Assembly (NCBI RefSeq): GCF_002008315.2
Contig: NZ_MVDG02000002.1
Span: 248,001 to 312,000, forward strand
DNA: 64,000 nt
Origin: Arthrobacter sp. KBS0703
GTDB taxonomy: Bacteria; Actinomycetota; Actinomycetes; Actinomycetales; Micrococcaceae
Direction of reading: 5' to 3'
The stretch's first letter is position 1. Every line of letters begins with the position of its first letter. The translations under genes were made by a program, and so were the position numbers. Shown piece by piece: positions 1 to 64,000 of the stretch. The notes under the pieces are model-generated. The model was not told where the DNA came from, made no database searches, and was given only the letters and a program-made list of their open reading frames with translations.

Positions 1-54
1 TTCAGATCGCCGAGCTGAGCCGCGGTGGCGGGCGTGGGGACGGTGGCAGCATCA
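1..54 (-). pseudogene. Edge fragment of a short-chain dehydrogenase gene
   Basis: Read on the minus strand the left edge encodes TVPTPATAAQL, the same peptide found near the C-terminus of the SDR relic at 19025-19477. The rest of the C-terminus would lie outside the window. The N-terminal part should lie to the right but is replaced by the nuclease gene, so this copy is cut at about position 55. Homology to the other relic is visible directly; that it is a decayed gene is inference. Confidence 0.5.
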
Positions 55-109
55 ATTTGGCTTGTCGCTGCGCTACGGTTGGCAGCACCATCAATTCTTA
101 GGGGGGCAA

Positions 110-1204
110 ATGGAGTTTGCAGAAAAACTCTCAGCTTTGGCAGCAAAGGTGCGCCAACAGCGAGGTGTGATTCAAACCGAAGAGGCAACAAAGAATGCCT
201 TCGTCATGCCATTCATTTCCACAATCCTGGGCTATGACGTCTTCAATCCGCTGGAAGTCGTTCCAGAGTTCATCGCGGACGTAGGCCTCAAGAAGGGCGA
301 GAAGATCGACTACGCCATCGTCAAGCACGGCGAGGTGCAGATCCTGATTGAATGCAAAAAGTCCACTGAGCCAGTGAAAATCGAGCATGCATCCCAGCTT
401 TTCCGGTACTTTGCCGTGACCAACGCCAGGATCGCAATTCTCACCAACGGCGAGGTGTACCAGTTCTTCACTGACCTCGATGCGCCAAACCGCATGGACG
501 CCAAGCCGTTCCTGGTGCTGGATTTGACCGATATCGACGAGTCTCTGATACCGGAACTGCAAAAACTTTCCAAGGACGTTTTTGATCTCGACTCGATCAT
601 CAGCGCCGCCGGTGAATTGAAATACATTGGCGAACTCAAAAGGACACTGGCTGCACAGTTCAAGGAGCCGGAGGACGAGTGGGTCAAGTTCCTGACCGGT
701 CGCGTGTATCCGGGCCCCTACACGCAGAAAGTACGGGAGCAGTTCACGGCGTTGGTAACCAAGGCGTCCAAGCAGTTCCTGAATGACCAGGTTAACGAGC
801 GCCTGAAGAAAGCGCTGGGTGCTCCGAGTTTCCCGCAGAATGAGGACGCAACCGTGGCCGCCAGTGTCACCAGTGCACCTGTGGCTGAAGCAGACCTGGC
901 CGAGGCCGACGGTTTGGAAACAACGCTCGAGGAAATCGAGGGATACCAGATCGTGCGGGCCATCGTCTGCAGCGAGGTGAAACCGGCTCGTGTGGTGCAG
1001 AGGGATGCCAAGTCCTATTTTGCGGTGCTGCTGGATGACAACAACCGCAAGCCGATCGCGCGCCTGCACTTCAACCGCAGTCATCAGAAATACATCGGAA
1101 TATTCGACGACAACAAAGAAGAGACTCGCGTGCCCATTAGCTCGTTGGAAGAGATCTACGAGCACACGGAAGCACTCCGCGCGAGCGTAAAGAGCTACCT
1201 GTGA
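110..1204 (+). CDS. Stand-alone HsdR N-terminal-like restriction nuclease domain protein
   Basis: The 364-residue protein resembles the nuclease domain of type I restriction HsdR subunits. Residues about 20-130 carry the pattern PFISTILGYDVF, then KIDYAI and, about 13 residues on, IECKKS, which fits the D...ExK core of a PD-(D/E)XK nuclease. There is no helicase domain, and no HsdM or HsdS gene is nearby. The C-terminal 100 residues form a separate, unrecognised domain. The ATG at 110 is chosen because a GGGGGG run precedes it. Codon use is more AT-rich than in neighbouring genes and it interrupts an SDR remnant, which suggests transfer. Such orphan proteins are usually annotated as type I restriction endonuclease; actual cleavage is unproven. 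Confidence 0.75.
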   Translation: MEFAEKLSALAAKVRQQRGVIQTEEATKNAFVMPFISTILGYDVFNPLEVVPEFIADVGLKKGEKIDYAIVKHGEVQILIECKKSTEPVKIEHASQLFRYFAVTNARIAILTNGEVYQFFTDLDAPNRMDAKPFLVLDLTDIDESLIPELQKLSKDVFDLDSIISAAGELKYIGELKRTLAAQFKEPEDEWVKFLTGRVYPGPYTQKVREQFTALVTKASKQFLNDQVNERLKKALGAPSFPQNEDATVAASVTSAPVAEADLAEADGLETTLEEIEGYQIVRAIVCSEVKPARVVQRDAKSYFAVLLDDNNRKPIARLHFNRSHQKYIGIFDDNKEETRVPISSLEEIYEHTEALRASVKSYL

Positions 1205-1256
1205 ACGCCGAAACTGACGGGCTGGTCCACGGCCACTGATTTCGCAGGCAGGACAA

Positions 1257-1289
1257 GCGGACGACGGCGGACCTCCCGCCGTCGTCCGC
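1257..1289. terminator. GC-rich hairpin between convergent genes
   Basis: Perfect 14-bp arms (GCGGACGACGGCGG and its complement) flank a 5-nt loop ACCTC. It lies between the converging nuclease and membrane-protein genes and has no T run. Near-identical hairpins occur at 2858-2891 and 18971-19004. Confidence 0.6.
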
Positions 1290-1304
1290 CTAAGCTGCGT
1301 CGGC

Positions 1305-1652
1305 TTAAGTAAAACTGGCCGCTCGAGGCGCTTCAACGATGGTCAGTTGGCCGGTTGTGTCAGGGACGCCAGGAAATTGCACCGACGGGGCCTCACTAGC
1401 GGCCACCGGCGACCCCTGCCTGGAGCGCAGGCGAAGAAGCGCTACCGCCGAAATGAGGAACCAGGCGATATTGGTGACCACAGACGGCCACGCTTCGTGG
1501 AATGCACCATTGACAATGAAGGCACAAGCCCCCAACAGATTCGCGGTCTGGAAGCCCTTGCCAGCCTTCAGCCACCCCATGGAAACAGCCAGGTACGCAC
1601 TGAGTATCGCAACCGCGCCTGCCCAGCCGGAAATTTCAAACAGCAGTTCCAT
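1305..1652 (-). CDS. Small CBU_0592-like integral membrane protein
   Basis: This 115-residue protein has about three hydrophobic helices (residues 8-27, 37-55, 58-75) followed by a soluble, Pro/Ala-rich tail. The N-terminal ISGWAGAVAILSAYLAVS and the NLLGACAFIVNGAFHEAWP segment match small actinobacterial membrane proteins of the CBU_0592 type, whose function is unknown. The ATG start has an AGGACA ribosome-binding site 3 nt upstream. It is divergent from the LysR gene, so it is a candidate target of that regulator, but nothing in the sequence proves this. Confidence 0.65.
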   Translation of the reverse strand: MELLFEISGWAGAVAILSAYLAVSMGWLKAGKGFQTANLLGACAFIVNGAFHEAWPSVVTNIAWFLISAVALLRLRSRQGSPVAASEAPSVQFPGVPDTTGQLTIVEAPRAASFT

Positions 1653-1866
1653 CTTGTCCTTTCAGAGGTATGCCCGGCTGCCATTCGCCGGACGGAGTGG
1701 AGATGGCGGGCTATGTGTTTTGTTTGGGAAGCGGCTCCATTGCCGTAGGGATCAGGCATTGCCGGAACACCGTTTTCTCAGCGGTCGGGCCGGGCCCTCA
1801 TTCGCCGGACGGTCCAGCCTGCATCCCTTGCTTGCACATTTACAGCAATTATGAGGACGAACGAGT

Positions 1867-1895
1867 CTGTAGATCAATTGCATTCCGCTGTAGAT
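1867..1895 (+). promoter_or_regulatory. Direct repeat in the lysR upstream region
   Basis: CTGTAGAT occurs at 1867-1874 and 1888-1895, spaced 21 bp (two helical turns), 21 bp before the LysR start. The 263-bp intergenic region (1653-1915) holds the divergent promoters. A role in regulator binding is inferred from position and spacing only. Confidence 0.35.
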
Positions 1896-1915
1896 AGGGT
1901 TTAGAACTGCTTAAC

Positions 1916-2839
1916 ATGGATATAGATCCGCGCCGACTGCGAGTTCTTCTTGCGGTTGCCCGCACGGGCGGAGTGCTCGCCGCGGCTGACGAACTAGGGA
2001 TTACGCCGTCGGCCGTGTCCCAGCAGCTCAATAAATTGGAGGACGAGACGGGGCACGCGCTGGTGGTGCGCACACCCAAAGGCTCGGTTTTGACACCCGC
2101 AGGCCTGGCGGTAGCAGAAGCGGGCGAGGAGATCGAACGCGCACTCAGCGTCGCCCGCGCCCGAATGGAAGGCGGGGCCAAGGTCGCAGGGGTGGTGCGC
2201 GTGGGCGGATTCACCAGCTTTATTCGCACGGTGGTGATCCCGCGCCTGCCCGGGTGGCGCATCCGGTACCCGCAGCTACAGATCCGGATCGTTGAGGACG
2301 ACTTCCCTGCCTTGATGCGGCTGCTCCGGCAGCGCGCGCTCGACGCCGTTGTGGTCGAGCTCGACTCGACGACGGCGGGGCCACGTTCACTGTCCGCCGG
2401 AATGATCGAGGAACCCCTACTGGACGAGCCCTGGAAACTGGTGGTTCCCGCCGGTGCCCTGCTGACCACCGAGAACGTCGACCTTGGCCGCCTGCCACTT
2501 CCGTGGATCGGCGTCGACTCCTCAGCCGCCAACGCTTCGGTCGTAGGCCGGCTCCGTCAGTCAACGGGCGCCCCGATGGAGACCGTGCATCAGTACCAGG
2601 ACACACTGACCGCTCTCGCACTCGTCGCGGCGGGCGAGGGTGTCGCCATCGTGCCGACCTTGGCGTTGAGCGGCATCAACCATGACGGGGTGGACGTCCT
2701 CGACGTCCCCGGACTGGGCACGCGGCGCATCGTCCTGCGACGGTTCGACCGGCGACGGTCAGCCGGCACGCCCGTGGACACAGTCGCGCGCCTCCTACGG
2801 GAATCGGCGGCGGCGTTCGACACGCGGTCAACATCCTGA
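1916..2839 (+). CDS. LysR-family transcriptional regulator
   Basis: The 307-residue length is typical of the family. The N-terminal winged helix (residues about 3-62) reads LRVLLAVARTGGVLAAADELG then ITPSAVSQQLNKLE, with the usual recognition helix. Residues about 88-290 form the two-lobed effector-binding domain. Family members bind T-N11-A motifs and usually control a divergent gene, here the small membrane protein. The ligand cannot be told from sequence. The ATG at 1916 has no strong ribosome-binding site. Confidence 0.9.
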   Translation: MDIDPRRLRVLLAVARTGGVLAAADELGITPSAVSQQLNKLEDETGHALVVRTPKGSVLTPAGLAVAEAGEEIERALSVARARMEGGAKVAGVVRVGGFTSFIRTVVIPRLPGWRIRYPQLQIRIVEDDFPALMRLLRQRALDAVVVELDSTTAGPRSLSAGMIEEPLLDEPWKLVVPAGALLTTENVDLGRLPLPWIGVDSSAANASVVGRLRQSTGAPMETVHQYQDTLTALALVAAGEGVAIVPTLALSGINHDGVDVLDVPGLGTRRIVLRRFDRRRSAGTPVDTVARLLRESAAAFDTRSTS

Positions 2840-2857
2840 CCGCCAACACCCGCAGGA

Positions 2858-2891
2858 ACGGACGACGCCGGGACCTCCCGCCGTCGTCCGT
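2858..2891. terminator. Bidirectional hairpin terminator after lysR
   Basis: Sixteen-bp arms with one mismatch and the same GGGACCTCCC apex as the hairpin at 18971-19004. It lies between the converging LysR gene and the gene at 2942. No T run follows. Confidence 0.55.
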
Positions 2892-2905
2892 TTGCGGCTA
2901 GCGCT

Positions 2906-2926
2906 GCTCCCCTACAGCGCCGACCA
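2906..2926 (-). pseudogene. Last codons of a lost SDR gene
   Basis: This 21-bp stretch is identical to 19019-19039, which holds the stop codon and last codons (WSAL-stop) of the SDR relic there. Both copies sit just beyond the same hairpin. The rest of the gene is absent at this locus, so it is read as a deletion scar. Confidence 0.4.
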
Positions 2927-2941
2927 CCGGATTCTCGGCGG

Positions 2942-3247
2942 TCAGCCTGCGCCCTGGCCCTCGCGGGCCGTCTCCTCCAGAATCCTGGCTGTGGGCGCCG
3001 CCGTCATCAACTGCCCCACCACCTCCGGCTTGTCCCACACCTCGCTGCGGAGCCGTTCCAGAAAGGCGTTCGCAGCATCCTTGGTGTCGAAGTCAAGGAG
3101 CACGGCCACGCTGTCCCGGTCCTCGGTATCCCGGAACAGGCGGACAAGCCTGGCGCCCGAGGCCGCGCGGCCTGCAGGATCGGAGTCGAATACTTTCTTG
3201 AAAGCCTCGTAGTCCCGGACTGGATAGCTGATCTGCAAGGTGAACAT
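2942..3247 (-). CDS. Small hypothetical protein, possible dimeric alpha/beta-barrel fold
   Basis: The 101-residue protein starts MFTLQISYPVRDYEAFKKVFDS and includes SVAVLLDFDTKDAANAFLERL. That alternation of strands and an amphipathic helix resembles small ABM/EthD-like dimeric barrel proteins. No catalytic motif is recognisable. The ATG is preceded by AAAGGAAC at good spacing. It stands alone, convergent with the LysR gene. Function unknown; the fold assignment is a guess from pattern. Confidence 0.6.
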   Translation of the reverse strand: MFTLQISYPVRDYEAFKKVFDSDPAGRAASGARLVRLFRDTEDRDSVAVLLDFDTKDAANAFLERLRSEVWDKPEVVGQLMTAAPTARILEETAREGQGAG

Positions 3248-3397
3248 CGTCGTTCCTTTCCCTCGGGCTATGGCAGGTCAAAGATAGGCCTTCCAGCGTC
3301 ATCCCGCTAGGGCCGAAGGGCGGTCTTGAACCGGTGCCGCGAGGTCATGCGGCCCCGGAAAATGCACTCGTTACGGGTTAGGCAATAGTCTGGCCAG

Positions 3398-3991
3398 ATG
3401 GGGACGAATGCCGTGAACACTGGCGAACAGATGGACAGGCAGTCGCGCATTCTCGAGGCGGCGCTGGATCTGCTGTCCCGCCATGGCATTTCGGGTGTGA
3501 GCATGCGGGCCGTGGCCCGCGAAGCCGGCGTCGCGCTCGGCCTGGTGAACTACTACTACGACGACAAGACGACCCTGATACGGGCAGCCCTGCGCCGGGT
3601 CGACGAGCATGACCTTCTTCTGGTGGCGCCCGACCCGTCGTCCACTCCGGAGGAACAACTGCGCCAGGCCCTGCGGCGAGTGGCAGCCGCCGATCTGCTG
3701 ACCACCCGCTACCTGTCCCTGCGCCTGCACCTTTGGGCCCTCGCCCAAGCGGACGAGGGCTATGCACAGATCAACGCCGAGGCCTTCGACCGCTATCTCG
3801 ACGGCCTCGCTGCGCTGGTTTCCAACGCCCAACCCGATCTTTCCTGGGAGGCTTGCAGGGACCGGGCGGCTGACATTGTCGTCATCCAAAACGGCATGTG
3901 GCTGACGGCGCTTCTCGGCGTTGATGAGGCCGCCATCCAGAGAAGCATTGCCCGCACGGAGCAAATCGCCTTCGCGCCGTTTCAGGAGTAA
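3398..3991 (+). CDS. TetR-family regulator, BetI-like
   Basis: This 197-residue TetR protein has its helix-turn-helix at residues about 15-60 (RILEAALDLLSRHG, then VSMRAVAREAGVALGLVNYYY). It lies immediately upstream of betB-codA, and the intergenic gap holds a large double palindrome, so it probably represses choline oxidation, as BetI does, and responds to choline or betaine aldehyde. The start could also be the ATG at 3431, which begins MDRQSRILEAAL. No other regulator lies in the operon. Function is inferred from context; the family call is secure. Confidence 0.85.
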   Translation: MGTNAVNTGEQMDRQSRILEAALDLLSRHGISGVSMRAVAREAGVALGLVNYYYDDKTTLIRAALRRVDEHDLLLVAPDPSSTPEEQLRQALRRVAAADLLTTRYLSLRLHLWALAQADEGYAQINAEAFDRYLDGLAALVSNAQPDLSWEACRDRAADIVVIQNGMWLTALLGVDEAAIQRSIARTEQIAFAPFQE

Positions 3992-4004
3992 GCCCGCCAC
4001 GTAT

Positions 4005-4048
4005 CATTGAACGACTGTTCAAGAAAACTATTGAACAGTCGTTCAATG
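4005..4048. promoter_or_regulatory. Double TetR operator overlapping the betB promoter
   Basis: Two 18-bp arms form a perfect inverted repeat around an 8-bp spacer. Each arm contains its own palindrome, TTGAAC-N4-GTTCAA, at 4007-4022 and 4031-4046, with centres 24 bp apart. The second TTGAAC (4031-4036) plus TACTGT at 4054-4059 with a 17-bp spacer makes a good sigma-A promoter, so repressor binding would cover the -35. The initiation point would fall at about 4066, right at the ATG. Confidence 0.85.
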
Positions 4049-4066
4049 TGCATTACTGTCCCTCAT

Positions 4067-5605
4067 ATGACTTACGCCACACCCCTTCGGGACGTCACCC
4101 AAACCACAAAAACTGAAACAGCATCCAGCCTGTTCATCAACGGTGCATGGGAGCCGGCCGCCTCCGGCGCTGTCCGCGAAATCCGCAACCCCGCCGACGG
4201 CGAACTGGTGGCCACGGTATCCGAGGCAGGCCGGGAGGACGCGGAACGCGCCATTGCCGCAGCCCGTGCAGCCTTCGACTCCGGAACCTGGTCCAACGTC
4301 CCGGCCCCGGAACGCGGCACCTTCCTGCTGAAAGTCGCCGCCGGCCTGCGCGAGCGCCGGGAGGAGTTCGCCCGCGCCGAGTCGTTGGACACCGGCAAGC
4401 GCTTGGTCGAAAGCCGGATCGACATGGACGACATTGCTGCCTGCTTCGAGTACTTCGGCAGGCTCGCCGGGCAGCAGGCGGGCCGCATGGTCGACGCCGG
4501 GAACCCCGCCGTCGTCAGCAAAGTCGTCTACGAACCCGTGGGCGTCTGCGGCCTGATCACGCCGTGGAACTACCCACTGCTCCAGGCGGCGTGGAAGATC
4601 GCGCCCGCCCTCGCCGCCGGGTGCACCTTCGTCCTCAAGCCCTCCGAGCTGACCCCGTCCACGGCCATCCTGGCCATGCAGCTGCTGCAGGACCTCGGCC
4701 TGCCGGACGGCGTCGCCAACCTCGTGACCGGCGCCGGCGCGGAGGCGGGCGCACCGCTCTCGGAACACCCCGCCGTCGACTTCGTCTCCTTCACGGGCGG
4801 GCTGGAGACCGGCAAGCGCATCGCGGCGGCCGCCGCCGGCACCGTCAAGAAGGTGGCACTGGAGCTGGGCGGGAAGAATCCCAACGTGGTGTTCGCGGAC
4901 GCGGACTTCGACGCCGCCGTGGACAATGCCCTCAACGGCGCGTTCGTCCACTCCGGACAGGTCTGCTCCGCGGGGGCGCGGCTGGTGGTGGAGGAATCGA
5001 TCGCCGAACGTTTCGTGGACGAGCTGGTCCGCCGCGCCCGGGCCATCCGGCTCGGCGGTCCCTTTGACGACGCCGCCGAAACCGGGCCGCTGATTTCCGA
5101 AGCCCACCGCGACAAGGTCCACGCCTATGTCCAGCGCGGCATCCAGGAGGGTGCGCGGCTGCGGACCGGCGGCGCGGCGCCGCAGGGGGAAAAGTACGAC
5201 GGCGGGTTCTACTACCAGCCGACCGTCCTGGACCGGGTGGAAAGAGGAATGTCCGTGGTCGTGGACGAGGCGTTCGGCCCGGTGGTGACGGTGGAAACGT
5301 TCCGCACCGAGGACGAAGCGGTGGCTACCGCCAACGACACCATCTACGGCCTGGCCGGCGCGGTCTGGACCCAGGATGCCGGGAAGGCGCAGCGCGTGGC
5401 ATCCCGGCTGCGGCACGGCACGGTATGGATCAACGACTACCATCCCTACCTCCCGCAGGCCGAGTGGGGCGGCTTCGGCCAGTCCGGCGTGGGCCGCGAG
5501 CTGGGCCCCACGGGCCTGGCGGAGTACCAGGAAGCCAAGCACATCTACCAGAACACCAGCCCCGAGGTAACCGGTTGGTTCGCCGACCACGGCAAGGAGA
5601 ACTAG
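4067..5605 (+). CDS. betB: Betaine-aldehyde dehydrogenase
   Basis: NAD(P)-dependent aldehyde dehydrogenase of 512 residues that oxidises betaine aldehyde to glycine betaine. Visible motifs are the NPWNYPLLQAAWK-type nucleotide-binding loop, general base Glu266 in ALELGGKNP, and catalytic Cys300 in SGQVCSAGAR. The start at ATG 4067 is preferred; it has no ribosome-binding site and probably begins the transcript (leaderless). The upstream extension to 4007 would run through the operator. The stop is immediately followed by the codA ATG, so the two are co-translated. Substrate assignment rests on the fused context with choline oxidase. Confidence 0.92.
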   Translation: MTYATPLRDVTQTTKTETASSLFINGAWEPAASGAVREIRNPADGELVATVSEAGREDAERAIAAARAAFDSGTWSNVPAPERGTFLLKVAAGLRERREEFARAESLDTGKRLVESRIDMDDIAACFEYFGRLAGQQAGRMVDAGNPAVVSKVVYEPVGVCGLITPWNYPLLQAAWKIAPALAAGCTFVLKPSELTPSTAILAMQLLQDLGLPDGVANLVTGAGAEAGAPLSEHPAVDFVSFTGGLETGKRIAAAAAGTVKKVALELGGKNPNVVFADADFDAAVDNALNGAFVHSGQVCSAGARLVVEESIAERFVDELVRRARAIRLGGPFDDAAETGPLISEAHRDKVHAYVQRGIQEGARLRTGGAAPQGEKYDGGFYYQPTVLDRVERGMSVVVDEAFGPVVTVETFRTEDEAVATANDTIYGLAGAVWTQDAGKAQRVASRLRHGTVWINDYHPYLPQAEWGGFGQSGVGRELGPTGLAEYQEAKHIYQNTSPEVTGWFADHGKEN

Positions 5606-7261
5606 ATGCACATCGACAATATAGACAACCTCACCGACCGCGGATTCGACTACGTCGTCATCGGCGGCGGATCCGCCGGTGCTGCCGTCGCCGCCCGGCT
5701 GAGTGAGGACCCGGACGTGACCGTGGCCCTCGTGGAGGCTGGCCCGGATGACCGCAACCTGCCCGAAATCCTGCAGCTGGACCGTTGGATGGAGCTGCTC
5801 GAATCCGGCTACGACTGGGACTACCCGGTAGAACCGCAGGAAAACGGCAACTCCTTCATGCGCCACGCCCGGGCCAAGGTGATGGGCGGCTGCTCCAGCC
5901 ACAACTCCTGCATCGCCTTCTGGGCACCCCGCGAGGACCTGAACGAGTGGGAGTCCAAGTACGGTGCCACCGGCTGGAACGCCGACGCCGCCTGGCCCCT
6001 CTACAAGCGGTTGGAAACCAACGAGGACGCCGGGCCTGACGCACCCCACCACGGGGACTCAGGACCCGTGCACCTGATGAACGTGCCCCCGGCTGATCCT
6101 GCCGGCGTCGCCCTCCTGGACGCCTGCGAACAGACGGGCATTCCCCGTGCAAAGTTCAACACCGGCACCACCGTGGTCAACGGCGCGAACTTCTTCCAGA
6201 TCAACCGCCGCGCGGACGGCACCCGGGCCTCCAGCTCCGTCTCCTACATCCACCCCATCATCGAACGCCCCAACTTCACCCTGCTCACCGGCCTCCGCGC
6301 CCGCCAGCTGGTGTTCGACGCAGACAAGCGCTGCACCGGCGTGGACGTGGTGGACTCCGCATTCGGCCGGACCCACCGGCTCTCCGCCCGCCGCGAGGTG
6401 GTCCTGTCCACCGGCGCCATCGACTCCCCCAAGCTCCTGATGCTCTCCGGCATCGGCCCGGCAGCCCACCTCGCTGCGCACGGCATCGAGGTGCTGGTGG
6501 ACTCACCCGGCGTGGGCGAAAACCTGCAGGACCACCCCGAAGGCGTGGTCCAGTTCGAGGCCAGGCAGCCCATGGTGCAGACCTCTACCCAGTGGTGGGA
6601 GATCGGCATCTTCACCCCCACGGAGGAGGGCCTGGACCGCCCGGACCTGATGATGCACTACGGTTCCGTCCCGTTCGACATGAACACCCTGCGGCACGGC
6701 TACCCCACCACCGAGAACGGCTTCTCCCTCACCCCGAACGTCACGCACGCCCGCTCCCGGGGCACCGTGAGGCTGCGCAGTCGCGACTTCCGCGACAAAC
6801 CCATGGTGGATCCGCGCTACTTCACGGATCCCGAAGGCCACGACATGCGCGTCATGGTGGCCGGCATCCGCAAGGCCCGCGAAATCGCAGCCCAGCCCGC
6901 CATGGCCGAATGGACCGGCCGCGAGCTCTCGCCCGGCGTCGAAGCGCAGACGGACGAGGAGCTGCGGGACTACATCCGCAAGACCCACAACACCGTGTAC
7001 CACCCGGTGGGCACGGTCCGCCTGGGCCCGGCCGACGACGACATGTCACCGCTGGATCCCGAGCTGCGGGTCAAGGGCGTCACCGGCCTCCGCGTCGCCG
7101 ACGCGTCCGTCATGCCCGAGCACGTCACCGTCAACCCCAACATCACCGTCATGATGATCGGCGAGCGCTGCGCTGATTTGATCCGGGCCGACCTCATCCG
7201 CGCCAGCCACGCCGGCGGCGCTGTCAAGAAAGAGGTGGAGCTCAGCCCGTCCTTCGCCTGA
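5606..7261 (+). CDS. codA: Choline oxidase
   Basis: FAD-dependent GMC oxidoreductase of 551 residues. It oxidises choline to betaine aldehyde and on to betaine using oxygen. The dinucleotide fold GGGSAGAAVAARL lies at residues 20-32. Residues known to matter in Arthrobacter globiformis choline oxidase are at identical numbers: His99 (covalent FAD link), Ser101, Glu312, His351, Val464, His466 and Asn510. The proteobacterial alternative, choline dehydrogenase BetA, does not share this numbering, so oxidase is preferred. The start abuts the betB stop with no gap. Confidence 0.95.
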   Translation: MHIDNIDNLTDRGFDYVVIGGGSAGAAVAARLSEDPDVTVALVEAGPDDRNLPEILQLDRWMELLESGYDWDYPVEPQENGNSFMRHARAKVMGGCSSHNSCIAFWAPREDLNEWESKYGATGWNADAAWPLYKRLETNEDAGPDAPHHGDSGPVHLMNVPPADPAGVALLDACEQTGIPRAKFNTGTTVVNGANFFQINRRADGTRASSSVSYIHPIIERPNFTLLTGLRARQLVFDADKRCTGVDVVDSAFGRTHRLSARREVVLSTGAIDSPKLLMLSGIGPAAHLAAHGIEVLVDSPGVGENLQDHPEGVVQFEARQPMVQTSTQWWEIGIFTPTEEGLDRPDLMMHYGSVPFDMNTLRHGYPTTENGFSLTPNVTHARSRGTVRLRSRDFRDKPMVDPRYFTDPEGHDMRVMVAGIRKAREIAAQPAMAEWTGRELSPGVEAQTDEELRDYIRKTHNTVYHPVGTVRLGPADDDMSPLDPELRVKGVTGLRVADASVMPEHVTVNPNITVMMIGERCADLIRADLIRASHAGGAVKKEVELSPSFA

Positions 7262-7324
7262 GAGGCAAGTTCCGGAGGCTACTGATTTCACCCGCATCCA
7301 ATGGCGGCCGCGGGTTGCATCGAG

Positions 7325-7356
7325 CGTACTTTTCTGACGTCGTACTTTTCTGACAT
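7325..7356 (+). repeat. 16-bp tandem duplication upstream of the permease
   Basis: CGTACTTTTCTGACGT at 7325-7340 is followed directly by CGTACTTTTCTGACAT at 7341-7356, 15 of 16 bases identical. It lies in the 105-bp gap between codA and the permease and ends just before its ribosome-binding site. Confidence 0.7.
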
Positions 7357-7366
7357 AGGAGTTCAC

Positions 7367-9004
7367 ATGGAACCCAGCAAGAGTATTGATTCAAGCGGCA
7401 TGGACGAATTCGGCTACACCCAGACCCTGGACCGGAGCATCGGCAAGTTTGCCAGCTTCGCCGCAGGCGTGAGCTACATCTCCATCCTCACCGGTGTCTT
7501 TCAACTGTTCTACTTCGGTTTTTCCATGGCCGGCCCCGCATACGCCTGGTCCTGGCCCATTGTGTTCGTTGGCCAGCTGATGGTGGCGCTGTGCTTTGCC
7601 GAGCTGGCCGGCCGCTACCCCGTGGCGGGATCGGTCTACAACTGGGCCAAGCGGCTCTCATCGGGGACCTCGTCCTGGCTGGCCGGCTGGCTGCTCCTGC
7701 TCTCCTCCATCATGGCGCTGGGATCCGTGGCACTGGCCCTGCAGCTCACCCTGCCCCAGCTCTGGTCCGGCTTCCAGTTCGTCGGTGACGGCACGGGCCC
7801 CTACGACTTCGCCATGAACGGCGTGGTGCTGGCCACCATCATGATCACCATCTCCACCCTCATCAACGCATTCGGCGTGAAGCTGATGACCAGGATCAAC
7901 AGCATCGGCGTCTTCGTGGAACTGATCGCGGCCGTCCTGCTGATCCTGGCGCTGGGCTGGCATGTTGTGCGGGGACCGGAGGTCTTTTTCCAAACCAACG
8001 GCTTCGGCGAGGGCCACGACCTCGGCTTCTTCGGCGTCTTCCTCATCGGCGCCATGGCTTCGGGCTACGTCATGTACGGCTTCGATACCGCCAGCTCCCT
8101 CGGCGAGGAAACGAAGGACCCCAAGCGCACCGCGCCCAAGGCAATCCTGCGCGCCGTCACCGCCTCATTCCTGCTGGGCGGGCTGATCCTGCTCTTCGGC
8201 ATCCTGGCCGCACCGGACCTGAGCGACCCGCAGGTGGGGGCTGCCGACGGCGGCCTCCAGCACATCGTGCTCTCCGTCCTTGGCGGGCCTTTCGGCAAGG
8301 CGTTCCTGGCATGCATCGTGGTGGCCGTGGTGGTCTGCACCCTGGCCGTCCACGCCGCAGCCATCCGCATGATGTTCGCCATGGCCCGGGACAACAACCT
8401 GCCGTTCAGCCGGCAGCTCAGCAAAGTGGATCCGGTCCGCAGGACCCCTAAGGTCGCGGCGATCGTGATCGGTGTCATCGCCGTCATCCCGCTGCTAGTC
8501 AACGTCATGCAGCCGGCCATCTTCACCATCCTGTCCAGCATCAGCATCGTCCTGATCTACCTGTCCTACCTCCTGGTCACGGTTCCCCTGTTGCGGAAGC
8601 GGCTCCTGAAGCAATGGCCGCTACGGGATCAGCAGTCCGAAGCCGGATTCAGCCTTGGCACATGGGGTCTGCCGGTGAACATCCTCGCGGTCCTCTGGGG
8701 CGCGGCCATGACGGTGAACCTGGTCTGGCCCCGGTCTGAGATCTACAACTCGGTGCCGCCGTTCGAGTGGTACCTGCAGTGGGGCGGCGTGATCTTCGTA
8801 GCCGCCGTGATCATTGGCGGCACTCTCCTCTACCGACTGAAGATCCGCCACCAGACCGGGGTGCTGGCCGAGCACGCCGCGGCAGTCGCAGCGCATCCGT
8901 CGTCGGGCGCCGCGCAGCAGGAAAAAGCGCAGCACGAAGCAGCGCAGTACGAAGCCCCGGAGGATGCGGTCGCAGCCAAGATGGCCGCATCGGAAGCCTG
9001 GTAA
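7367..9004 (+). CDS. APC-superfamily amino-acid/amine permease
   Basis: A 545-residue, 12-helix APC transporter. The consensus signature is visible in FAELAGRYPVAGSVYNWAKR near residue 85 and GFDTASSLGEETKDPKRTAP near residue 240. The ATG at 7367 follows an ATAGGAG ribosome-binding site. It closes the betB-codA operon and is followed by a strong terminator, so it most likely imports choline or a related amine; GABA-type permease is the nearest alternative. The C-terminal 45 residues are a Gln/Ala/Glu-rich cytoplasmic tail with repeated AQxEA units. The substrate is inferred from context only. Confidence 0.85.
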   Translation: MEPSKSIDSSGMDEFGYTQTLDRSIGKFASFAAGVSYISILTGVFQLFYFGFSMAGPAYAWSWPIVFVGQLMVALCFAELAGRYPVAGSVYNWAKRLSSGTSSWLAGWLLLLSSIMALGSVALALQLTLPQLWSGFQFVGDGTGPYDFAMNGVVLATIMITISTLINAFGVKLMTRINSIGVFVELIAAVLLILALGWHVVRGPEVFFQTNGFGEGHDLGFFGVFLIGAMASGYVMYGFDTASSLGEETKDPKRTAPKAILRAVTASFLLGGLILLFGILAAPDLSDPQVGAADGGLQHIVLSVLGGPFGKAFLACIVVAVVVCTLAVHAAAIRMMFAMARDNNLPFSRQLSKVDPVRRTPKVAAIVIGVIAVIPLLVNVMQPAIFTILSSISIVLIYLSYLLVTVPLLRKRLLKQWPLRDQQSEAGFSLGTWGLPVNILAVLWGAAMTVNLVWPRSEIYNSVPPFEWYLQWGGVIFVAAVIIGGTLLYRLKIRHQTGVLAEHAAAVAAHPSSGAAQQEKAQHEAAQYEAPEDAVAAKMAASEAW

Positions 9005-9020
9005 CGCCCCCGGAAAGGTC

Positions 9021-9060
9021 GACGACGGCACTCACCTGAGCGCCGTCGTCGGCCCTTTTT
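9021..9060 (+). terminator. Intrinsic terminator of the choline operon
   Basis: GACGACGGC (9021-9029) pairs with GCCGTCGTC (9042-9050) around a 12-nt loop and is followed by GGCCCTTTTT. Confidence 0.85.
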
Positions 9061-9149
9061 GCGTCAGTGGCCCCGCGCAGATGAGTGACTAAACGTCACA
9101 CAACGCGACGGCATCCGGATCCGGACACACAACGCCCTACCCTTGACAC

Positions 9150-9707
9150 GTGACTTTGACTCAGATCCGCACTGCCGCCGCGAGCTCCCTCGCCGCCGCA
9201 GGTCTCCTGTTTACCCTCGCCGCCTGTTCCACGCCCGCCGCCACCCAGCCGACTACCTCTGCCCCGGCGTCCGAGGCAACGGCTTCATCCAGCGCCGCCT
9301 CCGAGCCATGCGCCGGCGTGAAGGTCATCGTCGATTCGGGCTCTCTGAAGCAGGCGGCCGCTGACACGTCCGTTTGCGTGCCCGTGGACGCGCCGACGCC
9401 CGCTTCCAAGGTGCTCGACGAGGCAAAGGTGAAAACCGAGGGCACCGCCCAATATCCCAAGGAACTGGTGTGCCGAGTGAACGGCGTGCCCGCCGCAGAC
9501 CTCGACATCGCCCACAAGGGCGGCACGTACCGGGAAGAATGCAGCAAGATGCCCGCCGCCTTTGCCTACTGGTCACTGTGGGTCAAGCCGGCCTCCGGTA
9601 AGTGGGCATACGCGCAGGAAGGCCTCGCCACCCTGAAGGTGAGCCCGGGAGAGAGCCTGGAACTGCTTTACACGGTCGACGGCGCACCGGCCTCACCCGC
9701 GGCATGA
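9150..9707 (+). CDS. Secreted lipoprotein partner of the ECF transporter
   Basis: A 185-residue lipoprotein with GTG start, signal peptide and lipobox LAAC ending at Cys26. A Ser/Thr/Ala linker follows. The mature part carries Cys residues that could form disulfides (CAGVKV, SVCVPV, LVCRVN, EECSKM) and ends in a strand-rich WAYAQEGLATLKVSPGESLELLY, reminiscent of DUF4430/transcobalamin-like ligand-binding modules. Its stop overlaps the start of the ECF fusion (ATGA), so it is probably its extracytoplasmic binding or helper subunit. The domain likeness is by eye and uncertain. Confidence 0.75.
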   Translation: MTLTQIRTAAASSLAAAGLLFTLAACSTPAATQPTTSAPASEATASSSAASEPCAGVKVIVDSGSLKQAAADTSVCVPVDAPTPASKVLDEAKVKTEGTAQYPKELVCRVNGVPAADLDIAHKGGTYREECSKMPAAFAYWSLWVKPASGKWAYAQEGLATLKVSPGESLELLYTVDGAPASPAA

Positions 9708-12622
9708 CCTTTCGGCCCGCGCCGTTACGCGCAGCGGCGGCTCTCTCCGCCGTCTTCATCGCGGCGCGGGTCATCTACCGCATCCTTTTCAACGGGGCCG
9801 GCATCGGTGAGCCGGTCCTGTTCAACCTGCCGGCCGTGCCGCTGCCTGCCCCGTACGCGCACGTGGTCCTGCTCGGTCCGGTAACGGCGCCCGGCCTGCG
9901 GGAGGCGGTCCTGTCCGCCCTGCCGATTGCCGGGATGATCCTCGGTTTCGGCCTGCTCAACGCCTGGGTGGACGTGGCCCGCGGCTTCGTGCACCTGGCC
10001 CGCGGCGGCCCACTGCAGGGCTTGGCCAGGACCCTTGTGGTGGCCTGGGCGGCGCTGCCGGCCCTCTCCGACGCCGTGGCCTCCGTACGCCTGGCCTTTC
10101 GGTTGCGGGGCGAACGCTTTGGCCCCCGCGCCCTGGTGCCCGTGCTCGAGCGCACCCTCGAGCACGCCGGCCGGGTTGCCGCGGCCCTGGAGCTGCGCGG
10201 CTTCGGGAGCCGGGCAGCCCATCAGCCCATCCGCGGTACCGAGGCACCGCTTCTTGTCCGGGACGCACAGTTCCGCATTGGTGACGCGCAGGTGCGGGTC
10301 GCCGGATTCACGCCGTCTCGCGGGTCCATAACGGTCATTACCGGGCCGACGGGCTCCGGCAAGTCCACCATCCTGCGAGGTATCGCCGGCCTCCTCTCAC
10401 ACGTTGACGGCGGAGAGATTTCCGGCACCGTGCGTCTCGCCGGAACCGTCCGTGCCACCACGCCGCCGCGCGATACCGCACGCCTCGTCGGCGTCGTCCT
10501 GCAGAATCCCCGCGGCGCATTCGCCAGCACCCGGGTTCGGGACGAAATCTCCCTTGCACTGGAGCTGCGCGGCATGGCATCCGGGACCGCCAAAGCCCGG
10601 GTGCTGGAGATCGCGCACCATATCGGAGTGTCGGCGCTGCTGGACCGGAATGTCAGCACCCTCTCGGCGGGTGAGGCAACGCTCGTGGCCATCGCCGCCG
10701 CGGTGGTGGAGCAGCCGGCCCTGCTCCTGGTTGATGAGCCCCTGGCGGACCTTGACACCTCAGCACGCGGACACGTCATCGCCGTGCTCAACGCCCTCGC
10801 CCGCGACGACGGTGTCTGCGTCATCGTGGCGGAACACCGGGCGCAGCCGCTCGTGCCCGTGGCCGACTCGTGGTGGACCATCGACGGCAGCGCCCTGGTG
10901 CCGGGTGCTGCGCCGTCCGCTTCCCCGGCGGTTGCGCATCCAACGCCGGCGCAGCCGGCGGAGCGGGTGGCCGTCCTGACGGCGACAAATCTCGCGGTGC
11001 ACCGCAAGGGCAAGCCGCTGGTGCGCGATGCATCCCTGACCCTGCGCCGCGGCGAAGTGGTGGCCCTGGTGGGGCCGAACGGGGCCGGGAAGTCGTCCCT
11101 CCTTGTGGCGCTCGCCCTGGGCGAAGGCACGGTTGGTGAAGGAACAGTCGGTGTAAAAACGGTCGACGGCGGCACGGTCGACGGCGGCCGAGTCGCCCTT
11201 GTCCCGGACGCCTCGGACGACCTCTTCACGAGGGATACCGTCGCAGCAGAGCTTCGCGCGGCAGACCGGCGCGCGCGGCGTCGCTCTGCGCGCCAGGATC
11301 GCATCGGGCGTCACCAGGACCGGCGCAGCGACGAGCTTCCCCCAATGCCTGCGGCGTCACGACTGGCCCGTTTGCGGGGAGACGTACGGATCCCCATTGG
11401 ACATGAGCATCCCCGGGACCTCTCCGCAGGAGAGCGCAGGATCCTTGCCATCGCACTGCAGACCATGCACGACCCCCAGGTACTCCTCATCGATGAGCCC
11501 ACCCGCGGACTGGATCCCGCGGCGCGCACAGCAGTCTCGGCGGCACTCCGGGCCGCCGCGGACTCCGGTGCGGCCGTCCTGATCGCCACGCACGACCTCG
11601 ACTTTGCCCACGGCCTCGGCGCCCGGATCCTCCCGATGCGTGACGGCGTCGCGCCCTCTTCCGTGCCAGAATCCGTGGCCGCCAATGCACCTGAATCGCC
11701 CCTCCCGCTTGCCCGTCAGGCGGGCACCGGACCAAGGCTACGGGTCATCGAACGCACAGACTCCCAGGGAGCGGAAAGCCCGGCAACGGAACGCCAGCGC
11801 AGCATCCGGATGCCACGGGCTGTCGAGCTCGCGGTTCTTGCGGCCGCAAACCTTCTGGCCCTCGCAGCATTCTGCTGGCCGCTCCTCGCCGCGGCCCTCC
11901 CGGAGGATGCCGCAGCGGCCCTCCCCTACGCGGCGCTGGCCATTGCGCCGCTCGCCGCCGTCGCCGTCGTCGTGTCCATGGACGGTTCAGTCCGCTCCGC
12001 GCACACGGTGGCGTTGCTCGGCGTCCTGGCCGCCGTAGGTTCCGCGGTGCGGGTGGCCAGCACCGGCGTCGGGGGCGTGGAGGCAGTCTTCATCCTGCTG
12101 ATCCTCGCCGGACGGGCCTTCGGGCCCCGGTTCGGCATGCTCCTCGGCGCCGCCACCATCGCCATCTCCAGCGCCTTGTGGGGTGGCATCGGGCCGTGGA
12201 CACCGTTCCAGATCTTCGCCTGCGCGTGGGTGGGCGCCGGGGCCGGACTGCTCCCCCGGCGGGTGCGGGGGAAAGCCGAACTGTGGATGCTGTGCGGCTA
12301 CGGCATCCTGGCGTCCTATGCGTTCGGCCTGCTGACCAACCTGTGGTTCTGGCCCTTCGCGGTGGGCGCCGGCACAGGCATCTCCTACGTGCCCGGCGCG
12401 CCGCTGGGCACCAACCTCAGCAGCTTCCTGCTCTACTCGCTGGTGACGTCGACGGCCGGCTGGGACACCTTGCGTGGCATCACCACGGTGGTCGGAATCG
12501 CTGTGGTGGGGCGGGCCATTCTCGCGGCACTCCGGCGGGTGAAGCCGGTCTCCCGCGCGGGCGGGCAAGCCGCGAAGGCTTCGTCCGCCCAGGCCAGGGA
12601 CCGGCTTCAACTCACACCTTGA
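9704..12622 (+). CDS. Four-domain ECF transporter fusion (T-A-A'-S)
   Basis: One 972-residue chain appears to carry a whole energy-coupling-factor importer. Residues 1 to about 180 are an EcfT-like membrane domain with coupling motif ALELRGFG. The first ATPase has Walker A GPTGSGKS at 214, LSAGE at 320 and Walker B LLLVDEP at 340. The second has Walker A GPNGAGKS at 457, LSAGE at 573 and LLIDEPTRGLD. Residues about 705-950 are a hydrophobic S component. It overlaps the lipoprotein gene by 4 bp and converges on metH with an 11-bp overlap. The neighbour suggests cobalamin as substrate; that is inference, and other vitamins remain possible. Confidence 0.88.
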   Translation: MTFRPAPLRAAAALSAVFIAARVIYRILFNGAGIGEPVLFNLPAVPLPAPYAHVVLLGPVTAPGLREAVLSALPIAGMILGFGLLNAWVDVARGFVHLARGGPLQGLARTLVVAWAALPALSDAVASVRLAFRLRGERFGPRALVPVLERTLEHAGRVAAALELRGFGSRAAHQPIRGTEAPLLVRDAQFRIGDAQVRVAGFTPSRGSITVITGPTGSGKSTILRGIAGLLSHVDGGEISGTVRLAGTVRATTPPRDTARLVGVVLQNPRGAFASTRVRDEISLALELRGMASGTAKARVLEIAHHIGVSALLDRNVSTLSAGEATLVAIAAAVVEQPALLLVDEPLADLDTSARGHVIAVLNALARDDGVCVIVAEHRAQPLVPVADSWWTIDGSALVPGAAPSASPAVAHPTPAQPAERVAVLTATNLAVHRKGKPLVRDASLTLRRGEVVALVGPNGAGKSSLLVALALGEGTVGEGTVGVKTVDGGTVDGGRVALVPDASDDLFTRDTVAAELRAADRRARRRSARQDRIGRHQDRRSDELPPMPAASRLARLRGDVRIPIGHEHPRDLSAGERRILAIALQTMHDPQVLLIDEPTRGLDPAARTAVSAALRAAADSGAAVLIATHDLDFAHGLGARILPMRDGVAPSSVPESVAANAPESPLPLARQAGTGPRLRVIERTDSQGAESPATERQRSIRMPRAVELAVLAAANLLALAAFCWPLLAAALPEDAAAALPYAALAIAPLAAVAVVVSMDGSVRSAHTVALLGVLAAVGSAVRVASTGVGGVEAVFILLILAGRAFGPRFGMLLGAATIAISSALWGGIGPWTPFQIFACAWVGAGAGLLPRRVRGKAELWMLCGYGILASYAFGLLTNLWFWPFAVGAGTGISYVPGAPLGTNLSSFLLYSLVTSTAGWDTLRGITTVVGIAVVGRAILAALRRVKPVSRAGGQAAKASSAQARDRLQLTP

Positions 12623-15600
12623 AGTACTTGGCCTCCGGGTGGTGGAACACGAACGCGTCGGTGGACTGTTCGGGATGCAGCATCAGCTCATCGCTCAGGA
12701 CCACGCCCATCCGCTCGGGATGCAGCAGTTCCACCACCTTGCGGCGGTCCTCCATGTCCGGGCACGCGGGGTATCCGAGCGAGAACCGCGCACCGCGGTA
12801 GTCGAGCTTGAACAGGCCGGCCTTGTCCTTCGGCTCCTCGGCTGCGAAACCCAGCTCGGAGCGGATGCGTGCATGCCAGAACTCCGCGAGCGCCTCGGTG
12901 AGCTGCATGACCAGGCCGTTGAGCTCGTAGTAGTCGCGGTAGTGGTCGCCAGCGAAGAGCTTGGCAGTCACCTCGTCGACATTGCCGCCGGCGGTGACCA
13001 GCTGCACCGGCAGCACGTCTATCTGCCCCGATTCGCGCGAGCGCACGAAGTCGGCGAGGCACAGGTGGCGGTCGCGGCGCTGGCGCGGGAAGTCGAAACG
13101 CAGCCGCTCGGTGCCCAGCGGACCGCCTGATCCGCCGTCGGGGGCGAGCAGGCCCGCGGTGCCGAGGACGCCGTCGCGGTCCTCCCCGTGGTGCAGCACC
13201 ACCACCTGTTCCCCCTCGGAAACCACCGGGAAGTAGCCGTACGCGACGGACGCGTCGAGCATTCCCTCGCCGAGGATGCGGTCCATCCAGTACCGCAGGC
13301 GCGGCCGGCCTTCGCGTTCCACCAGTTCCTCATAGGAGGCGCCGTCCTCGCCGCGGCCGGGCTTGAGCCCCCACTGCCCCATGAACGTGGCGCGCTCGTC
13401 GAGGAAAGCACCGAAGTCGTGGAGCGAGACGCCGCGCACGATACGGGTGCCCCAGAACGGCGGCGAAGGCACGTGATTGTCGACGGCGACGTCGGAACGC
13501 CCGGGCATAGCCTCCGGCTCGGTCACCTTGAACTTCGGGCCTCCTTTATGGATCCGCTTCTTCAGCGCGGGCAGGCCCACCTCTGCGGGGTCAGCGCCGC
13601 GGGCCACCTGCACCAACGGCTCCATGAGCGACAGGCCTTCGAAGGCGTCCTTGGCGTAGCGGACCTCGCCGTCGAACTGTCCCGCGAGGTCCTGCTCGAC
13701 GTAGGCGCGCGTCAGGGCTGCGCCGCCGAGGATGATCGGCCACTTCTTCGCCAGGCCACGTGACTGCAGCTCGGCAAGGTTCTCCTTCATCACCACGGTG
13801 GACTTCACGAGCAGGCCGGACATGCCGATCACGTCTGCGTTGTGCTCCTCGGCCGCGGCGATGATGTCGGAGATCGGCTGCTTGATGCCGAGGTTGATCA
13901 CCTTGTAGCCGTTGTTGGTGAGGATGATGTCCACCAGGTTCTTGCCGATGTCGTGCACATCGCCGCGCACGGTGGCGATCACCATGGTGCCCTTGCCCGA
14001 AGCATCGGATTTCTCCATGTGCGGCTCGAGCAGAGCGACCGCGGTCTTCATCACCTCGGCGGACTGTAGCACGAAGGGCAGCTGCATCTCGCCGGCGCCG
14101 AAACGCTCGCCCACAACCTTCATGCCCTCGAGCAGGTAGTCGTTGATGATGCCGAGCGGGGTCATCCCCTCGGCGCGCGCCAGGTCCAGGTCCTCTTCGA
14201 GGCCCTTTCCTTCGCCGTCGATGATGCGCCGCTCCAGCCGCTGGCCGGTGGGCAGCGCCGCAAGTTCCGCGGCGCGCTGGTCCTTTAGCGCTGCGGTGTC
14301 GACGCCGGCGAACAGGTCCAGCATGCTGGCCAAGGGGTCGTACGTGAGGTTGCCCTCGGCGTCGTATTCGCGGCGGTCCCAGACGAGGTCCAGGGCCACC
14401 TTGCGCTGCTCCTCCGGCAGTGAAGCGAGCGGCACGATTTTGGCCGCGTCGATGATGCCGCTGGTGAGGCCCGCCTGCACGGCCTCGTGCAGGAACACCG
14501 AGTTCAGGGCCATGCGCGCTGCCGGGTTCAGGCCGAAGGACACGTTGGAGACGCCGAGGGTGGTTTGGATACCGGGATACTTCGTGGTGATCTGGCGGAT
14601 GGCCTCGATGGTTTCGATGGCGTCGCGGCGGGTTTCTTCCTGGCCGGTGGCGATGGGGAAGGTCAAGGCGTCGACGATGATGTCTTCGACGCGCATCCCC
14701 CATTCGCCCACCAGGGCGTCGACGAGGCGCGACGCGATGGCCACCTTGCCCTCGGTGGTGCGTGCCTGGCCGTGTTCGTCGATGGTCAGGGCGATCACGG
14801 CGGTGCCGTGTTCCTTCACGAGCGGCATGATGCGCGCGAAGCGGCTGTCCGGGCCGTCGCCGTCCTCGTAGTTGACGGAGTTGACCACCGGGCGCCCGCC
14901 GATGTGTTCGAGCCCGGCCTGCAGCACGGGCGGTTCGGTGGAGTCGATGACGAGCGGGAGCGTGGAGGCCGACGCGAAACGTGACACGACCTCCTTGATG
15001 TCGGCCACGCCGTCGCGACCCACGTAGTCAATGCACACGTCGAGCAGGTGCGCGCCGCCGCGGACCTGCTCGCGGGCAATGTCGACGCAGTCGTCCCAGC
15101 GCTCTTCCAGCATCGCCTGGCGGAACGCCTTCGAACCGTTCGCATTGGTGCGCTCACCAATGGCAAGGTACGCAGACTCCTGGTCGAAATTCACGTGATG
15201 GTAAAGGGAAGCGATGCCTGCTTCACGCTCGGTGGGAAGGCGGCCGCCGTCGGCGGCCCGCCCACCGCTGGTGACGGCGGCGCTGGCGCGGAAGGGCGCA
15301 AGACGCTCGACGACGGCGGCCATGTGTTCCGGCGTCGTACCGCAGCAGCCGCCCACGAGGCCCAGGCCGAATTCGCGCACGAACTGCTCGTGCGCGGTGG
15401 CGAGTTCGGTAGGCGAGAGCGGATAGTGCGCGCCGTTGGCACCAAGGACGGGCAGGCCGGCGTTGGGCATGCAGGCGATGGCCACGGAGGACTGCCTGGC
15501 GAGGTGGCGCAGGTGCTCGCTCATCTCGTCCGGCCCGGTGGCGCAGTTCAGGCCGATGGCGTCGACGCCGAGCGGCTCGAGGGCGGTGAGCGCGGCGCCG

Positions 15601-16262
15601 ATCTCGGAGCCCATCAGCATGGTTCCGGTGGTTTCGACGGTCACCTCGACGAAGATCGGGAGCCGGATGCCGCGGGACACGATGGCCTGCTTGCAGCCGT
15701 TGACCGCGGCTTTGGTCTGCAGGAGGTCCTGGCTGGTCTCGATGAGAAAGGCGTCCGCTCCGCCGTCGATGAGGCCCTGGGCCTGCAGGGCGAAGGTCTG
15801 CTTGAGGTAGTCGTAGGTGGTGTGGCCGAGGCTGGGGAGCTTGGTGCCCGGCCCCATGGAGCCCAGGACCCACCGCATCCGTCCGTCTGATTTTTCTGCC
15901 GCTTCGGCGCGGTCCCGGGCGATCTCCGCACCCTTCCGGGCGAGCTCTTCGATCCGGTCGCTGATGCCGTAGTCGGAAAGGTTGGACCAGTTCGCGCCGA
16001 AGGTATTGGTTTCGACAGCATCGATTCCCACCGCGAAGTACGCGTCATGAATGTCCGCGAGGATATCCGGCCGCGTGGCATTGAGGATCTCGTTGCAGCC
16101 TTCCAGCCCCAGGAAGTCGTCCTCGAGCGACAGCTCCCGCCCCTGCAGCATGGTGCCCATCGCCCCATCGGCAATGACGACCCGGTGGTTCACGGCATCC
16201 AGCAGCTCCTGCGAACGGACGGGGCGGGGGACGGACTCAATATCAAGCGCAAAACGAGGCAT
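12612..16262 (-). CDS. metH: Cobalamin-dependent methionine synthase
   Basis: Full-length MetH of 1216 residues transfers the methyl group of methyl-tetrahydrofolate to homocysteine through cobalamin. Domains in order: homocysteine-binding with zinc ligands in GLNC and GGCCGTTP (about 20-330), pterin-binding starting at AIGERTNANGSKAF (about 350-620), cobalamin cap, B12-binding domain with DVHDIG and axial His770, SGLL and GGAAL, and the AdoMet reactivation domain with LGYPACPD near the end. No B12 riboswitch was found upstream. Its 3' end overlaps the ECF transporter gene tail-to-tail. Confidence 0.97.
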   Translation of the reverse strand: MPRFALDIESVPRPVRSQELLDAVNHRVVIADGAMGTMLQGRELSLEDDFLGLEGCNEILNATRPDILADIHDAYFAVGIDAVETNTFGANWSNLSDYGISDRIEELARKGAEIARDRAEAAEKSDGRMRWVLGSMGPGTKLPSLGHTTYDYLKQTFALQAQGLIDGGADAFLIETSQDLLQTKAAVNGCKQAIVSRGIRLPIFVEVTVETTGTMLMGSEIGAALTALEPLGVDAIGLNCATGPDEMSEHLRHLARQSSVAIACMPNAGLPVLGANGAHYPLSPTELATAHEQFVREFGLGLVGGCCGTTPEHMAAVVERLAPFRASAAVTSGGRAADGGRLPTEREAGIASLYHHVNFDQESAYLAIGERTNANGSKAFRQAMLEERWDDCVDIAREQVRGGAHLLDVCIDYVGRDGVADIKEVVSRFASASTLPLVIDSTEPPVLQAGLEHIGGRPVVNSVNYEDGDGPDSRFARIMPLVKEHGTAVIALTIDEHGQARTTEGKVAIASRLVDALVGEWGMRVEDIIVDALTFPIATGQEETRRDAIETIEAIRQITTKYPGIQTTLGVSNVSFGLNPAARMALNSVFLHEAVQAGLTSGIIDAAKIVPLASLPEEQRKVALDLVWDRREYDAEGNLTYDPLASMLDLFAGVDTAALKDQRAAELAALPTGQRLERRIIDGEGKGLEEDLDLARAEGMTPLGIINDYLLEGMKVVGERFGAGEMQLPFVLQSAEVMKTAVALLEPHMEKSDASGKGTMVIATVRGDVHDIGKNLVDIILTNNGYKVINLGIKQPISDIIAAAEEHNADVIGMSGLLVKSTVVMKENLAELQSRGLAKKWPIILGGAALTRAYVEQDLAGQFDGEVRYAKDAFEGLSLMEPLVQVARGADPAEVGLPALKKRIHKGGPKFKVTEPEAMPGRSDVAVDNHVPSPPFWGTRIVRGVSLHDFGAFLDERATFMGQWGLKPGRGEDGASYEELVEREGRPRLRYWMDRILGEGMLDASVAYGYFPVVSEGEQVVVLHHGEDRDGVLGTAGLLAPDGGSGGPLGTERLRFDFPRQRRDRHLCLADFVRSRESGQIDVLPVQLVTAGGNVDEVTAKLFAGDHYRDYYELNGLVMQLTEALAEFWHARIRSELGFAAEEPKDKAGLFKLDYRGARFSLGYPACPDMEDRRKVVELLHPERMGVVLSDELMLHPEQSTDAFVFHHPEAKYFKV

Positions 16263-16684
16263 GTGACCACATTACGGGCGGGGTCCGAACATTGCGCCGT
16301 GTTTTCCATGTACTACGACGGCGGGTGGAGGGCCGGGGTGCTGCTCTGCCTCCCGCTCCACAGCGTCACGGCGGAATTCGACGCCCTGCCAGCATGAGCG
16401 CGAGATTCCGTCAACCGGCAGTGGAGCGGCCGTGGAAGCTTGCGCCACGGCCAGCAGGCGGAGTTCCCAAGCTTGCACAGCGTATATCGCTTCCGTATTG
16501 CTGTGGACAGTTTGTTTGCTCGTGCCAGGGCGCAAGGTGAGGACCTCCCAGGCCGGGCCGTGTTGTAGGGCCGTGCGGCAGGCCCGACCGAGCCTTCCGG
16601 CGCTCTCAGACGCATCTGGGCTTGGTATCTCAAAGAGCAGACCCGACAGTCCAAGCGAGGCGCCACGTGCCATTTAATCCATTG
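16263..16684. other. Non-coding region upstream of metH
   Basis: 422 bp without a convincing gene. It separates metH from the Rieske gene; both lie on the minus strand, so it holds the metH leader and promoter and the 3' region of the Rieske gene. No conserved B12-box or clear -35/-10 pair could be recognised. Confidence 0.5.
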
Positions 16685-17134
16685 TCAAGCGATGACTGTG
16701 ATCCAGTCCCCGTCGATGGCGGCGGTTAAAGGCAGGAGAGGGCGGCGCGCCGGCCCGGTGATGACGCTGCCGTCCGACCCGTTGAAAGTGGAGCCGTGAC
16801 AGGGACATTCGAAGTTCATACCGGCAGGCGCCACCGTGCAGCCGGCGTGCGTGCACGTTGCGTCATAAGCCACGACGTTGTTGTCTTCAGGTCTGAAGAC
16901 AACAACGGTCCTTACATTGGCTTTCCCTGTGGCGGTGTCGCCTACGTTAACCTCGCTGAGCTTCCCGATCCGGAAGGGACGACCGGGTGGCGCCGAAGGG
17001 GCGGGAGCCAGCGGGACGGTGGTGCCGCCCGAGGGAGAGACGGAGCAGGCGGACAAGCCCAGCGCGCCGCCCACCGTGGTCGCAGCTGTACCCAGCAACA
17101 CGGAGCGTCGAGGCAGGGATTTTTCGGAACTCAT
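16685..17134 (-). CDS. Rieske [2Fe-2S] protein with Tat signal
   Basis: A 149-residue exported iron-sulfur protein. It begins MSSEKSLPRRSVLLGTAA, a twin-arginine signal, followed by LGLSACS, a possible lipobox. The Rieske cluster ligands are CTHAGC and CPCHGS, about 20 residues apart. The start at 17134 is preferred over the upstream ATG at 17233 because it puts the twin arginine in a normal signal peptide. Proteins of this type sit outside the membrane in electron transfer; the partner enzyme is not encoded nearby. Confidence 0.9.
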   Translation of the reverse strand: MSSEKSLPRRSVLLGTAATTVGGALGLSACSVSPSGGTTVPLAPAPSAPPGRPFRIGKLSEVNVGDTATGKANVRTVVVFRPEDNNVVAYDATCTHAGCTVAPAGMNFECPCHGSTFNGSDGSVITGPARRPLLPLTAAIDGDWITVIA

Positions 17135-17697
17135 GGAGCTATCGTGCCAGCTCGGCCTGAAAGTATGCTGCGCTCCCTGGAAACACCGCACGCCTGCGAC
17201 AGGCCGGGAGGGGCGAAACTCCGGCGACCTCAACGGCTGGTTCGAGGAGGAGCGGCATAGCCCACTGAAGGTGGAAAGCCGGTGCTTCGCCTCTCGCCGC
17301 TTCTGTTAAGGCGGGGTTCTGTCCAAGGGAGAGTTCTTTGACCGAGCGGTTTCGATTTGACGAGTCTGGCCACGAAACCCTGGCGGCAAGATCGTGCTCC
17401 GAGTCCGTTGGCCCGTTGCGGCAACCCGTCGCGGACGTCGACCGCAGCCTAGGGAGGGCCGGGGAATTTGACGAGTTCTGGGCGAGCAGTGGTCGCGGTC
17501 AATGGACGTCACGCCCACTAGCTCCGACGCCTAAAAACATCGTTCGACGCCTCCCCCGACTGGGCCCGGCTACGCGTGCATACACGCCTGTCGCAACCGC
17601 CCCATCGAGGGCGGGAACCTTGGGCCTGAACTTTCTCGCTGACGGGTATTGGCCACGAGGCAGGGGCTTGGGATGATGCGCTGATGAAGGGAACTCA
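17135..17697. other. Intergenic region without a supported gene
   Basis: 563 bp between divergent genes. An open frame at 17338-17676 lacks a ribosome-binding site and recognisable composition. The last 20 bp hold the ribosome-binding site GAAGGGA of the downstream gene. Otherwise nothing identifiable was seen. Confidence 0.5.
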
Positions 17698-18297
17698 GTG
17701 AACAAGAATCGCCTCGAGGCATTCAGCGATGGCGTACTGGCCATCGTCATCACCATCATGGTGCTTGAACTGCGTGTGCCCCACGAACCGACGTGGCAGG
17801 GGTTGGCCGCTGTGCTGCCCACGTTCCTCAGCTACCTGCTCAGCTTCGTATACGTGGGTATCTACTGGAACAACCATCACCACATGATCCACTTGGCCGA
17901 CCGGGTAAACGGCGGGATCCTCTGGGCGAATCTGCACCTGTTGTTCTGGCTGTCGCTCTTCCCGTTCAGCACCCGTTGGATGGACGAGTCCGGGTTTCTG
18001 CAGGTCCCGGTTCTTGTATACGGGATCAATCTCCTCTGCGCAGCCATTGCCTACTTCATCCTGCAGCAGGCCCTCATCCGCCAGCAGGGCAGGGACGGTG
18101 CCCTCGCCCGGGCCGTCGGCAGGGACTGGAAGGGTAAGGCGTCCCCGCTGATCTATTTGACGGGCCTTGCGCTGAGCGGAGTACAGCCCTTGTTGGGAGT
18201 TGCGGTCTATACGGTGGTGGCGCTGATCTGGCTTGTTCCGGATCGTCGGGTTGAGCACTTCGTAGCTCAGGCGCACCAAGACCAACGCCGGCACTGA
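17698..18297 (+). CDS. TMEM175-family ion channel protein
   Basis: A 199-residue membrane protein of the TMEM175/DUF1211 family, bacterial potassium-channel relatives. The diagnostic first helix motif is intact: RLEAFSDGVLAIVITIMVLEL at residues 5-25. About six transmembrane helices follow, with HHHMIHLADRVNG and the FPFSTRWM segment. GTG start at 17698 has GAAGGGA upstream. Physiological role here is unknown. Confidence 0.88.
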   Translation: MNKNRLEAFSDGVLAIVITIMVLELRVPHEPTWQGLAAVLPTFLSYLLSFVYVGIYWNNHHHMIHLADRVNGGILWANLHLLFWLSLFPFSTRWMDESGFLQVPVLVYGINLLCAAIAYFILQQALIRQQGRDGALARAVGRDWKGKASPLIYLTGLALSGVQPLLGVAVYTVVALIWLVPDRRVEHFVAQAHQDQRRH

Positions 18298-18313
18298 CCT
18301 CAGACCCTGGAAC

Positions 18314-18918
18314 TCAAACCTCCGCCACCGGAGCCGCGAACTGCGCCGCGTACAGCGCCGAGTACGCCCCACCCACCGCCAAGAGTTCAGCATGCGTCCC
18401 CTGCTCCACGATCTGCACGGCCTCCATCACCAGGATGAGGTCGGCGTCGCGGATCGTGGACAGCCGGTGCGCGATCACGAAGCACGTCCGGTCGGACCGC
18501 AAAGTACTCTTCGCCTTCTGCACCAGCACCTCGGTCCGCGTATCCACCGAGTTCGTCGCCTCGTCCAAAATCAAGACAGAGGGCCGGGCCAGGAACGCCC
18601 GGTCAATCGTCAGCAGCTGCTTCTCGCCGGCGGACACATTGGCGCCCTCGTCGTCGAGCACGGCGCCGTAGCCCTCCGGCAGAGTGCACAAACCGGTCCA
18701 CATACGCCGTCTTTGCTGCCTCCAGGATCTCCGCTTCGGTAGTCGAAGGCCGGCCGTACGCGATGTTGTCCCGGATGGCCCCCCGAACAGCCAGGAATCA
18801 TGCAGCACCATGCCCATCCGCAGCACAGCCCGCGCCGGGAGACGGTGGTGACCTCCACGCCGTCGAGCGTTATCCGCCCCGCATCCAGCTCATAGAACCT
18901 CATCATCAGGTTCACCAG
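18314..18918 (-). pseudogene. Truncated, frameshifted copy of an ABC exporter 3' end
   Basis: About 600 bp align with the 3' end of the intact exporter gene at 25273-27312, from its stop codon up to the region just after Walker A. Relative to that gene there are at least a 2-bp loss near 18683 (GGCAGAGTG versus GGCAGGGAGTG) and a 1-bp loss near 18780, so only short pieces such as [18 protein letters not shown] and LILDEATNSVDT remain readable. Similarity stops near 18918. It has no membrane domain and no start, so it is a dead partial duplicate. Confidence 0.88.
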
Positions 18919-18970
18919 CGTGACTCGTGGAGCCTATTCGAGGCGAGCACGGCTGTGCGCCGCGACGGTG

Positions 18971-19004
18971 GCGGACGACGGCGGGACCTCCCGCCGTCGT
19001 CCGC
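18971..19004. terminator. Perfect 16-bp-arm hairpin after the SDR relic
   Basis: Arms GCGGACGACGGCGGGA and its exact complement with a 2-nt centre. It follows the SDR stop on the minus strand and belongs to the same family as 1257-1289 and 2858-2891. Confidence 0.65.
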
Positions 19005-19024
19005 TTGCGCTTGGTGTCGCTCCC

Positions 19025-19477
19025 CTACAGCGCCGACCAGCCGCCGTCGGAGGCGAGGATGGAGCCGTTGATGTTGGTGCCGTCGTCGCTGAGCAGGAAG
19101 GTGATGGAGGCGGCGAGCTGCGCGGCGGTGGCGGGTGTGGGGACGGTGGCCTGCATCAGCGGGCCGAGCCGTTCGGCCGCGAGCTGGGATCCCCAGTTGG
19201 CCACGATGTTGGTGATGGTGGGGCCGGGTGCCACGGCGTTGAAGCGCAGGCCCCTGGGCCCGTACATCACGGCCGAGTTCTTGGTCAGACCGACGACGGC
19301 GTGCTTGGACGCGGTGTAGGCGGCGCCGGCGGCGGACCCGCGCAGGCCGGCCTCGGAGGCGACGTTGACCACAGAGCCGGTGCCGGCGTCCAGCACGGTG
19401 ACGATGACGGTCTTGCCGGCGAAGCGGCCGCTGGTGGTGGCTTCCTGCCATGTGGCTTCGTTGCCCATGATGTCCAT
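19025..19477 (-). pseudogene. Short-chain dehydrogenase with internal deletion
   Basis: The 150-residue frame begins like an SDR (GRFAGKTVIVT) but jumps straight to LDAGTGSVVNVASEAG, skipping roughly 100 residues that should include the TGxxxGxG NAD-binding loop. The remainder is well preserved: the active-site YTASK, NAVAPGPTITN and the terminal SDGGWSAL. Without the Rossmann core it cannot bind NAD(P). It is divergent from a TetR gene whose palindromic operator lies between them, so it was probably that regulator's target. Normal family length is about 250 residues. Confidence 0.85.
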
Positions 19478-19510
19478 CCAGACGTTGCTTTATTGGGTGG
19501 AGTCCACTTT

Positions 19511-19527
19511 ATGACACTCCGTGTCAT
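19511..19527. promoter_or_regulatory. Palindromic TetR operator
   Basis: ATGACAC-TCC-GTGTCAT, perfect 7-bp arms, in the divergent promoter region between the SDR relic and the TetR gene, 10 bp before the TetR start. Probable autoregulatory site. Confidence 0.75.
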
Positions 19528-19536
19528 TATGTAAGG

Positions 19537-20157
19537 GTGAATACTGATGGGATGCCTTCGGATGCTGTGAAGACCGCAGTTCAGCGTTCCACCGGGCGCC
19601 CGGTGACGATTGATCCTGACGCTGTTGCCGCCACCGCGCTGCAGCTGTTCGCCGAGCGCGGCTACGAGCAGACGTCCATGGAGGACATCGCGCGCGAGGC
19701 GGGGATCGGGCGCAAGAGCCTGTACCGCTACTTCTCCAGCAAAGCCGAGCTCATCTGGGGCGGCATGGAGCCGGTGATCGAGGCGTCTGGGCGGGTTCTG
19801 GATTCAGCCCGGGTTACCGGCGGCGCCGGCGAGGACGTCCTGGCGCGGCTGCGGGAGGCGGCCATTGCGGGGGTTTCTGTTCTGCCTGACCTCGCGGTGA
19901 CGCGGGGCCGGCTGCGGCTGATCGCCGAACACCCCGAGCTGGCCAGCCGGAGCTACGAGTCCCTGGCGCCGCAGCGGGATAGGGCGCGGGTGTACCTGGT
20001 TTCGGCTGGGGTCGGTGAGGATGTGGCGGGGTATCTGTGTGCCGCGTTCATGGGCGCGACGTTCGAGGCGTGGATGCAGTGGGCCGCCGGGACGGATCCG
20101 GATCCGGTGCCTTATTTGGTGGCGGCGGTTGGGGTGCTGCAGGCGCCGGGCACATAG
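19537..20157 (+). CDS. TetR-family transcriptional regulator
   Basis: A 206-residue TetR repressor. Helix-turn-helix at residues about 30-75: [20 protein letters not shown] then [14 protein letters not shown]. The C-terminal ligand domain resembles the MftR/AcrR-type all-helical fold. GTG at 19537 is used; the ATG at 19552 is an alternative. It is adjacent and divergent to a broken SDR gene, so it may now regulate only itself or distant genes. Confidence 0.9.
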
Positions 20158-20210
20158 GTGCCTCGGCGGCCAATGTTCGCAACGGAGCCGACCAAGGCAA
20201 AGCAACGGAG

Positions 20211-20310
20211 CCGACCCATCCTGCTGGTCAGGCATCTTCACCTCCCGCTGCGCATGACGAGATCCGGCACCCTACAACTCATCCCGGACATTGAACCAAA
20301 CACAGCCCCA
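20211..20310 (-). pseudogene. Inverted remnant of an ECF sigma gene 5' end
   Basis: Read on the minus strand this stretch aligns over about 95 bp, at roughly 70 percent identity, with 21361-21460, the promoter, ribosome-binding site and first codons of the sigma gene. The shared parts include AGCGGGAGGTGAA, the start codon, the DQQD codons and the CGTCAT -10. The reading frame then dissolves. It is best read as a decayed, inverted partial copy. Confidence 0.6.
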
Positions 20311-20568
20311 TACCGTAATGCCAGTAATACGGTTCGGTCAGGCGGGTTCATGTACGGGCACGAGCAATGTCCCCCAGTGCGTACTCCTCGCCCGGATCGC
20401 ATTCAGGGAAAACGAGTATTAGGGCCTCGGGGAAATGAACCGAATCAGAAGCCGCAGGGGCCCCGGGAGGGCCAGATAATGAGTACCACCAGAGCCACGA
20501 CGAACGCTGCCATTGTGGCAGCCGTAAACGCGGCCACGGCCCGCTGGACCCGATCCTCCGACCAGCCC

Positions 20569-21267
20569 ATGTCTCGCCCGCGGACGGCGAAGGCCACGAA
20601 GCATCCCCTGCTTGTCTTGGCCGGACTCATTTGCCTTTCGGTCGCGTCCTGCTCTGGCCCGGCGCCGTCCGCGACAACGGCCGGGTCCACAACCTCACCG
20701 CCCGGTCCAACCCAAAGCCCAACCGCCCCGGCGGGGGCACCTGCGGCGTCTTCGACGGCGGCCCCGCGGACACCGGCCAGGACTGTTCCAGCACATACCC
20801 CAGCCAGCCCCAGCCTGCGCCCGAAACCGACGGCTCCAAAACACGCTACGCCACCCTCTCGACCGCCAGCTCCTGCGCTGCCTGCGCCGATGATGCCTCC
20901 GCCTATGATGCCTCCGCCCGCCGCAGCATTCACCATCAGCGTTTCGATCGAGAATCAGCTGATCAGAAGCATGAACGGCGCACTTGTCGGCGGTTCAGGT
21001 TCAGTCACGAGCAGCCCCGCGGGCGTAAATTGCTTCTCAGGACAGGTGGGAACCGTCTTTTGTCAGCCAGCTTCCTTCAGCGTAGGGCAGACGGTGACGC
21101 TTGACGCGGAGCCAGGAGCCGACGTCGGAATGATGGGCGGCATGACCGTGACAGAATTCCTGGGCTGGAACGGTGTTGCCGCCCCATGCGGCGCCTCACG
21201 CCTCTGCAAGATCACGAAATTGGTACCGGGCACTTTTAGCGTCGGCGCCGTCTTCGCGCCGCGGTGA
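20569..21267 (+). CDS. Lipoprotein with Pro-rich stalk and InlB-like C-terminal domain
   Basis: From ATG 20569 the protein has 232 residues with a signal peptide (LLVLAGLICLSVA) and lipobox SVASC. A long Ser/Thr/Pro/Ala stalk with repeated PMMPPP follows, then a strand-rich domain with GSGSVTSSPAGVNC and FLGWNGVAAPCG that resembles divergent InlB B-repeat domains. An alternative start at 20479 has a better ribosome-binding site (GGGAGGG) but would place the signal peptide 30 residues in. It precedes the sigma factor gene in the same direction. Function unknown; probably a cell-surface adhesin-like or sensory protein. Confidence 0.65.
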   Translation: MSRPRTAKATKHPLLVLAGLICLSVASCSGPAPSATTAGSTTSPPGPTQSPTAPAGAPAASSTAAPRTPARTVPAHTPASPSLRPKPTAPKHATPPSRPPAPALPAPMMPPPMMPPPAAAFTISVSIENQLIRSMNGALVGGSGSVTSSPAGVNCFSGQVGTVFCQPASFSVGQTVTLDAEPGADVGMMGGMTVTEFLGWNGVAAPCGASRLCKITKLVPGTFSVGAVFAPR

Positions 21268-21387
21268 TAAGGCACGACTGGCGAGGGGCGAAACACAGCC
21301 ACGAAATTCTAAGAAGTTCGGGCCTGCAATCCGCTGCGGACACAGATGATCGCTTTCGTGTGGCTGACCTTGTTTCAACGTTCAGAA

Positions 21388-21415
21388 TGAACCGTCGGCG
21401 GCCCGGCAACGTCAT
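21388..21415 (+). promoter_or_regulatory. Putative autoregulated ECF-sigma promoter
   Basis: TGAACC (21388-21393), a 16-bp spacer, then CGTCAT (21410-21415), close to the GGAAC/CGTC pattern of ECF sigma factors, 18 bp before the sigma start codon. The same -35 and spacer occur upstream of the lipoprotein gene at 23283. Confidence 0.6.
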
Positions 21416-21433
21416 AGCTAGCGGGAGGTGAAC

Positions 21434-21940
21434 ATGGCTGATCAGCAGGATGAGATGCTTCGTTTGCTGCACGAGACCTATGCTCCCGCTCTATGGCGAT
21501 TCGTCAGCGGTCTCACCAGGGACCATGCCGCGGCCGAGGACATCGTGCAGGAGACCCTGATCCGCCTCTGGAAGCATCCGGCCGTGTTGCAGCGTCCGGA
21601 GCCGGCGGTCCGCTCCTGGCTCTTCACCGTCGCCCGACATCTGGTCATCGATGACCGGCGCAGCGCCCGCAAGCAGCACGAAGTCCCTGGCGACAGTCTG
21701 CCCGAGACGGCGGCGGCGGATCAAACCGATCGGATCCTCGATACGTGGCTGATAGGAGACGCCCTCGCTGGCCTCTCCCCCGAGCACCGGGACGTCATAA
21801 TGCACGCCTACTATCACGGCGAAACCACGTCAGAAATCGCCCAAAAACTCCACGTTGCCGAGGGCACGGTGAAGTCCAGGCTCCACTATGCGCTCCGGGC
21901 AATGCGGCTGGCCCTCCAGGAACGGGGAGTCACACTATGA
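21434..21940 (+). CDS. ECF-family RNA polymerase sigma factor
   Basis: A 168-residue group 4 sigma factor. Region 2 (about 8-75) contains AAEDIVQETLIRLW and WLFTVARHLVIDDRR. Region 4 (about 110-160) contains LSPEHRDVIMHAYYHGETTSEIA and AEGTVKSRLHYALRAMR. A GGGAGG site precedes ATG 21434. Its stop overlaps the start of the anti-sigma gene, the usual coupling for such pairs. It resembles the SigK/SigL-like class paired with membrane zinc anti-sigma factors. Confidence 0.93.
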   Translation: MADQQDEMLRLLHETYAPALWRFVSGLTRDHAAAEDIVQETLIRLWKHPAVLQRPEPAVRSWLFTVARHLVIDDRRSARKQHEVPGDSLPETAAADQTDRILDTWLIGDALAGLSPEHRDVIMHAYYHGETTSEIAQKLHVAEGTVKSRLHYALRAMRLALQERGVTL

Positions 21941-22656
21941 TTTCGAACGGGATGGACAGGTACCGCCAGTGGGACGCCGCCTATGTTCTGGGATCCCTCA
22001 ACTCCTCGGAACGCCACGAGTTCGAGGAGCACCTCGCGCGATGCGATGCCTGCACCGCCGCCGTCGTGGATCTCGCGGGGCTCCCCGGCCTGCTGGCCGC
22101 GCTGACTCCGGCGGACGCAGAAGCGATCAACGATGGCACGGCTGCGCCCTCCCCGAACATGCTTCCAGGGCTGACTGCAAAGGTTCGGCGGCGCCGGAAG
22201 AGGACGCGCCTGGCCGTCGCCGCGCTGGTACTCGGGGCCAGTGCGATAGCCTCGGGCCTGACGGTGATGCTCACTGCTCCGGCGCCACCTGCCGGGCAGA
22301 TCCAGCCCACCACGGCAATCAATCTGAAGTTTGCGCCGGTCGCTCCCACCCAACTGAGCGCCACAGGGTCCCTCACCGCGGTGCCTTGGGGAACACGGAT
22401 CGACTGGACATGCCGTTACACGTCTTCCCCGGGCAACCTTCCCCCTCAATCGGACTCCGGCGATTCTGGCTTCGCGGAGTATGCACTGGTCATCGTGGAC
22501 TTCCACGGCACAAGAACCCAGGTCGCGACTTGGGCAGCGGGATCAGGGACAGAAGTGACTCCCGCCGCAACCACCAGCCTCCCGGTAGCCCAGATAGGCA
22601 GCATTGAGATCCGCTCGCTCGCCAGTGGAAAGACGATCCTGGCGGCCAAGCTATAG
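21937..22656 (+). CDS. Membrane-anchored zinc-binding anti-sigma factor
   Basis: A 239-residue protein with N-terminal zinc anti-sigma motif His32-x3-Cys36-x2-Cys39 (EHLARCDAC), one transmembrane helix at residues 91-112 after an RRRRKR stop-transfer run, and an extracytoplasmic RskA-like domain. It should hold the upstream sigma factor inactive until an envelope signal triggers cleavage. It starts within the sigma stop codon (ATGA); ATG 21952 is a possible later start. Confidence 0.9.
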   Translation: MISNGMDRYRQWDAAYVLGSLNSSERHEFEEHLARCDACTAAVVDLAGLPGLLAALTPADAEAINDGTAAPSPNMLPGLTAKVRRRRKRTRLAVAALVLGASAIASGLTVMLTAPAPPAGQIQPTTAINLKFAPVAPTQLSATGSLTAVPWGTRIDWTCRYTSSPGNLPPQSDSGDSGFAEYALVIVDFHGTRTQVATWAAGSGTEVTPAATTSLPVAQIGSIEIRSLASGKTILAAKL

Positions 22657-22734
22657 GGAACCAATCAGCGCCTCGAAGGGGTCTATCCGAAGGGGCGGAG
22701 AGTCGAGGAGTTCCGAGGTGTTGGTGGCGGCTGC

Positions 22735-23283
22735 TCAGTACCCTGACGACCCAGGCGTGGAACCGCTGACCTTGTCACCGCCCGGAGCGACGGCCCACCA
22801 GATCCCGCCAACGCCTTGGCCCTTGACGTCGCCGGCGGCCATGTCTTTGGCATAGGTGTAGACCGGGCGCCCGTTGACGGTCGCCTGCATCGTTCCGTCG
22901 TCGCGGCTGATGGTGCCGACCTTGCCCGTTACCCCGTCCACGCCGGGCATCGGGGTGGTGGCTTTAACCGCTGGCCACATCATTGAGCACCCGGCATCGC
23001 AGGCGCTCTTGCCCGAGTTCGCGGTGTCCTTGTCAAAGAAGTACACCGCCATTCCCTTCTCATTGACCACGATGGTTCCTAGCGAGGTGCTGGCCGTCTT
23101 CAGGACCACGGCTCCGGCCACGGCCGGCGCCGATGCCGCAGGACCGGAACCTGCCGGCGAAGAACTTGCCGAGGAAGACGAGCCCTGCCCAGTCGAGCCC
23201 CCCGTGGGTGAGGACCCGCAGCCAGTGAGAGCCGCGATGCCCAGGGCGCAGGCCAAGACCACTAGTGGGATGCTCTTATTCAT
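22735..23283 (-). CDS. Lipoprotein with secreted repeat of unknown function
   Basis: A 182-residue lipoprotein with lipobox LTGC (Cys22) and a Ser/Gly-rich linker. It holds two copies of the PF03640-type repeat: the first around VVNEKGMAVYFFDKD and CDAGCSMMWPAV, the second around TISRDDGTMQATVNGRPVYTYAKD with GGIWWAVAP. It converges on the sigma/anti-sigma operon, and its upstream region carries a promoter matching the sigma factor's own, so it is the likely regulon member. Molecular role of this repeat family is unknown. Confidence 0.88.
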   Translation of the reverse strand: MNKSIPLVVLACALGIAALTGCGSSPTGGSTGQGSSSSASSSPAGSGPAASAPAVAGAVVLKTASTSLGTIVVNEKGMAVYFFDKDTANSGKSACDAGCSMMWPAVKATTPMPGVDGVTGKVGTISRDDGTMQATVNGRPVYTYAKDMAAGDVKGQGVGGIWWAVAPGGDKVSGSTPGSSGY

Positions 23284-23336
23284 GATCGATCCTGACCTCC
23301 CGGGTCGGTGCGGCCGGAATTTCCGTCCACACTGAG

Positions 23337-23364
23337 CACACGTATCCGAACGCGGGGCGGTTCA
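23337..23364 (-). promoter_or_regulatory. ECF-type promoter of the secreted-repeat lipoprotein
   Basis: On the minus strand TGAACC (23364-23359), a 16-bp spacer, then CGTGTG (23342-23337), about 54 bp before the start codon. The -35 hexamer and spacer length equal those of the sigma gene promoter at 21388-21415. Confidence 0.55.
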
Positions 23365-23545
23365 AGACGGCGTGCGCCGGTCCGTTCCACGGAAAGAGTT
23401 CCGTGCGCTGCAGGAGCCATCCCCTGTCCGAAATCAAGGGGGAACCACGTGGTGGGCGGCCCAAGGTTACTAGCTAACTCTAGGGTGCTCTCAGCAGACT
23501 CTCAGTATCTGGTCGGGAAGCGCACCCCATGAACTGACCGACCAG

Positions 23546-23591
23546 GCCGCCGGGCCCTGCTCCCCATAAATCGATTTTGGGGCCCGGCGGC
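23546..23591. repeat. Inverted repeat at the start of a surface-protein fragment
   Basis: Perfect 12-bp arms GCCGCCGGGCCC (23546-23557) and complement (23580-23591) around a 22-bp AT-rich centre. It overlaps the TTG at which the truncated gene would begin, so it may mark a rearrangement point. Confidence 0.5.
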
Positions 23592-23996
23592 ACTCAATCC
23601 CGGTACCAGATCACCTTTAAGGTCACGTTCAAACGCGCCGGCACCGTCAATGCCACCATGTCCTCAGGTGCGATTAGGCCTCTGGCGGTCTTCACAAGGC
23701 TTGCCAACCCCGTCGTGCACGGCACCTACGCCGCGGGGCAGGTTCTTCGGGCATCTACGACGGCGACGTTCCCCGCCGCAACGTCCGTTACCTGGCAGTG
23801 GCAGCGGGACGAGAAGCCGATCGCCGGAGCCACCGGATCGACGTACCGGCTTACCCAGAATGACCGGGACAGGTTCATCCGGGTCGTGGCGACCTATCGG
23901 AAGCCCAACTACCTGAATGCGGGCCGTGCATCGGCGCAGCGCTGGGTTCCGGGACCCACCACGTCCTGGGGCGGAGGCACGCGCATCACCTTCTAG
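23577..23996 (+). pseudogene. C-terminal fragment of an Ig-like surface protein
   Basis: The frame has no credible start (TTG, no ribosome-binding site, no signal peptide). Its second half, VTWQWQRDEKPIAGATGSTY followed by RLTQNDRDRFIRVVATYRKP, is the Ig-like repeat typical of secreted Micrococcaceae wall proteins, where it normally follows a signal peptide and other repeats. It is therefore read as the 3' end of a truncated gene rather than a complete one. Confidence 0.5.
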
Positions 23997-24112
23997 GGTG
24001 TTTACTCCACCTGCTCCAAGAATGCCCGGACGCCTCGGAATCGGTGCCCGGGCATCTTGCTGGTTCAGGGGCGTTCGAGGAATGTGCCGATGCCGTCATC
24101 TGGCGGGCCGGC

Positions 24113-25213
24113 TCACTGTCTCAGTACCTTTTCGGCCCGTTCCGCGAGGACGCCGATGGCCAGGGAGAAGCGGCCAGGTAGCGGAGAAAGTGCCAGACGG
24201 AGCCAGACGGCGTCCGAGTACGCATCGAACCGGTCCGGACTGACGCGCAGTTCCTCGGCGGTGGCCAGCACCTGCGTGTGAGCCGTCAGATATCGTTCGG
24301 GCGTCATGCGGTTGTTTCGTAGATGAAGCTCCAGACGGACGTCCAGGCCGGCCAGATCCCGGGCGGCCTCGTGCCGGGCCGTACTGTCGAAGTCCAGCAA
24401 CCCGGGCGGGATGTCGCCGTCGGAAACGATGATCTGCCTGTCGTAAAGGTCTCCGTGGGCCCACACCAGCGGATCCGGTGCCGTCCGGAGCAGGTTCACG
24501 GCCACATGCTCCGCAGCGGCGCGCAAGGCATCGCGCTGAGGCGAGAACTCCGGGGCGTTTTCATTGTGCCGCAGCCAGTCGTCCACCCGGCGACACATTT
24601 TCGTGGCTTCCCACTCCGGTGAACGGAGCGGAAGGCTGTCGAGAACGCTTTGCGCTGCGGGACCATGGGATCCGTTCAGTTCCGCGACCCAGGCCCGCGA
24701 CCATTTCTCCCACGCCCCGGCGAACGCTTCATCGCCGACGGCGGCGTCCTCCCGGCCCAGCTCGTTCAGAGTCTGTCCCGCGATGGCGCTAAATACGATG
24801 ACGTCCTCCTGGGAGCTCTGCCGGAGGATTCTGGGTGTTGTGAAGTTGCCGACGTCCAGTAGGACGTCCATCTGTGCGCAACGCTCGGCCGGCACGACGG
24901 CGCTGCCGCGCTTAAAGATCTTTATGTAGCGACCCTCCGCCCGGACGACCGCCTGGTGGTGGGGCCAGTACGAAATCAATTCACCCTGCTGTGCTTCCCG
25001 CCGCAAGGCGGGCAGTCCCGGATCGTCCAACGGGATAAGTTCGAACTGCCCGTGACGCAGGTGAGCTCCCCGGACTCCGGGCCGCCCCGGAGTCAGGACC
25101 TCCAGGACAAATTCTCCTGGTGTCTTGTCCGGCCATGCCCGCTGAATCAGCCAAGTTGTCCCCGTATCGTCGTCGGCTGACTCTGGAACGGGCGAGATGC
25201 TCCGTCCATCCAT
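24113..25213 (-). CDS. Aminoglycoside-phosphotransferase-fold kinase
   Basis: A 366-residue protein with an APH/choline-kinase fold. The catalytic loop is HGDLYDRQ and the metal-binding motif LLDFDS. The usual Asn five residues after the catalytic Asp is Gln, as in the two related kinases at 41113 and 42411. The N-terminal 90 residues (WLIQRAWP, YIKIFKRG) match those of the 42411 protein, so the two are full-length paralogues. The ATG follows GGGAGGAG. It stands alone between a surface-protein fragment and the ABC exporter. The substrate is unknown. Confidence 0.8.
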   Translation of the reverse strand: MDGRSISPVPESADDDTGTTWLIQRAWPDKTPGEFVLEVLTPGRPGVRGAHLRHGQFELIPLDDPGLPALRREAQQGELISYWPHHQAVVRAEGRYIKIFKRGSAVVPAERCAQMDVLLDVGNFTTPRILRQSSQEDVIVFSAIAGQTLNELGREDAAVGDEAFAGAWEKWSRAWVAELNGSHGPAAQSVLDSLPLRSPEWEATKMCRRVDDWLRHNENAPEFSPQRDALRAAAEHVAVNLLRTAPDPLVWAHGDLYDRQIIVSDGDIPPGLLDFDSTARHEAARDLAGLDVRLELHLRNNRMTPERYLTAHTQVLATAEELRVSPDRFDAYSDAVWLRLALSPLPGRFSLAIGVLAERAEKVLRQ

Positions 25214-25272
25214 GCTTTCTCCTCCCCGTAACCAGCCGCTCTCGCAACCCTCTGCTTTCGCGAGGACCGCCC

Positions 25273-27312
25273 TTAGACCTCCGCCACCGGAGCCGCGAAC
25301 TGCGCCGCGTACAGCGCCGAGTAAGCCCCGCCGGCCAACAACAGGGAAGCATGCGTGCCCTGCTCCACGATCTGGCCTGCCTCCATCACCAGGATGAGGT
25401 CGGCGTCGCGGATGGTGGACAGCCGGTGCGCGATCACGAAGCTCGTCCTATCCGAGCGCAAAGCGCTCATCGCCTTCTGCACCAGTACCTCGGTCCGCGT
25501 ATCCACGGAAGAAGTCGCCTCGTCCAGGATCAGCACCGACGGCCGGGCCAGGAACGCCCGCGCGATCGTCAGCAGCTGCTTCTCGCCGGCCGAAACGTTG
25601 GAACCCTCGTCTTCCAGCACGGTGTCGTACCCCTCCGGCAGGGAGTGCACGAACCGGTCCACATACGTCGCCTGCGCCGCCTCCAGAATCTCCGCCTCGG
25701 TGGCAGTGGGCCGGCCGTAGGCGATGTTGTCCCGGATCGTCCCGCCGAACAGCCACGTATCCTGCAGCACCATGCCCATCCGCGAGCGCAGCTCGTGCCG
25801 CGTCATCGCGGTGACGTCCACGCCGTCGAGCGTTATCCGCCCCGCATCCAGTTCATAGAACCTCATCATCAGGTTCACCAGGGTGGTCTTGCCCGCACCC
25901 GTCGGGCCCACGATCGCCACCGTCTGCCCCGGCTCCGCCACCAAAGAAAGGGAAGAGATCAGCGGCTTGTCCGGCGAATAGGAGAACGAGACGTCGCCGA
26001 ACACCAGCCTGCCCCGCCCGCCGTTCGGCGACTCAGCAGGCGCCGGATCCGGGCTCTGCTCGTCCGTGTCCAGCAGCTCGAACACCCGCTCCGCGGACGC
26101 CACGCCGGACTGCAGCAGGTTGGCCATGGACCCCAGCTGGGCCAGCGGCTGGGTGAACTGCCGCGAGTACTGGATGAACGCCTGCACGTCGCCCAGCTGC
26201 ATCGCCCCGGACGCCACCTGCAGCCCGCCCACCACGGCGATCCCCACGTACACCAGGTTCCCGATGAACGTCAGCGCCGGCATGATCAGGCCGCTGATGA
26301 ACTGTGCCCCGAAGCTCGCCGCGAACAGTTCACCGTTCTTCTCCCGGAACCGCTCCTCCACCTCCCGCTGCCGGCCGAACACCTTCACCAGCGCGTGCCC
26401 CGTGTACGTCTCCTCGATCTGCCCGTTCAGCTCTCCCGTGTGCTTCCATTGCGCCACGAACAGCTTCTGCGACCTCTTCGCGATCAGCGCCGTGGTCACC
26501 AGCGTCAGCGGCACCGTCACCAGCGCAATCAGCGCCAGCACCGGGGAGAGCAGGAACATCATCACCAGCACGCCCACCACGGTGAGCAACGACGTGACCG
26601 CCTGGGAGATCGACTGCTGCAGACTCTGCGAGATGTTGTCCACATCGTTCGTCACCCGGCTCAGCAGCTCGCCGCGCTGGATCGAATCGAAGTACCGCAG
26701 CGGCAGCCGGTGGATCTTCGCCTCGATCTGCTCGCGCAGCCGGTACACCGTCCGCTGCACCACGCCGTTGAGCACGTACGCCTGGATCCAGCCGAACGCC
26801 GACGCCAGCACATACAGCGCCAGCGCCCACAGCAGCACCGAGAGCAGCGCCGCGAAGTCGATTCCCGTCCCCGGCGTCAGCGTCATGGCGCCGATCATGT
26901 CCGCCTGTGAATCCTTGCCGGCCGCCCGCAGCCCCGCGATCACGTCCGCCTTGCTCACCCCGGCCGGCAGGTTCTTGGAGACCACGCCGGCGAAGATCAG
27001 GTTGGTGCCCTCCCCCAGCAGCCGCGGTCCGATCACCGAGAACGCCACGCTCGCCACGGCGAGCGCCAGGACCAGCACCAGCCACAGCCGCTCGGGCTGC
27101 AGCGTCCCCAGCAGCCGCCTGGCCGACGCCCCGAAGTTCATCGCCTTCTCCGCCGGCACATTCATCCCGGCGAACGGCCCTCCCCTGCCCGGCCCCATCG
27201 GAGGCCGCGGCGGGCCTGCTGGCCGTTCCGCGCTCCCCGCCGGACCCGCAGGACGTACGACGGCGGTGGGCCCGGTTTCCGGGGCCCGCCCGGTGCGGCT
27301 GGAGGTGCTCAT
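25273..27312 (-). CDS. Heterodimeric ABC exporter, subunit with canonical Walker B
   Basis: A 679-residue fused membrane/ATPase subunit of a multidrug-type exporter. A Pro/Gly-rich 60-residue N-terminal extension precedes the six-helix domain (about 70-390). The ATPase domain has Walker A GPTGAGKT, Walker B LILDEATSSVD with catalytic Glu, but a non-canonical signature VSAGEKQ. It overlaps the upstream partner gene by 4 bp. A decayed partial copy of its 3' end lies at 18314-18918. Confidence 0.92.
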   Translation of the reverse strand: MSTSSRTGRAPETGPTAVVRPAGPAGSAERPAGPPRPPMGPGRGGPFAGMNVPAEKAMNFGASARRLLGTLQPERLWLVLVLALAVASVAFSVIGPRLLGEGTNLIFAGVVSKNLPAGVSKADVIAGLRAAGKDSQADMIGAMTLTPGTGIDFAALLSVLLWALALYVLASAFGWIQAYVLNGVVQRTVYRLREQIEAKIHRLPLRYFDSIQRGELLSRVTNDVDNISQSLQQSISQAVTSLLTVVGVLVMMFLLSPVLALIALVTVPLTLVTTALIAKRSQKLFVAQWKHTGELNGQIEETYTGHALVKVFGRQREVEERFREKNGELFAASFGAQFISGLIMPALTFIGNLVYVGIAVVGGLQVASGAMQLGDVQAFIQYSRQFTQPLAQLGSMANLLQSGVASAERVFELLDTDEQSPDPAPAESPNGGRGRLVFGDVSFSYSPDKPLISSLSLVAEPGQTVAIVGPTGAGKTTLVNLMMRFYELDAGRITLDGVDVTAMTRHELRSRMGMVLQDTWLFGGTIRDNIAYGRPTATEAEILEAAQATYVDRFVHSLPEGYDTVLEDEGSNVSAGEKQLLTIARAFLARPSVLILDEATSSVDTRTEVLVQKAMSALRSDRTSFVIAHRLSTIRDADLILVMEAGQIVEQGTHASLLLAGGAYSALYAAQFAAPVAEV

Positions 27313-29066
27313 GCCGCCTCCTCCGCCGCCAGCTGCGAGGACACGATCTCCCGGTACGTCTCGGACGTCTCCAGCAACTCGCCGTGCGTTCCGCGCCCGA
27401 CGATCCTGCCGTCGTCGAGCACCAGGATCTGGTCCGCGTCGATGATGCTAGACACCCGCTGGGCGATGATCACCAGGGTGGCCCCGGAGGTGTCGTGCTT
27501 GAGCGCCTGGCGGAGCCGGGCGTCCGTGGCGGTGTCCAGCGACGAAAACGAGTCGTCGAAGATGTACAGTTCCGGCCGCTTCACCAGCGCCCGGGCAATG
27601 GCCAGCCGCTGCCGCTGGCCGCCGGACAAGTTGGTGCCGCCCTGCGAGATGGGCGCATCCAGGCCGCCCTCCATCTCCCGGACGAAGTCCTGCGCCTGGG
27701 CCGTGGCCAGCGCACCCCAGAGTTCGTCCTCCGTGGCGTCCGGCTTACCGTACAGCAGGTTGCTGCGAACCGTGCCGGAGAACAGGTACGGCCGCTGCGG
27801 CACCAGCCCGATGTGCCCCCACAGCAGGTCCGGGTGCAGCTCGCGCACGTCCACCCCGCCCATGAGCACCGTGCCGCCGCTCGCATCGAAGAGCCGGGGC
27901 ATCAGGTTCACCAGCGTGGTTTTCCCCGACCCCGTGCTGCCGATGATCGCCGTCGTCCGCCCCGCGCGGGCGGTGAAGGTGATGTTGCTGAGGACGGGCT
28001 GCTGGGCGCCGGGGTACGCAAAGCGGACGCCGCGCATCTCCAGCTCGCCGGTGCCGACGGCGCCCGGCCCGCCGCCCGCGCCGGCAAAGCCAAGCGGGCG
28101 GGCCGGCGGGCGCACGGACGATTCCGTCTCCAGCACCTCGCCGATCCGGTCCGCGGAAACGGCGGCGCGCGGGATCATCACGGCCATGAACGTGGCCATC
28201 ATGACGGACATCAGGATCTGCAGCAGGTAGCTGAGGAACGCGATGAGGGTGCCCACCTGCATGGAGCCGTCCTCAATCCGGAACGCGCCGAACCAGATCA
28301 CCGCCACGCTGGAGACGTTCAGCACCAGCATCACCACCGGGAAGGCGAGCGCCATCAGCCGGCCCGCGCGCAGGGCGGTCTCCGTGACGTCCGCGTTGGC
28401 CTGCGCGAAGCGGTCGGTCTCCAGATCCTCCCGCACGAACGCCCGCACCACGCGGATGCCGGCCAGCTGCTCGCGGAGCACGCGGTTGACGGTGTCGATC
28501 CGGACCTGCATGCTGCGGAACAGCGGCACCATCCGGCTGACGATGAAGCCGACGCCGATCAGCAGCACGGGCACGCTGACGGCGATCAGCCAGGACAGCT
28601 GCGCGTCCTGCCGGACGGCCATGATCACGCCGCCGATGCTGAGCATGGGCGCGGCCACCATGAGCGTGGCGGACATCAGCACCAGCTGCTGGACCTGCTG
28701 GACGTCGTTGGTGGAGCGGGTGATGAGGCTCGGGGCGCCGAACCGGGTGACTTCCTGCTCGGAGAACTCGCCCACCCGGGTGAAGATGGCCCCGCGCAGG
28801 TCCCGCCCCATGCCCATCGCGGCCTTCGCCCCGAAGTACACGGCGGTGACGGCGCAGGCGATCTGCAGCAGCGTGATGAACAGCATGAGGCTGCCCACCC
28901 GCAGGATGTACCCGGTGTCCCCCTTCGCCACGCCTTCGTCGATGATGTCCGCGTTCAGCGTGGGCAGGTACAGCGAGGCGATGGACTGCGCCAGCTGGAA
29001 AACCACGACGGCGATCAGCAGCCGCCGCTGCGGCCGCAGGTATTCAACGAGCAGCTTCCAGAGCAT
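27309..29066 (-). CDS. Heterodimeric ABC exporter, subunit with degenerate Walker B
   Basis: A 585-residue ABC exporter half. Six transmembrane helices occupy about 1-320. The ATPase domain has Walker A GSTGSGKT and canonical LSGGQRQR, but Walker B reads YIFDDSFSS with Asp in place of the catalytic Glu. Combined with the partner's altered signature this yields one canonical and one degenerate ATP site, as in TM287/288-type exporters. First gene of the two-gene operon. Substrate unknown; drug or lipid export is typical. Confidence 0.92.
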   Translation of the reverse strand: MLWKLLVEYLRPQRRLLIAVVVFQLAQSIASLYLPTLNADIIDEGVAKGDTGYILRVGSLMLFITLLQIACAVTAVYFGAKAAMGMGRDLRGAIFTRVGEFSEQEVTRFGAPSLITRSTNDVQQVQQLVLMSATLMVAAPMLSIGGVIMAVRQDAQLSWLIAVSVPVLLIGVGFIVSRMVPLFRSMQVRIDTVNRVLREQLAGIRVVRAFVREDLETDRFAQANADVTETALRAGRLMALAFPVVMLVLNVSSVAVIWFGAFRIEDGSMQVGTLIAFLSYLLQILMSVMMATFMAVMIPRAAVSADRIGEVLETESSVRPPARPLGFAGAGGGPGAVGTGELEMRGVRFAYPGAQQPVLSNITFTARAGRTTAIIGSTGSGKTTLVNLMPRLFDASGGTVLMGGVDVRELHPDLLWGHIGLVPQRPYLFSGTVRSNLLYGKPDATEDELWGALATAQAQDFVREMEGGLDAPISQGGTNLSGGQRQRLAIARALVKRPELYIFDDSFSSLDTATDARLRQALKHDTSGATLVIIAQRVSSIIDADQILVLDDGRIVGRGTHGELLETSETYREIVSSQLAAEEAA

Positions 29067-29256
29067 CGGGACTCCACGTCACTCGAAGTGATTTGAAGGC
29101 CAGTCTACGTCCGGACTGCTTGGGACGAACTTGGGCTGGCTGGGCATGTTGGGGGCCGCCGCGGGGCATATGACAGGCGGCTGTCCGGCCGCCCCTGTAG
29201 GCTGTGCTCACCGCCGGAAAACCGCGGTATCCGCATGTTGAAGATTGGGGACTTCA

Positions 29257-29718
29257 TTGGGGGAACAGCGTTTGGATTCCGGCGCGCCCGGGGACATACC
29301 GGCGGCCATCCGATTATCGACGGCGTGCTGGCTCACCAGCGCCGTGCTATTCGGCATCGTGCCGGTCATCCTGGACGTGGCAGGAATCAACTTCGGCCAG
29401 TCCATGCCTCAGTGGGCGGTGCCCTACATCGTGGCATTCGCGGTCCCGCTGACTACCCTCCAGGTGTGGGCGGCACTCCAGCTGCCGCACGGGGCGCGGT
29501 GGGCGCGGCTCCTCCTGACAGCGGCCGCCGTCGTGTCCGTGCTGGCCGTGCCGCTGGACCCGTCGGTGCCCATCCTGGCCGGCCTGGCGCTGACGCTGGC
29601 CGGCACGGTGCTGATGTGGCTGCCCGTGAGCAACCGGCACTTCCTGCTGGTCCGGAACGGAGCGCGGGCAGAGGCTTTGGACCAGGAGTCCGGGCGCTGC
29701 GCGACAGTGGGTGCCTGA
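29257..29718 (+). CDS. Small hypothetical membrane protein
   Basis: About 153 residues with four hydrophobic helices: STACWLTSAVLFGIVPVILDV, AVPYIVAFAVPLTTLQVWAAL, LLLTAAAVVSVLAVPLDP and ILAGLALTLAGTVLMWLPVS. The start is uncertain: TTG 29257 has GGGG just upstream, and TTG 29245 in frame would add four residues. No family was recognised beyond a general resemblance to short actinobacterial membrane proteins. It stands alone. Confidence 0.6.
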   Translation: MGEQRLDSGAPGDIPAAIRLSTACWLTSAVLFGIVPVILDVAGINFGQSMPQWAVPYIVAFAVPLTTLQVWAALQLPHGARWARLLLTAAAVVSVLAVPLDPSVPILAGLALTLAGTVLMWLPVSNRHFLLVRNGARAEALDQESGRCATVGA

Positions 29719-29864
29719 GCAGGACCATTTGACGATGTGTCTTGGGCCAGAGCTTGGGCGGCGGCCGCCTTTCTGGTTATCGTCAGGGAAAGCCGCTGCC
29801 GTGACGGCCAGGCTGCGCGTCGCGGGAATACCGCCCGCCGCTTTAGCCGGAAGAGAGAACTCCT

Positions 29865-30380
29865 GTGACTGACACGATCCTCCTGCCCGCGGTGGCCGAC
29901 GCCCTGGCCGCCCACAGCGTCCGCCACGAGGTGCTCGAATGCTCCCCCGAACTCGCGGACACCGCCGAGTTCTGCGAGCACTACGGCTTCACCCTCGACC
30001 AGGCGGCCAACACCATCCTGGTGGCGTCCCGCAAGCTCGACCCGCCCCGGTACGCCGTCTGCGTCGTCCTCGGCACCACGCGCCTCGACGTCAACCGTTC
30101 CGTCCGCGGCCTGCTGGACGTGAAGCGGGCCTCCTTTGCCGACGCCGAAACCACCGTGGCCCAGACCGGCATGCTGGTGGGCGGCGTCACCGCCCCCGGC
30201 ATCGAAGGGCTCCCGGTCTATGTTGACCGGGCCGTCATGGACGCGCCCCGGGTGGTCATAGGCGGCGGGAACCGGTCCAGCAAGATCGTCCTCGCCCCGG
30301 CCGAGCTCCTGAAGCTGCCCGGCGTCGAGGTGGTGGACGGGCTCGCCACTCCGCGCGAACCGGCGGAACAGCGGGACTAG
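29865..30380 (+). CDS. YbaK/ProX-type aminoacyl-tRNA deacylase
   Basis: A 171-residue YbaK/aaRS-associated domain protein. The core reads AVCVVLGTTRLDVNRSVRGL then TVAQTGMLVGGVTAPGI and ends with GGGNRSSKIVLAPAEL, typical of trans-editing enzymes that hydrolyse mischarged tRNA such as Cys- or Ala-tRNA(Pro). GTG start at 29865 follows AAGAGAG. No operon partner. Confidence 0.85.
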   Translation: MTDTILLPAVADALAAHSVRHEVLECSPELADTAEFCEHYGFTLDQAANTILVASRKLDPPRYAVCVVLGTTRLDVNRSVRGLLDVKRASFADAETTVAQTGMLVGGVTAPGIEGLPVYVDRAVMDAPRVVIGGGNRSSKIVLAPAELLKLPGVEVVDGLATPREPAEQRD

Positions 30381-30502
30381 GCAACAGCTGGACTGACCGG
30401 AGGCCACTTTCGCGATGTGGCTATGGTGCGGCGTCCGGCCACCCGCCTACCGTGGATGAGGGCTTCGTCAGAAGATCCGCTAAATCCGAGAGAAAGGGCA
30501 GC

Positions 30503-31351
30503 ATGGGCGCCGCCGTCAACGAATATCCGTTCTCGCAAGTAGACGTCTTTGCGCCGGGACCGAAGCCGGGCAACCCCGTCGCCGTGGTCCATGACGCCGA
30601 TGACGTGTCCACGGAACAGATGAGGAGCTTCGCCAACTGGACCAATCTGTCGGAGACCACCTTCCTGCTGCGGCCGTCCCGCCCGGAGGCGGACTACAGG
30701 CTGCGGATCTTCACACCCCGCGCCGAGCTTCCGTTCGCCGGGCACCCCACCCTCGGCTCGGCCCACGCCTGGCTGGAGAACGGCGGCCAGCCCAGCAGTG
30801 AAGGACAGCTGGTCCAGGAATGCGGGGCCGGCCTGGTGAACCTCAGGCGCACGGAAGACGGGCTGTCCTTCGCGGCGCCGCCCCTGCGCAAATCAGGCCC
30901 GGTGGAACCCGCGGTGCTGGCTCAGGCGGTGGCCAGCCTCAGCATCAGCCCGGAGCAGGTTCTGGGAAGCAACTGGGTGGACAACGGCCCGGGGTGGCTG
31001 GGAATCCGCCTGGCCACGGCCCAGCAGGTTGTTGACCTCAAGCCCGATTTCGCCGCCATGGGCGACCTCCTGGTCGGCGTCATCGGCGCCTTCGAGCCCG
31101 GCGGCCCGGCGGACTTCGAGGTCCGGGCCTTTGCCCCCGGACTGGATGTGCCCGAAGACCCCGTCACTGGAAGCCTCAACGCCGGCTTGGCGCTGTGGCT
31201 GCGCAGCGAAGGCGTGGTGGCCGGGGACTACACGGTCCGGCAGGGAACAGTCCTGGGACGCGGCGGACTGGTCACCCTTACCAGCGAAGCGGACACCATG
31301 TGGGTGGGCGGCGCCAGCCGCACCGTCATCCGCGGCAGCGTCCGGCTGTAG
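30503..31351 (+). CDS. PhzF-family isomerase/epimerase-like protein
   Basis: A 282-residue PhzF-fold protein. The first half has the conserved pattern QVDVFAPGPKPGNPVAVV, the catalytic Glu in NLSETTFLL and ELPFAGHPTLGSAHAWL; the second half has the matching AFAPGLDVPEDPVTGSLNAGL. ATG 30503 is chosen because AGAAAGGG lies just upstream; an in-frame ATG at 30452 lacks one. Members isomerise phenazine or related precursors, but most, as here, have no known substrate and no biosynthetic neighbours. Confidence 0.88.
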   Translation: MGAAVNEYPFSQVDVFAPGPKPGNPVAVVHDADDVSTEQMRSFANWTNLSETTFLLRPSRPEADYRLRIFTPRAELPFAGHPTLGSAHAWLENGGQPSSEGQLVQECGAGLVNLRRTEDGLSFAAPPLRKSGPVEPAVLAQAVASLSISPEQVLGSNWVDNGPGWLGIRLATAQQVVDLKPDFAAMGDLLVGVIGAFEPGGPADFEVRAFAPGLDVPEDPVTGSLNAGLALWLRSEGVVAGDYTVRQGTVLGRGGLVTLTSEADTMWVGGASRTVIRGSVRL

Positions 31352-31380
31352 GCCACCAGGAAGCCCACGACGGCGGCGGG

Positions 31381-32772
31381 TCACCGCACCGGTTCAGCCA
31401 CCTCGCGTTCGCCGGATCCCGCCGGCACGCTGCCGACGGCGGCAGGAACCTCAGGCGCGCCGGCCGCCGTCGGGCGTTCACCGCTTTCCCCGCGGAACGC
31501 CTGGAGCATTGCCTCCCGGTCAAACTGGCCCTCCCACTTCGCCACCACAAAGGTGGCCACGCAGTTGCCCAGCAGGTTCACGGCGACCCGCATGGAGTCC
31601 ATGACGCGGTCCGCCCCCAGCAGCAGTGCCACGCCGGCCACGGGGAAGATGCCCAGCGCACCGGCCGTGGCGGAGAGCGCCAGGAAGGCCGAGCCCGGCA
31701 CGCCCGCCATGCCCTTGGACGTGAGCATGAGGACGCCCAGGGCCGCGAGCTGCTGGCCCAGGTCCAGGTTGTGGCCGAAGGCCTGAGCCAGGAACAGCAG
31801 GGAGATGGAGAGGTACAGCGCGGCGCCGTCGAGGTTGAATGAATAGCCGGTGGGGACCACCAGCCCGGTGGTGGCGCGCGAGCACCCGGCGTTGGTCAGC
31901 TTGGTCATGATGCGCGGCAGGACGGACTCGGTGGAGGCCGTGCCCAGGGCAAGCAGGAACTCCTCGCGGGAATACCTGATGAACTGCCACAGCGGCACCC
32001 GCGGATAGACCCAGGCAACGAGGAACAGCAGCCCGATGAAGATGATGGCCGCGCCGTAGCAGGCGGCGATGAGCACCGCGTAGGTGCCCAGGGAGCCGAG
32101 CCCGTACTGGCCGATGATGAACGCCATGGCACCGAACGCGCCGATGGGCGCCACGCGCATGACCCAGCCCATGATCTTGAAGAACAGCTCCAGCACGGTC
32201 TCCAGCAGGTTCACCACCGGCAGGCAGCGTTCACGGCCCACCACCACGATGGCCGCCCCGAAGAAGACCGAGAAGCAGAGCACCTGGAGCAGGCTGTTGG
32301 AGGCGAAGGCGCCAGCAACGCTGGTGGGAATGATGCCCAGCAGGAACTGGCCCGCGTCCTTGGGCGGGGCAGTCCCCGTTTTGGCGTCCAGCGCATCCTG
32401 CGACAGCGTGGCGGGGTCAATGTTCAGCCCGGCGCCGGGCTGGACCACGTTGCCCACGATCAGGCCGAAGACCAGCGCGAGCAGCGTGGCGCCCGTGAAG
32501 TACACCAGGGCCGTCACCCCGACCCTGCCCACGGCCCTGACGTCCCCCACCGCAGAGATCCCGGTGACGATCACCAGGAAGATCAGCGGCGCAATGATCA
32601 TCTTGATCAGCTGGATGAAGCCGTCCCCCAGGGGCCGCAGGTTCGAGCCGAGGCCCGGCCAGAAGTGCCCGACAAGCACGCCGAGGCACACCGCCACGAG
32701 AATCTGGAAGAACAGCTGTTTGTGGAAGGGCTTCTTCGGTGCCTGGACAGCGGGAGACGCTGGGAGCTTCAT
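31381..32772 (-). CDS. dctA: C4-dicarboxylate:cation symporter
   Basis: A 463-residue DAACS-family transporter importing succinate, fumarate or malate with protons or sodium. The serine-rich re-entrant loop ALGTASTESVLPRI and the substrate-binding PTGYSFNLDG are both present, with about eight transmembrane helices. The C-terminus is a Pro/Ala/Gly-rich cytoplasmic tail. ATG at 32772; monocistronic. Glutamate/aspartate transport is the alternative within this family. Confidence 0.9.
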   Translation of the reverse strand: MKLPASPAVQAPKKPFHKQLFFQILVAVCLGVLVGHFWPGLGSNLRPLGDGFIQLIKMIIAPLIFLVIVTGISAVGDVRAVGRVGVTALVYFTGATLLALVFGLIVGNVVQPGAGLNIDPATLSQDALDAKTGTAPPKDAGQFLLGIIPTSVAGAFASNSLLQVLCFSVFFGAAIVVVGRERCLPVVNLLETVLELFFKIMGWVMRVAPIGAFGAMAFIIGQYGLGSLGTYAVLIAACYGAAIIFIGLLFLVAWVYPRVPLWQFIRYSREEFLLALGTASTESVLPRIMTKLTNAGCSRATTGLVVPTGYSFNLDGAALYLSISLLFLAQAFGHNLDLGQQLAALGVLMLTSKGMAGVPGSAFLALSATAGALGIFPVAGVALLLGADRVMDSMRVAVNLLGNCVATFVVAKWEGQFDREAMLQAFRGESGERPTAAGAPEVPAAVGSVPAGSGEREVAEPVR

Positions 32773-32956
32773 CTGGTTGCCTATCGATGTGCGGCGGCAC
32801 AGGGGTGCCGTTCGGTCACAGGCAACGCTAGGGACCTCATGTTTCCGGCACGCTACATCCGCACTGCGGAATTGTTTAACCGCTTAATGGAACTTCTCGT
32901 CCGTTGAATGGCGCGCTCGAGGGGCGGGCCAGCCGCGGTGCGGCTCAAGTTGTATT

Positions 32957-32971
32957 TGAGAACGATTCTCA
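32957..32971. promoter_or_regulatory. Zur-box-like operator
   Basis: TGAGAA-CGA-TTCTCA, a perfect 6-bp-arm palindrome close to the actinobacterial zinc-uptake regulator box, 12 bp before the start of the COG0523 gene. The presence of a zinc-free L36 gene downstream supports Zur control. Confidence 0.8.
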
Positions 32972-32983
32972 TTAGTTGGAGCC

Positions 32984-33972
32984 ATGCATCTCACCGTCGT
33001 TAGTTCCCTCGATGCCCTGTGCCGGCAGCAGGCGTGCCAGGCCCTGGCCGCCACCCACCCCGGGGCCGTCATCGTCCTCCACGACCTGCCCGAGAACGGT
33101 CGCGTCATCCGCCGCATCTTCGGCCGGTCCGGGCCCCTCGAGCGCGAGGAAACCCTGCTGGAACACGGCTGCCTCAGCTGCACGGTGCGCCTGGACGTGG
33201 TTCCCACCGTCGAGCGGCTCTTGGCGCTCGGCGAGGACCACATCATCGTCGGGCTGCCGCCCGCGGTTCCCTCGTCGACGGCCATCCAGGCCCTGAAGCG
33301 GGGACCCGCCCACGAGTTCGCCGTGGACGCGGCCGTACTCGCGTGCGCGCCGGATGCCGTGGAAGACCACATCTGGGACCACTACACCTTGTTCGAATCC
33401 GGGTTCACTCCCGTCCCGGACGACGAGCGGACCCCCGGAGAATTCCTCATCGGAGAGCTGCAGTTCAACGACACCATTCTTTGGGCCGATCCCGAACTCT
33501 TCCCGGTGGACCCGGAGGGGCGTGCCCGCGGCCTGCAGTTGCTCCGGGAGTTGGCGCCGCATGCGGACATCACGCAGGACGCCGGCAGCATCCGCGGTGG
33601 CCGGCATGACCATGCGGAGGCCGCCGGCAGGACCGTTCCCGGCACGGTGCGGACCCCGGCCGGACCACCCGCGGCACCCTTTACCACCGTCATCCAGCGG
33701 GTTCAGCGGCCCCTCCACCCCGAGCGGTTCCGGCACGCGTTGGCCACGCTGGCGCAGGGATGCTGCTGGCTCCGCGGCCGGCTGTGGGTAGCGGCAGCCC
33801 CGGGTTGCCGGATCGCCGTCCAGGGAATCGGGCCGCGCGTCTGGCTGGAAAACACCGGCCCGTGGCTGGCCGACCAGGGCGCAACCCCGGCGGACCGCAG
33901 CACGGACCCGGACGCGAAACCGGGCCCGACGAAACCCATCCCAAAGACCCCAAACAAAGGAGCAACGCATGA
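32984..33972 (+). CDS. COG0523/CobW-like zinc-homeostasis protein
   Basis: About 325 residues related to the COG0523 metallochaperone family but lacking the P-loop: the N-terminus is [17 protein letters not shown] where GxxGxGKT is expected, as in mycobacterial Rv0106-type proteins. The family's metal-binding motif is kept as HGCLSC. The C-terminal CobW domain spans about 220-305. The frame used has no stop before 34819 and would run through rpmJ, so a frameshift near the 3' end is likely; a stop overlapping the rpmJ start (ATGA, 33969-33972) exists one frame over. Probable role: allocating zinc under starvation. Confidence 0.75.
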
Positions 33973-34091
33973 AAGTTCGGAACTCGCTGCGGGCACTGAA
34001 GAAGATGCCGGGCGCGCAGGTGGTACGCCGCCGCGGCAGGACGTTCGTCATCAACAAGAAGAACCCGCGCATGAAGGCTCGCCAGGGCTGA
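33969..34091 (+). CDS. rpmJ: Ribosomal protein L36, zinc-free paralogue
   Basis: Forty residues beginning [19 protein letters not shown] and ending [12 protein letters not shown]. The Cys and His zinc ligands of standard L36 are absent, so this is the C-minus form that replaces the zinc-binding version when zinc is scarce. AAAGGAG lies 7 nt upstream. It follows the COG0523 gene under the same Zur-like operator, matching known Zur regulons in actinobacteria. Confidence 0.93.
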
Positions 34092-34238
34092 GACCCGCCG
34101 GATCGGCCGCGGGGAGCGGCGCCGGGACCGGCCGCCGGGACCAGGTGCCGGTCTCGCTGCTGCACGAAGTGAGCTGTGCCTCACCTAGGGACGATCCCGC
34201 GCCGAGCGTCGTTGGAACCAGTGGCGGAAGGAGGCCAC

Positions 34239-34819
34239 TTGATCATTGTCCTGACAGGAATCGACGGCTCAGGAAAAACGACGGCCGCCCACGCCCTGGT
34301 TGCCGCCGCCCGCGCGCGCGGCAACAAAGCGCTGCTGCTCAGCAACTACGCGGGCCGGCGCAGGATGTCGCTGCTCAGCACCAGGTTGGGCGCCCGGCTC
34401 CCGGCCCGACTGGCCGATGCCGTGGAGACTGCCATCCGCATAACCAACGTGCTGGTGTCCCATGCCCGGGCCCGGAGGTTTCCCGGCCTGGTGGTCATGG
34501 ACCGCCATCTCCAGTGCCAGCTGGCGCTGCGCCGGGTCAGGAACATGCCGCGCGGATGGCTTCTCCCCGGCTCATCGGGGCGCTGCCCCGTCCGGACCTG
34601 GTGGCGTATCTGGACGTCAGTCCGAAGCGGGCACACGAGCGAATCGTGGCCCGCGGCACCGATGAGGAATCCCTGGCCGATCTGCAGTCGCTGCGCGACG
34701 CCTACCGCTCCCTGCCGGAGTACACGGACTTCGTGAAGATCGACGCCGATGCGACGCCGGCCGCCGTGCTCTCCGGGCTGGCGGAAGCCACCGACGACAC
34801 CGGCGGGCTCAAGGTTTAG
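34239..34819 (+). pseudogene. Thymidylate-kinase-like nucleoside kinase with a frameshift
   Basis: From TTG 34239 (GGAAGGAGG upstream) the frame reads IIVLTGIDGSGKTTAAHAL, a P-loop of the thymidylate kinase type, and reaches VMDRHLQCQLALRRVRN. At the CCCC run 34565-34568 the frame is lost, and the continuation RLIGALPRPDLVAYLDVSPKRA to the stop at 34819 lies in another frame. One extra C would restore WLLPRLIGALP. A sequencing error is more likely than true decay because both halves are well conserved. Substrate unknown. Confidence 0.7.
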
Positions 34820-34916
34820 TCAAGAATTTCCGAAACCCGGCGGATCCGCCGACGTGCGCGTCAGCGCGACGCTACATTGGATTCGAGCTCTCCGCTTCCC
34901 CCCAAGACGGAGCGCC

Positions 34917-34961
34917 GGAAGCCTCCGCGCTTGAGTCCGCAGGATTCGCGCGGAGGCTTCC
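34917..34961 (+). terminator. Strong hairpin terminator
   Basis: Perfect 14-bp arms GGAAGCCTCCGCGC (34917-34930) and complement (34948-34961) with a 17-nt loop, followed by TTCATACTT. It closes the zinc/kinase block. Confidence 0.75.
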
Positions 34962-35563
34962 TTCATACTTCCGCCAGACCGGCACGTTCCTGGCCGGGCA
35001 TAAAATCCGGACTGCGCCCCATCCACAGACCTCACCAAATTGCAGGAAAAGCAACGCAGCAGATCCCCCGCCAACATTTTCCGAGATTCGCCATTCGATG
35101 CATTTAATTCAGTGGTGGAACGTTGAATTTGAGCATTGACCTTAACGTCAAGCGGTGGCAACGTGGGAGTCAGTTCCCACCCTCCCATTGACGCGGGGGT
35201 CTTAATGCACATGTACTTCATAGCCTTGGTTTTTGATTCGGGCAGGCGCGGACGGAGCAGCCCACGCCGCGCCGGGGCCCTGTTACTCCTTGCCGACACG
35301 GCAGCCTTCGCGGCGTTCGTGGCGGCGTTCGTCTCTGGCCGAGGCCGGCCACCCCCAGGCACCAGCAGCCCAGGCACTGTTCCTTTTGTGATTCGACATT
35401 TGTCAGCGAGAACTTGGTCGGTAGCGTGAAATTGGTCGGCAATGTCCTCCGACATCTTGCGGCGGACATTTATGAGAATTCTTTAATGATTCCCTGATTC
35501 CCGAACAAGCCTTGTCTTTTGGCTTGCACATCAAGAGTTATTCCGGTGAGAGTCCGGCAGGCT
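34962..35563. other. AT-richer intergenic region before the glycan cluster
   Basis: About 600 bp with lower GC than the flanks and no frame with coding character. It precedes the first glycosyltransferase gene and should contain the promoter and control region for the eight-gene block. Short AT-rich stretches such as GAATTCTTTAATGATT (35472-35487) are visible but no defined operator was recognised. Confidence 0.5.
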
Positions 35564-36790
35564 ATGGGGCCCACCTTGGAACACATACGAATTGTTCTTT
35601 ATTCACACGACTCCCTCGGTCTGGGGCACGTGCGCCGCAATCTGGCCCTCGCCCATGCCCTGACCAACCAACTTCCCGGACTGATCGGGCGTGAGGTGAC
35701 CGGGGTCCTGGTTTCCGGCACGACGCTCGCCCCGGGATTCGAGCTTCCCCCCGCCTGGGACTGGGTGATCCTGCCGGGCGTGGAAAAGGGCCGCGGCGGC
35801 TACCGTCCCAGGAGCCTCGACGTTCCCATGCCGGACCTGGTGTCACTGCGGGCTTCCCTGCTGGAATCGGTCCTGGGCAGTTTCCGCCCCGATCTGGTGG
35901 TGGTGGACCGGCATGCGACCGGGATTCACCGCGAACTGGAAGTGGCCCTGCGCCGGGCCCGCGCCGCCGGGCCGGTGCGGATGGTGCTGGGCCTGCGCGA
36001 AGTCCTGGATTCGCCGGAAGCGGCCATTGCAGAGTGGGACCGCGAGGGCGGCGAAGGGCTCGTGACATCCCTGTTTGACGCCATCTGGGTTTACGGCGAT
36101 CCTGCCGTCCACGATCCGGTTGCCGCGGGCGAAATTCCGCACTCCTTCCGCAAACTGATCCACTACACCGGATATCTGGCGGCCGGGCGGCCGCAGGGTT
36201 CCGGGCAGCTGAGCATGCGGCGCCCCTACTTCATGACGACGGTGGGCGGCGGCGCCGACGGCCACGCCCTGGCGAAAATGGCGTCCGACGCCGCCCTGCC
36301 GCCGGGAGTGGGCCACCTGATCGTGGCCGGGCCACAAATGCCGGCGCAACAGCTCAACGACCTCCGGCTGCGCGCCAAGGCGGGCTTCAAAATCGTGGAC
36401 ACCCTGGACGACATGGTGCTCCACATGCGGCGCGCCGAGGCAATCGTTTCCATGGGCGGCTACAACACGGTCTGCGAGATCCTGGCAACCAGGGTCCCGG
36501 CGCTCGTTGTGCCGCGGACCGAGTCACGCTCCGAGCAGCGGATCCGCGCCGAATCCCTCGCCGCCGCGGGCTACCTGGAACACCGCGACATCGGCATGCT
36601 GACGCCCGCCGTCCTCGCCGACTGGCTCGTCAAGCAGCTCGGCACCAAGGTGGACCGCCGGCGAGCACAGCTCAACGGACTGGTCCGGGTGCCCCAGCTG
36701 GCCGCCGGCCTCCTGCTGCCCGTGCTGGAATCCATTGGCACCCGTCCGCTGGACCATATCCGGGAGGGCGCCGCGCATGTTGCCATCTGA
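35564..36790 (+). CDS. COG4671-like predicted glycosyltransferase (GT28-type fold)
   Basis: A 408-residue GT-B glycosyltransferase. The N-terminus IVLYSHDSLGLGHVRRNLALA is the hallmark of the COG4671 predicted glycosyltransferases, and the C-terminal half has MGGYNTVCEILATRVPALVVPR, the donor-binding loop shared with MurG/GT28. ATG 35564 is preferred over in-frame 35519. The next gene starts 14 bp inside its end. First gene of the cluster; acceptor and donor unknown, though UDP-sugars are plausible given the terminal ugd gene. Confidence 0.85.
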   Translation: MGPTLEHIRIVLYSHDSLGLGHVRRNLALAHALTNQLPGLIGREVTGVLVSGTTLAPGFELPPAWDWVILPGVEKGRGGYRPRSLDVPMPDLVSLRASLLESVLGSFRPDLVVVDRHATGIHRELEVALRRARAAGPVRMVLGLREVLDSPEAAIAEWDREGGEGLVTSLFDAIWVYGDPAVHDPVAAGEIPHSFRKLIHYTGYLAAGRPQGSGQLSMRRPYFMTTVGGGADGHALAKMASDAALPPGVGHLIVAGPQMPAQQLNDLRLRAKAGFKIVDTLDDMVLHMRRAEAIVSMGGYNTVCEILATRVPALVVPRTESRSEQRIRAESLAAAGYLEHRDIGMLTPAVLADWLVKQLGTKVDRRRAQLNGLVRVPQLAAGLLLPVLESIGTRPLDHIREGAAHVAI

Positions 36791-37994
36791 ACCGGGCACC
36801 GCCTACATCCTGAAAATGTACCCGCGGTTCTCCGAGACGTTCATCGTCTCCGAGATCCTGGCGCGCGAGGCCGCCGGGGACAGGATTGAGATCTTCTCAC
36901 TCCGTCCGCCCAACGACCCCCGGTTCCATCCTGAACTGGCACGCGTCAAGGCGCCGGTGACGTACATCGCCCGGCCGAAGAGCGCCGAGCGCGTGTGGGA
37001 GACGTTCCGTGCCGCTGAAGCCGCCGGCCTCGCCCCGGCGGTGTCACGGGTTTTCACGGAACTGGCCACCATGGACACGAATGATGCGCTCCAGGCCATC
37101 AACCTCGCCGTCGCCCTGCAGAACCGCAACATCAGGCACCTGCACGTTCACTTCGCGTCGATCCCCACGACCGTTGCGAGGCTCGCCTCGGCCATCACCG
37201 GCATTCCCTATTCCTTCACGGCCCACGCCGTGGACATCTTTGTTGAGACCGCCGACGACGATCTCCGGACCAAGTTTGCCCAGGCCCACCATGCGGTGAC
37301 CATCAGCGCCTACAACCTGCGGTTCCTGCGCCGCCGCTTCCCGGACGTCACCTCCCGCCTGCACCTGGTGCGCAACGGCCTGGAGCTCGACCGCTTTCCG
37401 TACCGCGACCCCCGGCCCATCGGTGCCACGGTGCGCGTGGCCGCCGTCGGACGGCTCGTGGAAAAGAAGGGGTTCCAGCACCTTGTGCCGGCCGCCGCCG
37501 AGCTCGTGGCCCAAGGCGTCCCCCTGGACCTGAGAATCGCCGGAACAGGAGTGCTGGCCGCACAACTGCAGTCCGCCGTCGAACAGCTGGGACTGGCGGA
37601 CCACGTCAGGCTGCTGGGGCCGCAGACCCAGGACCAGGTCCATGAGCTGCTGGATTCCAGCGACGTCTTCATTGCTCCCTGCGTGGTGGCGGCGGACGGC
37701 AACGCAGACGGCATGCCCACGGTGCTACTGGAGGCCATGGCCACCGGCGCTCCGTGCATCTCCACCGCGGTCACCGGGATTCCCGAGGTGGTGCACAACG
37801 GGCGCACGGGAATCCTGACCAGGCCCGGCGATCCGCACGTCCTCGCCCAGGCCATCCGCCGCATCAGTGCGCCGTCAACGGACAGGGCGTCCCTGGCGCG
37901 CAATGCCCGCGCCCTGATCGAACGGGACTACGACGTGCGGCACCAGGCGGAGATGCTCCGCGCCCTGTCGCTCGAGGCAAGGAAGGTGGCGTGA
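36777..37994 (+). CDS. GT4-family glycosyltransferase
   Basis: A 405-residue GT-B enzyme. It begins YILKMYPRFSETFIVSEILA, typical of colanic/exopolysaccharide GT4 proteins, has a LHVHFASIPTTVARL segment and ends with the donor site DGMPTVLLEAMATGAPCIST and VTGIPEVVHNGRTGIL. It overlaps the preceding gene by 14 bp and the next by 1 bp (TGATG), so expression is coupled. Confidence 0.9.
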   Translation: MLPSEPGTAYILKMYPRFSETFIVSEILAREAAGDRIEIFSLRPPNDPRFHPELARVKAPVTYIARPKSAERVWETFRAAEAAGLAPAVSRVFTELATMDTNDALQAINLAVALQNRNIRHLHVHFASIPTTVARLASAITGIPYSFTAHAVDIFVETADDDLRTKFAQAHHAVTISAYNLRFLRRRFPDVTSRLHLVRNGLELDRFPYRDPRPIGATVRVAAVGRLVEKKGFQHLVPAAAELVAQGVPLDLRIAGTGVLAAQLQSAVEQLGLADHVRLLGPQTQDQVHELLDSSDVFIAPCVVAADGNADGMPTVLLEAMATGAPCISTAVTGIPEVVHNGRTGILTRPGDPHVLAQAIRRISAPSTDRASLARNARALIERDYDVRHQAEMLRALSLEARKVA

Positions 37995-39210
37995 TGCGCG
38001 TCGCCTACATATGCGCCGATCCCGGCGTCCCCGTCTTCGGCACCAAAGGATCCTCCGTCCATGTCCAGGAGATGGTGCGCGCCTGGCGCAGGGCCGGGGC
38101 CGACGTCACGGTGTACTGCGTCCGCGCCGGAAACGACAAGCCGGCCGACCTCGGCGGGCTCGACGTCGTCGAGCGGCCGCCCCGCAAGGCAGAGCCTGCC
38201 GGGCGGGAGCGCGCGGTCGAAGAGGCGGCGTACTCGCTCGGTGACACTGCCCTGCGCGACGGCTGCGACGTGGCCTACGAACGTTATTCGCTGTTCAGCC
38301 CTGCTCTGTCCTTGGTGGCCGGCACGCTGGGGGTCCCGGCCGTCCTGGAGGTCAACGCTCCGCTGATCGAGGAGCAGCAGCGGTACCGCCAGCTTTTTGA
38401 TGTTGGCCTCGCCGAGTCGATGCTCCGCCGGAACGCCCTGGCTGCCGACGCCGTGGCCTGCGTCTCGGAGCCCGTGCTCCGGTGGGTGAAGCAACGTGTT
38501 CCCGAGGCCAGGACCGTGCTGGCGCCGAACGGCGTCAACACCGACCGGATCACCGCCCGGCCGTGGGAGCGGCCGGGCGGGCGCCCCGGGCGGCCTGGTT
38601 CCGGGCGTTTCGTGGTGGCGTTCACCGGCACCCTCAAGCCGTGGCACGGCGTCCCGGACCTGCTCGAGGCGGTGGCCCGGGCCAACGCTGACCCGGACAG
38701 AGCGGGCCTGTGGACGGTACGGATCATCGGCGACGGGCCGGGCCGGCCGGACCTCGAACGGCTCGCCGCCCGGCTGGGCGTGGAGGCCGAGTTCACAGGA
38801 GCGGTGCTGCCAGAGTCCGTGCCGCGCCTGCTGCACGAGTGCGACGCCGCCGCGGCACCGTATCCGCAGCCGGAGCCGGGCCAGGACCACTACTTTTCGC
38901 CGCTGAAGGTATACGAATACCTGGCAGCGGGCATGCCGGTGATCGCCACGGCCGTGGGCCAGATTCCCGCCGTCATCGAGCACGGCCGCACCGGGCTAAT
39001 GGTCGCCGCCGGCGATCCGGCGGCGTTCGCCGCCGCCCTGAAACGTCTGGCGTCAGACGCCGCGCTCCGGGAACGGCTGGGCACCCAGGCCCGGGCCGCC
39101 GCCTGTCTCTTATACACATCTAGATGTGTATAAGAGACAGCAGCTGGGACGGCGTGCTTTCGCTGATCACCGCGGCGCTGGCATCCCGGCAGGAGGTGGC
39201 CCGATCATGA
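37994..39210 (+). CDS. GT4-family glycosyltransferase, interrupted by adapter sequence
   Basis: GT4 enzyme of about 390 residues once corrected: start MRVAYICADPGVPVFGTKGS, then VLEVNAPLIEEQ, a Rossmann segment VAFTGTLKPWHGVPDLLEA and donor site FSPLKVYEYLAAGMPVIATAVGQ. At 39103-39140 a 38-bp palindrome of two mosaic ends breaks the frame. Removing exactly 38 bp rejoins RAAA to SWDGVLSLITAALAS and the natural stop at 39208-39210, so the gene is probably intact in the organism, apart from any in-frame loss at the junction. The stop overlaps the next start (ATGA). Confidence 0.88.
39103..39140. other. Nextera/Tn5 mosaic-end palindrome (assembly artefact)
   Basis: CTGTCTCTTATACACATCT (39103-39121) followed by its reverse complement (39122-39140). 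This is the engineered mosaic end used in tagmentation libraries, not the natural IS50 outer or inner end. It marks an artificial contig join. Confidence 0.95.
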
Positions 39211-41116
39211 CCGCGCACGCCCACCGAGCGCAGCCGTCAGGGCAGCAAGAGGCCGTCGCGCGGAAGCCGTGGCGGCCGCCCCGACTCGGGCGGAACCCCT
39301 CCCGGCCGCCCAAGCCGGAGTCCGGGCTTCGGCGCACACTGCGCTGCGTGCGCCCGCATCTCCAGGGCCACCGCCTCCTCATGGTGGGCGGATTCGCCGG
39401 CTTGGCATTCGACGTCGCTTTCCGCCTGGTGGAACCGTGGCCCCTCAAGCTGGTGGTGGACGCCGTGTCCCGCTCGCTGGGCGCCACGCTGCACAGACCC
39501 GGTCCCACCCTGGACGCTAGTGTGCAGACCCTCATCCTGTGCGGGGCAGCGGTGGTGGCCATCAGCATCGGGCGCGCCATCTCCAATTACTGGTCCTCCA
39601 TCTGCTTCGCCCTCATCGGGTCAAGGGTCGCTGCGGACCTGAGGGCGCGGGCCTTCCGCCACGTGCAGAGCCTGTCCATGCGCCACCACACGAAGGCGTC
39701 CACCGGGGACACCGTGCAGCGCCTGGTAGGCGATGTGTCCCGGCTGCAGGACGTGGCAATCACCGCAGGGCTCCCGCTCATGGGCAACATGGCCACCCTG
39801 GTGGCGATGATCGGCATCCTGCTCTGGCTGGATCCCCTGCTTTCTTTGGTGGTGATTGTGGCCGGCGGGGTCTTCGTCCTCCTATCCCGCGCCAGTTCAG
39901 GCCCGATCACGGCGGCGGCCGGCAACTCCCGCAAGGGCGAGGGTCACCTGGCCACGACGGCGGCGCAGACTTTGGGAGCCATCCGGGAGGTCCAGGCCTA
40001 CGGCCTGGAGGACACCATCAGTTCCGGCTTCCGCAGCAGCAACCAGGCCACCCTGGGAACGGGCGTTGCGGCGCTGCGGCTGGCCGCCGGCCTTGAGCGG
40101 CGCACCGACGTGCTGCTGTCTCTGCGACGGCGGTTGTGCTGGCTGGCGGCGGCTGGCGGGCCATGGAGCACGTGATCACGCCGGGTGACCTGGTGATCTT
40201 CCTGATGTACCTCAAGACGGGCATGAAACCCCTGAAGGACGTGGCGAAACAGATTGGCCGGCTCGCCCGGGCCACGGCCTCCGGCGAGCGCGTGGCGGAC
40301 CTGCTGGAAGCCCAGACGGACCTGCCCGAATCCGCCCATGCCCGCCGACTGGACAGCAAGAACCCGGACATCGTGATGGATGACGTATACGCGGGCCACG
40401 GCGAAGGAATGGTGCTGCACGGGATCAACCTGACCATTCCGGCCGGCGAGCATCTGGCCATCCTGGGCCCGTCCGGCGCCGGAAAGTCCACGCTGGCCAG
40501 CCTCATCCTGCGCATGATCGATCCCGCCACCGGATCGGTCAGGGTGGGCGGTGAGGACCTGCGGGACCTCAAGATCGCGTCCGTGCGGTCGCATGTGTCC
40601 ATCCTGCTGCAGGACTCCGTGCTGTTCGGCACTTCCGTCCGGGACAACATCCGGTTCGGCCGGCTCGACGCCACGGACCAGGAAATCGAGGAGGCTGCTG
40701 CCCTGGCCCAGGCCGACACCTTCATCCGAACCCTTCCGGACGGCTACGACACGGTGCTGGGCGAAGCGGCGAAGGACCTCTCCGGCGGCCAGCGGCAGCG
40801 GATCGCGATTGCCCGCGCCATCCTCAGGCGGGCGCCGATCGTCATCCTCGACGAGGCGACGGCCGGCCTGGACGCAGCTTCCCGGGATTCCGTACTGCAG
40901 GCCCTCGCCGCCCTGACGCGCGAACGGACCTCCATCACCATCACCCACGATGTCCACTCCGCCCGTTCGTGCGACCGCATCGTCTGGCTCGAAAACGGCA
41001 GGATCGTGGAGGAGGGACGCCCGGAAGTGCTGCTGCGGGATCCCGGAACCCGGTTCGCCCGCTGGATGGATGACGAGGACCCCAGCCGGCCCGAAGAGAA
41101 GCTGGAAGTGCCATGA
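39207..41116 (+). CDS. ABC exporter (fused membrane and ATPase domains), one frameshift
   Basis: About 635 residues when corrected. A Pro/Arg-rich N-terminal tail precedes a six-helix exporter domain (about 50-340). The ATPase has Walker A GPSGAGKS, signature LSGGQRQR and Walker B VILDEATAGLD, all canonical, so it can act as a homodimer. The frame is lost near 40124: DVLLSL is followed, one frame over, by ATAVVLAGGGWRAMEHV; a single missing G explains it. It sits between glycosyltransferases and kinases and probably exports the cluster's glycan or glycoconjugate. Its start overlaps the preceding stop. Confidence 0.85.
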
Positions 41117-42414
41117 CCGGTGCGCAGGCCTCGTTCAAAAATCCGGACTGCTCCCTGGCCAGCCGCGATGATGCGCTGCCCGGCCTGCCCTACCTGCTGG
41201 ACAGTTCCCGGCTGTCTTCGCTGCTCGGCGAAACCGTCCGCGTCACGCGGGTCCGCTACAAGCCGCGCACCTCGTTGCTGGTGGCATTCCGCCGTATCCG
41301 CAACGGTGCCTTCGACTACGGCTGGGCTATGACCCGGACGCGCGCCGGCAACGCCAAGCTCCTTCGGCGCGAGCTCACCTCCCGGTCCCGCGGTGGAGAC
41401 ATCCGGGTCCTGCGGCCCGATCCGCGGCAGGACGACAACCTGGTGGCGGTGGGCGGCGTCGAGGACGACTGGGTTCTCTACGGGAACCTGCTCTGGCTGC
41501 GCGAACACGGCATGGAACGGCTCGGCCTCCCGCAACAGCCCGGCAGCGTGCTGGCCGGCACAGGCAGCGTGCTGCGGTACAAGCCTGAACGCCGCCTAGT
41601 CCTCTTCGTCCAGAACTCCGGTGCCCCGGTGGTCATCAAGGCCGCCGCAACGCCGGCCGGGCGCCGAGCAGCAGGCCCATTTCCTGGAGCGGCTGAACCT
41701 GCACGGGGTTCCGCACCTCCCCCAACTGGGGACGCCGAATGCCTCGAGCACGGCATCAGCGCCTGCGCGGCCTGGGGCGGCGGCGACCTTGCCGGGCTCG
41801 ACGACGACTCCGGAGCCGTCAGCGCGGGGGAAGCCCTGGCCAGGCTACACGGCATCCCCCCTCGGCGGTTTCCCGGCGGGGCCGGACGTCTGGCGGGACG
41901 ACATCGCCGCGCAGCTGCAGGCAACGCGGTCCATGGTTGCGTCCCTGCTCCCCGCACTGGAGGAACCGGCCCGGCGGGTCGAAGCCGAGCTGCGCGCCCG
42001 GCTGCTGAAGGACGGCGCCGCGTCCGAGTACGTCCTGGTGCACGGCGACTTCTCCGCGGACCAGGTGCTGGTGGGAGGTTCGGAGGTGCGACTCATCGAT
42101 TTTGACCGGGCGCGCATCGGCGCGGCCGAGGCCGACCTGGGATCGTTCGCTGCGGCGGAGGAAGCGGTGCGCGCCGCCGCCTCCAGGGAACCCGCCGGGC
42201 CGCCCGGCGCGCTAGGGGCGCCGGGGGTCCGAAGACCGCCCGGCTCAGCGAGGGCTACGCCGCGGCGGGCGGCCGGTTCACCGAGGCGGGCTTGGACGCC
42301 TGGGCAGCCTTCCGGCTCTTCAACAGCAGCGTTGACCCCTTCCGGGACCGGTCCCCGGAATGGGCCGCCGACATGTCCTGGCACCTGCGCCGGGCCGAGG
42401 AGCTGATCTCATGA
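41113..42414 (+). CDS. APH-fold kinase with four compensating frameshifts
   Basis: A phosphotransferase of about 430 residues. The N-terminal half reads well (VRVTRVRYKPRTSLLVAFRR), then the frame shifts +1 near 41651-41668, back at GGGG 41728-41731, +1 at the C6 run 41856-41861 and back at the G5 run 42223-42227. Reading across them gives one continuous kinase with catalytic loop VHGDFSADQ and metal site LIDFDRARIG. The balanced changes argue for sequencing errors. The start overlaps the ABC gene (ATGA) and the end overlaps the next kinase. Substrate unknown. Confidence 0.75.
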
Positions 42415-43598
42415 ACTGGCATCCTCCCGTACCGCGCCGCGTCACCGACCCCGCAGGAAATGAGTGGCTGGTGGGCCGCGCGTGGCCCGGCGTCTCGGCA
42501 GGCCGGTATGTCCTCGAGGTTCACTCACCCGGCTATCCCGGGGTGCTGGGCGGGTTCTTCCGCGAAGGCCGGTTTGTCCCGGTGTCCGCGGACGACTCCA
42601 AGCTGCCCGCCCTCGCACGGGAGTCGCCCAAGGGCGAAACAGTGGTCCACCGCGCCCACAAGCGTGCAGTCCTCCGTGCCGGCGACACGTACATCAAGGT
42701 GTTCCGGCCTGAACAGGCGCCTGCGGCGGCCACAAATCACGTGTTGGCCACGGCACCCCTGGCCGGCGGCCGCTTCAGGACACCGGTCATGACCGCAACC
42801 CGGCCGGACGTCCTGGCGTTCAGCCGCGTGGCCGGCCGGTCCTACTACGAGCTCGGCCAGGACCAGGCCACCGTCAGTGACGGCTTCTTTGCCGGCATGT
42901 GGGGTGGCTGGTCGCGGGCGTGGACGGAAACTGTTGCCCGCGCCAACAGCTCCGCTTTCCGCGGCAATCTGGAGCAGCTTCCGCTGCGCGATGCCGAAGA
43001 AGAACTGGCCAAAGTGCGGCGGTGGATGGATCGCTGGCTGCTCCACAGCGAAGGGATCCCCGAGGCCGCACCGGGACGCGCTGCACTCATGGCACAGGTC
43101 GATGCCGTAAAGGCCGGTCTTTTGGCCGGGCCCCCCGATCCCCTCGGGTGGTCGCACGGAGACCTGCACGACAAGCAAATACTGGGCACGGATAGCGCCG
43201 GAATGGGCATCGACAACACCGGAGCGCCGGGCCTGCTGGACTTCGATGAAGCGTGCAGGGCCGAGGCCGCCCTGGACCTGGCGAACCTGGACGTGCACCT
43301 GGAACTGCGGCGGAGGCAGAACCTGCTTACAGCACGGCGGTTTGCGGCGGCCCACGCGAGTATCGTGTCCGCGGCAAGCCGCCTGCACGTCAGCCCGGAA
43401 CGGTTCGAGGCGTATGCCGCCTCCGCGCGGCTCCGGCTGGCCTGCATTTACTCCTTCCGCCCGCCGTGGGGATCCTGGGCGGTGAGATACCTGACATCCA
43501 TGGACCTGGTTTCGCCGGAGCTGCGCCGATCCCCCGGACGCCGAGCAGCCGGGCGCGAACCTGTCCCGCTCTTGAGCACAGAACGAAGCCTGACATGA
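42411..43598 (+). CDS. APH-fold kinase of the glycan cluster
   Basis: A 395-residue intact kinase. N-terminal domain WLVGRAWPGVSAGRYVLEV, nucleotide-lobe YIKVFRPEQ, catalytic loop SHGDLHDKQ and metal site LLDFDEACRAEAALDLANLD. As in the neighbour, Gln replaces the Asn metal ligand. It is a full-length paralogue of the lone kinase at 24113-25213. Overlaps of 4 bp on both sides place it in one transcript with the glycosyltransferases. It may phosphorylate a sugar or glycolipid intermediate; antibiotic resistance is less likely here. Confidence 0.85.
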   Translation: MNWHPPVPRRVTDPAGNEWLVGRAWPGVSAGRYVLEVHSPGYPGVLGGFFREGRFVPVSADDSKLPALARESPKGETVVHRAHKRAVLRAGDTYIKVFRPEQAPAAATNHVLATAPLAGGRFRTPVMTATRPDVLAFSRVAGRSYYELGQDQATVSDGFFAGMWGGWSRAWTETVARANSSAFRGNLEQLPLRDAEEELAKVRRWMDRWLLHSEGIPEAAPGRAALMAQVDAVKAGLLAGPPDPLGWSHGDLHDKQILGTDSAGMGIDNTGAPGLLDFDEACRAEAALDLANLDVHLELRRRQNLLTARRFAAAHASIVSAASRLHVSPERFEAYAASARLRLACIYSFRPPWGSWAVRYLTSMDLVSPELRRSPGRRAAGREPVPLLSTERSLT

Positions 43599-45208
43599 GC
43601 AATTCCGCATGGGGAGATTACGTCGCCCCGTCCGTCCCGCCGTCGTCCGTTCCCCCCGCCCCTGCTGACGTGACCGCCACCGCCGCCGGCCCGTCCGGAA
43701 ACGGCAGCGGGCCGTCAGGGAACGGTACCGGCCCGTCCGCAAACGGGGCCCATCCGTCCTCCAACGGCAGCGGGCCGTCAGGGAATGGTACCGGGCCCGC
43801 GGGAAACGGCACGGCCCCCGCCGGCCTTTCCCTGTCCGTCATCGGGACCGGGTATCTGGGCACCACGCATGCCGTGTGCATGGCGCTCCTGGGCCACCGT
43901 GTGGTGGGAATCGACGTCGACGAGGCCAAGGTCGCGGCGCTTTCGCGCGGCAAGCCGCCGTTTTTCGAACCGGGCCTCAAGAAGCTCCTGCGGATCATGC
44001 TGGAAAGCGGCAGGCTGACGTTTACCAGCGATTTCTCCGCGGCCCGCGGCGCCGACATTCACTTCGTGTGCGTCGGCACCCCGCAGGAGGCAGACTCCCC
44101 GGCGGCCGACCTCCGCTTCGTGGACGCGGCGCTCGCCCGGCTGGCCCCGCACCTGGACCGGCACTGCCTGGTCGCGGGAAAGTCCACCGTCCCGATCGGC
44201 ACGGCGGAACGGCTCACGGAGTTCGTCCGCGCCAGCTCCCCCGCGGGCAGGCTCGCGGAGCTGGCCTGGAACCCGGAGTTCCTGCGCGAAGGGCATGCGG
44301 TGGAGGACACCCTGCACCCGGACCGGCTGGTGTTCGGTGTTGCATCCGAGTGGGCACGGGACCGGCTCGCGGTCTGCTACGCGCCGATCATCGCGCAGGA
44401 GACTCCGGTGGTGGTCACGGACCTCGCCACGGCCGAGCTGGTCAAGGCCGCCGCAAATTCCTTCCTGGCCACCAAGATCTCCTACATCAACGCGATGGCG
44501 GAGGTGTGCGAGGCGACGGGCGCCGACGTCAACGACCTGGCCAGGGCGCTCTCCTACGACACCCGCATCGGCGGCCGGTTCCTCAAGCCGGGCCTGGGCT
44601 TCGGCGGCGGCTGCCTCCCGAAGGACATCCGCGCCTTCACCCACCGGGCCAGGGAACTCGGCGTCGGGCAGGCTGTGGGGTTCCTGCGGGAGGTGGATGC
44701 CATCAACCAGCGGCGGCGCCAGCGCACGGTGGATCTCATCACCGAGATGGCCTGCGGGGACCTGGCCGGCGTGCGGGTCACCGTCCTGGGCGCCGCCTTC
44801 AAGCCCGACTCGGACGACATCCGCGACGCTCCCGCCCTGGATGTTGCCCGCATGCTCCATCAGGCCGGGGCCAGGGTGACCGTGTACGACCCCAAGGCCA
44901 TGGACAACGCCCGCCGGAGCTACCCGGACCTGGCCTATGCCGGCTCGCTGGAGGCCGCTGTGACGGGCGCCGAGATCGTGGCGCTCCTGACGGAATGGGA
45001 CGTGTTCCGGCGTGCCGATCCGGCCGCGCTGGGCGAACTGGTGCAGCTGCGGAACATCGTGGACGGCCGGCACGCGCTGGACGCCGACGCCTACCGGGCC
45101 GCCGGCTGGGACTACCGCGCCCTCGGAGCTCCCACCCGCCTGCCGGCGCGGACGCAGGCATCCCGGCGGCTTGAACCGGCGCCAAGGGACGCGTCACTGG
45201 GTGTTTAG
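43595..45208 (+). CDS. ugd: UDP-glucose 6-dehydrogenase with Gly-Asn-Gly-rich N-terminus
   Basis: A 537-residue dehydrogenase making UDP-glucuronate. The NAD fold starts only at residue 84 (IGTGYLG); the first 76 residues are a low-complexity GPSGNG-type linker encoded by repeated DNA. Catalytic Cys340 lies in GGGCLPKD, and KSTVPIGTAE, WNPEFLREGHAVED and LGAAFKPDSDDIRDAPALD are all present. It ends the cluster and could supply uronic acid to its glycosyltransferases. The GNG extension is absent from ordinary family members and is likely disordered. Confidence 0.93.
   Translation: MSNSAWGDYVAPSVPPSSVPPAPADVTATAAGPSGNGSGPSGNGTGPSANGAHPSSNGSGPSGNGTGPAGNGTAPAGLSLSVIGTGYLGTTHAVCMALLGHRVVGIDVDEAKVAALSRGKPPFFEPGLKKLLRIMLESGRLTFTSDFSAARGADIHFVCVGTPQEADSPAADLRFVDAALARLAPHLDRHCLVAGKSTVPIGTAERLTEFVRASSPAGRLAELAWNPEFLREGHAVEDTLHPDRLVFGVASEWARDRLAVCYAPIIAQETPVVVTDLATAELVKAAANSFLATKISYINAMAEVCEATGADVNDLARALSYDTRIGGRFLKPGLGFGGGCLPKDIRAFTHRARELGVGQAVGFLREVDAINQRRRQRTVDLITEMACGDLAGVRVTVLGAAFKPDSDDIRDAPALDVARMLHQAGARVTVYDPKAMDNARRSYPDLAYAGSLEAAVTGAEIVALLTEWDVFRRADPAALGELVQLRNIVDGRHALDADAYRAAGWDYRALGAPTRLPARTQASRRLEPAPRDASLGV
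43688..43822 (+). repeat. GPSGNG-encoding imperfect repeats in ugd
   Basis: Several imperfect direct repeats of about 24 bp encode GPSGNGSG / GPSGNGTG units at ugd residues 32-76. Confidence 0.75.
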
Positions 45209-45903
45209 GGGTTTCTGGGTTAGCCGTGATGTGGATGGTGTGTCGTGATCTGGGGGCAGAGGGCCCGTTGTCAGGAAATGCCTGTCAGAGCGCCGGGTCA
45301 GGTGCTCCGGCGGGCTTGGTGCGGGTTTGCGTCAGGTGCAGCTGCAGTTTCGCTTCTGCTTCCCGCCGACGCCGAGCCTGCTCGCGCAGTTGCCGTGTTG
45401 CCTCGGAGCCTTCGGGATGGAACATTCCGGCTGATCGATTGCGGGGAGCGCCACCGCCGGAGGGTGCCGCCGCCATCAGTTCTTCGCTCATGCCCCATGG
45501 TCACACGCACATGTTCACGCGGGAAGATCTCCGGGCGTAGCGTGACCGGATCGGAATCTTGCGGCAATCGTGCCGCGATCATAAGGGCCGGCGGCGCTTG
45601 GGAAGGCACCTGGGGCGAATACAGATCACTCGCCAGGCTCTTGCCGTCGGCCCCACATCAATTCTAGGAAAGAATCCGCCGCCGAGACAGTGCTTTGGGG
45701 AGCCAGCATCCTTTACATCAAATGAGCTTTCGTTGCCTTCGCGTCCACGTTCTTCGTTCGAGCCAGCCGGAGGACATGAGATCGAACAGGCGTGCGGTGC
45801 CCGGGCCAACGCCGCCCTGCTGCGCAGCGGGTGAGGACGCCGACACCCTCCGACGTGAGTGACGGTGTGACCCCTGAGAGTGCAGGCAGAATAGGATGGG
45901 CAG
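45209..45903. other. Intergenic region between ugd and the LacI gene
   Basis: Nearly 700 bp, mostly without coding character. One small minus-strand frame (45285-45491) is listed separately. No terminator with T run was recognised after ugd. Confidence 0.5.
45285..45491 (-). CDS. Possible small hypothetical protein
   Basis: 68 residues starting MSEELMAAAPSGGG with a charged helix RQLREQARRRREAEAKLQLH. ATGGGGC lies just before the ATG as a weak ribosome-binding site. No family recognised; it may be spurious. Confidence 0.3.
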   Translation of the reverse strand: MSEELMAAAPSGGGAPRNRSAGMFHPEGSEATRQLREQARRRREAEAKLQLHLTQTRTKPAGAPDPAL

Positions 45904-46959
45904 GTGACGGAACGCGTTGGCCGCAGGGGCCGGAAGGACAACCAGCCGGTAACGCTCAGTCTTATTGCGGAGCAGGTCGGGACGACTGCGGCGACTGTCT
46001 CCCGGGTTCTGGCCCGGCCGGAAGCCCAGGCGAAGACAGCCCTCGCAAAGCGGGTCTGGGTGACAGCCAAGGAGCTAAACTACCGGCCCAACACCCTTGC
46101 CGCCAGCTTGCGAACCAAACGCAGCAACGTAATCGGTGTGACGATTCCCCGAATGCGCGATGAAGTACTTGCCCTGATGTACGAAGGCATCGAAAGCGTG
46201 TTGGCTGAAAGCGGCTATCAGACCCTTGCAGTGACTACCAATGACGATCCTGTTCAGCAAAAGGAGAAAATTGAACTTCTCATCCGCCGCCAGGTGGATG
46301 GTCTTCTCATAGGTGACGCACTGGTTGGCGGAGCGGCGCTGGCCGACGTTCGCAGGTCAGGGACCCCCAATGTTCTCTATAACCGACGCGCCAGTGGCTA
46401 CACATCCGTCACTTGCAATGACTACATTGGCGGGCAGTTGGCGGCCGAGCACCTGCTGGGAATCACCACGGGTCCCTTGGCGGTGTACGCGGGCATGGAC
46501 TACGCCACGAACCTGCAGGACCGGGCCCGGGGATTCATGGAAAGGGTTGGTGTGGCTGGCCGCACACTCAGCAACAATTCTGTGATCAATGGTTCGATTT
46601 ATGCGGAGGCCGGCGAGGAAGCAGCAGCACGGCTGCTGTTGTCGCCTCCTTTTCCCGAGGGCGTCTTCCTCGTCAACGACATGGCAGCGATCGGGTTCAT
46701 GGGCGAATGCTCCAGACGGGGGTTCTCCGTGGGAAAGGACATCAAAGTTGTGGGGTTCAACGATGTCTCCGTTTCTGGGATCACCGTTCCCAGCTTGACC
46801 ACAATACGCAGCCCCATGAATGACATTGGCAGACTGGCGGCTCTGACTCTGCTGAATAAGATCGCGGGGAAGCGTGTGAGCTCTGCGCAACTGAGCCCGT
46901 CTCTCATTGTTCGCAGCTCCACCGACAGCGGGCTCGGGTCCAAGGCCGGACACAAATAG
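45904..46959 (+). CDS. LacI-family transcriptional regulator
   Basis: A 351-residue LacI repressor. The DNA-binding domain is VTLSLIAEQVGTTAATVSRV followed by the hinge ELNYRPNTLAASLRT, and residues about 70-340 form the periplasmic-binding-protein-like sensor (NVIGVTIPRM, VKVVGFNDVSVSG-like segment near 285). GTG start at 45904. It precedes the MFS-amidase operon, whose promoter region holds two GTAATCGATTAC palindromes of the LacI type, so it most likely controls that operon. Composition is less GC-rich than the flanks. Confidence 0.92.
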   Translation: MTERVGRRGRKDNQPVTLSLIAEQVGTTAATVSRVLARPEAQAKTALAKRVWVTAKELNYRPNTLAASLRTKRSNVIGVTIPRMRDEVLALMYEGIESVLAESGYQTLAVTTNDDPVQQKEKIELLIRRQVDGLLIGDALVGGAALADVRRSGTPNVLYNRRASGYTSVTCNDYIGGQLAAEHLLGITTGPLAVYAGMDYATNLQDRARGFMERVGVAGRTLSNNSVINGSIYAEAGEEAAARLLLSPPFPEGVFLVNDMAAIGFMGECSRRGFSVGKDIKVVGFNDVSVSGITVPSLTTIRSPMNDIGRLAALTLLNKIAGKRVSSAQLSPSLIVRSSTDSGLGSKAGHK

Positions 46960-47079
46960 TTCGAGCGGTTTAGCACCACGATGATCGCAGCCCTCCCCGC
47001 GGGCTCAACTGAAGCACCAAAGACAGCGGCCAGAAGACGCATCCACCCCTAGATGGAACGGACGCCATAGGCGTGAGCG

Positions 47080-47116
47080 TGTAATCGATTACGCATGTCA
47101 TGTGTAATCGATTACA
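47080..47116. promoter_or_regulatory. Tandem LacI-type operators
   Basis: TGTAATCGATTACG (47080-47093) and TGTAATCGATTACA (47103-47116) share a perfect 12-bp palindrome; centres are 23 bp apart. They lie just upstream of the promoter of the MFS gene. Confidence 0.85.
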
Positions 47117-47123
47117 AAAACTG

Positions 47124-47153
47124 TTGACCTGTGATGGGAGTCACCCTTACTGT
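47124..47153 (+). promoter_or_regulatory. Promoter of the MFS-amidase operon
   Basis: TTGACC (47124-47129), 18-bp spacer, TACTGT (47148-47153). Initiation about 7 nt downstream would coincide with the ATG at 47160, implying a leaderless transcript. Confidence 0.6.
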
Positions 47154-47159
47154 TGTGGC

Positions 47160-48509
47160 ATGTCGAACAGAGTCGGCCTGACGGAACAGGTCAAAACAGT
47201 CACCCGAGCGACGAGATTCCGTTATCTCGTGCTCCTTGGCATCGTGGTAATTACCGTCGTGAATTATGTTGACCGCGGCGCGATCGCTTATGCGGCCAGC
47301 GGGATTATTGGTGAGTACAGGCTGGACCCCGTCGCCTGGGGGCAGATTCTCGGCTTCTTTGGCTACGGATACATGTTCGGGGCTCTGGCCGGGGGGTTCC
47401 TGGCTGACAGGAAGGGCCCCAAATGGACAATGACGGCCGCCTGCGCGGCATGGTCGGTCCTTGTCGTTGCAGTCGTCATCGCGGGCGACATTGGTCTGCA
47501 GTTGTTCGGCTCCGCCCTTGTGGGCTTCGCGATATTCCGAATTGGATTCGGGTTCGCAGAGGGGCCGACGTACGCCACCATCAATCGGACTGTCGCGAAC
47601 TGGTCCACGGTCAAAGAACGCGGTTTCATGTCCGCATTTGGCCTGCTGGGGACACCCCTCGGAGCATTGCTGTCAGCGCCCGTCGCCGTTGGCCTGATCA
47701 CGCTGACCGGGGGCTGGCGCTGGATGTTCGTCGTCCTGGGCGTCCTTGGGCTGGTCTGGCTTTTGTGGTGGCAGCTTCTTTTCACCAACAAGCCAGAAGA
47801 AAACCCGCGCGTCAATTCCCAGGAGCTGGCGCGGATTCAGACAGCTGATGTGACCGGGTGGAATGCGGACGGCTTCGCCGGCGGTGCGAATGCCAAATGG
47901 TACGAGTTCTTCCTCAGCAGGACTCTGATCTTCAACGCTCTTGGCTACTTTTCTTTCATGTACGTCAACTTCATGATTCTCAGCTGGACTCCCAGGTACT
48001 TGGAATCCGAGTTCGGCTTCAAGCTCGGGTCGTTGTGGTACTTGGGCATGGTGCCCTGGATCGGCGCCTGCTTCACTGTTGTACTCGGCGGAAAAATCTC
48101 CGACTGGCTACGTCAGAAGACGGGGAGCCTGTGGATCGCCAGAAGCGGATTTGCGATGTTGTCGTTGGCCCTGACCACAATCTGCTTCTGCTTCATTCCC
48201 ACCCTGGACAACCCGACAGCCGTGCTTCTCGTCATGGCGCTCGGGAATGCCCTCAACTCCCTGCCTAACGCTGTCTATTGGACAGTTCTGATTGACACCG
48301 TGCCGGCCAAATCGGCCAGTTTCGCAGGAATGACCCACTTCTTTGCCAACATTGCGACAGTCGTAGCCCCGACGCTCACCGGTTTCCTGGTCGCGGCGCA
48401 CGGATTCGACTCCATGTTTATTGCAACCGCTGTAGCAACCTGCATCGGCGTTGTAGCCATGGCCTTCGTTCAGCCTGGTCGGTTCCGACGTAGCAAGGTG
48501 AGCGCGTGA
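47160..48509 (+). CDS. MFS transporter, anion:cation symporter type
   Basis: A 449-residue, 12-helix MFS carrier. NYVDRGAIAYAASGI in helix 1 and FGYGYMFGALAGGFLADRKG between helices 2 and 3 match the ACS family that imports sugar acids and other organic anions. ATG 47160 has no ribosome-binding site and sits where transcription should begin. Its stop overlaps the amidase start (GTGA). With the amidase it forms an uptake-and-hydrolysis pair; the substrate is probably an acidic amide, but this is inference. Confidence 0.88.
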   Translation: MSNRVGLTEQVKTVTRATRFRYLVLLGIVVITVVNYVDRGAIAYAASGIIGEYRLDPVAWGQILGFFGYGYMFGALAGGFLADRKGPKWTMTAACAAWSVLVVAVVIAGDIGLQLFGSALVGFAIFRIGFGFAEGPTYATINRTVANWSTVKERGFMSAFGLLGTPLGALLSAPVAVGLITLTGGWRWMFVVLGVLGLVWLLWWQLLFTNKPEENPRVNSQELARIQTADVTGWNADGFAGGANAKWYEFFLSRTLIFNALGYFSFMYVNFMILSWTPRYLESEFGFKLGSLWYLGMVPWIGACFTVVLGGKISDWLRQKTGSLWIARSGFAMLSLALTTICFCFIPTLDNPTAVLLVMALGNALNSLPNAVYWTVLIDTVPAKSASFAGMTHFFANIATVVAPTLTGFLVAAHGFDSMFIATAVATCIGVVAMAFVQPGRFRRSKVSA

Positions 48510-49888
48510 CTACGTCTGTAAGACAAATAGCTGATGAGATACGTTCCGCTTCGACGACGGCTTCCGCTGTCACACTCCAAGCGGCGAACGGAGTCGCCGC
48601 TTCCAACAAGCATCTAAATGCCTGGCTTACGATGAACGGCGAAGCCGAGAGTGATGCACAAAGAATCGATCACGAACGCTCACTGGTCAACAAAGGAGGC
48701 GTGCTGTCGGGGGTGCCTTGTGGCATCAAAGACCTCATTGATGCGGCCGGTATGCCCACCACCGCGGGGTCAAACTTCCCACACCAAATCGCCACGGAGG
48801 ACGCTGGCGTCGTCAAATTGCTCCGAGCCGCCGGCGCGGTCATCCTCGGCAAAACCGCCACCCACGAGTTCGCGTTCGGACCCACCGGAGACATTGCCGC
48901 CACTGGTCCAACCTTCAACCCGCATGACCTGACAAAGATGTCCGGCGGCTCCAGCAGCGGTTCCGGTGCAGCCGTAGCTGCTGGCCACGTTCCTTTCGCA
49001 TTAGGTACGGATACGGGTGGTTCCGTCAGAATCCCTGCGGCACTGTGCGGAACTGTTGGCCTGCGCCCCACTTCCGGAACGGTGGACGCTACCGGTGTCA
49101 TACCGCTCGCGCCGACCCTGGACACCGTCGGCATTCTTGCTTCGGATGTCGATGGCGTGTCCCGCGTCTGGGGCGTGATTTCGGAGACTGCCTCGGACGC
49201 GGTCATGGCGGTTCCCGGGGCGGTAAAGGTTGGGCTGATAACCGATGGGTTTTACTCGAAGGTAAGTACTGAAGTCGCGGATTCCATGACGAACGCTGTA
49301 CGTGCCCTGCGTAACGCCGGAGTTATCGTCAGCGACGTTACTCTCGGGTGGTTAGAGGAATCGATCTCGGTGTACGACCATATTCAAAGCGCCGAAGCCG
49401 TGGCAACCCACCGCCAGCGACTTCTGGAACACCCGGAGCTTTTTCAGGACGAAGTGCGGACGAGGCTTCAAGGAGCCCAGAGGGTGCAGGAGAGGGAGTA
49501 TCGCTCGGCGCTCACTCGAAGGAGCCAGTGGCAGGCTCGCGTCGACGAATATTTCGGGGATTGCGATGTGCTGATTTGCCCTACAGCTCCGATCACTGCA
49601 CCCCTGATCGGGCAGCGGTCCGGTTTCGATGCCGGATGGACAAACGCCAAAGAGGCCCTGCTAAATTTCACTAGTCCTTGGAGTGTCCTTGGCGTTCCGG
49701 CCCTCGCACTGCCCATGGGAAAGGGCTCTGACGGGATGCCGACTTCCGTTCAGCTCATTGGCAGGCCGAAATGTGAACAAACGGTGTTCTCAGTTGCCCT
49801 GCTTCTCGAGGAGCTCGTTAGGGCAAAGAACTCTCCGTTGGCGCATTCGCATGCGGAGAGCGCACGGGTGATAACGGCCATCTGTTAG
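48506..49888 (+). CDS. Amidase-signature hydrolase
   Basis: A 460-residue amidase-signature enzyme hydrolysing a C-N amide bond. The Ser-cisSer-Lys triad is visible: Lys75 in GIKD, the Ser149-151 run in GGSSSGSG and nucleophile Ser173 in TDTGGSVRIP. GTG start overlaps the MFS stop. A C-terminal cap as in allophanate hydrolase is absent. Substrate unknown; its closeness to the glyoxylate/allantoin genes allows a ureide or oxamate-like compound, but the operator and composition suggest an independent unit. Confidence 0.88.
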   Translation: MTTSVRQIADEIRSASTTASAVTLQAANGVAASNKHLNAWLTMNGEAESDAQRIDHERSLVNKGGVLSGVPCGIKDLIDAAGMPTTAGSNFPHQIATEDAGVVKLLRAAGAVILGKTATHEFAFGPTGDIAATGPTFNPHDLTKMSGGSSSGSGAAVAAGHVPFALGTDTGGSVRIPAALCGTVGLRPTSGTVDATGVIPLAPTLDTVGILASDVDGVSRVWGVISETASDAVMAVPGAVKVGLITDGFYSKVSTEVADSMTNAVRALRNAGVIVSDVTLGWLEESISVYDHIQSAEAVATHRQRLLEHPELFQDEVRTRLQGAQRVQEREYRSALTRRSQWQARVDEYFGDCDVLICPTAPITAPLIGQRSGFDAGWTNAKEALLNFTSPWSVLGVPALALPMGKGSDGMPTSVQLIGRPKCEQTVFSVALLLEELVRAKNSPLAHSHAESARVITAIC

Positions 49889-49980
49889 CGGCAAGTGTTG
49901 GCCCCTAGTCGACCCGTCCAAGGCCAAGACCCAACCCCTCCCAAGGAACCCACCGAAGACTGAGCTGTTGCATCGTTGTT

Positions 49981-50018
49981 CATGAGTGGCCGTCACACGA
50001 TAGTGACGGCCACTCATG
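49981..50018 (+). terminator. Perfect hairpin terminator after the amidase gene
   Basis: CATGAGTGGCCGTCAC (49981-49996) and its exact complement (50003-50018) around ACGATA. Confidence 0.75.
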
Positions 50019-50119
50019 TGTCTGCAGGCACCATCGGCCTGGCCCGGCCCAGGCGGAGTGTCTTGGACCTCCTTAAGCACCACCCCCTTGACTCCCACTC
50101 GCGCCTTCCCTAAACTTTT

Positions 50120-50155
50120 CATAAAGCAGAATCTAAATTCCACAAAGCGGAATCT
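50120..50155 (+). promoter_or_regulatory. IclR-like direct repeat upstream of hyi
   Basis: CATAAAGCAGAATCT (50120-50134) and CACAAAGCGGAATCT (50141-50155) are spaced 21 bp. The second, with flanking TT, reads TTCCACAAAGCGGAA, near-palindromic like IclR/AllR-type sites. It lies about 60 bp before hyi, so it probably controls the glyoxylate operon; the binder is not encoded next to it. Confidence 0.5.
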
Positions 50156-50212
50156 CGAAAGAGCCAAGTTAGCGGGAAGATAGATCAAAGCCCCTCCTCG
50201 GAAGGACCTACG

Positions 50213-51013
50213 ATGACGTACACAGTGAACTGCTCCATCCTCCTGGCGGAGCTGCCCTTGCTCGAGCGCCCCGCTGCCGCGAAGGCGGCCGGTTTTGACG
50301 CCGTCGAGTTCTGGTGGCCCTTCGAATCGTCCGTCCCCACCGACGCCGAGACCACCGCCTTCGAACGCGCAATCACCGACGCCGGCGTCCAGCTCTCCGG
50401 CCTGAACTTCAATGCCGGCAACATGCCCGGTGGCGACCGCGGCCTCACGTCGTGGCCCGCACGCTCCACCGAATTCCGCGACAACATCGATGTCGTCGCA
50501 GGCATCGGCGAGCGCCTGGGATGCAAGGCATTCAACGCCCTCTACGGCAACCGCGTCGACGGCGAATCCGCGGAGAAGCAGGACGCCGTCGGCGCCGAAA
50601 ACCTCGCGGCGGCGGCTGCCGGAGTGGCCCGCATCGGCGGCACCGTCCTCCTCGAACCCGTCAGCGGCGCACCCAGGTACCCGCTCCTCACGGCTGCCGA
50701 CGCCCTGAAGGTCATCGCCCGGGTCAGGGAAGAATCCGGCGCCGGCAACGTCAAGCTCCTCGCCGACTTCTACCACCTGGCGGTCAACGGGGACGACGTC
50801 GCCGCCGTCATCGAGAACCACGCCAAGGACTTCGGCCACATCCAGATCGCCGACAACCCCGGCCGCGGGGCACCCGGAACCGGGCAGCTTCCCCTCGGCG
50901 AGTGGATCGCCCGCAGCCGCGAACTCGGCTACGACGGCTACATCGGCCTCGAGTACAAGGAACCGGCGGACACGGCCTTCAGCTGGGCCATCCGCGCACA
51001 CGCTTCTAACTAG
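50213..51013 (+). CDS. hyi: Hydroxypyruvate isomerase
   Basis: A 266-residue TIM-barrel enzyme interconverting hydroxypyruvate and tartronate semialdehyde. The metal/catalytic Glu residues lie in VLLEPVSGAPRYPL and GYIGLEYKEP; DFYHLAVNGDDV and HIQIADNPGRGAPGTG are typical. GGAAGGA precedes the ATG. First gene of hyi-garR-gcl-glxK-allB. Confidence 0.95.
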   Translation: MTYTVNCSILLAELPLLERPAAAKAAGFDAVEFWWPFESSVPTDAETTAFERAITDAGVQLSGLNFNAGNMPGGDRGLTSWPARSTEFRDNIDVVAGIGERLGCKAFNALYGNRVDGESAEKQDAVGAENLAAAAAGVARIGGTVLLEPVSGAPRYPLLTAADALKVIARVREESGAGNVKLLADFYHLAVNGDDVAAVIENHAKDFGHIQIADNPGRGAPGTGQLPLGEWIARSRELGYDGYIGLEYKEPADTAFSWAIRAHASN

Positions 51014-51068
51014 CGGTTTCGACAAGCTCAACCAGCGAATTACCCACAGACTTCAGTAAGGATCAATC

Positions 51069-51947
51069 ATGAGCAACGTTTCAGTCATCGGACTCGGCAT
51101 CATGGGACTGCCCATGGCCATCAACCTCGTCAAGGCCGGGCACACCGTCACCGGCTTCAACCGCAGCCAGGACAAGATCGACAAACTCGTCTCCGAAGGC
51201 GGCAAGGGCGCCACGAGCATCGCTGACGCCGTCAAGGACGCCGACGTCGTCATCACCATGGTGCCGGACTCCCCCGATGTTGAGGGCGTCGTCAGCGGCG
51301 CCGACGGCATCTTCGCCAACGCGAAGCAGGGCACCCTCTGGATCGACGCCAGCAGCATCCGCCCGGACGTCGCCAAGCGCCTCTCCGACGACGCCCGCGC
51401 AGCAGGCATCCGCCCCCTCGACGCACCGGTCTCCGGCGGCGAACAGGGCGCCATCGACGCAGCCCTCTCCATCATGGTGGGCGGCGACGCGGCCGACTTT
51501 GAGGCCGCACAGGACGTCCTCAACGCCGTCGGCAAGACCATCGTCCACGTCGGCCCGTCGGGCTCCGGCCAGACCGTCAAGGCCGCCAACCAGCTGATCG
51601 TCGCGGTCAACATCGAGGTCCTCGGCGAGGCCATCGCGTTCCTCGAGGCCTACGGCGTGGACACCGACGCCGCCCTCAAGGTCCTGGGCGGCGGCCTGGC
51701 CGGCTCCAAGGTCCTGGACCAGAAGGGCCAGAAGATGCTCGACCGCAACTTCGACCCTGGCTTCCGCCTGGCCCTCCACCACAAGGACCTGGGCATCGTC
51801 ACCTCCGCCGCCCGCGAAGCCAACGTCGCCCTCCCGCTCGGCGCCGTCGCCGCACAGCTTGTGGCCGCCACCGTCAACCAGGGCGACGGCGGCCTGGACC
51901 ACTCGGGCCTCTTCAAGCAGGTCCTCCAGCTCTCTGGCCGGAAGTAA
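51069..51947 (+). CDS. garR: Tartronate semialdehyde reductase
   Basis: A 292-residue beta-hydroxyacid dehydrogenase reducing tartronate semialdehyde to D-glycerate. NAD(P) motif GLGIMGLPMAINLVKAGH at the N-terminus, substrate loop DAPVSGGEQGA and the catalytic Lys in GQTVKAANQ are intact. AAGGATC lies before the ATG. Second gene of the glyoxylate operon; glxR is an equivalent name. Confidence 0.95.
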   Translation: MSNVSVIGLGIMGLPMAINLVKAGHTVTGFNRSQDKIDKLVSEGGKGATSIADAVKDADVVITMVPDSPDVEGVVSGADGIFANAKQGTLWIDASSIRPDVAKRLSDDARAAGIRPLDAPVSGGEQGAIDAALSIMVGGDAADFEAAQDVLNAVGKTIVHVGPSGSGQTVKAANQLIVAVNIEVLGEAIAFLEAYGVDTDAALKVLGGGLAGSKVLDQKGQKMLDRNFDPGFRLALHHKDLGIVTSAAREANVALPLGAVAAQLVAATVNQGDGGLDHSGLFKQVLQLSGRK

Positions 51948-52004
51948 CCCGGGCGGAAGTAAAGCACCTCCGGCAGTAGCCGGACAACAAGCAAAACCGG
52001 AGAT

Positions 52005-52030
52005 CCGCCGTCGTACATGAACGACGGCGG
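52005..52030 (+). terminator. Hairpin between garR and gcl
   Basis: CCGCCGTCGT (52005-52014) and complement (52021-52030) around ACATGA, extendable by outer ACCGG/CCGGT pairs. There is no T run and the operon continues, so it may attenuate or stabilise the transcript rather than end it. Confidence 0.5.
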
Positions 52031-52105
52031 CTCCCCCGGTACACCCAAAAACATACCCAAAATTCAGCCCGTAAAGGGCACCCCAAAGCTTTCAAGGAGC
52101 ACACC

Positions 52106-53884
<1,779 letters not shown>

Positions 53885-53918
53885 TCTGCAGCGCTCAGCA
53901 CTAAAGACAGGCACTGCA

Positions 53919-55136
53919 ATGCGCATTGTGATCGCGCCGGACAAGTTCAAGGGCTCGCTCTCCGCCCCGGACGTCGCCCGGCACCTTGAGGAGGGGCTGC
54001 ACGCCGGCTTCCGCACCGCGGGGCCGGGCCCCCTTGAGGTCCTGCGGATTCCCGTGGCCGACGGCGGTGAAGGCACCCTGGATGCCGCCGTCGGCTCCGG
54101 CTTCACCCGCCGCAGCGCCGTGGTCAGCGGCCCCACCGGGCGGCCGCTGACGGCGGAGTTTGCGGTCCGCGGGCGGGAGGCGGTCATTGAGATGGCCGCG
54201 GCCTCCGGGCTCGCGGTCCTGCCCGGCGCCGGCGGGACCGGCGGACCGGACTCCGCTACCGCGAAGGCGGCCACGAGCCTGGGCACCGGCGAACTGATCC
54301 GGGCCGCGCTCGACGCCGGCTGCCGGCAGATCATCCTGGGCGTCGGCGGCAGTGCCAACACCGACGGCGGCGCGGGAGTCCTGCAGGGCCTCGGCGCCAT
54401 CCTGTTCGACGCCGCCGGCAACGAACTGCCGCCCGGCGGCGCCGCCCTGGCCGACCTGGCCAGCATCGACTTCTCCGGCTTCGACTCCCGCCTGGACGAG
54501 ACCCGTTTCATCCTCGCTAGCGACGTCGACAACCCGCTGCTCGGCCCCGAAGGCGCCGCCGCCATCTTCGGCCCGCAGAAGGGCGCCACCCCGGCGGACG
54601 TGGCAGCCCTGGACGGCGCTTTGGCCAACTTCGTGCACGTCCTCGCGGACGAAATCGGGCCGCGGGCACTGAGAGCCGCGGACGCTCCCGGCGCGGGAGC
54701 CGCCGGCGGCGTCGGTTTCGCAGCCATCGCCGTACTGGCCGCGACCCGCCGTCCGGGCATCGACGTCGTGCTGGAATTCACCGAGCTGGCGGACCGGCTG
54801 GCCGGCGCCGACCTGGTGATCACCGGCGAAGGCAGCCTCGACGAGCAGAGCCTGCTGGGCAAGACGCCCATGGGCGTGGCCCGCGCGGCGGCGCTGGCCG
54901 GGGTCGCCGTGATGGCCGTCTGCGGCCGCACCACGCTCACGCCCGAACAGCAAAAGATGTGTATAAGAGACAGGGTCTACCCGCTGACCGCGCTGGAGGC
55001 CAAGGTAGATATATGTATAGCCGAAGCGGCGTCCCTGCTTGAACAACTGGGAAAGAACATCGGCCTGGAGCTGGCGGAGACGGCCAACGCCGCCCCAGCC
55101 AACAGTGCCCGCACAAAGGAGCCCCTGAATGTCTGA
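53919..55136 (+). CDS. glxK: Glycerate kinase, carrying an internal adapter sequence
   Basis: A glycerate 2-kinase-type enzyme (GlxK/GarK family, normally about 380 residues). It begins [20 protein letters not shown] and has [45 protein letters not shown] and [17 protein letters not shown]. Within TTLTPEQQ...VYPLTALEA a 19-bp mosaic end (54955-54973) encodes MCIRDR; the frame is kept but native codons there are lost. Just downstream, five codons in a row end in A or T. Its end overlaps allB by 8 bp. Confidence 0.9.
54955..54973 (+). other. Single Nextera/Tn5 mosaic end inside glxK (assembly artefact)
   Basis: AGATGTGTATAAGAGACAG, one 19-bp mosaic end without its mirror copy. It replaces a short piece of glxK. 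Confidence 0.93.
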
Positions 55137-56472
55137 AGAAACCTTTGACCTGGTCATCCGGGGCCGGCGCATCCTCACCACCGCCGGCATCGCGGCGCGT
55201 GAAGTGGGCGTGCGCGGCGGCAAGATCGTCGCGATCGAACCGCTCGGCAACGGCCTCTCCGGCGCCGAAGTGATCGAGCTCGCCGACGACGAGATGCTCC
55301 TCCCCGGCCTCGTGGACACCCACGTCCACGTCAACGAGCCCGGCCGCACCGAGTGGGAGGGCTTCGCATCCGCCACCCGCGCCGCCGCAGCCGGCGGCGT
55401 CACCACCATCATCGACATGCCGCTGAACTCCATCCCGCCCACCACCACGGTGGAAGGGCTCAAGCTCAAGCGCGAGGTGGCTGAGGACCAGGCGTACGTG
55501 GACGTCGGGTTCTGGGGCGGCGCCGTGCCCGGCAACAAGGCGGACCTCCGCCCGCTGCACGACGAAGGCGTGTTCGGCTTCAAGTGCTTCCTGCTGCACT
55601 CCGGCGTGGACGAGTTCCCGCACCTGGAAGCGGACGAGATGGAGGAGGACATGGCCGAGCTCAAGTCCTTCGACTCGCTCATGATCGTCCACGCCGAGGA
55701 CTCGCACGCGATCGACCACGCGCCCCATCCGGGCGGGGACAAGTACGCGACGTTCCTGGCCTCCCGCCCCCGCGGCGCCGAAAACAAGGCCATCGCCGAG
55801 GTCATTGAGCGGGCCCGCTGGACCGGCGCCCGCGCCCACATCCTGCACCTGTCCTCCTCGGACGCGCTGCCCATGATCGCCTCGGCCAAGCGCGACGGCG
55901 TCCACCTCACCGTGGAGACGTGCCCGCACTACCTCACGCTCATGGCCGAGGAAATCCCCAACGGCGCCACCGCCTACAAGTGCTGCCCGCCCATCCGCGA
56001 GGCCTCCAACCGCGAGCTCCTGTGGCAGGGCCTGCAGGACGGCACCATCGACTGCATCGTCTCGGACCACTCGCCGTCGACGCTTGACCTTAAGGACCTG
56101 GAAAACGGCGACTTCGCCGTGGCGTGGGGCGGCGTCTCCTCGCTCCAGCTGGGCCTGTCGCTGATCTGGACCGAGGCCCGGCACCGCGGCATTCCGCTGG
56201 AGCAGGTCGTGTCGTGGATGGCCGAGAAGCCCGCAGCCCTGGCCCGCCTCTCCAACAAGGGGCAGCTCGCGCTCGGGTACGACGCCGACTTCTCCGTCTT
56301 CGCGCCGGACGAGGCCTTCGTGGTGGACGTCTCCAAGCTCAAGCACAAGAACCCCATCACCCCGTACGACGGCAAGGCCCTCTCCGGCGTCGTCCGCCGC
56401 ACCTACCTGCGCGGCAACGTGGTGGACGGCCAGACCCCCGGCGGCAAACTGATCCGCCGCGGCGGCGTCTGA
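55129..56472 (+). CDS. allB: Allantoinase
   Basis: A 447-residue cyclic amidohydrolase opening allantoin to allantoate. The binuclear metal site is visible: HVHVNEPG, carboxylated Lys in GFKCF, VHAE, ILHLSS and [14 protein letters not shown] and KCCPPIRE are typical of allantoinases rather than dihydroorotases. It overlaps glxK by 8 bp. It provides the upstream step that feeds ureide-derived glyoxylate into gcl. Confidence 0.95.
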
Positions 56473-56567
56473 GGCGCACCGCCATGGCTGTCCACGCCCA
56501 TACGCCCGCCCCGAGGATGCGGTGCGCGCCGGCTCCGGGGGTGGCTCGGAGTGCGCCGTCGCGTCAG

Positions 56568-56612
56568 GCGCCGTCGTTGAAAGCGCCGTCGTTGAAAGCG
56601 CCGTCGTTGAAA
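56568..56612 (+). repeat. Three tandem 15-bp repeats
   Basis: GCGCCGTCGTTGAAA three times in succession (56568, 56583, 56598), encoding APSLK x3 near the N-terminus of the winged-helix regulator. In-frame unit length permits copy-number variation. Confidence 0.85.
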
Positions 56613-56885
56613 GCCCGGGGCCTGGCCGTTTGGGTAAACCTCGGGGCAGGGCAGGAACTCGATGAAGCCGTACTGGCCCGCGCCGCCGAACTCGTGCTGG
56701 CGCGCGCCCTGAAGATTGCTCCGGAGGCGGAAGTCCACTGGCCTGCCGCCGGAGCTGCAACGTCCGACGTCGGGATGTCACCGGCCGGCACGCCCCCTGG
56801 GGAGGGGGCACCGGCCGGTCCCGGCGGCGGCACTCCCGCGCCGTCGTCGTCCTCCACGGAGGACCCCCCGCACACGGACGACGAC

Positions 56886-56923
56886 CTGTCTCTTATACAC
56901 ATCTAGATGTGTATAAGAGACAG
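56886..56923. other. Nextera/Tn5 mosaic-end palindrome (assembly artefact)
   Basis: Two inverted 19-bp mosaic ends, 56886-56904 and 56905-56923. Excision rejoins the winged-helix gene in frame. Confidence 0.95.
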
Positions 56924-57158
56924 CCGTCGCCCGGGCCGGTAAGCCGGGTGGCCGTCGACCTCGCCGCGGGCGAGGTGCTGCTGGACGGCGGGCGCGTGCC
57001 GCTGACCGGCGTCGAGTTCAAGCTGCTGCGCTACCTCGTGGAAAACTGCTCGCGCGCCATCGGCCGGGAAGAGCTGCGGCTGTTCCTGGAATCGTTCGAC
57101 AGCCCGGGCGCGGCCACCCGTTCCATCGACGTCTACGTGGGCCGGGTGCGGCGGAAGC

Positions 57159-57196
57159 CTGTCTCTTATACACATCTAGATGTGTATAAGAGACAG
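57159..57196. other. Nextera/Tn5 mosaic-end palindrome (assembly artefact)
   Basis: Two inverted 19-bp mosaic ends, 57159-57177 and 57178-57196. Excision alone does not restore the frame, so native bases are missing at this join. Confidence 0.95.
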
Positions 57197-57346
57197 GCAC
57201 GCGATCGCCACCGTGCGCGGCGGCGGCTACCAGTTCATCCCCGGCCCGGCGGCAACAGTGCGCGGCCCGGCGGAATACAGCATCTAGGCCGGCTGTTATC
57301 AAGTTCAGCCCTAATTTGTTCGACTGAGTCCTTATTCGACGTGCAT

Positions 57347-57391
57347 TTTTTGCCTGACAAGTTTTTGTCTGACATGTTTTTGTTTGACCCA
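57347..57391 (+). repeat. Three tandem 15-bp units upstream of the peroxiredoxin gene
   Basis: TTTTTGCCTGACAAG, TTTTTGTCTGACATG and TTTTTGTTTGACCCA follow one another (57347, 57362, 57377) in the 124-bp region before the start codon. The AT-rich tract may be part of the promoter or leader. Confidence 0.7.
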
Positions 57392-57411
57392 GATCCATCC
57401 GAAGGAATGCC

Positions 57412-57891
57412 ATGAGCCCCAACCTGACCAACAAGCTCCAGCCTGGAACCCAGGCGCCGGACTTCACCCTGCGGGACGCCGAAGGCAAGCAGACCTCGCT
57501 GGCCGACTACCGCGGCAAGAACGTCATCGTGTACTTCTACCCCGAGGCCGCCACCCCCGGCTGCACCACCGAGGCCTGCGATTTCCGCGACAACCTGGCC
57601 ACGTTCCAGGGCTCCGGCTACGAGGTCCTGGGCGTCTCCCCCGACGCCCCGGAGAAGCTGGCGCACTTCACCGGCGACTTCGCGCTGACCTTCCCGCTGC
57701 TCGCCGACGAGGACCACGCCGTGGCGCTGGCCTACGGCGCCTGGGGCGAGAAGCTCGTGGACGGCGAGGTCCGCGAGGGCATCGTCCGCTCCACCGTGGT
57801 GCTGGATCCCGACGGCAAGGTCCGCCTGGCCCGGTACCAGGTCAAGGCCCAAGGCCACGTCCAGGCTCTGAAGGAAGAGCTCGGCGTCTAA
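57412..57891 (+). CDS. bcp: Thioredoxin-dependent peroxiredoxin (BCP/PrxQ type)
   Basis: A 159-residue atypical two-cysteine peroxiredoxin reducing hydroperoxides with thioredoxin. The peroxidatic Cys51 and resolving Cys56 lie in TPGCTTEACDFRD, the C-x4-C spacing of PrxQ/BCP. GVSPDAPEKLAHF and RSTVVLDPDGKV are typical. GAAGGAAT precedes ATG 57412. It is monocistronic and followed by a strong terminator. Confidence 0.95.
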   Translation: MSPNLTNKLQPGTQAPDFTLRDAEGKQTSLADYRGKNVIVYFYPEAATPGCTTEACDFRDNLATFQGSGYEVLGVSPDAPEKLAHFTGDFALTFPLLADEDHAVALAYGAWGEKLVDGEVREGIVRSTVVLDPDGKVRLARYQVKAQGHVQALKEELGV

Positions 57892-57912
57892 CGCTCGCGC
57901 ATCTTTCGCGAC

Positions 57913-57959
57913 AAAAACCGGAATGCTCCCTCACATGGTGAGGGAGCATTCCGGTTTTT
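57913..57959. terminator. Bidirectional intrinsic terminator
   Basis: A 22-bp perfect stem starting AAAAACCGGAATGCTCCC and ending in the complementary T run, loop ATG. It serves the converging bcp and deacetylase genes. Confidence 0.95.
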
Positions 57960-57994
57960 TGTGTAACTAGTGAGAGCGATGCCTTGGGGCGGGA

Positions 57995-58969
57995 TCAGAG
58001 CTGCCCGGCGGCCAGCTCTGACTGCCGGACCTGCGTCTGGGAGATGCGGGACGGAGTGAAGCGGGCGCCGGCGTCGGGGAAGGCCGGAACCTCGATGCGG
58101 GCGTGGCTGTGGACTTCGGCCACGGTGTCCCGGGTGTGCTCGGCGACTTTGGCCAGCGTGGTCACCCACATCCCGTCCATGGCCTTGACCCGGCTGATCA
58201 GCTGTTCCAGCGCCACCGCCTTGGAGGGCCTGCCGGAGATGAACGGGTGGTTCGTCAGCACGAAGCAGCTCCCGGCCGCATGGTGTGCCTCTGCCTCGAG
58301 CGTCCACATCTCCAGCACCTTGGCGGGGCTTTCAATGACGCCGCTGCCGGTCACGCCGGGATAGAAGGCGTACTGCTCCCAGTCGTCCAGTGCCCAGTCG
58401 ACCGGGATTTCGACCAGGTCCCGAGGGTCGCCGTCAGCGACGCTGAAGCGGTAGGGGGCGTCGCCGTCGAGCAGGCTTGAATCGTAGAGGAAGCCCCGGT
58501 CCGCGAGCAGGGCCGGCGAGTGCCAGTTCAGTTCCCACCAGGGGGCGCGGTAGCCCACAGGCCGGACGCCCGCCACCTTGGCCAGCGCCTCCAGCCCCCG
58601 GTCGATGTACCGTGCCTCGGTGGCGGCGTCGATGCCCTGCATGGGTTCGTGCAGGTAGCCGTGGTGGGCGATCTCATGGCCGCCGTCCACGATCCGGCGG
58701 ACGACGTCGGGGTAGCTTTCCGCGGTGAAGCCCGGGATGAAGAACGTGGCCCGGATGTCCTGCCGCTCGAGGATCTGCAGCAGCCTGGGGACCGCGACCT
58801 TGGGGCCATAGGACTGGTGCGTCATGAGGGACATCCGGCGGGTGCTGGCGGGGTCATGGGCGATGGTGCATGACTCGGCGTCAACGTCGAACGTGAAGGA
58901 GGCGGCTGCCCCGTACCCTTCGGGCCAGGTGATGGGATGGGCGGAGTCTGCGAAGGCGGGGAATTCCAT
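57995..58969 (-). CDS. NodB-fold deacetylase, PuuE-like
   Basis: A 324-residue polysaccharide-deacetylase-family protein. Metal-binding FTFDVDAES and HEIAHHGYLHE, then YRAPWWELNWHSPALLADRGF, match cytosolic members such as the cofactor-independent allantoinase PuuE; there is no signal peptide. AGAGAGGAAC precedes the ATG. It is the second gene after the NCS1 permease (12-bp gap), next to pucR, so it likely acts on an imported purine-derived ureide. Peptidoglycan deacetylation is less likely. Confidence 0.83.
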   Translation of the reverse strand: MEFPAFADSAHPITWPEGYGAAASFTFDVDAESCTIAHDPASTRRMSLMTHQSYGPKVAVPRLLQILERQDIRATFFIPGFTAESYPDVVRRIVDGGHEIAHHGYLHEPMQGIDAATEARYIDRGLEALAKVAGVRPVGYRAPWWELNWHSPALLADRGFLYDSSLLDGDAPYRFSVADGDPRDLVEIPVDWALDDWEQYAFYPGVTGSGVIESPAKVLEMWTLEAEAHHAAGSCFVLTNHPFISGRPSKAVALEQLISRVKAMDGMWVTTLAKVAEHTRDTVAEVHSHARIEVPAFPDAGARFTPSRISQTQVRQSELAAGQL

Positions 58970-58982
58970 GGTCCGTTCCTCT

Positions 58983-60506
58983 CTAGAGGGCGGCAGTGGT
59001 TGTGGACGGCAGTGCTACTGCCTCGGAAACGGCTGCAGGGACGGGCTGCGATCCGGTGCCGGCCAGAAACCTGCGGTGCACCCGGGGCCCAAGGACCGCG
59101 TAGCAGGCGGCGCTGCTGAGGCCGCCAGCGAGCCAGGACAGGTCCCAGCCGCCCAGGGCCACGGCGATGGGGCCCTGCATCACCGGGACCAGCCCGTACA
59201 TGAACAGCCAGGTGGCGAAAATGCCGACCAGCAGGGAGACGACGCCGGCCCAGTTGACGCCGGGGAGGCGCTTGGTGCCCACGGGGTCGAACAGCCGTGC
59301 GGGCTCGCCCGGCCAGCGCTTCTCGATCCAGAAGTAGTGCACCAGCATGACGCCGCCCCACGCTGCCACCCAGGCCACGAGGCCGATCAGCCACGCGTCC
59401 AGGACGGCGGCGAAGTCCTCCTGAAAGATGAAGAAGACGACGGCGGCGAGCGAGAAGACTCCGACGAACAGGTTCAGCTTGCGCCGGCTGATGGTGATGT
59501 CGAGGGCCTGGGTGGCGACGGAGAAGGTGTAGATGTTCAGGATGTTGGTGGCGATGGGGCCGTGCAGGACCAGGAGGAGCACCGGCAGGGCCATGACGCC
59601 GAAGTTCTGCACGATGAGCTTTCCGGGATCGATCTCGCCGCTGTTCGTGGCCAGGCTGGCGCCGAGAATGCCGAGCCAGACGACTGGGATGAACTGGCCC
59701 AGGACCGAGGCCAGGTAGACCTTGCGCTTGGGCACTTCGGTGCTGACGAAGCGTGAGTAGTCGGCGGCGTAGGTGAACCACGTGATGCCCCAGCCGATGC
59801 CGATCGCGGTCATGACGGCGCTCATGGCGGCGATCCGTTCGGAGCCCTCGAGGATGTTGCCGGCGGGCCCGGCGTAGCCCCAGTCGATCTTGATTCCGAA
59901 CCAGGCGACTGCGGACATGACCGCGAGGATGATGATGGTCGGCGGCACGGTCCACTTTTCGAAGGCGGCAATGGCCTTGTAGCCGAACCACGCGATGGCC
60001 ACCTGGGCCGCCATGATGGTGGTGGCGACGCCGATCTTCCAGCCGTAGTTGTGGGCCGTGGGGTCAACCCATCCGAGGGTTCCGAACAGGGCCATGACCA
60101 GGTCCAGGATGATCCAGGTGTTGACGGCGCACCAGCCGATCACCAGCAGCGCCTGGATGGCGGCCGGCAGGTAGTTTCCGCGACGCCCGAAGGCTGCGCG
60201 GGCCAGGACCATGCCGGTGGCGCCGGTCTTCTGGCCGAGCAGGACAAAGCAGCCGAACAGCAGCATCCCGATCAGGTTGCCCAGGACGAGGACAGTGACG
60301 GTGTCGGCGAAGCCGAGCCCGAGGTGGATGCCGAGGGCGCCGAGGACCCAGTTGATGGGCGCCAGGTTGGCGCCGGCCCAGATCCAGAACTGTCCGGAGA
60401 CTTTCCTGGTCCGCTGGGATTCCGGGATGGGCTGTAGCCAGGCTTCGACGTCATTGTCGGCTGACGGCACTGTGCCGGCGGGGGCTGCAGTGGAGTGGGT
60501 GTGCAT
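58983..60506 (-). CDS. NCS1-family nucleobase/ureide permease
   Basis: A 507-residue 12-helix nucleobase:cation symporter-1 protein. The N-terminal WLQPIPESQRTRKVSGQFWIWAGANLAP begins helix 1, and GWGITWFTYAADYSRFV lies in the substrate region. Substrates in the family include cytosine, uracil, hydantoins and allantoin. It forms an operon with the deacetylase and is divergent from pucR, which probably regulates it. Confidence 0.9.
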   Translation of the reverse strand: MHTHSTAAPAGTVPSADNDVEAWLQPIPESQRTRKVSGQFWIWAGANLAPINWVLGALGIHLGLGFADTVTVLVLGNLIGMLLFGCFVLLGQKTGATGMVLARAAFGRRGNYLPAAIQALLVIGWCAVNTWIILDLVMALFGTLGWVDPTAHNYGWKIGVATTIMAAQVAIAWFGYKAIAAFEKWTVPPTIIILAVMSAVAWFGIKIDWGYAGPAGNILEGSERIAAMSAVMTAIGIGWGITWFTYAADYSRFVSTEVPKRKVYLASVLGQFIPVVWLGILGASLATNSGEIDPGKLIVQNFGVMALPVLLLVLHGPIATNILNIYTFSVATQALDITISRRKLNLFVGVFSLAAVVFFIFQEDFAAVLDAWLIGLVAWVAAWGGVMLVHYFWIEKRWPGEPARLFDPVGTKRLPGVNWAGVVSLLVGIFATWLFMYGLVPVMQGPIAVALGGWDLSWLAGGLSSAACYAVLGPRVHRRFLAGTGSQPVPAAVSEAVALPSTTTAAL

Positions 60507-60614
60507 GGGGGCCTCCGTAGGGGGAAGGGGGATACCGCCAGATTATGTGTCCCAGGCCACATCCAACAAGATACGATGTGTACATCAAAACAGCCATTTG
60601 CATTACGGAGCGTC
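60507..60614. promoter_or_regulatory. Divergent pucR/permease control region
   Basis: This 108-bp region serves both genes. A palindrome GATGT-GT-ACATC sits at 60575-60586, 28 bp before the pucR start, and ACGGAG at 60605-60610 is the pucR ribosome-binding site. Confidence 0.5.
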
Positions 60615-62195
60615 ATGCCAATACTGCTCACTGAGGTGCTGAAACATCCCACCCTCACCGCCGCCGATCCCGTGATCCGTGCAGGGGCGGCCGCAGCCGA
60701 GGATACGCAGCTGCGGTGGGTCCATTCGAGTGAGGTCCTGGACATTGCGCCGTTGCTCAGCGGCGGGGAACTCCTCCTCACCGGCGGCGATGCCCTGGTT
60801 TCGGCTTCGGACGCGCGCCGCGTGGACTACGTCCGCCAGCTAGCCGAGCGGGGCGTCGGCGCCCTGGCCGTGGAAACCGGGCAGACCCTGGCCTCACTTC
60901 CGTCGTCGATGATCCAGGCCGCGGAGGAAGCGGGGCTGCCCCTCATTGAGCTCCGAAAAGTGGCGCCCTTCGTGGGCATCATGCAGGCCATCAATTCAGT
61001 GCTGGTCAGCGAATCGGTGGCGCACCTGCGCCGCGCCGACGAGGCCAGCCACGCCATGGCGGTGGAACTGGCCCATGGCAGCAGCCTGGACCAGATTCTT
61101 GCCGTGCTGGCCGGGATCCTTGACGCCGGGCTCGAGCTCTCCACGGTGTCCGGTGTGACGCTGGGCAGCGCGTCGCCGGCCGGGGACAATTCCCTTCAGC
61201 CGGCGGGGCCCGGATCCGAAGACGGGCCGGCTGCCGGGCCGGAACCCGCCGGCACGGTACCTGCCGGCGCGGTGATTAACATCGATGTCCCGGTACGCGG
61301 CGTGCCCTCGGCGAGGCTGGCCATCAGCGTGCCCCCGCGGGGCGACGTGAACCTGGCGCGCGTTGCGGGCGGACGATGCGTTGACATCCTGTCGCTGGCG
61401 CTGCTGCAGCGGATGCCGCCCGGGCTGAAGGAGGTGGCCGGCACCGCCCTGCTGCGCGCGGTCAGCTCCGGCACCCAGCCCTGGCGGCTCCAGCAGCTCG
61501 CTCCCGCCGCCGGGATTCCAGCCTCGGCAACGCTGGTAACGGTGGTCATCCGGACCTCCACGTCGCAGCCGTTGCGGGCCGCGATGGACAAGGTCCTGAA
61601 GAGGTCGGCCCAGCAGAGCGCCAGCTACGTGGACAATTCGGAACTGCTCGCCCTCGCCGTTCTTCCTGCGGACCGGGAAGCCTCGGCACGCGCCGAGCTG
61701 GTCGCGGCCCTCCGCGATCTGCCGGTCGAGCCCGGAACCATGACCGCGGTGGGACCCCTTGCCGCCGGGATCGAGAACGCACCGTGGTCGCTCACCGAGG
61801 CCAGGTGTGCCCTGGACCTCGCCGGGCACGGATCGGCCCGGGCGGCGCAACGGCCGGCGTCGGACGCGGCCGGCGTGGTGGTCGATGTCGAAGAGCTCGC
61901 CGTGGAGCGGTTGGCCGCGCAGCACCTGGACCAGGGGGCACGGCGGGATTACGTCCGCCAGCAGCTGGGCGCAGTGCTGGAGCACGACGAGCGGCGGAAC
62001 TCCCAGCTGCTGACGACGCTGGCAACCTGGCTCGACTCCGGCTGCAACACGGCGCAGGCCGCCAGGGAGCTGCATGTGGAGCGGCAGTCGATGCATCACC
62101 GGCTGCAGCGGATTTTTGAGTTGTGCGGCGGAGATCCGCGCGGCACGGGCCGGCTCGCGGCGCTGCACCTGGCCACCCGGCTGGCCGCCCTGTAG
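60615..62195 (+). CDS. pucR: PucR-family transcriptional regulator
   Basis: A 526-residue PucR-type regulator. The N-terminal PucR domain (about 5-125) starts ILLTEVLKHPTLTAADPVI with SSEVLDIAPLLSGGELLLTG; the C-terminal helix-turn-helix is RRNSQLLTTLATWLDSGCNT then ARELHVERQSMHHRLQRI. Such proteins activate purine catabolism genes in response to ureides. ATG 60615 is chosen by its ribosome-binding site; the open frame extends upstream to 60495 without one. Divergent from the NCS1 permease. Confidence 0.92.
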   Translation: MPILLTEVLKHPTLTAADPVIRAGAAAAEDTQLRWVHSSEVLDIAPLLSGGELLLTGGDALVSASDARRVDYVRQLAERGVGALAVETGQTLASLPSSMIQAAEEAGLPLIELRKVAPFVGIMQAINSVLVSESVAHLRRADEASHAMAVELAHGSSLDQILAVLAGILDAGLELSTVSGVTLGSASPAGDNSLQPAGPGSEDGPAAGPEPAGTVPAGAVINIDVPVRGVPSARLAISVPPRGDVNLARVAGGRCVDILSLALLQRMPPGLKEVAGTALLRAVSSGTQPWRLQQLAPAAGIPASATLVTVVIRTSTSQPLRAAMDKVLKRSAQQSASYVDNSELLALAVLPADREASARAELVAALRDLPVEPGTMTAVGPLAAGIENAPWSLTEARCALDLAGHGSARAAQRPASDAAGVVVDVEELAVERLAAQHLDQGARRDYVRQQLGAVLEHDERRNSQLLTTLATWLDSGCNTAQAARELHVERQSMHHRLQRIFELCGGDPRGTGRLAALHLATRLAAL

Positions 62196-62221
62196 CCCAG
62201 AGCCCCGTAGCCCTGAGGGAA

Positions 62222-62264
62222 GGGACGCTCTCCCGCTTCCCCCAAGGAGGTGAGAGAGCGTCCC
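62222..62264. terminator. Hairpin between pucR and purU
   Basis: GGGACGCTCTC (62222-62232) pairs with GAGAGCGTCCC (62254-62264) between convergent genes. Confidence 0.75.
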
Positions 62265-62275
62265 GGCACAAGGGG

Positions 62276-63175
62276 TTAGCGGAGCACCACTGTCCGGTTG
62301 CCGCGCAGGATCACCCGGCCCTCGCAGTGCCAGCGCACGGCGTTGCTGAGGGCCTTGCACTCGGTGTCGCGGCCGGCGGCCACGAGGTCTTCCGGGCCGT
62401 AGGTGTGGTCCACCTCCACCACCTGCTGGGCGATGATGGGCCCCTCGTCCAGCTCACCGTTGACGTAGTGTGCGGTGGCGCCCACCGTCTTCACACCGCG
62501 GGCGTAGGCCTGGTGGTACGGCTTGGCGCCCTTGAAGCTGGGCAGGAACGAGTGGTGGATGTTGATGGCGCGGCCGTCCAGCTTGCGGGTCAGCCCGTCG
62601 CTGAGGACCTGCATGTAGCGGGCCAGCACCACGAGTTCGACGTCGAACTCGTCCACCAGTTCCAGCAGCCGGGCCTCGGCCTCGGGCTTGGTGGCGGCGG
62701 TGACGGGCACGTGGAAGAACGGGATGCCGTGCCATTCCACGAGCGCCTGGTGGTCCGTGTGGTTGGAGACCACGGCCACCACGTCCACCGGCAGTTCGCC
62801 GATCCTGGCGCGGAACAGCAGGTCGTTCAGGCAGTGGCCGAACTTCGACACCATGATCAGCACGCGGCGCTTGGAGCCGTGCGGCTCCAGCCGCCAGCTC
62901 ATCCCGAAGCGGTCCGCCACCGGGCCGAAAGCGGCCCGCAGGGTGTCCGCGGTGGAGGCATCGCCGTCGGACGCAAAGTGCACGCGCATGAAGAAGTGCC
63001 CTTCGGAGCGTTCGCCGAACTGCTGGTTGTCGATGATGTCGCAGCCGTGTTCCAGCAGGAAGCCGGAGACGGCGTGGACGATGCCCGGTGACTCCCGGCA
63101 GTCCAAAGTGAGGACATGCTCCACGGTGGTCGCCGGCTGCGGAAGGGACGAGGTTTCAGTCTCGATGGCAGTCAT
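62276..63175 (-). CDS. purU: Formyltetrahydrofolate deformylase
   Basis: A 299-residue enzyme releasing formate from 10-formyl-tetrahydrofolate. An N-terminal ACT domain (LTLDCRESPGIVHAVSGFL) precedes the formyltransferase-like domain with INIHHSFLPSFKG and VNGELDEGPIIAQQ. The active-site Asn/His in the NIHHS loop are intact. It follows sdaA by 3 bp on the same strand, as in actinobacterial glycine-betaine/sarcosine catabolism clusters where folate-bound one-carbon units must be recycled. Confidence 0.96.
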   Translation of the reverse strand: MTAIETETSSLPQPATTVEHVLTLDCRESPGIVHAVSGFLLEHGCDIIDNQQFGERSEGHFFMRVHFASDGDASTADTLRAAFGPVADRFGMSWRLEPHGSKRRVLIMVSKFGHCLNDLLFRARIGELPVDVVAVVSNHTDHQALVEWHGIPFFHVPVTAATKPEAEARLLELVDEFDVELVVLARYMQVLSDGLTRKLDGRAINIHHSFLPSFKGAKPYHQAYARGVKTVGATAHYVNGELDEGPIIAQQVVEVDHTYGPEDLVAAGRDTECKALSNAVRWHCEGRVILRGNRTVVLR

Positions 63176-63178
63176 GGC

Positions 63179-64000
63179 TCAGCACTCAATCACGTTCACG
63201 GCGAGGCCCCCGCGGGAGGTCTCCTTGTACTTGGTCTTCATGTCCGCTCCTGTCTCACGCATGGTTTTGATGGCTTTGTCCAGCGACACCTTGTGGCTCC
63301 CGTCGCCGTGCAGCGCCAGCCGCGCGGCGTTGATGGCCTTGACGCTGGCGATCGCGTTCCGTTCGATGCAGGGGATCTGCACCAGGCCGCCCACGGGATC
63401 GCAGGTCAGCCCAAGGTTGTGTTCGATCCCCACCTCGGCGGCGTTCTCCACCTGTTCGGGGGTGCCGCCCATGACCTCGCACAGCCCGGCGGCCGCCATG
63501 GAGCAGGCGGAACCGACCTCGCCCTGGCAGCCCACTTCCGCGCCGGAGATGGAGGCGTTGATCTTGAAGAGGATTCCGACGGCGGCTGCCGCCAGCAGGA
63601 AGCGGACCACACCGTCGTCGTTGGCGCCGGGCACGAACTTGACGTAGTAGTGCAGCACGGCCGGGACGATGCCGGCCGCACCGTTGGTGGGGGCGGTGAC
63701 GATGCGTCCGCCGGCGGCGTTTTCCTCGTTGACGGCGAGCGCGAAGAGGTTGACCCATTCCATGGCCCGGAGCGGGTCGGTGACGCCGGTGTTCGCGGTC
63801 AGGGTGCGGAACAACGACGGCGCCCGGCGCCTCACGTTGAGGCCACCGGGCAGGATCCCTTCCGCGGCGCAGCCGTTGTCCACGCATTCGCGCATGACGG
63901 CCCAGAGTTTCAGCAGCTCTTCCCGGAGTTCGGCTTCGCTGCGCCACACGAGTTCGTTGGCGAGCATGACGTCCGAGATGGACATCCCTTCGCGGCGGCA
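63179..64000 (-). CDS. sdaA: L-serine ammonia-lyase, C-terminal part (runs off the window)
   Basis: Residues encoded here are the C-terminal 273 of about 460 in this family of iron-sulfur L-serine dehydratases. The frame is still open at 64000. Cluster-ligand cysteines appear in [19 protein letters not shown] and [18 protein letters not shown]. The enzyme converts serine to pyruvate and ammonia. Together with purU it suggests that a sarcosine/glycine demethylation pathway lies just beyond the right edge. Confidence 0.93.

What the first reader, a model, noticed from the sequence alone, without database searches (positions are those of the whole stretch)
35564..45208. Uncharacterised glycan/glycoconjugate cluster with two kinases
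Three glycosyltransferases (COG4671-like, two GT4), a homodimer-type ABC exporter, two APH-fold kinases and UDP-glucose dehydrogenase overlap by 1-14 bp along 9.6 kb, implying one polycistron. There is no Wzx/Wzy, ligase or polymerase. A pathway in which sugar or lipid intermediates are phosphorylated before ABC export does not match a textbook capsule or teichoic acid system and is the best candidate here for something undescribed.
Basis: partly seen in the sequence, partly recalled or inferred. Interest (0 to 1): 0.75.

Follow-up and report, generated by a model that had tools for sequence, protein, structure and literature searches.

The report
Kinase-coupled glycan export gene cluster
A set of six or seven neighbouring genes, found in the same order in very different bacteria, looks like a machine that builds a sugar chain, phosphorylates it and pumps it out of the cell; the copy read here is damaged in the assembly, but intact copies elsewhere suggest a real system for which we found no description.

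Summary
The gene set is real: a GT28-type glycosyltransferase, two GT4s, an MsbA-type ABC exporter, two APH-fold kinases and UDP-glucose dehydrogenase, with junction overlaps of 14,1,4,4,4,4 nt. The order GT28-GT4-GT4-ABC-APH1-APH2 is complete in 63 of 80 named loci. It recurs on E. coli plasmids, there with an alginate-export-family porin and UGDH, and in Paracoccus with the kinases fused. Of 49 database proteins found with an exporter-fused APH1, 43 are exporter-APH1 fusions, 4 double kinases, 1 GT4-APH1. A two-component pair adjoins 40 of 80 loci. Best explanation: an acidic glycan is built, phosphorylated and exported, phosphorylation being coupled to export, as with WbdD-type terminators but with an MsbA-type exporter. 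Product, kinase substrates and timing are inferred. Ten searches of an open-licence library listed no description. New variant of a known kind.

The parts
35564..36790 (+). GT28-type glycosyltransferase (408 aa), intact
   Evidence: PF04101 E 5.8e-9; 63-75% identical in eight same-genus loci, 89-90% in L055/L056
36777..37994 (+). GT4a glycosyltransferase (405 aa), intact; overlaps GT28 by 14 nt
   Evidence: PF00534, and NCBIfam EPS_EpsE 197 bits, below its cut-off of 400; 65-84% in eight same-genus loci, 93-94% in L055/L056
37994..39210 (+). GT4b glycosyltransferase, interrupted by the adapter pair
   Evidence: PF13692, PF13439; relatives L055/L056 match 37991-39106 and then 39130-39201 in another frame
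39103..39140 (.). two head-to-head 19-base synthetic adapter words (assembly artefact)
   Evidence: 342 forward and 339 reverse copies in the genome, reversed-word control 0 and 0
39207..41116 (+). MsbA-type ABC exporter, one gene in relatives, split between frames near 40124-40166 here
   Evidence: PF00664 in one ORF and PF00005 in the next; single ORF in eight same-genus loci; break located
41113..42414 (+). APH1 kinase gene, frame-broken (within 41660-41880 and near 42226)
   Evidence: PF01636 only in the second-frame ORF; breaks against L055/L056; single ORF in eight same-genus loci
42411..43598 (+). APH2 kinase (395 aa), intact
43595..45208 (+). UDP-glucose 6-dehydrogenase (537 aa, with a low-complexity N-terminal stretch), intact
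   Evidence: PF03721/00984/03720, NCBIfam TIGR03026 411 bits over its cut-off 189.8; 90-91% in L055/L056
24113..25213 (-). third APH-type kinase, next to a pair of ABC exporter genes; its relatives lie inside the cluster, between APH1 and APH2, in five of eight same-genus loci

Best explanation
The cluster encodes assembly and export of a phosphorylated, probably uronic-acid-containing glycan. UGDH supplies UDP-glucuronate. The GT28 enzyme and two GT4 enzymes build a short glycan on the cytoplasmic face, free or on a carrier. APH1 and APH2 phosphorylate the glycan or its carrier at, or just before, the transporter. The MsbA-type exporter moves it out; in the E. coli plasmid version an alginate-export-family porin could take it across the outer membrane. 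A neighbouring two-component system probably controls many copies. Shown: gene set, order, coupling in the window, kinase active-site residues, fusions of APH1 to exporter, second kinase or GT4, and the neighbours. Inferred: the product, the kinase substrates, the order of steps, the regulation.
For: Six-gene order complete in 63 of 80 loci. Same set on E. coli plasmids with PF13372 porin and UGDH and in Paracoccus. Of 49 proteins found with the APH1 part of L149, 43 are exporter-APH1, 4 double kinases, 1 GT4b-APH1, 1 exporter alone. APH1-APH2 fusions in L104, L119, L130, L158, L167. Catalytic H, D and D-x-D residues kept in APH1 and APH2. UGDH in 21 of 80 loci. Exporter family of MsbA, ChvA and others by profile scores, all below cut-off.
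Against: No product, substrate or phenotype is known. UGDH lies in only 21 of 80 loci, so uronic acid may not be general. The porin was seen only on E. coli plasmids; none is annotated near the Paracoccus copy. Fold matches do not tell the kinase substrate, and top rows include peptide-, choline- and antibiotic-acting kinases. MsbA-type exporters carry many substrates. The 80 loci are the best 80 of 454 and are related; in other classes three fetched loci are rearranged (L151, L152, L157).
Confidence: 0.5

Rival explanations
1. Glycolipid pathway: the GTs glycosylate a membrane lipid, the kinases phosphorylate lipid or sugar, and the exporter flips the glycolipid to the outer leaflet, where it stays.
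For: The exporter scores with MsbA-type profiles, and MsbA is a lipid flippase (recalled); no polymerase or chain-length protein was matched in the cluster.
Against: An alginate-export-family porin in the E. coli version points to a product that leaves the membrane.
Confidence: 0.2
2. Precursor supply: the kinases make sugar phosphates (as maltokinase or glucosamine kinase do) for donor synthesis and do not touch the glycan.
For: Maltokinase and glucosamine kinase are among the sequence and fold matches; the APH1 loop HGDFSADQ resembles that of glucosamine kinase (PMC6520443, passages).
Against: The published glucosamine-kinase signature is absent in 36 of 36 APH1 and 36 of 36 APH2 sequences, and the sugar-contacting His of D-x-H is absent in 36 of 36 APH1. 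Fusion to the exporter fits a supply role poorly. No nucleotidyltransferase family was matched in the cluster.
Confidence: 0.12
3. The kinases are regulators: they phosphorylate the exporter or the GTs and control export.
For: Fusion of APH1 to the exporter (43 of 49 proteins) and once to a GT4 would also fit self-regulation; APH2 loops often read HRD.
Against: Nearest structural matches are mostly small-molecule kinases.
Confidence: 0.09
4. A natural-product or peptide modification and export locus (LxmK-like kinase, GTs, exporter), or a resistance locus, and not a glycan system.
Against: E. coli APH1 scores 37 bits against the LxmK cut-off of 315; window APH ORFs match no NCBIfam model. UGDH and porin fit a glycan. 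Small precursor genes were not searched for.
Confidence: 0.05
5. In this strain the cluster is a decayed pseudogene set.
For: Besides the adapter, the exporter and APH1 carry several frame breaks.
Against: The adapter word is synthetic, with about 340 sites in this assembly. The breaks lie within about 3.1 kb that starts at it. GT28, GT4a, APH2 and UGDH are intact, and the two nearest relatives are intact.
Confidence: 0.2

Closest known systems
WbdD of E. coli O9a and ORF6 of K. pneumoniae O7 (kinase-terminated, ABC transporter-dependent O-polysaccharide)
   Same: A kinase phosphorylates a glycan in a pathway with cytoplasmic assembly and ABC export; the O7 kinase domain resembles amicoumacin kinase (PMC3482155 abstract; PMC11231755 passages), and amicoumacin kinase is also among the fold matches of APH1 and APH2
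   Different: There a methyltransferase accompanies the kinase; none was matched here. Exporter here is ABC_membrane plus ABC_tran in one chain; kinases are separate or fused to the exporter
msbA2 operon of Sinorhizobium meliloti (SMb21188-SMb21191)
   Same: Glycosyltransferases with an MsbA-type exporter of an unknown polysaccharide; loss of the exporter is harmful only when the upstream GT genes are intact (PMC12239276 and PMC3687685, passages)
   Different: Only the exporter is similar (about 27-31%); GT28, GT4a, GT4b, APH1, APH2 and UGDH profiles find nothing in that stretch
Rhizobial, Azospirillum and Sulfitobacter loci with GT28 and GT4 genes
   Same: GT28 and GT4a homologues side by side; nucleotide sugar dehydrogenase nearby in S. 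fredii, S. meliloti, R. etli and Sulfitobacter
   Different: No APH1/APH2 match in the four searched (L159, L160, L161, L163); Azospirillum and Sulfitobacter have a histidine phosphatase, another GT and a polysaccharide deacetylase instead
Maltokinase and actinobacterial glucosamine kinase
   Same: Weak sequence and clear fold similarity of APH1 and APH2
   Different: Signature motif absent in all 36 plus 36 sequences tested

Membership tests
Conserved GT28-GT4-GT4-ABC-APH1-APH2 cluster (unnamed, defined here) | The six genes in this order on one strand | tested here: met
   window order by Pfam and by comparison with L055/L056; 63 of 80 loci complete
Conserved GT28-GT4-GT4-ABC-APH1-APH2 cluster (unnamed, defined here) | All six genes intact | tested here: not met
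   GT4b, exporter and APH1 are broken in this assembly
Wzm/Wzt-type ABC-dependent O-antigen or capsule pathway | Separate permease and ATPase of the ABC-2 type | tested here: not met
   Exporter is ABC_membrane (PF00664) plus ABC_tran, in one chain in relatives and E. coli
WbdD-type terminator | Kinase together with a methyltransferase | tested here: not met
   No methyltransferase family matched by the scanned cluster ORFs
WbdD-type terminator | Phosphorylates the non-reducing end of the glycan | not testable with these tools
   needs biochemistry
Wzx/Wzy-dependent pathway | Wzx flippase and Wzy polymerase in the locus | tested here: not met
   none matched by the scanned cluster ORFs; rest of genome not searched
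Actinobacterial glucosamine kinase | Signature Q-x2-RE-x2-YA-x3-LP-x-W | tested here: not met
   0 of 36 APH1 and 0 of 36 APH2; signature from PMC6520443 passages
Actinobacterial glucosamine kinase | D-x-H in the catalytic loop | tested here: inconclusive
   0 of 36 APH1, 35 of 36 APH2
APH-fold kinases (PF01636) | Fold and catalytic Asp with D-x-D | tested here: met
Class V lanthipeptide kinase LxmK | NCBIfam NF038156 above its cut-off | tested here: not met
   E. coli APH1 37 bits against 315; the window's APH ORFs match no NCBIfam model
S. meliloti msbA2 operon | Homologous glycosyltransferases next to the exporter | tested here: not met
   only the exporter is similar

The most novel reading that the evidence does not exclude
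A phosphorylation-gated glycan exporter: an APH-fold kinase docked on, or fused to, an MsbA-type exporter phosphorylates the finished glycan or its carrier as an export tag, and a second kinase adds another phosphate or sets chain length. The module has spread between Gram-positive and Gram-negative bacteria, partly on plasmids. This would be a new class of kinase-coupled ABC exporter.
Probability: 0.27. Interest if true: 0.85.

Novelty: new variant of a known kind. Interest (0 to 1): 0.6.

Why it matters
A six-gene order kept from Arthrobacter, Microbacterium, Brevibacterium, Rothia and Corynebacterium to Rhodobacterales and E. coli plasmids, with a kinase repeatedly fused to the exporter, points to a general way of phosphorylating and exporting a glycan that, as far as we found, has no name. 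It would make many proteins now called aminoglycoside phosphotransferase glycan enzymes and not resistance genes. It gives a direct test of whether phosphorylation licenses export by an MsbA-type transporter.

Tried and rejected
S. meliloti msbA2 as the same system: rejected, only generic exporter similarity. Glucosamine-kinase membership: rejected on the signature motif. LxmK membership: rejected by cut-off. A natural insertion at 39.1 kb: rejected, the 19-mer occurs 342 and 339 times on the two strands of this genome, with 0 for the reversed word; that it is the Nextera mate-pair junction adapter is recalled, from no call. No tRNA was found in the window and no Rfam family reached its gathering score, so an RNA element was not pursued.

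Own errors. In some searches my window queries for GT4a, the exporter's N-terminal part and APH2 began one base off, out of frame; their identities in those calls are invalid and were replaced. In some searches I took L167 12455-14785 for a possible two-component pair; it is AzlC plus an ORF without a match, and a protein with a histidine-kinase ATPase domain lies at 2058-3647 (its regulator was not checked). groups flanking ORFs by single linkage and holds many false frames of GC-rich DNA; I used it only to spot the two-component pair and recounted from two Pfam-checked seeds. I made no background control for that rate.

Incomplete or contrary rows. 17 of 80 loci are not complete: nine have under 5 kb after GT28 (L076, L084, L100, L106, L109, L115, L117, L126, L127); L104, L119 and L130 are kinase fusions; L064, L065, L067, L072 and L080 lack one or more genes by my profiles and were not resolved. 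The 80 are the best 80 of 454, so biased to near relatives. In the phylum sample 38 of 396 genomes matched at 1e-10, but by my reading of the listing only 18 score 187 bits or more; the others are partial matches. Of 13 places fetched there, L145, L146, L148, L154 and L156 are cut by contig ends, and L151, L152 and L157 have a changed order. Three of 48 fused kinases lack the catalytic motif as I wrote it. A plain Foldseek search was not run; only the VIA second look was used, so absent families are not excluded.

Paper searches: aimed at the cluster, at analogues. None listed a paper on this cluster. Searches returned 0 papers and one, because many terms were required; only open-licence papers are held.
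Full report
What is in the sequence. The + strand from 35564 to 45208 encodes, in order, a GT28-type glycosyltransferase, two GT4-type glycosyltransferases, an ABC exporter, two APH-type kinases and UDP-glucose dehydrogenase.

At 39103-39140 lie two head-to-head copies of a 19-base word. The genome has 342 forward and 339 reverse exact copies, the reversed control word none. I recall it as the junction adapter of Nextera mate-pair libraries. It interrupts GT4b near its end. The exporter changes frame near 40124-40166, and APH1 changes frame at least twice, within 41660-41880 and near 42226. Two relatives about 90% identical, Arthrobacter sp. ISL-5 (L055) and Soil736 (L056), have these genes open and no adapter; among the loci held at that point the word was seen only in this genome. 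GT28, GT4a, APH2 and UGDH are intact here. Assembly damage is the likelier cause; real decay is not excluded without reads.

Conservation. Eight of 48 same-genus genomes of the first sample match APH2 strongly and hold the cluster; five of the eight have a further kinase between APH1 and APH2. Of 454 confirmed relatives of the GT28 protein in named genomes, the best 80 were fetched. With profiles from intact Arthrobacter proteins, 63 of 80 have all six genes on one strand in the same order, 20 of them with UGDH in the locus. They include Microbacterium, Rathayibacter, Cryobacterium, Brevibacterium, Rothia, Tessaracoccus, Arachnia, Actinomyces, Corynebacterium and Janibacter (titles). GT28 matches at E 1e-40 or better: 31 of 198 genomes of the genus, 53 of 297 of the order, in 22 of 94 genera. 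The cluster is patchy but widespread. In other classes of the phylum (13 places fetched) the order is kept in several, five are cut by contig ends, and L151, L152 and L157 are rearranged.

Beyond Actinomycetota. The GT28 protein matches 275 plasmid records. The E. coli plasmid p1RM9088 carries GT28, GT4, GT4, ABC, APH, APH, an alginate-export-family porin (PF13372) and a nucleotide sugar dehydrogenase in one run. Identity to an Arthrobacter set is 33-40% for the first four, 27% for APH1, and 26% over part of APH2. The stretch is in 18 of 5,426 E. coli genomes, each time on a plasmid. Paracoccus aestuarii has a response regulator and sensor kinase facing GT28, GT4, GT4, ABC and one 740-residue protein with two APH stretches. 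Pseudorhodobacter has the same set with a fused kinase and a histidine-kinase-like protein upstream. Rhizobial loci, with Azospirillum and Sulfitobacter, share GT28 and GT4 genes; in the four searched no APH1 or APH2 was matched.

Fusions. APH1-APH2 (double kinase) fusions occur in Kocuria (L104), Brachybacterium (L119), Brevibacterium casei (L130), Paracoccus (L158) and Pseudorhodobacter (L167). Exporter-APH1 fusions occur in L147 and L149; L147 lies on a contig of the same length as one named Euzebya tangerina. A database search with the APH1 part of L149, where candidates had to be of similar total length, found 49 proteins. By my profiles 43 are exporter-APH1 (one was first labelled exporter-APH1-APH2 through a short overlapping hit), 4 are double kinases, 1 is GT4b-APH1 and 1 is an exporter alone. 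The length rule favours fusions, so these numbers show that fusions exist and recur, not how common they are. The catalytic motif is present in 45 of 48 fused kinases. This is the strongest evidence that the kinase works with the exporter and the glycosyltransferases.

Neighbours. A histidine kinase of one family is found in 44 of 80 loci, an OmpR-type regulator in 41, and an adjacent same-strand pair in 40. UGDH is in 21 of 80; five loci have both. No background rate was measured and the loci are related, so this is descriptive. None of the window ORFs scanned with Pfam matched a histidine kinase or response regulator; not every ORF was scanned.

Mechanism. The best reading is an acidic glycan built by three glycosyltransferases, phosphorylated by the kinases and exported by the MsbA-type transporter. 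[quoted passage not shown] K. pneumoniae O7 ORF6 does so with a kinase domain that resembles amicoumacin kinase (PMC11231755, passages). Here no methyltransferase was matched in the cluster and the exporter is of another type, to which the kinase can be fused. Whether the phosphate is an export tag, a chain stop or a decoration, or whether the kinases act on proteins, is open.

Novelty. Ten searches of the open-licence library listed no description of the cluster. The nearest genetic analogue found, the S. meliloti msbA2 operon, exports an unknown polysaccharide, and its loss is harmful only when the upstream glycosyltransferase genes are intact (PMC12239276, passages), but its glycosyltransferases are not homologous. 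I rate the cluster a new variant of a known kind: ABC-exporter-dependent glycan export, with kinases tied to the exporter.

Noticed in passing
window 39103-39140, 54955-54973, 56886-56923, 57159-57196; whole genome G000: Synthetic adapter words left all over this assembly: 342 forward and 339 reverse copies. Other genes of this genome are probably interrupted too.
   Followed up: partly
window 24113-29066, - strand: A second exporter-plus-kinase operon: two ABC exporter genes (25273-27312, 27309-29066) followed by an APH-type kinase (24113-25213); kept in L034, 87-93% identical.
   Followed up: partly
window 18317-18933, - strand: A partial stretch 72-75% identical to the C-terminal part of the 25273-27312 exporter gene, perhaps a truncated or frame-broken copy.
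   Followed up: no
L162 (E. coli plasmid p1RM9088): The glycan cluster lies next to K88-type fimbria genes and an S6-family peptidase gene on large plasmids; in 18 of 5426 E. coli genomes, many of them from cattle.
   Followed up: no
L160, L164, L165, L166: Azospirillum and Sulfitobacter loci with GT28, GT4, GT4, histidine phosphatase, GT and polysaccharide deacetylase: a related glycan locus with a phosphatase where the other has kinases.
   Followed up: no
L084: A contig titled Vibrio cholerae strain 35D carries the GT28-GT4-GT4 part, 51% identical to Arthrobacter; probably contamination by an actinobacterium (inference).
   Followed up: no
P0151: A GT4b-APH1 fusion protein named alpha-maltose-1-phosphate synthase by its source; its kinase lacks the catalytic motif as I wrote it.
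   Followed up: no
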